Assembly (NCBI GenBank): GCA_947627985.1
Contig: CANQYD010000020.1
Location: forward strand, 1-38,857
From: an uncultured Clostridia bacterium
GTDB lineage: Bacteria > Bacillota > Clostridia > Oscillospirales > Ruminococcaceae
Direction of reading: 5' to 3'
DNA: 38,857 nt
Below the pieces are notes generated by a model. The model saw only the letters and a list, made by a program, of their open reading frames with translations, searched no databases and was not told the origin of the DNA. This document shows positions 1 through 38,857 of this stretch, one piece after another. Positions within the stretch are counted from its first letter, which is position 1. Each line of letters opens with the position of its first letter. The translations under genes were made by a program, and so were the position numbers.

Positions 1-217
1 GAACCCCCGGCGAGGGTTCCCCCGATGAAAACAGTCCACCGGACTGTTTTCATTTCCCCCTCCTGCGCTTATAGATAAAAAAATCAAGAATATGTCCGCA
101 AGCGTACATATTCTTGCTTGGGGATTTCGCCCGTTGCGACGGGCGACGAGGGGCTCTGCCCCTCGACCCCGCCCGCTTTTTAAGGAAAAGCGGGGCAAAA
201 CCTTTTTGACTTGTCCC
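1..217 (-). repeat. Hairpin repeat island, copy E1 of a four-copy composite element
   Basis: This region has no gene. Read on the minus strand from 217 to 85 it matches three other places in the window (20046-20210, 24700-24854, 26357-26515). It holds a conserved GACAAGTCAA head, a stem at 172-195, a stem at 147-165 (CGAGGGGC/GCCCCTCG), a stem at 128-145 (CGCCCGT/ACGGGCG, loop CGCA on the minus strand), an AAATC link, and an 11-bp stem at 85-116 (CAAGAATATGT/ACATATTCTTG). The last stem occupies the place of the GGACAGC hairpin in the other copies but has an unrelated sequence. A separate 14-bp hairpin lies at 24-52. The module at 1-20 (GAACCCCCGGCGAGGGTTC) recurs near 12460. Confidence 0.75.
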
Positions 218-271
218 ACTTAAGGCTCGGCGCATAATCTGCCATCTGACCTCTCATTTCTGCCTTCTGTC

Positions 272-300
272 TTGACTTTATCCTCAAAAAGTTGTAAAAT
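272..300 (+). promoter_or_regulatory. Sigma-A promoter of the ktrB operon
   Basis: A -35 TTGACT at 272-277, a 17-nt spacer and a -10 TAAAAT at 295-300 lie 30 nt upstream of the ktrB start. A GGAGG ribosome site follows at 320-324. Confidence 0.8.
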
Positions 301-329
301 ATATCCGACATCCTTTTTCGGAGGACAGC

Positions 330-1652
330 ATGAAAAAAATTCAGCTTTCAACTTCACAGATAATCCTCATCGGCTTTGCGCTCGCGATTTTGGTCGGCAC
401 CCTTCTCCTCACACTTCCCTTCGCCACCTCAGACGGCAAGGGCGCTTCCTTTCCCGACGCCGTCTTCACCGCCACCTCAGCCATCTGCGTGACGGGGCTT
501 GTCGTCCAAGACACCGCCACCTACTGGTCCGCCTTCGGGCAGGGGATAATCCTTTTGATGATACAGATCGGCGGCATGGGCGTCGTGACGGTTGCCGTCG
601 CGATAACGATGCTCTCCGGCAAAAAAATCTCCCTCAAGACCCGCACCACCATGCAGGAGGCGATCTCGGCTCACCATGTCGGCGGCGTTGTGCATCTGAC
701 GGGTTTCATAATCCGGGGGACCGCGATAATAGAGGGCTTGGGGACATTAGCGCTCCTTCCCGCCTTTATCCCGAGGTTCGGCATATTAAAAGGTATCTGG
801 TACAGCGTCTGGCACTCGATCTCGGCATTTTGCAACGCCGGCTTTGATCTGATGGGGGTAAGAGGGGAGTACTCCTCCCTCACCACCGAGGCTCACGACC
901 CGCTTATAAACATCGTCATCATGATCCTGATAATCGTCGGCGGCGTCGGCTTTCTGACTTGGGAAGATATCGTCACGAACAAGTGGCGCTTCAAGAAATA
1001 CCGTATGCAGTCAAAGATCATCATCGTGACCTCGGCGCTTTTAATATTCATTCCCGCGGCGATATTTTTCTTTACGGAATTTGATGATATCCCCGCCGGC
1101 GAGCGTATCTGGGCTTCGCTTTTCCAGTCGGTGACGGCGAGGACCGCGGGCTTCAACACCGTCGATCTCAATCTGTTAAGCGGCTCGGGAATCGTTATCA
1201 TGACGGCTTTGATGCTGATCGGCGGCTCACCCGGCTCGACCGCGGGCGGAATGAAGACGACGACCTTCGCGACAATGCTCTCGACCTCTTTATCGGTTTT
1301 CAGGAGCCGCGAGCATACTCACTTCTTCGGTCGGAGGATCGGCGACGACACCGTAAGGCAGGCGGGAAGCATTCTGACAATGTATCTGACGCTGTTTCTG
1401 ACCGGGGGATGCCTTATCTCCCGAATTGAGGGCTTGCCGCTTCGCGATTGCCTTTTTGAGACCGCTTCGGCGATCGGCACTGTCGGGGTGACGTTAGGTA
1501 TCACTCCCACCCTCGGCGGGCTTTCAAGGGCGATACTTATCCTACTTATGTATTTCGGACGCGTGGGCGGTCTCACGATAATCTTCGCGGCTTTATCAAA
1601 TAAGCAAACCCCGCCGTCCACCCTGCCGCAGGAGAAACTGACGGTGGGATAA
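330..1652 (+). CDS. ktrB: Potassium uptake channel subunit, TrkH/KtrB family
   Basis: This is the membrane pore subunit of a Ktr/Trk-type potassium transporter (440 residues, typical for KtrB). The four pore loops of the family are visible as glycine-bearing motifs: TAICVTGL near residue 50, SAFCNAGFDL near 165, RTAGFNTVDL near 270 and AIGTVGVTLG near 385. They line the selectivity filter. The chain is hydrophobic throughout, with paired membrane helices around each loop. The start is fixed by GGAGG five nt before the ATG. The gene shares one base (TAATG) with the next gene, a methyltransferase, and its partner ktrA lies one gene further on. The family assignment is firm; KtrB rather than TrkH is inferred from length and from the small partner protein. 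Confidence 0.93.
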   Translation: MKKIQLSTSQIILIGFALAILVGTLLLTLPFATSDGKGASFPDAVFTATSAICVTGLVVQDTATYWSAFGQGIILLMIQIGGMGVVTVAVAITMLSGKKISLKTRTTMQEAISAHHVGGVVHLTGFIIRGTAIIEGLGTLALLPAFIPRFGILKGIWYSVWHSISAFCNAGFDLMGVRGEYSSLTTEAHDPLINIVIMILIIVGGVGFLTWEDIVTNKWRFKKYRMQSKIIIVTSALLIFIPAAIFFFTEFDDIPAGERIWASLFQSVTARTAGFNTVDLNLLSGSGIVIMTALMLIGGSPGSTAGGMKTTTFATMLSTSLSVFRSREHTHFFGRRIGDDTVRQAGSILTMYLTLFLTGGCLISRIEGLPLRDCLFETASAIGTVGVTLGITPTLGGLSRAILILLMYFGRVGGLTIIFAALSNKQTPPSTLPQEKLTVG

Positions 1653-2443
1653 TGAGACAAAATATGAATTATCTTGAAGAATATTACAATAATTATGACG
1701 AAGAAGGTCGCCTTCTTTCCCGCCACGGTCGTGTCGAATACTTAACTACGGTTAAATATATTAACGAATGTTTATGCGGCACTCATGATCCGAAGATTCT
1801 GGAAGTCGGAGCCGGCACCGGCAGGTACAGCGTGAGCCTTGCAAAGAAAGGGTATCGCGTGACCGCGGTCGAACTTATCCCGCATAATCTTGAAATTTTA
1901 AAATCAAAACTGAGCGGCACCGAGCGCCTCACTGCCATGCAGGGCAACGCCATGGACCTCTCCGCGCTTTCAGACGGCTGTTTTGATCTTACGATGGTTT
2001 TGGGACCGATGTATCATCTCTACACGCGGGACGACAAGCTCAGAGCCCTTTCCGAGGCGGTTCGGGTGACGAAGCCGGGAGGGTATATTCTGGTCGCCTA
2101 CTGCATGAACGAGCCGACGGTCATTCAATACGTCTTTGGGCACAACAAGCTGCATGAGGTGATGGATCTGAAACTCACCCCGGATTGGCACTGCGTAAGC
2201 GAGCCGAAGGACCTGTTTGAGTTGGTCAGGACCGAGGATATTGCCGCGCTCGATGAGAAAATCCCGGTCGAGCGGATAAAACTCGTCGCGACCGACGGCG
2301 CCACGAATTACATGCGGGACTATATCGACGCCATGGACGACGAAACATTTGCAAAGTGGGTTGACTATCATTTTTCGATATGCGAGCGCTCCGACCTTAT
2401 CGGCGCTTCCCATCACACGCTCGATATCCTTCGCAAGATTTAA
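1652..2443 (+). CDS. Class I SAM-dependent methyltransferase
   Basis: This is a 263-residue Rossmann-fold methyltransferase of unknown substrate. The SAM-binding motif I is ILEVGAGTGRYSVSLAKKG near residues 49-67, followed by the acidic end of strand 2 (TAVELIP), motif II-like MQGNAMDLS, and the post-II strand FDLTMVLGPMYHL, then LSEAVRVTKPGGYILVAY. This pattern fits the small-molecule methyltransferase group (Methyltransf_11/25). Its ATG overlaps the ktrB stop by one base, so translation is probably coupled. It splits ktrB from ktrA, which usually lie next to each other. Nothing in the sequence shows a link to potassium transport, and the target is not predictable. Confidence 0.88.
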   Translation: MRQNMNYLEEYYNNYDEEGRLLSRHGRVEYLTTVKYINECLCGTHDPKILEVGAGTGRYSVSLAKKGYRVTAVELIPHNLEILKSKLSGTERLTAMQGNAMDLSALSDGCFDLTMVLGPMYHLYTRDDKLRALSEAVRVTKPGGYILVAYCMNEPTVIQYVFGHNKLHEVMDLKLTPDWHCVSEPKDLFELVRTEDIAALDEKIPVERIKLVATDGATNYMRDYIDAMDDETFAKWVDYHFSICERSDLIGASHHTLDILRKI

Positions 2444-2457
2444 TTAACATATATAAT
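2430..2457 (+). promoter_or_regulatory. Possible internal promoter before ktrA
   Basis: A perfect -10 TATAAT at 2452-2457 lies 32 nt before ktrA. The best -35 is weak (TTCGCA, 2430-2435, 16-nt spacer). It could let ktrA be made apart from ktrB. Confidence 0.4.
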
Positions 2458-2489
2458 ACCGAAAATCATGATAAATCAGGAGGTCTGAA

Positions 2490-3137
2490 ATGAAATCGAT
2501 ACTTTTGATAGGCGTAGGTCGCTTCGGCAGGCATGTCGCGCAAAAGCTGAACGAGCTCGGTCACGAGGTCATGGCTGTGGACACCGATGAAGAGCGGATA
2601 AACTCGATCCTTCCGATCGTCACCAACGCACAGATCGGCGACTCTACCAGCAAGGCGTTTTTGCAGTCGCTCGGCGTCAAAAACTACGACGCCTGCATCG
2701 TCACGATAGGAGACGACTTCCAGAGCTCGCTCGAGACGACGTCTCTGTTAAAAGAGCTCGGCGCGAAGACGGTCATCTCGCGTGCGTCGCGCGGGGTCCA
2801 GGAGAAATTTTTGCTGCGAAACGGAGCCGATCGGGTGGTCTATCCCGAAAAGCAGATGGCTGTCTGGACGGCGATCCGCTGCACTTCCGATCATATTCTT
2901 GACTATATCGAGCTCGACGGTGATATCGATATTTTCGAGCTTGCGATCCCTGACGATTGGGACGGCAAGACGATCCTTGGGCTCGACGTCCGCAAGAAGT
3001 ACAACATGAATATTTTGGCGATCAGGGAAAACGGCGCCCTCAATATGAGAATCGGTCCCGACACCGTCATGAGAAAGGGCTGTCCGGTGCTCGTCCTCGC
3101 GACGATCAAGGCGGTGCAGAAGTGCTTTAAGATATGA
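2490..3137 (+). CDS. ktrA: Potassium uptake regulatory subunit, KtrA/TrkA family
   Basis: This is the cytoplasmic RCK subunit that gates the KtrB pore in response to bound nucleotide. Its 215 residues match single-RCK KtrA proteins. The N-terminal Rossmann fold has GVGRFG at residues 7-12 and an acidic end of strand 2 (VMAVDTDEERI, about 27-37), which suits NAD(H)/ATP binding. The C-terminal TrkA-C domain covers roughly 135-215 (ELAIPDDWDGKTILGLDVRK onward). AGGAGG precedes the ATG. A 46-nt gap with a TATAAT separates it from the methyltransferase, so it may be read both from the operon promoter and from its own. The bidirectional terminator at 3205-3236 closes the unit. Confidence 0.93.
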   Translation: MKSILLIGVGRFGRHVAQKLNELGHEVMAVDTDEERINSILPIVTNAQIGDSTSKAFLQSLGVKNYDACIVTIGDDFQSSLETTSLLKELGAKTVISRASRGVQEKFLLRNGADRVVYPEKQMAVWTAIRCTSDHILDYIELDGDIDIFELAIPDDWDGKTILGLDVRKKYNMNILAIRENGALNMRIGPDTVMRKGCPVLVLATIKAVQKCFKI

Positions 3138-3204
3138 AGAGGGGGGATATCGTCGAGCCCACTACATCTGAGATTTTTTCATTCTGAAATCATAATGTAA
3201 TTAT

Positions 3205-3236
3205 AAAAAAGCAGACTTTCAGGTCTGCTTTTTTTC
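3205..3236. terminator. Bidirectional intrinsic terminator between ktrA and flavin reductase
   Basis: A GCAGAC stem (3211-3216 with 3223-3228) is flanked by an A-run on the left and a T-run on the right, so it can end transcription from both converging genes. Confidence 0.85.
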
Positions 3237-3249
3237 TATAATCCTCAAC

Positions 3250-3813
3250 TCACTTAATCTTCAACCCGTCCTTAAACGCGTTCCCGACTCTCTCCGAAAC
3301 CCTGTAATACCCGTGAGTATAGGGGTCAAAAGCGATGGCGTCGACGAGGGAGATGTCGATCTTTCCGTCTCTCATGACGCTCTCGTCGGCGGTGACGTTT
3401 ACGACCTTTCCGATGACTCCGCAGCCGGTGTCGCCGCTCTGATACTCGACAAACTCGCACTCGAGGCAGATCGGAAATTCGTTGATCACCGGCGCGTCAA
3501 CCGCCTCGGCGCGGGAGGCTGTGAGCCCGGATTTCTCGAACTTTTTCGGCTCGTCGTTTCCCGAAGCGATGCCGAAGTAATCAGCCTCCGCAACATGCTT
3601 CGCGTCCGCGATCCCGACAGTGAAAGCCCCTCTTTTTTTGATATTTTTGACGGTCTTGTGCGACTCCGAGAGGTTCAGCGCAACGGCGTTTCTCTCCTGC
3701 ATCATGCCCCAAGCGGCGTTCATGACGTTGACGGTGCCGTCGTCGTTGTAGGTCGAGACCATCAGCACCGGCATCGGAAAGATCCCCTCGGTGATGTTAA
3801 GTTTTTTCCTCAT
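3250..3813 (-). CDS. Flavin reductase-like FMN-binding protein
   Basis: This 187-residue protein belongs to the flavin-reductase-like, FMN-binding split-barrel family. It opens with GIFPMPVLMVSTYNDDGTVNVMNAAW, the usual first strands, followed by ALNLSESHKTVKNIKKRGAFTVGIADAKHV and the DYFG(I)ASG segment typical of clostridial members. Such proteins bind FMN and may reduce flavin or serve as small electron carriers; the substrate here is unknown. The start is set by a strong AAGGAGG nine nt upstream. A short truncated GNAT reading frame with a good promoter lies just upstream (3888-4019), so this gene is probably transcribed from that older promoter. Confidence 0.9.
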   Translation of the reverse strand: MRKKLNITEGIFPMPVLMVSTYNDDGTVNVMNAAWGMMQERNAVALNLSESHKTVKNIKKRGAFTVGIADAKHVAEADYFGIASGNDEPKKFEKSGLTASRAEAVDAPVINEFPICLECEFVEYQSGDTGCGVIGKVVNVTADESVMRDGKIDISLVDAIAFDPYTHGYYRVSERVGNAFKDGLKIK

Positions 3814-3887
3814 AATTATCCTCCTTATTTAATGAATATTTCACAGCAAAATGCTGATTTCAGGCATTCTGATCGGCATACTGAGTA

Positions 3888-3971
3888 TCAATGCAAGCCC
3901 ATGCCGGGGCACCGAAGCCACAGCTCATGCACGCCGTCGTAGTCGCCGAGCCGCATATTCCGAATATTCAT
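3888..3971 (-). pseudogene. Truncated GNAT acetyltransferase N-terminus (27 codons)
   Basis: A 27-codon minus-strand frame starts at 3971 behind a strong GGGAGG site. It encodes MNIRNMRLGDYDGVHELW, then LRCPGMGLH and a stop. The DYDGV-LW-CPGMGL pattern is the characteristic N-terminus of a clostridial GNAT family, which normally continues with a DSREGI-type segment and about 120 more residues. No continuation is visible in any frame before the flavin reductase at 3813, so this is a remnant from which the acetyl-CoA-binding part has been deleted. A functional 27-residue leader peptide is possible but less likely. Confidence 0.7.
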
Positions 3972-3991
3972 GATCCTCCCTCCCACCTATA

Positions 3992-4019
3992 ATTATACCA
4001 CGCCTTTGCAAAAATGCAA
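3992..4019 (-). promoter_or_regulatory. Sigma-A promoter upstream of the GNAT remnant and flavin reductase
   Basis: On the minus strand a -35 TTGCAT (4014-4019), a 16-nt spacer and a perfect -10 TATAAT (3992-3997) precede the GNAT remnant. Confidence 0.7.
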
Positions 4020-4083
4020 GGGGATTTTTGAAGATGAAGATCGGGAACGCGCAGGAGGTATCATCATCAAAAAGAAAAACAGG

Positions 4084-4112
4084 TTGACTATTTTCTAAAA
4101 ATGTGGTAAAAT
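4084..4112 (+). promoter_or_regulatory. Sigma-A promoter of the 4142 gene
   Basis: The sequence has TTGACT (4084-4089), a 17-nt spacer and TAAAAT (4107-4112), almost the same as the ktrB promoter. It overlaps an upstream ATG at 4103, which rules that ATG out as the start. Confidence 0.8.
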
Positions 4113-4141
4113 GTGATAAAAAACCGGAAGGAGCGTTAATT

Positions 4142-4546
4142 ATGTCAAAAAAATATGAATCGATGAGCGACACCGAGCTTTTGATCGAGATCGCAAAGCA
4201 GCAGCGCAAGGAGGCAAAATCCGGCAGAATTTCGGCGATAGCGATGATCTGCCTCGTGGTCGCCTTTGTGATAGCGTTGTCGGTATTCGTGCCGCTTGCG
4301 GCGAACACCTTGGAGAAGGTCAATACCACCCTTACCGAGGCTGAAAACGTCGCTGTCTCGGCTCAGGAATCGCTCGACGAGATCGATGAAATGGTTAATA
4401 ACTTTAACGGAGTGATAGTCGACAACACCGACTCCGTCAACGACGCCTTGAAAAAGGTCGGCGAGATCGATGTGCAAAGCCTTAATAAATCGATCGAAGA
4501 GCTCGCGTCCATTCTCGACCCGCTGGCGAGACTGTTTGGGAAGTGA
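4142..4546 (+). CDS. Small single-pass membrane protein with a coiled-coil-like tail
   Basis: This is a 134-residue protein of unknown function. Residues 1-27 are charged and probably cytoplasmic. One membrane helix covers about 28-53 (ISAIAMICLVVAFVIALSVFVPLAA). The rest is an acidic, heptad-like helical region (NTLEKVNTTLTEAENVAVSA and onward) that resembles the outer tail of DUF948-type proteins. The ATG at 4142 was chosen because GGAAGGAG lies just upstream and the promoter covers the alternative upstream start. It appears to be a single-gene unit, with its own promoter and a terminator directly after it. Confidence 0.8.
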   Translation: MSKKYESMSDTELLIEIAKQQRKEAKSGRISAIAMICLVVAFVIALSVFVPLAANTLEKVNTTLTEAENVAVSAQESLDEIDEMVNNFNGVIVDNTDSVNDALKKVGEIDVQSLNKSIEELASILDPLARLFGK

Positions 4547-4553
4547 TGAAATG

Positions 4554-4582
4554 GGGGACGGCTTTGGGCTGTCCTCTTTTTT
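4554..4582 (+). terminator. Intrinsic terminator after the 4142 gene
   Basis: A 9-bp stem (GGGGACGGC, 4554-4562, with GCTGTCCTC, 4568-4576, including G-T pairs) is followed by TTTTTT. Confidence 0.8.
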
Positions 4583-4593
4583 GATCGGGACGC

Positions 4594-4622
4594 TTTACAC
4601 CACCCCCAAAACCTGCTATAAT
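4594..4622 (+). promoter_or_regulatory. Sigma-A promoter of the DUF1349-like gene
   Basis: The sequence has TTTACA (4594-4599), a 17-nt spacer and a perfect TATAAT (4617-4622). The start codon of the next gene follows 27 nt later. Confidence 0.8.
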
Positions 4623-4649
4623 ATCCTAAAAACATCACGGAGGCTCATC

Positions 4650-5240
4650 ATGAACTTTGACGTCAAAAACCTTATCTGGACCCGCAAACCCGCGGATTAT
4701 AAGATCGCGGAGGGCAAGATCGAGATAATCACCTCGCCCTGCACCGACCTCTGGCAGAGGACCTATTACCGCTTCCGCAACGACAACGCGCCGGTGCTTC
4801 AGACATCGACCGACGAGAAATTTTTCTCCTTCACCGTCAGGACCGAATTTGAGAGCAAAAAGCGGTTTGATCAGTGCGGGGTCGTCATCTACCTCGACAG
4901 CGACAACTGGCTCAAGGCGTCGATCGAGTACGAAAACGAGCGCTTCCAGCACCTCGGCAGCGTCGTGACGAATCACGGCTTTTCCGACTGGGCGACCACC
5001 GAGATACCCGCTTCCGTCGCCTCGATGTGGTACCGCCTCAGCCGCCGTGAGGACGATTACTGCGTCGAATGTTCCGACGACGGCGAGGTCTTTCATCAGA
5101 TGCGCGTCTGCCACCTTCACGAGGGCGCCGGAAAGATCAGCTTCGGGGTTTATGCGTGCAGCCCGGGGGAATCATCGTTCAAGGCGACCTTCACCGACTT
5201 CTCCCTCACGGAATGCAAATGGCTTGCGTATTCCGAATGA
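4650..5240 (+). CDS. DUF1349-family concanavalin-like protein
   Basis: This 196-residue cytoplasmic protein has the features of DUF1349 (a jelly-roll, laminin-G-like fold). They are an early LIWTRKP segment, then TDLWQRTYYRF, FFSFTVRTEFESKKRFDQCGV, the family hallmark of a single-strand W-K-A segment (DNWLKASIEYENERFQHLGSV by residue 105), and the SFKATFTDFSL C-terminus. It has no signal peptide. Members often sit near sugar-metabolism genes and may bind glycans, but no enzyme activity is established from sequence. The start at 4650 has CGGAGG eight nt upstream and its own promoter; an upstream in-frame extension would run back into the previous gene and terminator. Confidence 0.85.
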   Translation: MNFDVKNLIWTRKPADYKIAEGKIEIITSPCTDLWQRTYYRFRNDNAPVLQTSTDEKFFSFTVRTEFESKKRFDQCGVVIYLDSDNWLKASIEYENERFQHLGSVVTNHGFSDWATTEIPASVASMWYRLSRREDDYCVECSDDGEVFHQMRVCHLHEGAGKISFGVYACSPGESSFKATFTDFSLTECKWLAYSE

Positions 5241-5600
5241 CGTTTAACGGGTTATGTATAACTGTCCGCAAAATCGGACTTATTATGATTATTTTCCCTA
5301 AAAACGGGGTGGAGATAAAATCGGTTAATCAGGATAATTTTGGATATTAAGCTTTCCGCGTCCCTTGTTTTCGGCGTTTTTAGACATTTTTTTACGCAGC
5401 TGTCCGCAGGCTTTTTGATAAGCGTGAATACTCGGTTTTTTACAGCGGGTATATGTAAAAAAATGTAACTGTTAAAACCAAAATGCGTAAAATCGGGGAG
5501 TTTTCCAACTTTTCAACCGAGTTATCAACATAAATTGTTGCCATGTGGGAAAGTTTTCAACATTTTCAACGCCTTTTTCAACAACCGGGTTGAAATTCAC
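5241..5600. other. Non-coding A+T-rich stretch with TTTTCAAC boxes
   Basis: No gene is seen between 5241 and 5673. After a weak GTCCG/CGGAC hairpin (5264-5279), the stretch 5501-5594 holds clustered boxes: TTTTCCAAC (5501), TTTTCAAC (5510), TTATCAACA (5522), TTTTCAACA (5554), TTTTCAAC (5563), TTTTCAACAA (5575) and the inverse GTTGAAA (5589). TTATCAACA differs from the DnaA box TTATCCACA at one base. The boxes could bind DnaA or a local regulator of the next gene, whose -35 overlaps the last box. Confidence 0.5.
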
Positions 5601-5618
5601 TTTTACCCTGTGTATATA
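5590..5618 (+). promoter_or_regulatory. Promoter of the 5674 gene
   Basis: TTGAAA (5590-5595), a 17-nt spacer and TATATA (5613-5618) precede the gene by 55 nt. Confidence 0.6.
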
Positions 5619-5673
5619 TTTTTCGCCGGGGGACATACTCTAAATTAGAAATAAATGTAAAAAGAGGTATGAA

Positions 5674-5943
5674 ATGCTGAAAGGTGTTACCAAGAGAATC
5701 GTTGAGATCAACCGACCCGACAACCCTGCGTTCGAGCGCGCCGTATTATATCTTAGGACCGACGGCGTGAAAAAGGGGACCGACCCCGTCGCCGAGGCAA
5801 AGGAGTACCTGATGGGACTTGGCGAGCCGGATGATTGCGTTCACGGCAGAAAACTTCGGCTGACCGTTGCGGTGCTGTCTTTGTGTCTTGCGGTGACAGC
5901 CGCGGCGCTGATGGTTTTATTGGTTCTTTATACAAAAATGTAA
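5674..5943 (+). CDS. Small tail-anchored protein of unknown function
   Basis: This 89-residue protein begins MLKGVTKRIVEINRPDNPAF, a form of opening that I believe recurs in small clostridial proteins of unknown role. Residues 1-60 are soluble and charged (ERAVLYLRTDG, then AEAKEYLMGLGEPDD). Residues 63-86 form one C-terminal membrane helix (LTVAVLSLCLAVTAAALMVL), so the soluble part should face the cytoplasm. AAGAGG lies a few nt before the ATG. It has its own promoter and sits downstream of the TTTTCAAC-box region and upstream of rlmB. No function is assigned. Confidence 0.75.
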   Translation: MLKGVTKRIVEINRPDNPAFERAVLYLRTDGVKKGTDPVAEAKEYLMGLGEPDDCVHGRKLRLTVAVLSLCLAVTAAALMVLLVLYTKM

Positions 5944-5977
5944 GAAATTTTTTGGCGACATTTCCCGAAAAAAAGTC

Positions 5978-6006
5978 TTTTCAAACGGCATAAAGTGTGC
6001 TATAAT
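5978..6006 (+). promoter_or_regulatory. Promoter of rlmB
   Basis: TTTTCA (5978-5983), a 17-nt spacer and a perfect TATAAT (6001-6006) precede rlmB by 36 nt. The ttcA promoter at 13020 has the same two boxes and spacing. Confidence 0.7.
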
Positions 6007-6041
6007 ATAATGTATATATAAATCAATTATAAGGATTTGAC

Positions 6042-6791
6042 ATGACTGACAAAAAAGAGAAATCCGTCGGCGGGCTGATCGTCGGCAGAAATCCCGTCTT
6101 AGAGGCTTTGAAATCGGGCAGACCCATCGACTGCGTATACATCGCTGGTGAAGGCGGCTCCATTGGGCAGATAAAAAAGCTTGCGCAGGACCGCGGAGCC
6201 GTGATAAAAGCCGTGAGCCGCCAAAAGCTTGACGAGATGTCGGGAGGAGCGGTTCACCAAGGGGTCATAGCGTCGGGAGCATGCGCCGAATATTCATCGA
6301 TCGGCGACATTTTAAATCTTGCCGAGCGGCGGGGTGAAAAGCCCTTTGTTATCATCTGCGACGGGATCGAGGACCCGCATAATCTCGGAGCTATAATAAG
6401 AACCGCCGAATGCGCGGGAGCCCACGGAGTGATAATCCCGAAGAGAAGATCGGCTTCCCTTAACGAGACCGTTTTCAAGACGTCTGCGGGAGCTGCTTCA
6501 TGGCTTCCGGTCGCGAGAGTACCGAATATCCCGACGGCTATCGACGAACTGAAAAAAGCCGGGCTTTGGATATACGGCACCGACGCCTCGGGAAGCGATT
6601 ACGCAAAGACCGACCTCAGAGGTCCCATCGGGCTGGTGATCGGTTCTGAGGGCTTCGGTATCGGCAAGCTGACGGCTGAAAAATGCGATTTCATGCTTCG
6701 GCTTCCGCTTCTTGGGAAGATCACCTCCCTGAACGCTTCGGTTGCGGCGGGGATATTCATGTACGAGATAGTGAGACAGCGAGGCATGTAA
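6042..6791 (+). CDS. rlmB: 23S rRNA (guanosine-2'-O)-methyltransferase, RlmB/TrmH family
   Basis: This 249-residue SPOUT enzyme is expected to 2'-O-methylate a guanosine of 23S rRNA (G2251 in E. coli numbering) using SAM. The N-terminal substrate-binding domain (residues 10-80, GGLIVGRNPVLEAL to GAVHQGVIA) is present. The knotted SPOUT domain has its three signatures: DGIEDPHNLGAIIRTAECAG near 108-127, IGLVIGSEGFGI near 197-208, and LPLLGKITSLNASVAAGI near 223-240. The essential N, R, E and S-LN-S residues are all in place. It has its own promoter and is followed 18 nt later by the 6810 gene with an AGGAGGG site, so the two are probably cotranscribed. Another TrmH-type RNA target cannot be excluded. 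Confidence 0.93.
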   Translation: MTDKKEKSVGGLIVGRNPVLEALKSGRPIDCVYIAGEGGSIGQIKKLAQDRGAVIKAVSRQKLDEMSGGAVHQGVIASGACAEYSSIGDILNLAERRGEKPFVIICDGIEDPHNLGAIIRTAECAGAHGVIIPKRRSASLNETVFKTSAGAASWLPVARVPNIPTAIDELKKAGLWIYGTDASGSDYAKTDLRGPIGLVIGSEGFGIGKLTAEKCDFMLRLPLLGKITSLNASVAAGIFMYEIVRQRGM

Positions 6792-6809
6792 CATCAGGAG
6801 GGCAGAATT

Positions 6810-9542
6810 ATGGACAAGAACTTTACGGTTGACGATATTATAAACGAATACTCCGGCAAGACCACCGGCAGGAAGGTCAGCGACGAGTCTCTGGACCTCG
6901 ACGGCATCATCAAAAGCCTCGGGCGTCATGATGAAAGCGAAGAGCCCAAGCCCGTTCAGACGCCCGGCAAGGTAAGCCCCAAGACCGAGATGATCGAGGA
7001 CGTTTTGGAGATCGGGAGCAACGCATATGTCTACGAGCCGCCGGAAGACGCCGAGGAGGATTATGCCCCCGAGCCTCAGTCCGAGCCCAAGGAGTTTAAG
7101 CATGTCGACGAGCCGGGGGTATATATCCCGGAAGATAAGACCGACGGGATGGGAAGGACAGCCGTCATCTCGGAGCTTTTATCCACCGCTTCTTTGTCGG
7201 GTGAAAAGGAGCCCGGGAAGGACTCGGAGCTCGAATTCGGCTTAAGGCACGCTAAAGCTACCGAGCAGGGCACGGAGGTCATCGAGCGCGTTTTGGAGGA
7301 AGAGGAAGAGCGCGACCGCGCCCGTGAATCAGCCGAGGCGCACATCGAGCCGGAGCCCCTGCATGAACCGATTCCCGAGCCGGAAGAAGCTCAGGCTGAA
7401 AATGTTACCGAAGATTCCCGGGAGATGAAGATCACCCCGGTGGAGGAAGCCGTTCAGCGCTCAGCCGAACCTATAAGACCCGTAAAGGAAAACGGAGCGA
7501 ACACCGCGATAATGGAAGGGCTTTTGAAGCTCAAAAAGGAGCGCGGAGCCCCGAAGCACCGCGAATCAAAGGTGCCTCCCGTCAATCGCGCTTCAATAGA
7601 CGATATCGACCTTGACATCGGCTCCAAGATAATCCCGAACACCGAAATCGGGCTTGACGAGAACGCCACCGAGGAAGAGCGCCTTGCCTATCTCAACGCA
7701 AAGAGGCGGGAGAGGGTCAAGCAGTTTGTCATCTCGGGCGAAGAGGAAGAGGAGAAGAAAAAGCCGGGCAAGGACGAAGTCGACGATTTCACGAACTTCG
7801 AGCAGGCGAAGGACATGGCAGGGAGCATCGCTTCTCTGAAAGCCAGCCTTGTGGTGCGGCTCTGCGTGCTGCTTGTAGCGTCGGTGGTGTCCTGTTATGT
7901 CGCGATTGCAAACGACCTCGGGCTTCCGCTCATCGGCATTCTCTCGAAGGCTGAAAATCAGGGCATGCCCTATCTGTTTGTAAACACCGTCATCGGGCTC
8001 GCGGCATGCTTTGTCAGCTACACCGTGCTTGCCGTAGGTCTGAAAAAGCTATTTACCTTAAAAGCCGACAGCGATTCATTGACCGCAGTAGCGGCTCTTC
8101 TGACGATAGGCTCGGGGATAGCGCTTCTTACGGATACCGAGCTTGTGCAGCTTTCCGTCGCGAATATTTATATAAGCGTCGCCATCATAGGTTTACTTGT
8201 AAATACGGTGGGCAAGCTCCTTATAGTCACGAGAACCGAGCGCAACTTTGAATACGTCTCCGGCGGATATTCAAAATACGCCGTCATGCATATTGATGAT
8301 GAAGACGTCGCCTCAAAATTCACAAAGGGCGCCCTTACCGATTTCCCGTCGCTCACTACGTCGAGAAAGACGGAATTCGTCACCGACTTCATCAAAAACA
8401 GCTACTCAGCCGATCTGACCGACTCCTTCTGCAAATACTTTGTCCCGATTGTCACGGGAATATCGCTTATCGTCGGCGTCATCGCGGCATTTTTGCACCC
8501 CGCCGAGGTCAACACCGGCACAAGAATGGCTCTCTTCGGATTCTCCTGCGCCGCCGGGACATATGCCATGTGCTCAGCCGCGGGAATGATGCTCGTCACC
8601 AATATCCCGCTTGCAAAGGGCTCAAGGAAATACATGCAGCAGTCGGCGGTCATGCTCGGCTACTCGGCTGTAGATAAATTTGCCGATACGAATTCGGTGC
8701 TCATCGACGCTATAGACCTCTTCCCGGACGGAATGGTGGAGATAGTCAACATCAAACCCACCAAGAAGACCCCGATAGAGGACGGCATCATCTATGCCGC
8801 GTCGCTCTGCTGCCAGACCGAAAGCATCCTCCGCCCGACGTTCTACAAGATGATCAAGGGCAAGACCGAGATGCTTTTCCCGGTCGAGAGCTATCTCTAT
8901 GAGGACGGGCTGGGGCTTTGCGGGTGGATTCAGAATAAGCGGGTTCTCTTCGGAAACCGCGCGCTGATGGAAGCGCACTCGATCGAGGGGCTCCCGACGA
9001 CCGAGAAGGAGGCGCAGTATCTCAAGGAGGACACAAGCATTCAGTATCTTTCGATCGGCGGGTCGCTCGCGATGATCTTCGTCATCAGGCTGAAGCCGTC
9101 CGTCAATATCGCAAAAGCCCTTCACGACTGCGAGAACCGCAACATGACGGTGATTCTGCGCTCTGTCGATTCGCTCCTCAGCATTTCGAGAATAGCAGAG
9201 CTCTTTGGCGTGGCGCCGAACATGTTCAAGCTGCTGCCGTTCAGGTACCACTCCGACTACGACGCCTGCACGTCATACATCGAGAAGATGTCCTCGCCGA
9301 TGATATATTCCGGGCACTTTGCTTCTTTGGCGATGCTGCTGATCGGCGCAAAGAGGCTCCAGCGCTCGGCGATTGTGGGTATAGCCGTGCAGACCCTGTC
9401 CGCGGTCTTAGGAGTGATTCTCTCGGTCGTGCTCGCGCTCGTAGGCGTCTTCACCGGCGTGCTGACCGCTTCCGCGGCGATTGCGTATACGCTTGCGTTT
9501 GTGGTGATAACTGCGGTGGTGCAGGCTCTGGCGAGGACGTAA
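6810..9542 (+). CDS. Large membrane protein resembling a catalytically dead P-type ATPase
   Basis: This is a 910-residue protein. Residues 1-345 are a soluble, acidic, proline-rich and probably disordered region. Membrane helices follow at about 345-370, 385-410, 420-440 and 448-470, a further pair near 545-600, and a last pair near 850-910. The order and spacing match a P1-type ATPase. FADTNSVLIDAIDLFPDG stands where VxFDKTGTLTxG should be; SCAAGTYAMC stands at the CPC metal site; GLCGWIQNKRVLFGNRALME matches the nucleotide-domain GNR segment; and LRSVDSLLSISRIAELFGV stands where TGDN-IA-LGI should be. The KTGT, TGD and GDGxND motifs are lost, so ATP-driven transport is unlikely. It lies 18 nt after rlmB. 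The homology is my inference from motif order. Confidence 0.75.
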   Translation: MDKNFTVDDIINEYSGKTTGRKVSDESLDLDGIIKSLGRHDESEEPKPVQTPGKVSPKTEMIEDVLEIGSNAYVYEPPEDAEEDYAPEPQSEPKEFKHVDEPGVYIPEDKTDGMGRTAVISELLSTASLSGEKEPGKDSELEFGLRHAKATEQGTEVIERVLEEEEERDRARESAEAHIEPEPLHEPIPEPEEAQAENVTEDSREMKITPVEEAVQRSAEPIRPVKENGANTAIMEGLLKLKKERGAPKHRESKVPPVNRASIDDIDLDIGSKIIPNTEIGLDENATEEERLAYLNAKRRERVKQFVISGEEEEEKKKPGKDEVDDFTNFEQAKDMAGSIASLKASLVVRLCVLLVASVVSCYVAIANDLGLPLIGILSKAENQGMPYLFVNTVIGLAACFVSYTVLAVGLKKLFTLKADSDSLTAVAALLTIGSGIALLTDTELVQLSVANIYISVAIIGLLVNTVGKLLIVTRTERNFEYVSGGYSKYAVMHIDDEDVASKFTKGALTDFPSLTTSRKTEFVTDFIKNSYSADLTDSFCKYFVPIVTGISLIVGVIAAFLHPAEVNTGTRMALFGFSCAAGTYAMCSAAGMMLVTNIPLAKGSRKYMQQSAVMLGYSAVDKFADTNSVLIDAIDLFPDGMVEIVNIKPTKKTPIEDGIIYAASLCCQTESILRPTFYKMIKGKTEMLFPVESYLYEDGLGLCGWIQNKRVLFGNRALMEAHSIEGLPTTEKEAQYLKEDTSIQYLSIGGSLAMIFVIRLKPSVNIAKALHDCENRNMTVILRSVDSLLSISRIAELFGVAPNMFKLLPFRYHSDYDACTSYIEKMSSPMIYSGHFASLAMLLIGAKRLQRSAIVGIAVQTLSAVLGVILSVVLALVGVFTGVLTASAAIAYTLAFVVITAVVQALART

Positions 9543-9564
9543 ATGAGTTATTAAATGGTATAAT

Positions 9565-9594
9565 AAATCCCCTTGCGGTGCAGGGGGATTTTTA
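9565..9594 (+). terminator. Intrinsic terminator after the rlmB unit
   Basis: The stem AAATCCCC/GGGGGATTT (9565-9572 with 9582-9591) is followed by T residues, 22 nt after the stop codon. Confidence 0.8.
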
Positions 9595-9602
9595 TATGCG
9601 GA

Positions 9603-9989
9603 TTATTCAATATCCTCAAAAATCATCTCAAAAATTTCTTTAATTCGCTTATCGTTTCCGAGCAGTTTCATGTACCCGAAGAGGCACTCGAGACCGGTTG
9701 CGCGGCGGTAATCCTGAGCCGAGGAATGCTTTGGGGGCGTGATGCCGTCGTGATTTCGTCCGCGGCGAAAGATCGCCTGTTCGTCCTCGGTCAGGCGGTC
9801 GATGATCCTCGCCGACGCCTCCGACTGGAACTCGCAGCAGACGTACTTCACCGCTTCGCGATGCAGGGCGTTTGACGGCATGTTTGCGCGCAGCACCAGC
9901 ATCTCCCGGACGAGCTGCTCGTAGACGGCGTCGCCCAGAAATGCGAGCGCGGGGGTGGAATATTTGGCTGAAATTTCGGTTGATGTCAT
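9603..9989 (-). CDS. mrnC: Mini-ribonuclease III
   Basis: This is a 128-residue RNase III catalytic domain without a dsRNA-binding domain, the usual form of Mini-III, which matures 23S rRNA precursor ends in Firmicutes. Signature residues are seen in ALAFLGDAVYEQLVREMLV near residues 14-32 (the metal-binding Asp) and in the later acidic helix YRRATGLECLFGYMKLLG, with the second catalytic Glu near 102. The start at 9989 is set by GAGGTG a few nt upstream and by the conserved N-terminus. The open frame continues upstream, but through hairpin repeats, so longer starts are rejected. In many Firmicutes mrnC lies beside cysS and rlmB; here it converges with the rlmB unit. Confidence 0.9.
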   Translation of the reverse strand: MTSTEISAKYSTPALAFLGDAVYEQLVREMLVLRANMPSNALHREAVKYVCCEFQSEASARIIDRLTEDEQAIFRRGRNHDGITPPKHSSAQDYRRATGLECLFGYMKLLGNDKRIKEIFEMIFEDIE

Positions 9990-10083
9990 GGAGCACCTCG
10001 TGTGTTGGATTTTTGTGATGGTTGATGGTGATGGGTAAGTTGGGACCGGGATTGGAGGAGGGTGGGGGAGGGGAAGGAGAGCA

Positions 10084-10160
10084 GGGCGAAGCCCGTGCGA
10101 CGAAGTCGCACCGACGGCGAAGCCGTCGCGTCGAGCTGAAGCTCGACGGGGCTTCGCCCG
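10084..10160. repeat. Hairpin array, GAA/TTC-loop family (copy 1)
   Basis: Five back-to-back palindromes run GGGC-GAA-GCCC, GTGCGAC-GAA-GTCGCAC, CGACGGC-GAA-GCCGTCG, CGTCGAGC-TGAA-GCTCGACG and GGGGC-TTC-GCCC. The first and last modules are inverse complements, so the array also has inverted ends. Together with copies at 10386 and 10662 it fills the gene-free stretch 9990-10758; the rest of that gap shows no gene. Confidence 0.8.
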
Positions 10161-10385
10161 GGGTCCCTGCGGCTGCACAGAAGGCAGAGGACAGAGAGCA
10201 GAGGTCGGATTCTGTAGTTTGAGCCTATCAGTGCTGCATTTTTGCTTTGTACAGCATAGGGTGGGCGCTAGGTCGTAGCTTTTGCAATTCTGCGTTAAAT
10301 CGCAGCAGGGTAGGGGAGGAAGGTCTGGTGCTTGCCTTGGGTTGCTGCTACTGTGATAGGTTGGTGAAAGGTGCGGGAGAGTGCA

Positions 10386-10462
10386 GGGCGAAGCCCGTGC
10401 GACGAAGTCGCACCGACGGCGAAGCCGTCGCGTCGAGCTAAAGCTCGACGGGGCTTCGCCCC
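10386..10462. repeat. Hairpin array, GAA/TTC-loop family (copy 2)
   Basis: It is nearly identical to the array at 10084, 302 bp further on. Only one base differs in the fourth hairpin (CTGAAG to CTAAAG). Confidence 0.8.
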
Positions 10463-10661
10463 GAGCCCTCAGCCCTTGCCCAACCCCGTAAGAGGCACCC
10501 ACCCCCGTGCCCAGCCTTCCTCTCCTATCAAACCCCGGCAGGAGCACATACCCCTTGCCCCCAAGCCTTCTGCCACTGCGGTACCTCGGCAGAAGCAGAT
10601 ACCCCGCCTTCTATCCTCCACCCTCTGCCCCTTACCCTCTATGCTGCATAGCATAACACCC

Positions 10662-10747
10662 GGCGAAGCCCAACCGCGTGCAAGCACGCGGTCCCTGCCT
10701 CCGCTTCGCTCCGGCAGCCGGCGACTTCGTCGCCGGGGGCTTCGCCC
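10662..10747. repeat. Hairpin array, GAA/TTC-loop family (divergent copy)
   Basis: It has the same terminal modules (GGCGAAGCC at the left, GGGGCTTCGCCC at the right), but the internal hairpins are different: CCGCGTGC-AA-GCACGCGG (10674-10691) and CCGGCGAC-TTC-GTCGCCGG (10718-10736). It ends only 12 bp before the obgE stop codon. Confidence 0.75.
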
Positions 10748-10758
10748 TGTCCCCCATC

Positions 10759-12192
<1,434 letters not shown>

Positions 12193-12257
12193 TTACTGAA
12201 CCTTTGCGCGGCATGATGGTGCTGCCTGTTTTATCCTCCGTGTGGGACAGGGTGGGG

Positions 12258-12482
12258 TTAAAGGGTGGCGCTGTAACCCCTACGGGGACAACCCTTGCAG
12301 GGTTTTCCCCATACCCTTTTCCGGCTGTGGGGCACCGTTGCACGGTTCCCCACACCCCTCCGGCTTTCACCCTCCCCCAACCCCCTCCCTCAAGGGAGGG
12401 GGCTTCTCGCCTCGCTTTGCTCGGCACCCGGCGACTTCGTCGCCGGTTTTTTGTTGGGGAACCCCCCGGCGAGGGTTCCGCA
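12258..12482. repeat. Composite hairpin repeat island
   Basis: This gene-free stretch between obgE and the pseudogene holds modules also seen at 20.2-20.8, 24.6 and 26.5 kb. They are GGGACAACCCT-TGC-AGGGTTTTCCCC (from 12287), GTGGGGCACCGT-TGC-ACGGTTCCCCAC (from about 12327), a CCCTCCC/GGGAGGG stem near 12385-12405, CCGGCGAC-TTC-GTCGCCGG (12428-12446) followed by TTTTTT, and GAACCCCC-GGCGA-GGGTTC (from 12460), which recurs at position 1. The hairpin plus T-run at 12428-12453 could act as a plus-strand terminator. Confidence 0.7.
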
Positions 12483-12509
12483 TACTTAAAGACCTGCGCC
12501 ACATTCCAC

Positions 12510-12703
12510 TTGAAATAATAGGGCGTTTTAACGGCTCTTTCGTGAGCGTCCAGCCCATTCCGTAACTGTAAGGGATGTCATCCTCAACGGCAACGCTGTT
12601 ATAAAACATCCCGTCTATACTTTCGCCAGAAATAATTCCCTCCGCCGTTGAGATACATTAGAAGATACCTGCCCAAATCCGCTTTTGGATAAAACAGCAC
12701 TCA
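12510..12703 (-). pseudogene. Broken C-terminal fragment of a serine hydrolase (beta-lactamase family)
   Basis: Read on the minus strand from 12700 the frame gives KADLGRYLLMYLN. A one-base shift near 12640 then joins it to AEGIISGESIDGM and FYNSVAVEDDIPYSYGMGWT. The ADLGRYLL-LN, G-I-S-ESI-M and YGMGW order is the C-terminal signature of the class C beta-lactamase/serine hydrolase family. The catalytic SxxK and YxN parts are missing, the frame is shifted, and the homology stops where the repeat island begins. An intact promoter (12750-12778) and a GAGGAG site (12713-12718) still precede it, which suggests an internal deletion rather than simple loss of the gene start. Confidence 0.6.
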
Positions 12704-12749
12704 CAAACAAATCTCCTCAAATTTAATAAATAACAAGAAGATTATTATA

Positions 12750-12778
12750 ATTGTATCACATTTATTGTCGTATTTCAA
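12750..12778 (-). promoter_or_regulatory. Orphan sigma-A promoter upstream of the serine hydrolase remnant
   Basis: On the minus strand TTGAAA (12773-12778), a 17-nt spacer and TACAAT (12750-12755) face the pseudogene. The rest of 12780-13019 shows only two short palindromes (GTGGTCG-AGG-CGACCAC at 12796 and GTCACC-GTT-GGTGAC at 12858) and no gene. Confidence 0.6.
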
Positions 12779-13019
12779 GAGGGAAAAGTATTAATGTGGT
12801 CGAGGCGACCACATAAAGAGGACAGAAGTCAGATATGGGATTGTCAGAATTTCAAGGTGTCACCGTTGGTGACAGATTTAATTAGCGAGGATAATGAGGG
12901 CGATTTGTACACACTCAAGTATTAAGATGTGGTCATGTCTTTTGGCAGACTTGGCGCAGAACCTTATATTCTCCAAACTTAAAATCCAACAGATTTTCAC
13001 AAAAATTTTCTTCCGGGGC

Positions 13020-13048
13020 TTTTCAAAATCCGAAAAAGGGTGTATAAT
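13020..13048 (+). promoter_or_regulatory. Promoter of ttcA
   Basis: TTTTCA (13020-13025), a 17-nt spacer and a perfect TATAAT (13043-13048) lie 30 nt before the ttcA ATG. The promoter overlaps the longer GTG start at 13040, which is therefore rejected. Confidence 0.7.
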
Positions 13049-13078
13049 GATATCAAAACAACGATTGGCGGGCGGAAA

Positions 13079-13801
13079 ATGCAGAAAATTCTTGGCTATA
13101 TGAGAAAAGCGATCGCCGAATTCGACCTTCTTTCGGACGGCGACAGGGTCGCGGTCGGGGTGTCCGGCGGCAAGGACAGCCTGATCCTCCTCAAAGGACT
13201 TTGGCGCCTTAGAGACTTCATCGGGATAGATTACGATATCGTCGCCGTCACCGAAGACCCCTGTTTCGGCGGCGTTCCGGGGGATTATTCCTCGGTACAA
13301 AAGCTCTGCGGCGAGATGGGCATTGAGTACATCCTCGAAAATTCAAGAATCGGCGAAATCGTCTTCGACGTGAGGCATGAGCAGCACCCATGCTCGCTCT
13401 GCGCAAGGCTCAGGCGGGGCGCTATCCACAATGCCGCGAAAAAAGCCGGCTGCAACAAGGTAGCCCTCGGGCACAACTACGACGACGTCGTCGAGACGTT
13501 TTTGATGAACCTCGTTATCGAGGGGAGGATCGGCTGCTTCGCGCCCAAGAGTTTTCTTGATCGCCGGGAGATAACCGTGATCCGACCGCTCGTCTTTGCG
13601 CCGGAATCCGAAGTCAGGCGTGCCGCAAAGAGGGAAAATCTTGAAATTGTGAAGTCGAAATGTCCCGCCGACGGTCACACCATGCGCGAGCAGATGAAGA
13701 TGTTCATAGCCGCAAGAGAGCGGGAGGATAGGGGATTTAAGGACCGCATTTTCGGGGCTATGAGGCGCGCGGGGATAGACGGGTGGGGGTTTAAGGGGTG
13801 A
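13079..13801 (+). CDS. ttcA: tRNA 2-thiocytidine biosynthesis protein TtcA-like ATPase
   Basis: This 240-residue N-type ATP pyrophosphatase of the TtcA/TilS/CTU1 group is expected to thiolate a cytidine in tRNA. The PP-loop is GVSGGKDSLILL near residues 29-40. The two family cysteines form CSLC near 105-108, and a third lies in SKCPADGHTMREQMK near 205, together fitting the three-cysteine Fe-S site of TtcA. GHNYDDVVETFLMNL is the conserved middle block (GHxxDDxxET). The start at 13079 is chosen because the upstream alternative falls inside the promoter. The gene appears monocistronic. Its exact RNA target is inferred from the family. Confidence 0.88.
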   Translation: MQKILGYMRKAIAEFDLLSDGDRVAVGVSGGKDSLILLKGLWRLRDFIGIDYDIVAVTEDPCFGGVPGDYSSVQKLCGEMGIEYILENSRIGEIVFDVRHEQHPCSLCARLRRGAIHNAAKKAGCNKVALGHNYDDVVETFLMNLVIEGRIGCFAPKSFLDRREITVIRPLVFAPESEVRRAAKRENLEIVKSKCPADGHTMREQMKMFIAAREREDRGFKDRIFGAMRRAGIDGWGFKG

Positions 13802-13829
13802 CTGAAGGCGGCTGATCTGCGTGGGGTAA

Positions 13830-14455
13830 GGGTTTGTGCTGGCTCATACCTTTCCTCCTACCTTCCTGCTCCTTACCCGGTTTTTTTGCGGGGTCAGGGC
13901 TCAGGGCGAAGCCCGCTGCCGTGCTTCGCACGGCAGCCGTCGCCTCTTCGAGGCGACGCGACGCCTTCGGCGTCGGGGCTTCGCCCCCTGCACCCACTCG
14001 CCTCCCGCACCTCACCCGCCGGCTGCACCATACAGCACCCTGATTCTGCACTTAACCACGCTAAAGCGCAGCTGAGTACAAGAAAGCACCTTGCCAAGCC
14101 CCGATATTGTACCACGCCCGTCTAATCGCACCTAAGCGCAATCCCCAACCTTGCACCCACCTTCTGCACAATCCCGAGCCTTTGTGCAGACATATACCTT
14201 TCCCACCTTCTGCCCCTTACCCGGTTTTTGCGGGGTCAGGACTCGGGGCGAAGCCCGCTGCCGTGCTTCGCACGGCAGCCGTCGCCTCTTCGAGGCGACG
14301 CGACGCCTTCGGCGTCGGGGCTTCGCCCCCCCAGCTCCTACCCACCTACCGCACCCACCCCACCTGCTGCACCATACAGCACCTCGATTCAGCACCTAAC
14401 CACGTTAAAGTGCAACTAAGTACAAGAAAGCACCTTACCAAATCCCTATCATTCA
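13830..14455. repeat. Duplicated unit carrying GAA/TTC-loop hairpin arrays
   Basis: The 683-bp gap between ttcA and ymdB has no convincing gene. About 280 bp is present twice in direct orientation, offset by 342 bp. Each unit runs from a pyrimidine-rich TACCTTTCC segment, through CCTTACCCGG, a T-run and GCGGGGTCAGG, to a hairpin array (13904-13987 and 14246-14329), then CACCATACAGCACC and AGTACAAGAAAGCACCTT. The arrays are almost identical: GGGC-GAA-GCCC, GCTGCCGTGC-TTC-GCACGGCAGC, CGTCGCCTC-TTC-GAGGCGACG, CGACGCC-TTC-GGCGTCG and GGGGC-TTC-GCCCC. The flanks have diverged more than the arrays. Confidence 0.8.
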
Positions 14456-14484
14456 CCCCACCCTAACAAAAAAGGAGAACCCCC

Positions 14485-15252
14485 ATGCACCTAATGTTTA
14501 TCGGCGACGTCGTCGGCGCGACCGGCTGCAACTTCCTCGCGTCGAAAATCCCGACCCTCAAAAAGAAATATTCCCCCGATATCCTCGTCGTCAACGGCGA
14601 AAATTCCGCGACCGGAAACGGTATCACCGTCTCCTCCGCAAACTCGCTTCTGCGGCTCGGCGCCGACGTCATCACGACCGGCAACCACGCTTTCAGACGG
14701 CACGAATCCCAGTCGGCGTTTGAGGATATCCCGAACCTTCTGCGCCCGGCAAACTTCCCGGAAGGCGTGCTCGGCAGGGGATTTTGCATACTCGACCTCG
14801 GGCGGACGCAGATAGCGGTCGTGAACCTGATGGGTACGGCGTTCATGGACCCTCTCGACAACCCGTTTTCGGTGATCGATAAGCTGCTTAAGGAAATCCC
14901 CTGCAAAAACATCTTCCTCGACTTCCACGCCGAGGCGACAGCCGAAAAGAAGGCGATGGGGTATTATCTGGACGGGCGGATCACGGCGCTTTTCGGCACC
15001 CACACGCATGTTCAGACGGCTGACGAGACGGTCCTGAAAGGCGGCACGGCATACATCACCGACGTCGGCATGACGGGACCCGAGGAGTCGGTTTTGGGGG
15101 TATGCAAGGACGCGGCGATCTCAAAGTTGAGGTTCCATTTACCGGTTCGGTTTACCGAGGCAGAGACGGCATGTTTTGTCTGCGGCTGCGTTGTGGATTT
15201 TGATGAGAAGACCGGGCGCGCGCGTTCTGTAGAAAGAGTTTGTGAAAGATAG
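14485..15252 (+). CDS. ymdB: YmdB-family metallophosphoesterase
   Basis: This is a 255-residue calcineurin-like phosphoesterase of the YmdB/TIGR00282 family, whose B. subtilis member hydrolyses 2',3'-cyclic nucleotides and affects biofilm and motility decisions. Metal-binding motifs are seen in order: MFIGDVVG near residues 3-10 (GDxVG), VVNGENSATGNG near 37-48 (NGEN), TTGNHAF near 65-71 (GNH), IFLDFHAEATAEKKAMGYYLDG near 140-160, and FGTHTHVQTADE near 170-181. The length matches the family. The start follows AAGGAG six nt upstream. In many Firmicutes ymdB follows rny; that gene is not in this window. Confidence 0.94.
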   Translation: MHLMFIGDVVGATGCNFLASKIPTLKKKYSPDILVVNGENSATGNGITVSSANSLLRLGADVITTGNHAFRRHESQSAFEDIPNLLRPANFPEGVLGRGFCILDLGRTQIAVVNLMGTAFMDPLDNPFSVIDKLLKEIPCKNIFLDFHAEATAEKKAMGYYLDGRITALFGTHTHVQTADETVLKGGTAYITDVGMTGPEESVLGVCKDAAISKLRFHLPVRFTEAETACFVCGCVVDFDEKTGRARSVERVCER

Positions 15253-15281
15253 CCGCTGCTGACTTTTCCCGTCATCTTCGC

Positions 15282-15305
15282 ATGATCTTATAGATCATCG
15301 TTTTT
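15282..15305 (+). terminator. Probable terminator after ymdB
   Basis: The stem ATGATCT/AGATCAT (15282-15288 with 15292-15298, loop TAT) is followed after CG by TTTTT. Confidence 0.6.
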
Positions 15306-15361
15306 GCCCCGACCCATGCGGTTTTGAGACTTAAATTGAATTGGGAAAACGGGGTTTGTAG

Positions 15362-15832
15362 GTGAATCAAATGGATAATTGTGATTGGTGCAACCTGTCT
15401 GAAGAGGATAAACAGTTTCAGGTGTACGAAAGTAAATCATGGTCCGTTTTCCTTTCTGATGAACAGGACTATATCGGACGGTGTATTTTGGTTTTGAAGC
15501 GTCATTGCAATTCACTGTCGGAGCTAACAGATGGCGAATGGGACGAGCTTCGCAATCTGATTTGTAAAGTGGAGGCATGCTTAAAGGCTGTTTTAGGAGC
15601 AACTCTATGTAATTGGAGTTGCTTGATGAATAATTTTTATAAAGAATCAGCTCCCGATCCTCATCTTCATATACACGTAAGACCAAGATATAATCAGCCA
15701 GTGGTGATCAACGGGAACATTTATTCTGATAGCGAGTTCGGTCATCATTATGCGTTGAATAAGAGTGGGGTAATACCTGTTGAAGATAAAGAAGAAGTAT
15801 TTACTCGACTAAAAGAATGGCTGAATCGCTGA
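15362..15832 (+). CDS. HIT-family nucleotide-binding hydrolase
   Basis: This 156-residue histidine-triad protein carries the HxHxHxx motif as HLHIHVRPRY near residues 102-111, and an N-terminal CDWC pair that may bind zinc. HIT proteins hydrolyse or transfer nucleotides on phosphate bonds (Ap4A, AMP-lysine and others); the substrate is not readable here. Two starts are possible. GTG at 15362 has GGGG seven nt upstream; ATG at 15371 has AGGTGA five nt upstream and may be the real one. Base composition is unlike the neighbours (20 G+C in 15601-15660, 33%), which suggests recent acquisition. Confidence 0.87.
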   Translation: MNQMDNCDWCNLSEEDKQFQVYESKSWSVFLSDEQDYIGRCILVLKRHCNSLSELTDGEWDELRNLICKVEACLKAVLGATLCNWSCLMNNFYKESAPDPHLHIHVRPRYNQPVVINGNIYSDSEFGHHYALNKSGVIPVEDKEEVFTRLKEWLNR

Positions 15833-15871
15833 TTTCTGATCTTCCCCCACCCCAAGAAAGGATTTGAAAAA

Positions 15872-16309
15872 ATGAAAAAAACCGGAATAATCCTCGCAGG
15901 CTTTTTGGCGCTGGTCTCGGCAGTCATCGCAGCCCTCCTCGTCGGCAGCCTGCTTACGAGCTTCAAGCCGATGCCGACCGAGTTTGAGAACACGGTCTGG
16001 ACCTCGGAGGACGGCAGCTTCACGCTCACCGTCGGCGAATACGACGAAAACACGCTCCAGTGCCGCTCGACGCTTATCTTCCACGCCTCCGACGGCGATT
16101 TTGTCTATGATATTTATGATGAATCCCGCGGCATTTTAGCGCTCTACAACGCCGAATCAACCCCCGGCGATACCCGTCCGATTTGTGATAAATGGCTCCG
16201 CAAGACCTGCAACGCCTCCTCCTTCACCGTAATCATCAACCGCGAATCGACCCCGGTCTATTCACAATCCTACCCCCAAAACGCCGAACTAAAATTCACC
16301 CGGACATAA
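15872..16309 (+). CDS. Small membrane-anchored extracytoplasmic protein
   Basis: This 145-residue protein of unknown function begins MKKTGIILAGFLALVSAVIA, an N-terminal membrane anchor or signal sequence covering residues 5-28. The rest is a soluble beta-rich domain (FENTVWTSEDGSFTLTVGEY, then CRSTLIFHASDGDFVYDIYD), the style of small lipocalin-like exported domains. It has no lipobox cysteine. Two cysteines in the mature part (near residues 109 and 113, CDKWLRKTC) could form a disulfide. GAAAGGA lies upstream of the ATG and a strong terminator follows the gene. Confidence 0.75.
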   Translation: MKKTGIILAGFLALVSAVIAALLVGSLLTSFKPMPTEFENTVWTSEDGSFTLTVGEYDENTLQCRSTLIFHASDGDFVYDIYDESRGILALYNAESTPGDTRPICDKWLRKTCNASSFTVIINRESTPVYSQSYPQNAELKFTRT

Positions 16310-16315
16310 AAAATC

Positions 16316-16347
16316 ACTCTTCACCGCAAAAGCGGCGGAGAGTTTTT
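16316..16347 (+). terminator. Intrinsic terminator after the 15872 gene
   Basis: A 12-bp stem (16316-16327 with 16332-16343, one mismatch and one G-T pair, loop AAAA) is followed by TTTTT. Confidence 0.85.
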
Positions 16348-16389
16348 GATATTTATCTTCCGACCCGTCAAAAAATCCCCGGATAAGTA

Positions 16390-16418
16390 TTGCATTCCCG
16401 GCGGGATTGATGTATAAT
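16390..16418 (+). promoter_or_regulatory. Sigma-A promoter of the GH5-type lipoprotein gene
   Basis: TTGCAT (16390-16395), a 17-nt spacer and a perfect TATAAT (16413-16418) lie 32 nt before the ATG. Confidence 0.8.
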
Positions 16419-16449
16419 TACAAAAAATTGATTTTTTGGGGGCTTAATC

Positions 16450-17607
16450 ATGGCGAAAATTGACATTATAAAGGCTTTTGCCGTCTTAGCGTCGGCTGCG
16501 ATTTTTCTCACCTCCTGCGGCAAGGAAAAGGCTCCGGCAGTCCGACCCGAAGTCAGCGGCGACGTCGTCTCACAGATGATAACGACGGGTCGCGAGACGG
16601 CTCGGGTGACGGTTTTAGGCGACAAATTCTTCGTAGGCGGCGAGGAGATCTTCTTCAGCGGCATGAACGCGCCGTGGCAGAACTGGAACGACTTCAACGG
16701 CGGCATGGACGAGGATTTCTGGGAAGCCGAATTCAAGCGTTTTTCGGAGGATCATATCAACTGCGTGCGGATCTGGGTCAACTGCGACGGCGAGAGCATC
16801 GTCGATCTCAATAAGGACGGCAGCATAGCTTCCATAAATGAGAAACATTGGGAGGATTTGGAGACGCTCTTTGACCTCGCAAAAAAATACAAAATCTACG
16901 TCATGCCGACACTTTTATCCTTCGACCACTTCAAAAACGCCTCGGGACCGGTCTGGCGCGCGATGATCCAAAGCAGGGAAAACTGCGATGAATACGCCGA
17001 AAAATACGTCAAAGAATTCTGTAAGCGGTTTAACGATAATGAGTATGTTTTCGCGATCGATCTGATGAACGAGCCCGACTGGGTCTACGAAAACGAGGAG
17101 TGCGGGCAGCTGCCGTGGGAGGACATCAGCTACCTCTTCGCGAAGTGCGCCGCGACGATTCATGAAAACAGCGACATGCTGGTGACGGTCGGTATGGCGA
17201 TCGTCAAGTACAACTCGGAGGACTACGAGGGCGACATGGTCTCGGACGAGTATCTGAAGTCGCTTTATGACGATGACGGCGCATATCTCGACTTCTACAG
17301 CACCCACTATTACAACTGGCAGAGGACGTGGTTCTCGACGCCGATCGGAAAAACGCCGGAGGAATTCAAGCTGCACACCGACAAGCCCTGCATGATCGCC
17401 GAGACCCATAACGACGACGCCGAGGAGATCAAGATGAGCCTTGCCGACAAGTATAAGGACCTATACGACCACGGCTGGGGAGGCATTTTGGTCTGGTCCC
17501 AGACCGACGGCAGCGAGGAGTCGTGGTATCGGTATGATCTCACAAAAGAGGCGACGAACGCGATGTATGAGTATGCGCCGGACAAGATCGAGCCGGGGGA
17601 TAAGTGA
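16450..17607 (+). CDS. Surface lipoprotein, glycoside hydrolase family 5-like (mannanase/cellulase type)
   Basis: This 385-residue protein starts with a lipoprotein signal and a lipobox (IFLTSC, Cys near residue 24), so the enzyme should be tethered outside the membrane. The TIM-barrel has the GH5 order: FFSGMNAPWQNWNDF (strand 1), INCVRIWVNCDG (strand 2), YKIYVMPTLLSFD (strand 3), VFAIDLMNEPDW near 198-209 with the acid/base Glu in NEP, DFYSTHYYNW (strand 6), and PCMIAETHND near 315-324 with the nucleophile Glu. VWSQTDG closes the barrel. The NEP-to-AET pattern and an early long loop resemble beta-mannanases (GH5_7-like), but substrate is inferred only. It has its own promoter and no partner genes directly beside it. 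Confidence 0.87.
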   Translation: MAKIDIIKAFAVLASAAIFLTSCGKEKAPAVRPEVSGDVVSQMITTGRETARVTVLGDKFFVGGEEIFFSGMNAPWQNWNDFNGGMDEDFWEAEFKRFSEDHINCVRIWVNCDGESIVDLNKDGSIASINEKHWEDLETLFDLAKKYKIYVMPTLLSFDHFKNASGPVWRAMIQSRENCDEYAEKYVKEFCKRFNDNEYVFAIDLMNEPDWVYENEECGQLPWEDISYLFAKCAATIHENSDMLVTVGMAIVKYNSEDYEGDMVSDEYLKSLYDDDGAYLDFYSTHYYNWQRTWFSTPIGKTPEEFKLHTDKPCMIAETHNDDAEEIKMSLADKYKDLYDHGWGGILVWSQTDGSEESWYRYDLTKEATNAMYEYAPDKIEPGDK

Positions 17608-17633
17608 GAGATCGCATACTCCATCTCAATAAA

Positions 17634-17669
17634 ACAAAAAAGAAAAAGCCGCCCCTCACGGAGCGGCTT
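17634..17669 (-). terminator. Intrinsic terminator of gdhA
   Basis: On the minus strand the stem AAGCCGCTCC/GGGGCGGCTT (17646-17669, one mismatch) is followed by a T-rich run. It lies 13 nt after the gdhA stop codon. Confidence 0.8.
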
Positions 17670-17681
17670 AAAATGTTTATA

Positions 17682-19102
<1,421 letters not shown>

Positions 19103-19235
19103 TAGGAAATTTGCAGGATTAAGAAAAAATCTTGCAGATGTCGGGCGATATCTTGGCAAAAATGCCCTGAATCGCGAAAAATTGCAGAATTGCAGGATAT
19201 ATAAATGATTTTTTGCAGGAATCCCGCCGAGCAAT

Positions 19236-19574
19236 CTATTCCCAGTTCTGCCATATCTCGGGACAGTACCCCACGGTCGCAAGCCTGCCGTTTCGGACGA
19301 TCGGGGAGCGGATGAGCGTCGGGTCGTCAAGGAGTTTTTCGCGCTTTTGCAGGTCGCTGCCGAGATATTTCATCAGCGCCGCGTCCTTGGATTTCGACTT
19401 CGGGTCGATGAGGTTTTCAAGCCCGACCGAAGCGATGACGCTGTCGAGCTCGCGGGGGCTGAGACCTTTTGAATCGAGGTCGATCATCTGCGCCCGAATA
19501 GAGCGCTCTTTGAACCAGCGCTCGGCTTTTTTTGAGTCGAAGCACTTGCTGCGATAGTAAATCTGTATATTCAT
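19236..19574 (-). CDS. ArsC/Spx-family thioredoxin-fold protein
   Basis: This 112-residue protein has the ArsC/Spx/YffB fold. It opens IQIYYRSKCFDSKKAERWFKE, with a single cysteine at position 10 followed by FDS rather than the CxxC of Spx. It continues with SPRELDSVIASVGLENLID, then the conserved DDPTLIRSPIVRNGRLATVG near 87-106 that carries the L-RP-type active-site arginine region. This points to the arsenate-reductase-like group of unknown substrate rather than a transcriptional Spx regulator. Its GGAGG site overlaps the end of dtd, whose stop lies two nt before this start, so the two form an operon. Confidence 0.88.
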   Translation of the reverse strand: MNIQIYYRSKCFDSKKAERWFKERSIRAQMIDLDSKGLSPRELDSVIASVGLENLIDPKSKSKDAALMKYLGSDLQKREKLLDDPTLIRSPIVRNGRLATVGYCPEIWQNWE

Positions 19575-19575
19575 T

Positions 19576-20013
19576 TTACGCCTCCAAAGCGATAGTAAAG
19601 GGACCGTCGCAGAGCATGTCGATCTTCATATCCGCTCCGAAAACGCCTTTTTGAGGGATATGCCCAAGCCCCGCAAGATCATCGCAAAACCGCTCGTATA
19701 GGGCATTTGCAAGCTCCGGCTTAGCCGCGTTTATGAAGCTCGGGCGGTTGCCGTGGGAGCAGTCAGCAAGAAGGGTGAACTGCGACACCGCGAGGATTTC
19801 GCCGCCGACCTGTGATAGGGAGAGGTTAGTTTTGCCGTTTTCATCGGGGAATATTCTCAGGGCGGCGATCTTTTTTGCGAGCGCCGAGCATTTGTCTGGT
19901 GTGTCTCCGTCGGCGGCGCCAAAGAGGACGAGGTACCCGCGGGCGATTTTTCCCACGGATTTCCCGGACACCGAGACCTCGGCGCGAAGTACGCGTTGGA
20001 TTACAGCTTTCAT
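19576..20013 (-). CDS. dtd: D-aminoacyl-tRNA deacylase
   Basis: This 145-residue enzyme removes D-amino acids and glycine mischarged on tRNA. The length and motifs match Dtd: MKAVIQRVLRAEVSVSGK at the N-terminus, ISQFTLLA-type block AVSQFTLLADCSHGNRPSF near 78-96, and the C-terminal DGPFTIALE, the cross-subunit NxP/GP-T motif. The start at 20013 is chosen from the conserved MKAVIQRV; a longer frame begins at 20052 but would overlap the neighbouring repeat's flank. GGTGAT lies just upstream. It is translated ahead of the ArsC-like gene. Confidence 0.94.
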   Translation of the reverse strand: MKAVIQRVLRAEVSVSGKSVGKIARGYLVLFGAADGDTPDKCSALAKKIAALRIFPDENGKTNLSLSQVGGEILAVSQFTLLADCSHGNRPSFINAAKPELANALYERFCDDLAGLGHIPQKGVFGADMKIDMLCDGPFTIALEA

Positions 20014-20045
20014 TTTATCACCAAGTCTTTGCAATAGTTTTAGTC

Positions 20046-20210
20046 GAGACAAGTCAAGTTTAGGATCAAGCCCTTTTTAAAGGGCTTGCGGGGGTCTCGG
20101 GGGCAGAGCCCACGAGTCGCGCTCCGCAGAGCGCGAAATCTCAGCAAAAAGGACAGCGACAGCTGTTCTTTTTGCTTTTATCGTTCAAAAGAGGGCGACG
20201 AAGTCGCCCG
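20046..20210 (+). repeat. Composite hairpin element, copy E2
   Basis: In order: GAGACAAGTCAA head; stem AAGCCCTTT/AAAGGGCTT (20068-20087); stem CTCG-G-GGGC/GCCC-A-CGAG (20096-20116, loop AGA); stem CGCGCTC/GAGCGCG with loop CGCA (20118-20135); AAATC; 14-bp stem GCAAAAAGGACAGC/GCTGTTCTTTTTGC (20144-20175); TCGTTCAAAAGA; and stem GGGCGAC-GAA-GTCGCCC (20193-20209). It lies between dtd and the ABC transporter. Confidence 0.8.
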
Positions 20211-20214
20211 AAGC

Positions 20215-20770
20215 TGGAGGGGCGTGGGGAAACCCGCAGGGGTGCCCCACAGCCGAGCGAAGCGAGGCATGACCCCCCCTCTCCCTTCAGGGAGAGGGGA
20301 CGGGGGAGAGGGTAAGCCCCTCCCCACCGGGGAGGGGTTGTGGAGGGGGGACGCCCGGAAAGAGGTTTGGGGAAAACCCCGCAGGGGTTTTCCCCAACAA
20401 AAATCGGCGACGCAGTCGCCCGGAGCCGAGCGCAGCGAGGCACGACCCCCCTCTTCCTTCAGGGAGAGGGGTTGGGGGAGAGGGTACAAAGCCACTCCCC
20501 ATCGGGGAGGGGTTGGGGTGGGGAGAAGCCGGAGGGGCGTGGGGAACCCCGCAGGGGGTGCCCCACAGCCCGAGCGCAGCGAGGCACACCCCCCTCTCCC
20601 TTCAGGGAGAGGGGACGGGGGAGAGGGTACAAAGTCCCTCCCCATCGGGGAGGGGTTGGGGTGGGGGAAAAGCCGGAGGGGCGTGGGGAACCGTGCAACG
20701 GTGCCCCACATTCGGAAAAGGGGTTTGGGGAACCCCGCAGGGGTGCCCCACAGTCGGAAAGGAGTTACAA
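20215..20770 (+). repeat. Tandem hairpin units, GCA-loop family
   Basis: About four imperfect units of roughly 140-175 bp begin near 20215, 20355, 20531 and 20676. Each has a GTGGGGAACCCC-GCA-GGGGTGCCCCAC type hairpin, a CGAGCG-A/C-AGCGAGG link, a CCCTCTCCCTTCAGGGAGAGGG stem and a CCTCCCC-ATCG-GGGGAGG stem. The first stem varies with compensation: ACCCC/GGGGT, ACCGT/ACGGT (unit 4) and AAAACCCC/GGGGTTTT (unit 2). No gene is supported here. Confidence 0.75.
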
Positions 20771-20845
20771 GTGAAGCCCCCTTCCCCAAAGGTTTCTCCC
20801 CTAAAATTCATACCCAAATAGTCGCCCTAAAATATCCTACCCCTG

Positions 20846-23791
20846 TCACTCCGTCCTCAGCGCCACCACCGGATCCTTCTTAGCCGCAATCCCCGACGGT
20901 ATCAGCCCCGCGATCAGCGTCAGAGCCATGCTTATCGCTACCAAGATCACAGCCCCCGACACCGGCAGAATCGCCGAAAGATTGTCGATCCCGGTGAGGT
21001 GGTGAAGTATCAGATTTATCGGCAGCAGCAGCGCTAAAGTGATCCCGATGCCCAGCGCGCCCGCGACAAATCCAACGATGAGCGTCTCGGCGTTAAAGAC
21101 CCTCGAAACGTCCTTTTTCGACGCACCGACAGAGCGCAGAATGCCGATCTCCTTCGTCCTTTCGAGGACGGAGATGTAGGTGATGATCCCGATCATGATG
21201 GAGCTCACTATCAGCGAGATCGCGACAAAGGCGATCAAAACGTAGCTTATCGCCGAGATGATGGTCGTGACCGAGCTCATTAAAAGCTTGACGTAGTCGG
21301 TGTAGACGATCTGATCTGCCTCGTCCCCGGCTTCGTTGTATTCCTCGATCGCGTCCGAGATGAAGTCCTTGTTTTCAAAGGTCGAGGCGTAGATATATAT
21401 CGACCTCGGCGAATCGGGATCGACCTTTCCCAAAAGCTTCATGTTGCCGTCATAGGTCGAATCAGAGCGCGTCGACGGCAGATGATTTTCATATATATAT
21501 TGATACTGCTCCGCCGTAATTTCGGCGCGATCGAGCATGGCTGCGGCTTCCGCAACGCTTAAAGAGCCCATCTGAGCCTGAATCCCCTCGGCATACTGCT
21601 GGGTGATGGAAGCCGTCAGTACCTGCGTGACGTACCCTTCTTTGGTCTCGGCGTCCATGTTTTTGATATAGTCGAGCACCGTAGCCTCATCCATCTGCGT
21701 CTGCGAGACAAAAGCCTGCATGAGCATGTTGTCGATCGCCTGATCATCAAGCGTCTGGCGGTACTGAGCGATGGTCGAGCTGAGATATTCTTCGGACGGA
21801 ATGGACGCAAGCTCGGTATAAAGAGCAGCCTTCTCGGCGCTTCCCTGCTCGGCTATCCAGTTGTCGACGGCTTCCCTGACTTCCTCTTCACTCGGCTCTT
21901 CCCCGTCTACGGCGAATTTGAGACCCGAGATGACGTCGACCTCCGGATTATCCTCCTGAGCCTTGACGATATCGCTCTCGTTAGTCCTCCTGATGACCTC
22001 TCTTGTGAGAGCCGGGGTATAGCAGACGGCGCCGTTTAGGAAGTTAGAGACGGCGTTTTCGCTCGGTCTTAAGATACCTACGACCTTTAATTTGATGGTG
22101 CTGTCGGCGTTATAGAGATAGTCGAGCCCCGTATCAGTTTCCGATACGTCGGTATATTTATCGCCGGTTTTCTGATATTTATCGCAGTTTAAAACCACTC
22201 TGAAATCGAGGTTCATGATGTCATCATATGTCCAGCTGCCGAATTCGGAGGTATCAACTTTCTCCTGATTTGCGGCGGCTTTCATCGCGTCCTGAATCTC
22301 GTCCATCGTCTTAAGACCGAGGGCGTAGAGCATCATGTCGGAGAGCTCGTTTCTGTCGCTGATGACGACCATCACTTCATCATAATTTTCAGCCCATCTT
22401 CCCGCGACAAGCTCGTTCTGTTCCTTAATAAGATCGTTGATCGGCTCGCCGTCCAGACCTTCGAGCATTTCCTGCCAAGCGTTTATCTGCATGAAGCTTG
22501 AGAGCACCGAACTCGAGGTCTCAAATCCCATCATCGAATAGATACCGCTCATCAGCTCCAAGATGTCGGATTTTACGATATCTCCCTCTTTATTTCTGAC
22601 ATAGACCGTCATCGGGTTGTCGTAGACATAGCTGACGGCTGACGAATACTGTCTGATTTTGTCGGTATTTTCGATATAATCCTTGAATTTTACGAGATTG
22701 TTTTCCTGCGTCTCCATCGAGTTGACGGAGTTCATCATCTCATACATTATCTTCGACTCATAGACCTTGTCGAGATCATGTCCAGCCTCTGCGCTGCCGT
22801 TTGCGGTGTCCCGAAGCGACGTCATCAGCTGGGTCATATCGACCTCCTGAGCGTTTATCGTAATAGGATAGCTCGATAAAGTGTCCTCCTGAACTCTGTC
22901 GATATAGTTCTGCACGCCTGTCGACACTGAGAGTATCAGCGCGATACCGATGATTCCGATAGAGCCCGCGAAGGCGGTCAGAATAGTTCTCGCCTTTTTG
23001 GTCATGAGGTTATTTAAAGATAGAGAAAGCGCCGTAAAGAAGGACATCGAGGTCTTTTTCGACTTCTCGGGTCGCTGAATTTCATCGGTATGGCTTAGCT
23101 GCTCGGTGCTGCTGTCATAGGGGTCGGAGTCGCTTTGGATCTCGCCGTCAAGGAGGCGTACCGTTCGGGAGGCGTATTTTTCGGCAAGCTCGGGGTTATG
23201 CGTGACCATGATGATCAGCTTATCCTTGGAAATTTCCTTTAAAATATCCATGATCTGGACCGAAGTCTGTGAATCGAGGGCGCCTGTCGGTTCATCTGCA
23301 AGCAAAATCTCGGGATCATTCACGAGCGCCCTTGCGATGGCGACGCGCTGCATCTGTCCTCCCGACATCTGATTCGGCTTCTTTTTGAGCTGGTTCCCGA
23401 GCCCGACCCGTTCAAGAGCCTCTTTGGCGCGGCGGCGTCTCTCGGATTTACCGACGCCCGAGAGGGTCAGCGCGAGTTCGACGTTTGACAAAACGGTCTG
23501 GTGGGGGATAAGGTTATAGCTCTGGAATACGAAGCCGACGGAGTGATTTCGGTAGGAATCCCAATCGGAATCGCGGAATTTTTTGGTGCTCTTTCGGTTG
23601 ATGGAAAGGTCGCCCGAGGTATACTGATCGAGCCCGCCGATGATGTTTAAAAGGGTGGTCTTGCCGCAGCCCGACTGTCCCAGAATCGCGACGAATTCGC
23701 TCTTTCTGAATTCGATGGAGACCCCGTTGAGAGCTCTTACCTTGTCACCGCCGGCGTCGTAGTCCTTGACAATATTTTCAAGTTTTAACAT
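20846..23791 (-). CDS. MacB-type ABC transporter, ATPase fused to FtsX-like permease
   Basis: This is a 981-residue fusion. Residues 1-225 form the ATPase: Walker A GQSGCGKTTL near 38-47, Q-loop FQSYN, signature MSGGQMQRVAIARAL near 143-157, Walker B ILLADEPTGALDSQ near 163-176, and the H-switch VTHNPEL. A linker leads to the first membrane helix near 272-292 (ILTAFAGSIGIIGIALIL). A very large outer domain of about 550 residues follows, then three C-terminal helices in the FtsX pattern (YVLIAFVAISLIVSSIMIGI, a helix after GRT-type KEIGILRSVGAS, and the last near 945-970). Members act as mechanotransmitters or export peptides, drugs or lipoproteins. No two-component pair lies beside it, so the substrate is open. 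It has its own promoter. Confidence 0.92.
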   Translation of the reverse strand: MLKLENIVKDYDAGGDKVRALNGVSIEFRKSEFVAILGQSGCGKTTLLNIIGGLDQYTSGDLSINRKSTKKFRDSDWDSYRNHSVGFVFQSYNLIPHQTVLSNVELALTLSGVGKSERRRRAKEALERVGLGNQLKKKPNQMSGGQMQRVAIARALVNDPEILLADEPTGALDSQTSVQIMDILKEISKDKLIIMVTHNPELAEKYASRTVRLLDGEIQSDSDPYDSSTEQLSHTDEIQRPEKSKKTSMSFFTALSLSLNNLMTKKARTILTAFAGSIGIIGIALILSVSTGVQNYIDRVQEDTLSSYPITINAQEVDMTQLMTSLRDTANGSAEAGHDLDKVYESKIMYEMMNSVNSMETQENNLVKFKDYIENTDKIRQYSSAVSYVYDNPMTVYVRNKEGDIVKSDILELMSGIYSMMGFETSSSVLSSFMQINAWQEMLEGLDGEPINDLIKEQNELVAGRWAENYDEVMVVISDRNELSDMMLYALGLKTMDEIQDAMKAAANQEKVDTSEFGSWTYDDIMNLDFRVVLNCDKYQKTGDKYTDVSETDTGLDYLYNADSTIKLKVVGILRPSENAVSNFLNGAVCYTPALTREVIRRTNESDIVKAQEDNPEVDVISGLKFAVDGEEPSEEEVREAVDNWIAEQGSAEKAALYTELASIPSEEYLSSTIAQYRQTLDDQAIDNMLMQAFVSQTQMDEATVLDYIKNMDAETKEGYVTQVLTASITQQYAEGIQAQMGSLSVAEAAAMLDRAEITAEQYQYIYENHLPSTRSDSTYDGNMKLLGKVDPDSPRSIYIYASTFENKDFISDAIEEYNEAGDEADQIVYTDYVKLLMSSVTTIISAISYVLIAFVAISLIVSSIMIGIITYISVLERTKEIGILRSVGASKKDVSRVFNAETLIVGFVAGALGIGITLALLLPINLILHHLTGIDNLSAILPVSGAVILVAISMALTLIAGLIPSGIAAKKDPVVALRTE

Positions 23792-23841
23792 ATAAGCGCC
23801 TCCTTGGAATTATGTATAAAAATATGCCTATATTCTTGTTC

Positions 23842-23870
23842 ATTATAACATATACTCCGGCGGATTTCAA
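23842..23870 (-). promoter_or_regulatory. Sigma-A promoter of the ABC transporter
   Basis: On the minus strand TTGAAA (23865-23870), a 17-nt spacer and a perfect TATAAT (23842-23847) precede the start by 50 nt. AAGGAGG follows. Confidence 0.8.
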
Positions 23871-23937
23871 GAAATTCATGTGACAGCGAGGTGAAAATTC
23901 AATAAAAGAAGCGGGAGGAAGACATCTCCCGCATAAT

Positions 23938-24141
23938 TTATCTGAAAAGCGCGCAGGTCCCGGATTCCCGGAAATAGCGGATTTTTTGCTCGATCGCCTC
24001 TCTTGAGACGCCGAGGTATTCGGCGAGGCAGTCGATGCATAAAAATTCGTCGGCGGTGCGAAGGATCAGCTTTTTGTAGATGGCGATGTCGTCCTGACAG
24101 AGCTTTGCGCCGCATTTTTTGCAGGTGGAGAAGTTGGACAT
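23938..24141 (-). CDS. Small zinc-ribbon-like protein
   Basis: This 67-residue protein of unknown function has CKKCGAKLC near residues 7-15 and CIDC near 35-38, a four-cysteine pattern fit for one zinc ion. The C-terminal half (EYLGVSREAIEQKIRYFRES) looks like a small helix-turn-helix or helical hairpin, so nucleic-acid or protein binding is possible. GAAGGT lies about eight nt upstream. It is followed after about 70 nt by the ABC transporter promoter. A different longer frame overlaps it but has no support. Confidence 0.75.
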   Translation of the reverse strand: MSNFSTCKKCGAKLCQDDIAIYKKLILRTADEFLCIDCLAEYLGVSREAIEQKIRYFRESGTCALFR

Positions 24142-24284
24142 GTGAGACCTTCTTTCGGGGTGGAGTGGGGGAGTGCGTGCGGTGGGGTGATGATGGCGCG
24201 GTGGGACAGAGGGGAGTTTACCGGGAGACTGCGGGGGCGGTTATTCATGCCGAGCGGGACAGAGGGGAGTTTGGGGGGATGGAC

Positions 24285-24500
24285 GGCGTGTTGCCTTGCC
24301 GGGCAAGGCACCCCCGAGGGGAGAACCTTTTTAGGAAAAGGTTCTCCCCTTAGACCCCTCTCCTAAAATTTCCCCCACCCCAACCCCTCCCCATTTTAGG
24401 GGGAGGGGCTTCGCTTTACTACAAGTCTGCACAGACTTCGACTGGGGTGGGGGTCTGCTTAAAATAGCATGAGTTCATTTTCCGGCGGGAAAATGAACGA
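24285..24500. repeat. Cluster of strong hairpins
   Basis: This gene-free stretch has GCCTTGCC/GGGCAAGGC near 24292, a perfect 15-bp stem AGGGGAGAACCTTTT/AAAAGGTTCTCCCCT (24317-24350, loop TTAGG-like as in element E1), CCCTCCCC/GGGGAGGG near 24387-24407, AAGTCTG-CA-CAGACTT (24423-24438) and an 11-bp GTTCATTTTCC/GGAAAATGAAC stem (24473-24498). Upstream, GGGACAGAGGGGAGTTT occurs twice (about 24205 and 24258). Confidence 0.65.
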
Positions 24501-24584
24501 ATACATTTTAACAAAGGGTAGGAGAGGGCGGGGACTACTGTTTTATATTTAAGCCGGTGTTTAATTTTTCCCGGACGTCGCTGC

Positions 24585-24854
24585 TAAGTTGGGGACAACC
24601 CCTGCGGGGTTTTCCCCATACCTCTTTCCCATTTGCCCTCACCCCCAACCCCCCCTCCCAAGGGAGAGGGGGCATTTGAGCCTCGCTTCGCTCGGCTCCG
24701 GGCGACTTCGTCGCCCTCTTTTGAACGATATAAGCAAAAAGGACAGCTCTCGCTGTCCTTTTTGCGAGGATTTCGCGCTCTGCGGAGCGCGACCAAGGGC
24801 TCCGCCCTTGGAACCCGCAGCCTTGAAAGGCTGGCGAACTTTTTGCCTTGTCTC
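24585..24854 (-). repeat. Composite hairpin element copy E3 with an attached GCA-loop module
   Basis: From 24854 down to 24700 on the minus strand it matches E2 and E4: GAGACAAGGCAA head, stem CAGCCTT/AAGGCTG (24818-24833), stem CCAAGGGC/GCCCTTGG (24793-24811), stem CGCGCTC/GAGCGCG with loop CGCA (24774-24791), a perfect 14-bp GCAAAAAGGACAGC stem (24734-24765) and GGGCGAC-GAA-GTCGCCC (24700-24716). A CGAGCGAAGCGAGG link, a purine/pyrimidine stem and a GGGGACAACCCC-TGC-GGGG hairpin continue to about 24585. It lies directly after the GH27 stop codon and its U-rich 14-bp hairpin could serve as that gene's terminator. Confidence 0.8.
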
Positions 24855-24890
24855 AACTAAGGTTTGGGTTCTGAATCTATCTTCTGCCCT

Positions 24891-26087
24891 CTAACCCTCT
24901 ATCTTCTTTAAGCCTGCGCCCTGAGCGTCCGTCTTGACAAGCTTCACTCTGTACATCTCGCAGCAGTGCGGCTTGATATCGGTGCAGAACCTCTCTTTGA
25001 ACGTCCCGACGGTTTTGTGCTCCCAAACATCATAGAACTCAAGCGCAAACCCGGAGTTGTAGGGCAGACCCATATCCCAGAAATTGAAACTGAACTGCGC
25101 CGGGTTCTCGCCGTTGCCGAAGTTGACCATCAGGATCGCATAATCGCCGTTCTCAAGCGGCTTTACAAGCCCCTTGCAGCTCTCGTTGCACCAGTGGTCG
25201 ATCTCGATGGATCCTCTGCCCTCGGGGTCCTGATTGATCGCGATGACGTCTTTGTTCATAAGGATTTTTTTGGTATTTTCACTCATATTTCTGATGTCGC
25301 AGCCGATCATCAGCGGGGAATTCATCATCGCCCAGAGCGAGAAATGGGTCTTGTACTCGTCGTCGGTGCAGCCGAATCCGCCTTCGGCGATCCAGCTGTT
25401 ATCCGATTTACCGCTCATGCCGACGACCAGCATATCGATATCATTCCAGCAATACACGCCCGACTGGCTCTGTCTCATGTTGAGCTGTGAGAGGGCGAGA
25501 TTTTTGATGGAATTCCAGCTGTCCTGAATATCTCCCGTCGAGCGGAACATCTGCGCGCCGGTGTTTCTGATCCAATCGTGTACGCCGTCGTTGCCCCAGT
25601 TGCATGCCGAAAAGAGGATATCTCTTCCGCAATTTCTGAGAGCCATCGACATTCTGCGGTACAGAATTTCCCCGGGAATACCCTTGGGTTTGAAGCAGTA
25701 GTCGTACTTCAAGAAGTCCACGCCCCAGGAGGCGAAGGTAGCGGCGTCCTGAAATTCATGTTCAAACGAGCCGGGGTAGTTGGCGCAGGTATGGGTTCCG
25801 GAGCAGGAATATATCCCGAATTTGAGACCTTTTGAGTGTACATAATCGGCTACGGCTTTGATACCGTTCGGGAATTTTTTGGGATCGGGCACAAGGCACC
25901 CGTTTTCGTCGCGATCCATAAGACTCCAGCAGTCGTCGATGACGACGTACTCATAACCGGCGTCCTTAAGACCGGTCTCGACCATAGCGTCTGCGGCGCC
26001 CTTGATGAGATTTTCGTCGATATTCCAGCTGAAAGTGTTCCACGAATTCCAGCCCATCGGCGGGGTAAGTCCTAAATTTTTCGGCAT
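24891..26087 (-). CDS. Alpha-galactosidase, glycoside hydrolase family 27
   Basis: This 398-residue enzyme should remove terminal alpha-galactosyl residues from oligosaccharides such as melibiose, raffinose or galactomannan fragments. GH27 hallmarks are LTPPMGWNSWNTF near residues 7-19, YEYVVIDDCWS near 45-55, LKFGIYSCSGTHTCANYPGS near 89-108, the nucleophile Asp in DFLKYDYC near 125-132, and the acid/base Asp in YCWNDIDMLVVGM near 183-195. A short C-terminal beta domain follows. There is no signal peptide, so it acts in the cytoplasm on imported sugar. GGAGG lies eight nt before the ATG. It is a single-gene unit with a consensus promoter and a possible operator. Confidence 0.95.
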   Translation of the reverse strand: MPKNLGLTPPMGWNSWNTFSWNIDENLIKGAADAMVETGLKDAGYEYVVIDDCWSLMDRDENGCLVPDPKKFPNGIKAVADYVHSKGLKFGIYSCSGTHTCANYPGSFEHEFQDAATFASWGVDFLKYDYCFKPKGIPGEILYRRMSMALRNCGRDILFSACNWGNDGVHDWIRNTGAQMFRSTGDIQDSWNSIKNLALSQLNMRQSQSGVYCWNDIDMLVVGMSGKSDNSWIAEGGFGCTDDEYKTHFSLWAMMNSPLMIGCDIRNMSENTKKILMNKDVIAINQDPEGRGSIEIDHWCNESCKGLVKPLENGDYAILMVNFGNGENPAQFSFNFWDMGLPYNSGFALEFYDVWEHKTVGTFKERFCTDIKPHCCEMYRVKLVKTDAQGAGLKKIEG

Positions 26088-26126
26088 GGCATGATCCTCC
26101 TTAAAAATATTAAATCTACCGGGGAT

Positions 26127-26155
26127 ATTATATCAGCGCGCAGGGAGAATGTCAA
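26127..26155 (-). promoter_or_regulatory. Consensus sigma-A promoter of the GH27 gene
   Basis: On the minus strand a perfect TTGACA (26150-26155), a 17-nt spacer and a perfect TATAAT (26127-26132) stand 39 nt before the start. Confidence 0.88.
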
Positions 26156-26166
26156 GACAATTCATC

Positions 26167-26186
26167 AAAAATTCCGTACAATTTTT
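26167..26186. promoter_or_regulatory. Inverted repeat just upstream of the GH27 promoter
   Basis: AAAAATT-6 nt-AATTTTT lies 11 nt upstream of the -35 box. Its place and symmetry suit a regulator site, but no regulator gene is beside it. Confidence 0.4.
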
Positions 26187-26356
26187 CATTCTTCGATGAT
26201 GAGATTCTCCACCCCGTGGCGGAGCAAAACATTTAGAAGCCGGAAATGAGAGGTCAGAGGGCAGAGGCAAAGCTTTCGCTCTCTGCGGTTCAATAGGCTT
26301 TCAGCGTATAGAAGATAGAGGGTTAGAGGTTAGAAATCCCGCGCCGAGCCTTAGCG

Positions 26357-26584
26357 GAGACAAGTCAAGTTTAGGATCAAGCCCTTTTTAAAGGGCTTGC
26401 AGAATCCAAGGGCGGAGCCCTTGGTCGCCCGTCGCAACGGGCGAAATCCTAAAAAAGGACAGCGAGAGCGGTCCTTTTGCTTTTAGCGTTCAAAAGAGGG
26501 CGACGAAGTCGCCCGAAGCCGAAGGGGTGTGGGGAACCGTGCAACGGTGCCCCACAGAGCCGAGCGAAGCGAGGCGAGAAGCCC
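26357..26584 (+). repeat. Composite hairpin element copy E4 with an attached GCA-loop module
   Basis: GAGACAAGTCAA head, stem AAGCCCTTT/AAAGGGCTT (26379-26398), stem CCAAGGGC/GCCCTTGG (26406-26424), stem CGCCCGT/ACGGGCG with loop CGCA (26426-26443), AAATC, an 11-bp AAAAGGAC/GTCCTTTT stem with one mismatch (to 26480), GGGCGAC-GAA-GTCGCCC (26498-26514), then GTGGGGAACCGT-GCA-ACGGTGCCCCAC and the CGAGCGAAGCGAGG link. The rest of 26088-26783 shows no gene; GCGCCGAGCCTTA before the element is also found beside E1. Confidence 0.8.
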
Positions 26585-26740
26585 CTGCGGCGTTCCCCCC
26601 CGGTTAAAGCCCCGCAGCCCATTCCCACGCTCACAATTATAATAAAGGAGTTTCCGGTCAGTTGATTATGCCGCTGCCTGACAAAAATTGATTGCCGTAA
26701 CTTGACATCCCTATAAATTTCGCTCCGAATCAGACACGCA

Positions 26741-26769
26741 AAAAGCGGCAAGCTCCTGCTTGCCGCTTT
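26741..26769 (-). terminator. Intrinsic terminator of the giant adhesin gene
   Basis: On the minus strand an 11-bp stem (AAGCGGCAAGC type, 26743-26753 with 26758-26768, loop of four) is followed by TTTT, 15 nt after the stop codon. Confidence 0.85.
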
Positions 26770-26783
26770 CGTATATATGCTTA

Positions 26784-29700
26784 TTACCTTCTCTTGACCG
26801 CCGGCGCGATCGCTGCCGCAAGAAGCAGAGCAATTCCGCTGCCGAGCGTGCCTGTTATGGGGTTGGGCACGCTTTCGTCGGGGACTTCTTCCTTGCTTTC
26901 GCTGCTGCCGCCCTCGGTAGGCGTGATTATCTCGACCGCGTCCTCCGGCACCGTATCGGGAACGGGTCGCGAAGGATATGACGGAACGCGGGCTGTGACG
27001 GTCTCGTTGACTGCGACGGCTTTAGATTCACTGTCGGCTGTTATTATGCCGGAAAGACCTGAACTGTTTCCGCTGAGCAAATAATATCCGTATGCGTGCT
27101 CTTCCGTGACTGCATATTGAACGCCTGCGGGAAGTCCGGTCATAGTAACGCTCTCACCCCCGTTAAGTTCTGCCCGAGCGACGCCGTTATCAAATCTTAC
27201 GCCGTTTGCATCACCTGTAAAGTCAGAACCCAAAAGCTCAATCTTGAACGTGAACTTTCTTCCGCCTTTAACCGTTCTGCCGTCGGCAACTAAAATCTTG
27301 CTGAGCGTAAGGCTGCCGGTTTTCGGCGCTTCGACGGTCTTGATGTTATTGTAGATCAGCCCGACCGTGCCGACGTCGGCAACGCCCTTAAGCTTTTCGG
27401 TTGAATCGGTATAGCCGTCGGGAACATTTATCTCGGTAATCTCATACTCAGCGCCGAACGGAACTGTCAGAACGACCGTTGCGCCGCCATCTACAGAAAC
27501 CGCAGCTTTGCCGTTTGCAAAGCCGTTTTCCGAGTATTCGGGGCGGTTTGTGAGGCTGACCTCAAAGGAGAAGCTTCCCTCGGCATATTCTTTGCCGCCC
27601 GAATCTAAGACCTTCTTTGTAAGCCTTATCTCGGCGAGGTCCGGGTCGGGGCGGGTATAGGTATTGATGAACACAACAGGGTTGGGGCTTGCCGTCGCGA
27701 CAACAGCGTTGTTCTCATCGTCATAGGTAACGCTTACAGTTACAAGCTGTGCGTCAGCATAGCTCATTCCCTTGACGCCGCCGTCGGTCTCGGTAATCAT
27801 GTAATAGAAGCTGCTACCGATGTCGCTTGCGGTGAATTTGCGTGTGATGAATGTATCAGCGCCCTCGCCCGTGATATGAAGCTCGCCGATTATGTCGCCT
27901 GTCAGTGGCACGCCGCTTTGGTCCGTCTCGGTGACGGTGAAATCAAAGGTAAAGCTTTCGCCGCCGATATCATCGCCCTCAATAAGCTTCTGAACGGTTA
28001 TTTCCGCACTCGACGGCGTTGGCGGCGCTTTTGGTGCGACATAATGATTTTCAAACACGATAGGCTCAATAGGCGTCGCTGCAAGAATTCCGTTGACCTC
28101 GGTGACGGTGACGACCGCAAGCTTCTCATCGATAACGGTGTAAAGCTCGCCGCCCTCGGGCGCATCGCCGATATATTTCGCGCGCTCCTTGATTGAATAG
28201 GTATAGGTTCCCGCCCTTTCAAAGCTTAAATCAACAGTTCCGTATCCTTCCTCATCACCCTTATTTACGGTGACGTTTGCAAGATGGTTTCCGCTTGCGT
28301 TTGTTATCGGGCTGCCCGATGGGTCAAAAGCGCTGATGAGCTCAACGTCAAAGCTGAAAGTAAGAGCGTTGTCCTTGGTCGCACCCGCTTGGTCAAAGGT
28401 CTTTGTGATGGAAAGCGAGGTGTTCGCAGGCTCAGGCTCGGGCTCGGGTTCGACGTGGTTATAGAACGTAACCGAAACATGCTCGCCGCCCTTGACGTCG
28501 CCTGCGGCAGCATTTGACGGGGTTTCGGCGACAGTCATTATTCCGTAGAACGGATCGTAATACGTCGGCGTAAACGCTCCCGTGTTTGAAATAGTTACTG
28601 TGTGACCGTTCGGGTCGGTCTCGGTGATGATATAGTGGATATCCTCGGGCAGACCTTCAAGGCGAAGGCTTTCGCCGTGTTTGAGGCTGAATGCCGCATA
28701 ACCGCCCGTAACGCTGACATCTCTCGGCACGCTGCCGACGATTTTTCCCGTGAGGTTGACGTCGGCAGCCAAAACCTCGGGACTTCCCGCCGTGTCGTGA
28801 TAGTAAAGCTCGAGCGTGAACGGGAAGGCGTATGAGGCATCTCCGTCGCCTGTGACTATCTTCGAGACGGTGAGATCTCCCGTTCTGACGTTTTTCTGTT
28901 TAAGGTTGACGAACGCTGCGCTGCTTGTCTCGGCGTCTGAGATCATGCCCGTTGCGATAACGCCGATCTGCTCGCCCGCAACGCCGCTTTCATAGCCGTT
29001 CGTCCCGATCTCCTCGATCTTGTAGTAGAGCCCGACAGGCAGACCGACCGCCGTCACGCTTTCGCCGTCGGCAAGCGCGATATTTGCATCGACTCCGGCT
29101 TCAAAGTACATTCCGCCGAACTGTCCGCTCACCTCCTGCGCAGGCTCGCTTAACGCTGCGTCGTGATAGAGCGAAACCGCGAAGCCGAATATATCGGTAG
29201 ATTTGGCAAGGTTTCCGACCGCTGTCTTTGAAACGGTAAGCTGACCTGTTTTAATTGTGTTTACAAATACCGCGTATGCGTCCGCGACCGCGCCGTTCCC
29301 GTCGATAGCAATTACGCCGCTTGTATTATATCTGTCGACGATGTAGCTGCCGACCGCCTCAAGCTCGTCGACCTGATAGGCCGTGCCCGCGGGCAGACCG
29401 GAGATTTTGATTCTCTGTCCGTTATTAAGGCTGAATGTGCCCATTGTACCGAGTGTGCCGCTCTCGTCAATGACCTCAACGCCCATATAGTCGAAGTGAG
29501 ATATCGTGTAGTCAAACTCCGTATCGGTAAAATCTGATGGCAGACCGAGGCTGTAAGCGAATCCGAAAGTCTCGGGAATTATTGCCTCTGCGAGACCGGC
29601 AACGGTCTTTCTCACAATGAGCGAACCCGTCTGAACCACGGGCTTTGAGCGTTCGTTTTCAAATTTCACCGAAACCGTCTTGTTATTTTCTACAACGCCG

Positions 29701-32700
29701 GTATAGTAATTGCCGCTGACTCCGTTCACCGACGGGGTATATCCGAGTATGTTTTCGACCTCGCTAACGGTAAACTTCGCGCCGTCGGGAAGATTTTCAA
29801 ATTTTTTGCTCTCCCCCTGTCCGAGTTCAAACATCTCAGAGAGAATCGGGGTGATTCCGTCGTCGCCGTAAACATCAATAGTGAAGCTGAACCTGTCACC
29901 GGGGTTGAAATCGTTGCCCGTGAGTGTCTTGCGAACCTCAACACTGCCGACCTTCGGCTTTTCTTCGATCAGCACAACTGTCTCCGACGGGGTGCCGTCG
30001 GCGTATGCAATATTTCTCCAAGTAGTTCTCGCTGTCACCGGCGGCACTTTTACTCTGAAGCTTACAGCCGTCTGACTGTGCGCGCCGACTGAAAGCGTCC
30101 ATGTTATATTCTGTCCGTCAAGTGTTCCGCTGCCGATGTCATCGATAATAAGCCCTGTCGGGACGGGATCGATGACCTTAACCGCAGGCGCGTCAGCGTC
30201 GCCGTCATTAAAGACGGTAACGGTATATTCGACAATATCGTCCGCCTTTACGGTCAAAGGAGTGCCCGAAAGTCCGTTGACAGCCGTCTGGCTCTTTGTA
30301 ATCGTGATATGAGGCTTCGGGGCGGTATAGGTGTTAGTGAAAGTCACCTCCGAAACGCTCGGCTCAGCCGTGACGGTGTTTGTCGCGGGGTCATAGCCAA
30401 CCGTTACCGTGATATACTCGACGTGGTCATCGCAGTCAAAGTGAGGGTCGTTAAGGTCGGTCTCGGCGACGGTGTAGTAGAATGTCTTGCCGATGTCGCT
30501 TGCGGCGAATTTGCGTGTGATGAATGCAGCGGCGCCCTCGTTTGTGACAGTTATAGGGGATATCTGAGCTGCCCCTGCCAAAGGCTCGCGGTTTTCATCT
30601 GTCTCTGCGACTGTAAAGGTAAACGTAAAGCTTTCACCGCTCGGAAGCCCGTCGCCGTCGATGTCTTTTTTCACGGTGACATTCGCCGTCGCGGGTATCG
30701 CTTCGGGCGTATAGGTGTTAGTGAAAGTCACCTCCGAAACGCTCGGCACGGCTGTTACGGTGTTTGTCGCGGGGTCATAGCCAACCGTTACCGTGATATA
30801 CTCGACGTGGTCATAGCAGTCAAAGTGAGGGTCGTTAAGGTCGGTCTCGGCGATAGTGTAATAGTACGTCTTGCCGATGTCGCTTGCGGTAAATTCGCGT
30901 GTGATGAATGCAGCGGCGCCCTCGTTTGTGACAGTTATAGGGGATATCTGAGCTGCCCCTGCCAAAGGCTCGTGTTTTTCATCGGTCTCTGTGACTGTAA
31001 AGGTAAACGTAAAGTTTTCGCCGCTCGGAAGCCCGTCGCCGTCGATATCCTTTATCACGGTGACATTCGCCGTTACGGGTATCGCTTCGGGGGTATAGGT
31101 GTTTGAGAACACAATATCAGCCGTTACGCCCATTGCGTCCGTAACATCATAATTCGCGGATAAAACGCCGTCCTCCTTGCTGTAGCTTACCATTACCGTG
31201 ATATGATACTCGGCGGCGTCATAACTTACATGATTCGCATTGCCCGTCTCCTCGGTGACTTTGTAATAATAGTTTACAGAGCCGCCGTCCTTGATTGCGG
31301 GAATATCTTCAAGCTCAAAGGTTTTCTTAAGTAGATCAACTATCTGCTTTTGAGACGTGTTGCCGCTGCTTAATTCGCTGCCATAGAATGCAACGGTCTT
31401 TGATTCAGGCGAGCCGATTTCCGCCCAACCCTTATCGGTCTCGACCGCATTAAAAGTGAATGTGAATTCCTCGTCAGGCTCTGGCGCTTCGCCGTCCTCA
31501 ATAGTGAAGTTCTTGGCACCCGAAACTTCTATTTCGGCTGCAGCCGGGGTATAGATGTTCTCAAAGTCGAAGCCTTTAATATGGTTATCAACTATATCTC
31601 CGCTGTCAATGCTTGTATCGCCGACCTTGATATCATAGGTTGATTCAAGCGTACCCCCGTTGTCGGTAACGTTCACGGTGACGGTGTACTCCGTGTCGTC
31701 ATAGACGATTTTATCATCAGTTCCGGCAGTTTCCTTGATAGTATAGGTGTATTCCCCGGGCTTTGTGAAGGTGATTGCCCCGAAAGTGAAGCCGTGATTG
31801 TTGCTGTCGACAGATACTTCTCTCTGAGTGGGCAGGGGCTCGTCGCCCTCGATTGTAAATTCAAACTTATCGCCCGTTACCCAGTCGCGCCCCGTGAGTT
31901 CTTTCGTTCCGTCGAAATAAACTTCAATTTCGTCCGGAGCGTAAGTGTTGGTGTAAGACACCTTATCAGCGGGCTCGTTGTCGACTGTAGTGGTAACATT
32001 TAGCTTCTTGTCGACGGTATCTTTTTCCACATCGAATACAACGGTATGAACCGTTTTTTCATCGTAAACGAAGCCCTTGGTGTCGCTCGGGACAGTCTCG
32101 GTCACGGTATAGCAATATGTGCCTACCTTTTTGAAGGTCAGATCCCAGCTGCCGGAATTTGTCTTTGAAGTCGTGACATCGCCTGCGGGAGTCGCCTCAA
32201 AGTTAATCGTGACGGTATCTTCTTCAACAGTCGGATAATCACCGGGCGCTGCGGTGCCATTGGCGGTATCCGGCGCAATCTTAAACTCGAACGACGTCTC
32301 GCGGTCGGGCAGATATTCGCCCTTTATAGTTTTTTCAACGCTGATCGTCGCGGGGACAGAAAGCTCATAGGTATTCGTGACCTCGACCGTGTCGCCGTCG
32401 TCATCCGAAATAGTTTTGGTCTCGTCCGAGAATGTATATTCGGTTGTGAAGTTGTCAACAGGCTGCTCCTCTACGGTGTAAGTCACGCCGACGGGAATTC
32501 CCGAAATTACTGCGTTTTCATCGGCTTTCAGCTTTACTGTGCCATCGAAAGATGTCTCAGGTGCTCCGTTAATGCTGACGTTGATATTATCAAAATCATC
32601 GGCAGTAAGTTCATTAGCGCCGTTAAAGAATTTCACGTTAAAGGTGAATTCCTCATCGCCATCGGGCGCGAAGTCTGAGGATTTGTCTACGACCGTTTTT

Positions 32701-35700
32701 GAGATAGCGAGACTGCCCGTTTTGAGCGTTCCCCTTATCTCCGCAAGACCGAGAAGATTGTCAAGCCTATCCGCGCCTGTGCTCGCTGTGCCGAGCTTAA
32801 CCGTGCTCTCCGCACTTGTGTAAGAAGCTTTGTGACCGGCATTTCCGGAGGAAGCAGTTTGCATATTCCCGGAATCAAGATAAACATAATTGTTAAACCG
32901 ATCAAGCGCGTCCGTCAAATCCTCCACAAGCTTGACCGTATCAAACTCTATCGGCAAATCGTCGTTGGGCTTGGCGTTATCAAACGTATAGTCTCCTGTC
33001 GGGAGCAAATCTTTAAGAGCCGTTTCGCTTGCAGGCACAAACTCCGCATAGAGATATTTTTCACCGGTCGAAGCCGCCGAAGCAACCGCAGGGGTCCTGA
33101 CGGTAAATGTCCCTACGGTGATATCATTGCCGCCGTAATTTCTTGTAAGATCCGCGCTAAATAGCTCGGTATCGGGATAATACTTGCAAAGATAGTCATA
33201 ATCGGCGTCGCTGAGAACCGCTCTCAAAACAATCTGCCCGCGAACCATATCGACGGTGTGGGTGTTTACAATTTCGCTGAATCCGCTCTGAACCGCGCCC
33301 GCGGCGGGCTTGAAGCCCCTATCCCACTTATAATTACCGTCGCCGACAAGCGTGCCGTTGGCGGTGTTTCTGTCGGTTTCCACACCGCCGACTACGGAAG
33401 AGTCCGACTTAACGTTAAACGGATCAAAGCCCACGGTTAAGGTATATTTTCTTCCCTTTGCATAAAGAGTGATTACACTGCCGCCGTCTTTGTCGATCGT
33501 TTCGCCGCTGTCAAGATTATCCGTTTCATCTTTAAGGGTATAGGTGATATTTCCGATAATATCACCCTGATGAGCGTTATCGCCCGCATAGCTGTCGGCG
33601 TCGTTCTCGCTCTTTAAATAGGCATAGGGCAGAGTGAGAGTTTCCTCGCCGTCTTCAAGCCCCTCAAACAGCTCGGCAAGCTTAGTTTTGTTGTCATCTG
33701 TTCTGAGAAGATATTCAAAATACGGGCTGCCGGTTTTATTGTCGGCAATCTTTTGCTCGACAAGCGCAGTCATAATATCCTCGGGCGAAATTTTCTCACC
33801 GAGATAGATATCGCTGTTGCTTTCCGTCTTTTCAAGAGGCAGTCTTCTGACGTTTGCCGCCGTCCTCGGGAATCCCTTTGAGACATAGCCTCCCGACGAT
33901 ATGTCGACATTCGCCTTGTCCTTGCCCGAGCTTGCAATCAGTTCGCCCTCTGCATTGTTATCGTCAGGATTATATACATAATTCTGCTTCTCTTCACTGC
34001 CGTTTGTGAGTATGGCGTTGCCGCCGATGAAATCTTCCTTCGCGACGATTTTAAACTCGGAACGCCAGACCGTGAGCTCGCTGTCGCCGACGGTGCAGTA
34101 CGGGATATCCTGTTTGTCCCATGCGACATAGTACCCGCCGCCATCATAATAAAGGTTGAGGGCTTCGGAGCTTCCGTAGTCAGACGACAACTTAATTTCA
34201 AGAGGAGTGCTTGCGTTAATAGTTTGGCTCTTCTCTTCATTGTCAAGCGCATCGATATACTCGACTTTTCCGCCCTCGTTAAGGTGAAAGACCGTCTTTA
34301 CACCGTAATTTCCCGAATCAAACGTATAACCGACTATATCAAACCTCGGGTCGATATAGTCTTTAACGGTATAGTCATTGAGGGTCTTGGTTATTTCGTT
34401 GAGAATATCATTGCGGAATACATTGGTCAGACCTTCGGCTCCTGTGGCTTCAAATACATATTTGTGCCCGTCTGTGGAAGTACCGTTAAGAAGGTCATCA
34501 TAACCGCAAGACGCTGTGTCCGTGTTTCCCGCTATCGAAGCGATAAAGGTCTTCTCCGAGTCATCGATTGTTGCGAATGCGCCGCACTTTAAAAGAACAT
34601 AGAAAATCGTAAAGCCTTTTTCTTTAAGCCTTTGGGCAATTTCCTGTGAGTATGTAACCCTATTTTGGGCGTCTGTATCGTCCGTATCCTCGACATTGGT
34701 GTCCTTGCCGTCGGTAAAGACAATAACGTATTTGCTCTCGCCTTCATTGCGTTCGGAATCGTCGCGGGTTATTCTCGGAAGAAGAATATCCTCAAACGCC
34801 TTAAGCCCCTGATATGTGCTCGTGCCGCCGGTGAGACCGTAGTTATACTGCGGCATGGGCGATTGACTGCTATTCTCGTTTTCTGCGCTCGGCGTTGAGA
34901 GCTCGGAACCGGTAGAACTGCCGTCGCCATATTCAAGGCTGAGCATTTTTGCCGCCGCGGCAGGGTCTTTCGTCCAGTCAAGCATTACAAGCTTGCTGAG
35001 GGAATCCTTATCGTCCTTGACCTGTGCCGAGCTGAACCGAACCGCCGAAACGCGGCTGCTCGGCGAGATCTGCTCAAGTTCGGTATTGAAGATTCCGAGC
35101 GCTGCCTGAAGCGAATCCGTCTTGGTGTCTTCACAGTCCCACTTGAAGTAAACATAGGACGCCGAGCTTCTCGGACCTGAGGTGTTACCTGCCTCGGTTT
35201 TTGAGTTGCTGCTGCTGTAAAAACATCTGAGGAATCCCTCGTTGTCGATAAAGAATATAACGGGGCTTTGCTTTTCGTTGCCGCTGCGCGTTACGTCTGC
35301 GGGAACCGTTATTGCGGCTTTTCCCTCGTTTGGACCAAGTGCGTCTGCATAATCATATTCTTTTATATCTGTGATATAACCGCTTGGCTTGCCTTCATTC
35401 TCTTCCGCATCATAATCTGCATCATAATAATAGTGTGCAGAGCCGTCTGTTAATGTGAAATCATTTTCGCCCGTATAAATAAATCCGCCGTTGCATTCTT
35501 TAAAGTCATTCCAACCTTTTTCTAACTTTGCTTGAATGTTTTCGGGAAGGTCGTTAATTGAGATTTCATTCTTAATGACCTCGTCTTTAGAAAGAGCCTG
35601 AAATACCTTTGCAGTGCCGACTTCGGGGTTGTTATAGTTTTTGTCCCAGTTGCTGGTCGAGTTGACATAGTACCACCCGCGCATATCTTCTTCGTGACCC

Positions 35701-38651
35701 TCGCTGACAAGTGCGGCGTCGATACTTGCGATGATGTTTTTCTTGCTGTCGTCGAGGGCGACGTACATCTCCGAGGCTATTTCCTCCGGTTCTTGCAGCG
35801 ATTTGTAAAGCTGCGACACTTCGCTCTCATCGAGCGCCTTGTCGTAGACAAATAATTCGTCGATCAGGATATCTTCACCGTCATATTCGTCCTGCAAACC
35901 GCCCAGAATGATGTTAAAATCATTTGCGGATAATGTATCTAAAGCTGCGTCGGATTCGACGCCTCCTGTACTTTTTGCGCCGTCAACATAAGCTGTTACA
36001 GCGCCATTATTAACAGTAAACGTTACTGTTTTCCAAGGATTTTGATTTTGGTTAAATGCATTTGAACCGCTGGCTTTGGTACCGTAATTACTGTCTTTAG
36101 AAAATCTTATATGTCTTGAATCGCCGCTCTTAGTTTCCGTCTCATTTTGCGAACGGAAGATATTATAGTAACCTTCGGTTGTATTTAACGGTCCCATGTA
36201 AACCAATTCGGCTTCATGAGTTGGGGTATCGTTTTTTACATTCTTAACCTTAAAGGAAATGCTGAAATTGTTTTTATCTGTCGGAATAATATCAAGCAAA
36301 ATTCCGCCTTTCTTTGCGGTTTCCGTCAAATTCAGCGCGCCGTCTGTATAATCCGGTTCGAGCTCGGCGGCGCCTGTGAGCTGTGTTTTGGTGAATGCGC
36401 CATCTTTTGCCTGCTCGATGAATGTGAGAGATTTGCTTGTATCAACAAGGTTATCTAATTGCTCATGTTCGCCATTTCCTGTATCGCCAAAATCGTAATA
36501 TGCAACTAAATTCCCTAAGTCTTTCATTGTGTTGAAAGTTTTTATATCATTACTATTATTTACTTTGGCAAGTTCAGCGCTGTCTAATGATTTACTGAAT
36601 ACGCAAAATTCCGTTAATTGTACTTCGGAATATGTTTTACTTTCACTATTATTTACAACATCTCCGCCGATGATAATATCAGCGCCCTTGAAATCAAGAT
36701 TTAGGTCTGTTGCATCATATGTAAATTGTTTTATATATTTTCTATTAGCTTTATCCGTATCGTCCATTCCGTTAGCAGATAAATCTATGCTGACCTTTTT
36801 ACTGCTATTATCATAGCTTAAAGATATATTGACCCATGAATCTGTACCACACTTATTGCTATCAGTTGTCTGAAACAGCTTTCCTACATTTATGACTGCT
36901 GTTTGTCCTCCGACATCAACTTTTAATCTTGTGGGATCAGAGCCTGAACCGCTTCTATAAACAGTAATATAATTATTATTATCTTTGCCAACATAAACTA
37001 AAGGCGTTTTATCTACACTGTTTTTATCAGCCTTTAAATCGCTTACCTTTACTCTCATTGAGACAGTAAAAGATTCCGTAGCCTGAACATCTGACAAAAG
37101 CGCACCCTGTTTAGCGGTTGCGGCTAAATCAAGCGTTTTAGTATCGTTCTTAAGATAAGTCGGCGCAATCGTTTCCTTCGGTGCTGAATTCTTATCAAAT
37201 GTCTCGCTTTTTTCTACGTTGTTAATAAGTTTAGCTTCACCGTCGCCGGAGCTTTTTTCATTTTTAAGCGAGCTGTCAAACGTATAATGCCCTATGAGTT
37301 TTTCGGCAGCGGGGTATGGGGTCGTTTTGGTATAGGGTTTCGTTAGGCTGTAATTTCCTCCCCAATAGCCGAGAGGGTTGAACTCGCTGTGGCTTCCTCT
37401 TCTGTCGTAAACATAGTAGGAATAGCCGCTGTAACCGAGCTTTGAGTTGTCGGTGTCCGTCCGCTTCAACAGAATATCGACTATATCCGGCGGAAGATAT
37501 TCGTTCGCATTGAACGAGTATTCACCATCAGGATAATAGCCTTTGCCGTCAAACGTGATTGTATATTTCTTGAAGGACTCGTCATAACTGAGCGTAAAAT
37601 CACCGTACTTACTTTTGGCTCTTTCCGCAAGCTCTTTATCGTAACTATATGTAACATCATCGATATCATGATTAAGCCACGTAAAAGCTTGTTCACGTCC
37701 CAAATTGCTTCCTTGCCCGAGCCGCATCGGGATCATATCCGAGGCAGTAAACGCCATCGAGCCCGAAGCGTCAAGAATCAGACCGATGTCGGCAGTCGCG
37801 TTGCCGCCGTACCACGATTCAAGCGTTACGTCAAATTCGCGGGAACCGTCAATGCCGTCGCCTCTGTTTTCGGTCGCATAAACCGTCTTGTCGGTATGAA
37901 GCCCCGCGGAGGTGTTGTAAAGCTTCGCAACGCCGTCCGCCTCAAATTGGTATTTCTTTTCAAAGTTACTGTTAGCGCTCAGATTGCCGTAAATATCGGT
38001 GACGACCCAATCGGGGTCAACAATATAGAATCTGTCCTCAAGCTTGTCGGTGACGTCTGTGTCCGGCTTTTCCAAAATATCTCCGTTTTTGTCCAGAGCG
38101 ATATAGCAAACGTCGTTTTCATCGCCCGTGCCCGCGCTTGTGCCCGCGCCGAAGTCTGCGCCGTACTGCGGCTCTTCCATGTAGAATACGTTTATCTTGA
38201 CTTCGTGTACGGGCATTGTTCCGTTTTTGACCGAGCCGTAATCGATCTTCAGAACTTCCTTGCCGTCTACTGTGTCAAATGAGACGATGTCGTTTCCCGC
38301 CAAGACAGCAAAGCCGACGAACACGCCGTAACCGTCATAACCGTCAAAGGAGTCGACGGTGATAATGCCGCTGTTTTCGTCATAAGTGATTTGCTTGTCC
38401 CCGCCCCCTTTGTTGTCAAATGAGTGGGTATTATCGTAAATAACTTCGTGATAGATTACCGGGTCATTATCGTATGCTCTTCTATGTATGACATCAAACG
38501 CCAACGCGTTGGTGTACCAAGTGTTGGCTTCGTAACTCGTCGGTGTTGTCGCCGCAAAAATCGGCAAAGCGCCGCCGAGATCGCCCACAAGAGCGAAAGT
38601 CATAACCACGCAAAACATGAATGCCGCAAAACGTTTGAACAATGATTTCAT
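26784..38651 (-). CDS. Giant wall-anchored adhesin: split VWA with LamG inserts, isopeptide pilin-type stalk, NPITG anchor
   Basis: This 3,955-residue surface protein starts with a signal peptide (residues 1-33, cut near IFA-ATT). A von Willebrand A domain begins near 288 with the MIDAS motif DASGS (294-298). It breaks off, resumes near 1176 (LQAALGIFNTELEQ) and supplies GGTST near 1275 and FTDGKD near 1312. The gap holds two LamG-like domains (about 452-700 and 713-951). The stalk from about 1975 on has several K...E...N isopeptide (FctA/Spy0128-like) domains with VEKTIKG, YTVTET and TNTY marks, one DUF11 domain (about 2778-2898) and TGSLxVxKxV domains. NPITG (3930-3934), a hydrophobic run and KRR end it: a sortase signal. 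ATG 38651 is preferred (GGAG upstream) over GTG 38660. Confidence 0.88.
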   Translation of the reverse strand: MKSLFKRFAAFMFCVVMTFALVGDLGGALPIFAATTPTSYEANTWYTNALAFDVIHRRAYDNDPVIYHEVIYDNTHSFDNKGGGDKQITYDENSGIITVDSFDGYDGYGVFVGFAVLAGNDIVSFDTVDGKEVLKIDYGSVKNGTMPVHEVKINVFYMEEPQYGADFGAGTSAGTGDENDVCYIALDKNGDILEKPDTDVTDKLEDRFYIVDPDWVVTDIYGNLSANSNFEKKYQFEADGVAKLYNTSAGLHTDKTVYATENRGDGIDGSREFDVTLESWYGGNATADIGLILDASGSMAFTASDMIPMRLGQGSNLGREQAFTWLNHDIDDVTYSYDKELAERAKSKYGDFTLSYDESFKKYTITFDGKGYYPDGEYSFNANEYLPPDIVDILLKRTDTDNSKLGYSGYSYYVYDRRGSHSEFNPLGYWGGNYSLTKPYTKTTPYPAAEKLIGHYTFDSSLKNEKSSGDGEAKLINNVEKSETFDKNSAPKETIAPTYLKNDTKTLDLAATAKQGALLSDVQATESFTVSMRVKVSDLKADKNSVDKTPLVYVGKDNNNYITVYRSGSGSDPTRLKVDVGGQTAVINVGKLFQTTDSNKCGTDSWVNISLSYDNSSKKVSIDLSANGMDDTDKANRKYIKQFTYDATDLNLDFKGADIIIGGDVVNNSESKTYSEVQLTEFCVFSKSLDSAELAKVNNSNDIKTFNTMKDLGNLVAYYDFGDTGNGEHEQLDNLVDTSKSLTFIEQAKDGAFTKTQLTGAAELEPDYTDGALNLTETAKKGGILLDIIPTDKNNFSISFKVKNVKNDTPTHEAELVYMGPLNTTEGYYNIFRSQNETETKSGDSRHIRFSKDSNYGTKASGSNAFNQNQNPWKTVTFTVNNGAVTAYVDGAKSTGGVESDAALDTLSANDFNIILGGLQDEYDGEDILIDELFVYDKALDESEVSQLYKSLQEPEEIASEMYVALDDSKKNIIASIDAALVSEGHEEDMRGWYYVNSTSNWDKNYNNPEVGTAKVFQALSKDEVIKNEISINDLPENIQAKLEKGWNDFKECNGGFIYTGENDFTLTDGSAHYYYDADYDAEENEGKPSGYITDIKEYDYADALGPNEGKAAITVPADVTRSGNEKQSPVIFFIDNEGFLRCFYSSSNSKTEAGNTSGPRSSASYVYFKWDCEDTKTDSLQAALGIFNTELEQISPSSRVSAVRFSSAQVKDDKDSLSKLVMLDWTKDPAAAAKMLSLEYGDGSSTGSELSTPSAENENSSQSPMPQYNYGLTGGTSTYQGLKAFEDILLPRITRDDSERNEGESKYVIVFTDGKDTNVEDTDDTDAQNRVTYSQEIAQRLKEKGFTIFYVLLKCGAFATIDDSEKTFIASIAGNTDTASCGYDDLLNGTSTDGHKYVFEATGAEGLTNVFRNDILNEITKTLNDYTVKDYIDPRFDIVGYTFDSGNYGVKTVFHLNEGGKVEYIDALDNEEKSQTINASTPLEIKLSSDYGSSEALNLYYDGGGYYVAWDKQDIPYCTVGDSELTVWRSEFKIVAKEDFIGGNAILTNGSEEKQNYVYNPDDNNAEGELIASSGKDKANVDISSGGYVSKGFPRTAANVRRLPLEKTESNSDIYLGEKISPEDIMTALVEQKIADNKTGSPYFEYLLRTDDNKTKLAELFEGLEDGEETLTLPYAYLKSENDADSYAGDNAHQGDIIGNITYTLKDETDNLDSGETIDKDGGSVITLYAKGRKYTLTVGFDPFNVKSDSSVVGGVETDRNTANGTLVGDGNYKWDRGFKPAAGAVQSGFSEIVNTHTVDMVRGQIVLRAVLSDADYDYLCKYYPDTELFSADLTRNYGGNDITVGTFTVRTPAVASAASTGEKYLYAEFVPASETALKDLLPTGDYTFDNAKPNDDLPIEFDTVKLVEDLTDALDRFNNYVYLDSGNMQTASSGNAGHKASYTSAESTVKLGTASTGADRLDNLLGLAEIRGTLKTGSLAISKTVVDKSSDFAPDGDEEFTFNVKFFNGANELTADDFDNINVSINGAPETSFDGTVKLKADENAVISGIPVGVTYTVEEQPVDNFTTEYTFSDETKTISDDDGDTVEVTNTYELSVPATISVEKTIKGEYLPDRETSFEFKIAPDTANGTAAPGDYPTVEEDTVTINFEATPAGDVTTSKTNSGSWDLTFKKVGTYCYTVTETVPSDTKGFVYDEKTVHTVVFDVEKDTVDKKLNVTTTVDNEPADKVSYTNTYAPDEIEVYFDGTKELTGRDWVTGDKFEFTIEGDEPLPTQREVSVDSNNHGFTFGAITFTKPGEYTYTIKETAGTDDKIVYDDTEYTVTVNVTDNGGTLESTYDIKVGDTSIDSGDIVDNHIKGFDFENIYTPAAAEIEVSGAKNFTIEDGEAPEPDEEFTFTFNAVETDKGWAEIGSPESKTVAFYGSELSSGNTSQKQIVDLLKKTFELEDIPAIKDGGSVNYYYKVTEETGNANHVSYDAAEYHITVMVSYSKEDGVLSANYDVTDAMGVTADIVFSNTYTPEAIPVTANVTVIKDIDGDGLPSGENFTFTFTVTETDEKHEPLAGAAQISPITVTNEGAAAFITREFTASDIGKTYYYTIAETDLNDPHFDCYDHVEYITVTVGYDPATNTVTAVPSVSEVTFTNTYTPEAIPATANVTVKKDIDGDGLPSGESFTFTFTVAETDENREPLAGAAQISPITVTNEGAAAFITRKFAASDIGKTFYYTVAETDLNDPHFDCDDHVEYITVTVGYDPATNTVTAEPSVSEVTFTNTYTAPKPHITITKSQTAVNGLSGTPLTVKADDIVEYTVTVFNDGDADAPAVKVIDPVPTGLIIDDIGSGTLDGQNITWTLSVGAHSQTAVSFRVKVPPVTARTTWRNIAYADGTPSETVVLIEEKPKVGSVEVRKTLTGNDFNPGDRFSFTIDVYGDDGITPILSEMFELGQGESKKFENLPDGAKFTVSEVENILGYTPSVNGVSGNYYTGVVENNKTVSVKFENERSKPVVQTGSLIVRKTVAGLAEAIIPETFGFAYSLGLPSDFTDTEFDYTISHFDYMGVEVIDESGTLGTMGTFSLNNGQRIKISGLPAGTAYQVDELEAVGSYIVDRYNTSGVIAIDGNGAVADAYAVFVNTIKTGQLTVSKTAVGNLAKSTDIFGFAVSLYHDAALSEPAQEVSGQFGGMYFEAGVDANIALADGESVTAVGLPVGLYYKIEEIGTNGYESGVAGEQIGVIATGMISDAETSSAAFVNLKQKNVRTGDLTVSKIVTGDGDASYAFPFTLELYYHDTAGSPEVLAADVNLTGKIVGSVPRDVSVTGGYAAFSLKHGESLRLEGLPEDIHYIITETDPNGHTVTISNTGAFTPTYYDPFYGIMTVAETPSNAAAGDVKGGEHVSVTFYNHVEPEPEPEPANTSLSITKTFDQAGATKDNALTFSFDVELISAFDPSGSPITNASGNHLANVTVNKGDEEGYGTVDLSFERAGTYTYSIKERAKYIGDAPEGGELYTVIDEKLAVVTVTEVNGILAATPIEPIVFENHYVAPKAPPTPSSAEITVQKLIEGDDIGGESFTFDFTVTETDQSGVPLTGDIIGELHITGEGADTFITRKFTASDIGSSFYYMITETDGGVKGMSYADAQLVTVSVTYDDENNAVVATASPNPVVFINTYTRPDPDLAEIRLTKKVLDSGGKEYAEGSFSFEVSLTNRPEYSENGFANGKAAVSVDGGATVVLTVPFGAEYEITEINVPDGYTDSTEKLKGVADVGTVGLIYNNIKTVEAPKTGSLTLSKILVADGRTVKGGRKFTFKIELLGSDFTGDANGVRFDNGVARAELNGGESVTMTGLPAGVQYAVTEEHAYGYYLLSGNSSGLSGIITADSESKAVAVNETVTARVPSYPSRPVPDTVPEDAVEIITPTEGGSSESKEEVPDESVPNPITGTLGSGIALLLAAAIAPAVKRR
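30331..31098 (-). repeat. Two near-identical 384-bp tandem repeats inside the adhesin gene
   Basis: The units 30331-30714 and 30715-31098 each encode the same 128-residue isopeptide-type domain, beginning around ATANVTVKKDIDGDGLPSGE and ending SEVTFTNTYT. Only about a dozen residues differ. A related but older copy lies near 27660-28030. Confidence 0.85.
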
Positions 38652-38857
38652 CAGACACACTCCGTTCTAATATTTGCGTTATTGCAAGGGTTTCAAAACG
38701 GACCTTGCGAAAAGGTGTACATTATTGTAAGTTATTTTTTGCCAGATTTTTTGGGCGAAATCATTAAAATTTCTTCTTGGATGTTATGTTAAAATAGATC
38801 TGTTACAAAAAGTAGCAGCCAAACGCTTCAAAAAATGTTATGATGAAATAACTGCAA
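38652..38857. other. A+T-rich upstream region of the adhesin gene
   Basis: No gene is seen. The best minus-strand promoter candidates are weak (for example TTGTAA with TAACAT, near 38779-38806), so no promoter is called. Confidence 0.4.

Follow-up and report, generated by a model that had tools for sequence, protein, structure and literature searches.

What kind of element gives rise to hairpins whose two arms change together while the loops between them stay the same? The question is raised by a 38,857-nucleotide stretch of DNA from an uncultured member of the Ruminococcaceae (contig CANQYD010000020.1; the whole stretch is referred to here as the window), in which a preliminary description noted four composite elements and read their paired changes as a mark either of selection on structure, as for an RNA, or of a mobile element that needs hairpins. 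Inspection of the window sequence finds all four, designated E1 to E4, where they were placed and with the order given, namely a head, stems 1 to 3, AAATC and stem 4 (Table 1). E1 and E4 carry TCGC-CCGT-CGCA-ACGG-GCGA as stem 3, and E2 and E3 carry TCGC-GCTC-CGCA-GAGC-GCGA; three base pairs thus differ on both arms and the loop CGCA is kept. The sequences given for stem 2 are likewise present (CCAAGGGC/GCCCTTGG in E3 and E4, CGAGGGGC/GCCCCTCG in E1), E2 has CTCGGGGGC there with one mismatch, and stem 4 of E1 keeps its position with a sequence unrelated to those of the other copies. Two amendments are needed: the head of E3 reads GACAAGGCAA, and stem 1 varies as well, with three sequences among the four copies. 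Comparison of predicted folds with those of shuffled sequences gives z = -6.2 for E4 and z = -6.15 for E1, as is expected of any hairpin-rich sequence. The flanking genes are ordinary and include a TrkH-like transporter, a glutamate dehydrogenase (GDH), a D-Tyr-tRNA deacylase (DTD), an ABC/FtsX protein (ABC), an alpha-galactosidase-like protein (MEL), and a single 3958-aa open reading frame (26784-38660, minus strand) that fills the right third. We also note a 12/12 match to TTGACA-17-TATAAT at 26127-26155 on the minus strand, upstream of MEL and downstream of the location of E4.

Table 1. Coordinates in the window of the four composite elements and their parts.
Feature	Position	Strand	Basis
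E4, full composite element (head, stems 1 to 5)	26357..26515	+	Sequence and BLAST query
E4 stem 1, allele CAAGCCC/GGGCTTG	26378..26399	+	Sequence, module typing, folding
E4 stem 2, allele CCAAGGGC	26406..26424	+	Sequence, module typing, folding
E4 stem 3, allele CCGT/ACGG, loop CGCA, followed by AAATC	26425..26444	+	Pattern match
E4 stem 4, terminator-like hairpin, GAGA loop	26453..26478	+	Sequence, folding
E4 stem 5, GGGCGAC/GTCGCCC; TCTTTT follows on the minus strand	26498..26514	+	Sequence, terminator scan
Purine-rich array of TTAGAGG-type units, upstream of E4 head	26310..26337	+	Sequence
E2, full composite element, in the ABC-DTD gap	20046..20210	+	Sequence, relatives compared
E2 stem 3, allele GCTC/GAGC	20117..20136	+	Pattern match
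E2 stem 4 with T-run	20143..20176	+	Listed by terminator scan
E3, full composite element, between MEL and the 67-aa gene	24700..24854	-	Sequence, relatives compared
E3 stem 3, allele GCTC/GAGC	24773..24792	-	Pattern match
E3 stem 4, terminator-like hairpin	24734..24765	-	Sequence
Purine-rich array; starts about at the MEL stop of relatives and contains the present stop	24874..24905	-	Relatives compared
E1, composite element, stem 4 of another allele	85..217	-	Sequence
E1 stem 3, allele CCGT/ACGG	127..146	-	Pattern match
E1 stem 4, AATATGT allele, T-run after	85..116	-	Sequence, module typing
E1 tail hairpin AAAACAGTCCGGTGGACTGTTTT in the place of stem 5; similar hairpins in other genomes	27..51	-	Sequence

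The four copies are real, and four is an undercount. A stem-3 pattern in which none of the eight inner arm bases is specified (TCGC-N4-CGCA-N4-GCGAAATC) has 115 matches in the 2.16-Mb genome that contains the window and none in the reversed control, and with the loop free as well (TCGC and GCGAAATC fixed) there are 120 matches, again with none in the control; these numbers are not attributable to chance. A BLAST search of the same genome with E4 gives at least 41 matches (40 of 168 candidates scored). The preliminary description had proposed searching relatives too, and these are also positive: the free-armed pattern is present in 10 of 30 other genomes of the same genus and in none of the 29 genomes in the same draw that belong to other genera of the family or order, and across the order it occurs in 19 of 295 genomes (own genome included), representing 12 of 148 genera and seven family groups, with a control of zero throughout. 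The named strain Butyricicoccus pullicaecorum DSM 23266 has 45 copies, and a scan of named genomes with a narrower stem-3 pattern returned at least 114 stretches, mostly from metagenome-assembled genomes called Oscillospiraceae, Ruminococcus or Clostridia, with B. pullicaecorum among them. The copy positions listed for that strain match those of G145, a genome sampled from the window's order, which places strain and window in one order. The family is therefore large and is found in several family groups of the order. A phage or plasmid vehicle was considered and rejected, as E4 matched no phage record and among plasmids just a 37-base piece, in 13 Pseudomonas records, and the narrower pattern found one IMG/VR contig (L234). 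Tandem stem-3-type hairpins about 25 bases apart with the loop CGCA occur in three loci (L061 7101-7175, L070 6615-6660 and L088 7801-7875), with neighbouring stems that differ in the two that were read, L061 and L070.

No family had been recognised in the preliminary description, and the window contains no Rfam 15 family at the gathering threshold and no tRNA; 15 searched loci of the 114 from named genomes gave two tRNAs and nothing else. We recognised no account of the element in the literature searched, a scope that mostly excludes subscription papers, and five element sequences searched for as text in the literature were not found. The family is real, large, and without a description in the literature searched.

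To what extent do the arms of the stems change together? In the own genome, 76 loci (541,548 bases, window included) yield 103 distinct copies, and 93 of 99 own copies with a CGCA loop have perfectly paired stem-3 arms. The loop is CGCA in 115 of the 120 genome-wide matches in which arms and loop were left free and in 41 of 42 copies at loci chosen by BLAST alone; the counts over all loci (99/101 in the own genome, 125/128 in named genomes) are biased upward because many loci were picked with the loop fixed. Covariation was assessed in a wider set of 71 copies, to which each named genome or handle contributed one (a handle may duplicate a named genome; two of 72 genomes had no usable copy). 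The search patterns prescribed the loop and the four outer pairs of these copies, and the narrower pattern also fixed the second inner pair as C-G and limited the last to Y-R. With these constraints, 99.6% of stem-3 cells are paired, against a mean of 82.9 after shuffling, 90 cells are changed on both sides (23.4 in shuffles), and the covariation score is 0.428 (0.102 in shuffles, sd 0.013), none of the three being reached in 500 shuffles. Two other counts, of pairs changed on both sides and of pair types, do not rise above the shuffles (126/500 and 199/500). The claim of paired change with fixed loops therefore holds in the wider set by three measures, with two others at the shuffle level.

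Paired change of this kind could be imposed on RNA or on DNA, and the two can be distinguished by the mismatches, since a strand-neutral process should leave wobble pairs and A-C mismatches in equal numbers. Over 1420 hairpins in 283 copies the ratio of wobbles to A-C mismatches is 47:20 (p = 0.001), and with distinct hairpin sequences alone (253-copy set) it is 37:20 (p = 0.03). The excess lies in stems 1 and 2 (17:3) and stems 4 and 5 (28:14); the script gives 2:3 for stem 3, for which a hand tally of four listings gives 13:13 (own genome 5:1, genus 1:10, order 2:2, handles 5:0). Wobbles make up at least 0.39% of pairs, a lower bound in that the parser scores wobbles as mismatches and trims ends; in an RNA held by its structure, more wobbles are expected than are found here. 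The fold predicted for E4 suggested a multibranch RNA closed by pairing between spacers, and this found no support when partners were permuted over 219 copies (31 with an unparsed stem 2 dropped): 11 of 12 covariation tests have p > 0.1, the exception (p = 0.04) being the 5' lead of stem 1 in named genomes with Watson-Crick pairs only. Selection on RNA structure is thus only partly supported, by the wobbles of stems 1, 2, 4 and 5 and not by stem 3, and we conclude that the hairpins are local, tightly kept, and only partly under sense-strand constraint.

It is in this light that a structured RNA family has to be weighed, either a small RNA or a protein-binding 3'-UTR RNA in which loops such as CGCA are binding sites. 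The covariation of stem 3, the constancy of its loop both genome-wide and at the BLAST-picked loci, and the wobble excess of stems 1 and 2 would all fit, but stem 3 shows no wobble excess, no covarying helix joining the hairpins was found, and the patchy presence and module shuffling described below argue against one conserved RNA function. The lack of an Rfam family at threshold in the window also speaks against it. The closest resemblance is to LOOT RNA (RF03000), which gave the best weak match to E3, spanning the head and stems 1 to 3; this candidate was rejected, as the match is poorly aligned and scores 18.5 bits, far below the gathering threshold of 46.4. LOOT RNA has no match in 31 genomes searched, although none was obtained in the 14 control genomes either. 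We regard a structured RNA family as quite improbable.

Comparison of the 103 copies shows that each hairpin position is occupied by one of a small set of discrete alleles: four at stem 1 plus two insert-bearing forms, four at stem 2, four common ones at stem 3 (CCGT, GCTC, TCAC and TCGT), five at stem 4 and three at stem 5. What had been described as compensation is therefore, within one genome, mostly a choice among a handful of ready-made hairpin alleles. The 87 copies typed at all five positions, 16 incompletely typed ones being left out, present 63 different combinations. Mutual information exceeds all 2000 shuffles solely for stems 1 and 2, 2 and 3, and 4 and 5 (the insert-bearing forms excluded from tests with stem 1); stems 1 and 4 are borderline (p = 0.04), and the other six pairs, including the neighbours 3 and 4, have p > 0.1. 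Alleles of non-neighbouring hairpins thus assort nearly at random, and linkage is lost over short distances. The two arms of one hairpin behave differently, in that arms of the two main stem-3 alleles are mixed in one of 103 own copies as against 68% expected from free assortment. The hairpins are inherited as units, yet they are shuffled between copies. B. pullicaecorum has the same shuffling habit with a partly different allele set: of 25 copies taken, the 20 that are fully typed have 19 combinations of stems 1 to 4, or 13 when stem 3 (11 alleles there) is left out, and in this small set stems 1 and 3 are the sole nominally linked pair (p = 0.04). Gene calling, module typing and hairpin parsing were all done with custom scripts.

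Mosaics could also arise if short-read assembly had joined different copies of a repeat. The genome is in 72 contigs, some of which end in or beside copies (first positions 86-295; C3, C6, C13, C20, C34 and C49), as would be expected of such an artefact. However, stitching at random would mix the two arms of a hairpin, and they hardly ever mix; the copies of B. pullicaecorum DSM 23266, apparently from an isolate assembly, are mosaic too. This explanation is largely refuted, and we consider it very improbable.

In 12 of the 103 own copies the stem 1/stem 2 part holds a second repeat, which is also present at this position in one copy each of three other genomes (G018, G004 and G028). The repeat has two related forms, one with ends like TTACATGC.GGTTTTGT ... 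ACAAAACC..GCATGTAA. It seems to be a nested element with a preference for a hairpin target. The loci concerned are L025 (about 5910), L031 (about 1063), L152, L159, L162, L167, L168, L171, L173, L174, L179 and L187, and also L203, L206 and L207.

Among the 93 own copies with a called gene on both sides, 72 are in sense with the preceding gene (p = 1e-7) and 21 are antisense, and in 43 of the 72 the centre of stem 3 lies 88-140 bases past the end of the gene, so that the head starts about 10-60 bases after the stop codon. Gaps with an element are convergent or divergent in a ratio of 40:7, compared with 53:38 for all neighbouring genes of the same loci (element-holding gaps included), and some convergent gaps contain two head-to-head copies 322-533 bases apart (six loci). 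At the loci from named genomes, where 59 copies were dropped because a gene was missing on one side, 50 of 73 are in sense and the ratio is 26:6 against a background of 74:75. An earlier version based on a crude list of open reading frames, replaced by codon-scored genes because repeats form spurious frames, pointed in the same direction (65/96 in sense). The upstream genes of the 72 sense copies end in TAG in 29 cases; in 19 the stop continues as TAG-R-N-G, matching the purine-rich array, and 14 have a purine content of at least 75% over the 30 bases that follow the stop. Most copies thus follow a gene in sense, many of them just past its stop codon. Within the window, E3 is a typical sense copy, E2 and E4 are among the 21 antisense ones, and E1, at the contig end and outside the 93, is antisense to the gene at its 5' end. 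This sense placement after genes, together with the separate shuffling of hairpins that stay whole, is the strongest result of the analysis.

Stem 4 is shaped like an intrinsic terminator of the sense strand. It could be parsed in 100 of the 103 copies, of which 80 have a T-run after it on the sense side and none has an A-run before it, and 54 of 85 stem-4 tetraloops are GNRA. A terminator function is likely; a general terminator scan over the region found no excess (10, compared with 8.9 in shuffles). That all copies might be independent intrinsic terminators, which the preliminary description named as a refuting case, does not hold, because the copies share sequence throughout; a terminator-like hairpin is nonetheless one of the modules.

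Have the elements moved? At two junctions of the window they are missing from relatives. MEL and a 67-aa gene overlap, abut or are at most 79 nt apart in all 12 relatives compared, and are separated here by 749 nt with E3 between them. The MEL protein of the relative G018 closes with ...DLNK-stop, and the next start codon follows four bases on; here the protein reads ...GLKK and continues into the purine-rich array, and the inserted stretch therefore starts approximately at the stop codon. The ABC-DTD gap is 38 nt in G018 and 793 nt here with E2, G018 being the only one of four relatives with both genes that has this order; the other three are arranged differently. Relatives thus lack E2 (G018) and E3 (12/12) at matching gene junctions; the preliminary description had proposed looking for such empty sites in sister strains. 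No target-site duplication was seen by eye at the E3 boundary in comparison with these relatives, which are diverged. The inserted stretches carry other hairpin repeats beside the elements: further GC-rich repeats at 20210-20846 and 24300-24700, of the types CCCTCTCCC..GGGAGAGGG and GGGGAACCCCGCAGGGGTGCCCC plus variants with a GCA loop, make up much of them.

The order and orientation of MEL, the 67-aa gene, ABC, DTD and GDH (window 19576-26087; loci L190, L195, L196 and L198 of relatives) vary among close relatives, with single genes or pairs flipped. Compared with G018, MEL and the 67-aa gene are jointly flipped with respect to ABC. This flip is not explained by recombination of E3 with E4, because E3 sits between MEL and the 67-aa gene, whose mutual orientation is kept.

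As to the machinery, a Y1 transposase (PF01797, E <= 0.001) is found in six of 11 element-bearing and two of 19 element-free genomes of the genus (p = 0.03), with matches that are partly partial or weak and in which RAYTs are not separated from other Y1 proteins, and a reverse transcriptase (PF00078, E <= 0.001) in six of 11 (with the match in the element-bearing genome G000 below the cut-off) and three of 19. Neither is thus common to all 11 element-bearing genomes. Within the genus, a Y1 transposase is accordingly not supported as an obligatory partner, five of the 11 having no match, and neither is a reverse transcriptase, as for a retroelement-derived repeat, which is not matched in all. 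The mobile-element part of the preliminary description thus gains empty sites in relatives, with no enzyme or target-site duplication found, and its overall reading of either structure or mobility is partly supported.

The same data bear on whether the element is purely selfish, a MITE- or REP-like palindrome with hairpins that a transposase recognises as single-stranded DNA and whose location at stop codons reflects tolerated insertions. Empty sites, patchy distribution, the strand-neutral 13:13 of stem 3 and the association with Y1 matches, some of them partial or weak, are all consistent with this. However, nearly half of the element-bearing genomes of the genus have no Y1_Tnp match at E <= 0.001, neither the strong sense orientation nor the one-sided T-run of stem 4 is required by such an element, and simple transposition does not give separate shuffling of hairpins. 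We consider a purely selfish element unlikely.

We favour, with moderate confidence, a REP/BIME-like mosaic element that serves as a dispersed non-coding 3'-end terminator cassette of Oscillospirales chromosomes. The cassette would comprise, often, a purine-rich array near the stop codon, then stems 1, 2 and 3, AAATC, the terminator-like stem 4 and more hairpins, and would end, and possibly protect, the upstream transcript. New copies may arise by insertion and survive mainly at gene ends, and copies may exchange modules where they share short spacers, through recombination or copy-choice. Arms would change together either because a broken hairpin is selected against or because it is rewritten from the other arm by template switching, and loops and spacers would be held by whatever reads them. 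Against the cassette reading count the antisense position of three of the four window copies (E1, E2 and E4) relative to the gene at their 5' end, the terminator scan without excess, the strand-neutrality of stem 3, the scarcity of wobbles, the multibranch closure of E4 that does not co-vary, and the failure to find a target-site duplication or an enzyme. A bolder and less likely reading is that of a new class of mobile 3'-end element that lands at stop codons, carries a terminator, and is built of combinatorial hairpin cassettes with hairpin-templated rewriting or swapping of stems; if this is true, structure and loops persist under a constant turnover of sequence, which keeps the copies distinct.

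The repeat family belongs to an order with many gut members and is present in a named strain, and the element may terminate the transcripts of many genes and break up operons at the places where it inserts. With many stem alleles, a fixed loop and shuffled neighbours, it is a natural experiment on palindrome evolution that could help to tell whether selection on RNA, selection on DNA hairpins or template-switch correction is at work. It is also a warning that paired stem changes alone are no proof of a functional RNA.

Several known systems resemble the element in part. In the double-hairpin elements of fungal mitochondria, hairpins likewise form mobile pairs in which stems change on both arms and loops are kept; these elements differ in the genomes they inhabit, in size and in sequence. 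Intrinsic terminators are matched by stem 4, with its frequent GNRA loop, its sense-side T-run and its position in many copies after a stop codon. Ordinary intrinsic terminators are not known to be homologous to one another, whereas stem 4 is one exchangeable module of a repeated cassette. Among clostridia, the accessible part of a survey of stem-loop families names C. perfringens and C. tetani (PMC2267715).

The closest comparison is with REPs and BIMEs. In the accessible text of one account, REPs are short palindromes that carry a tag and lie mostly downstream of genes and in gaps flanked by convergent or unidirectional ones, with an unpaired GTAG (or CGTC) at one end of the stem (PMC3733652), and that of another ties them to a GT(A/G)G head and to RAYT genes, the homologues described there being found only in gammaproteobacteria (PMC2817692). 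The element shares with them, as far as these texts describe them, a high copy number, palindromic structure, an intergenic and downstream location, a mosaic habit and a suggested role in termination or at mRNA ends (PMC3733652, PMC2817692): here copies are dispersed, palindromic and mosaic (115 matches; 63 combinations in 87 copies), downstream of genes (72/93) and in convergent over divergent gaps (40:7). It differs in having no GTAG tag in the flanks tested, since the 10 bases 5' of stem 2 and on both sides of stem 3 in the 103 copies contain GTAG in none, CTAC in one and GACG in none, and the 10 occurrences of CGTC are all 5' of stem 3, that is, inside the stem 2 arm. It also consists of several different hairpins in a fixed order, not copies of one, its stems are exchanged as alleles, and it has a built-in terminator-like hairpin with a T-run. 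It has no constant Y1/RAYT partner, and its hosts are Oscillospirales and not the gammaproteobacteria reported for RAYTs in the accessible text (PMC2817692). Because position, abundance and mosaic habit agree with REPs and BIMEs, and there is neither a tag in the flanks tested nor a constant Y1 partner, the family is a REP/BIME-like variant rather than a REP.
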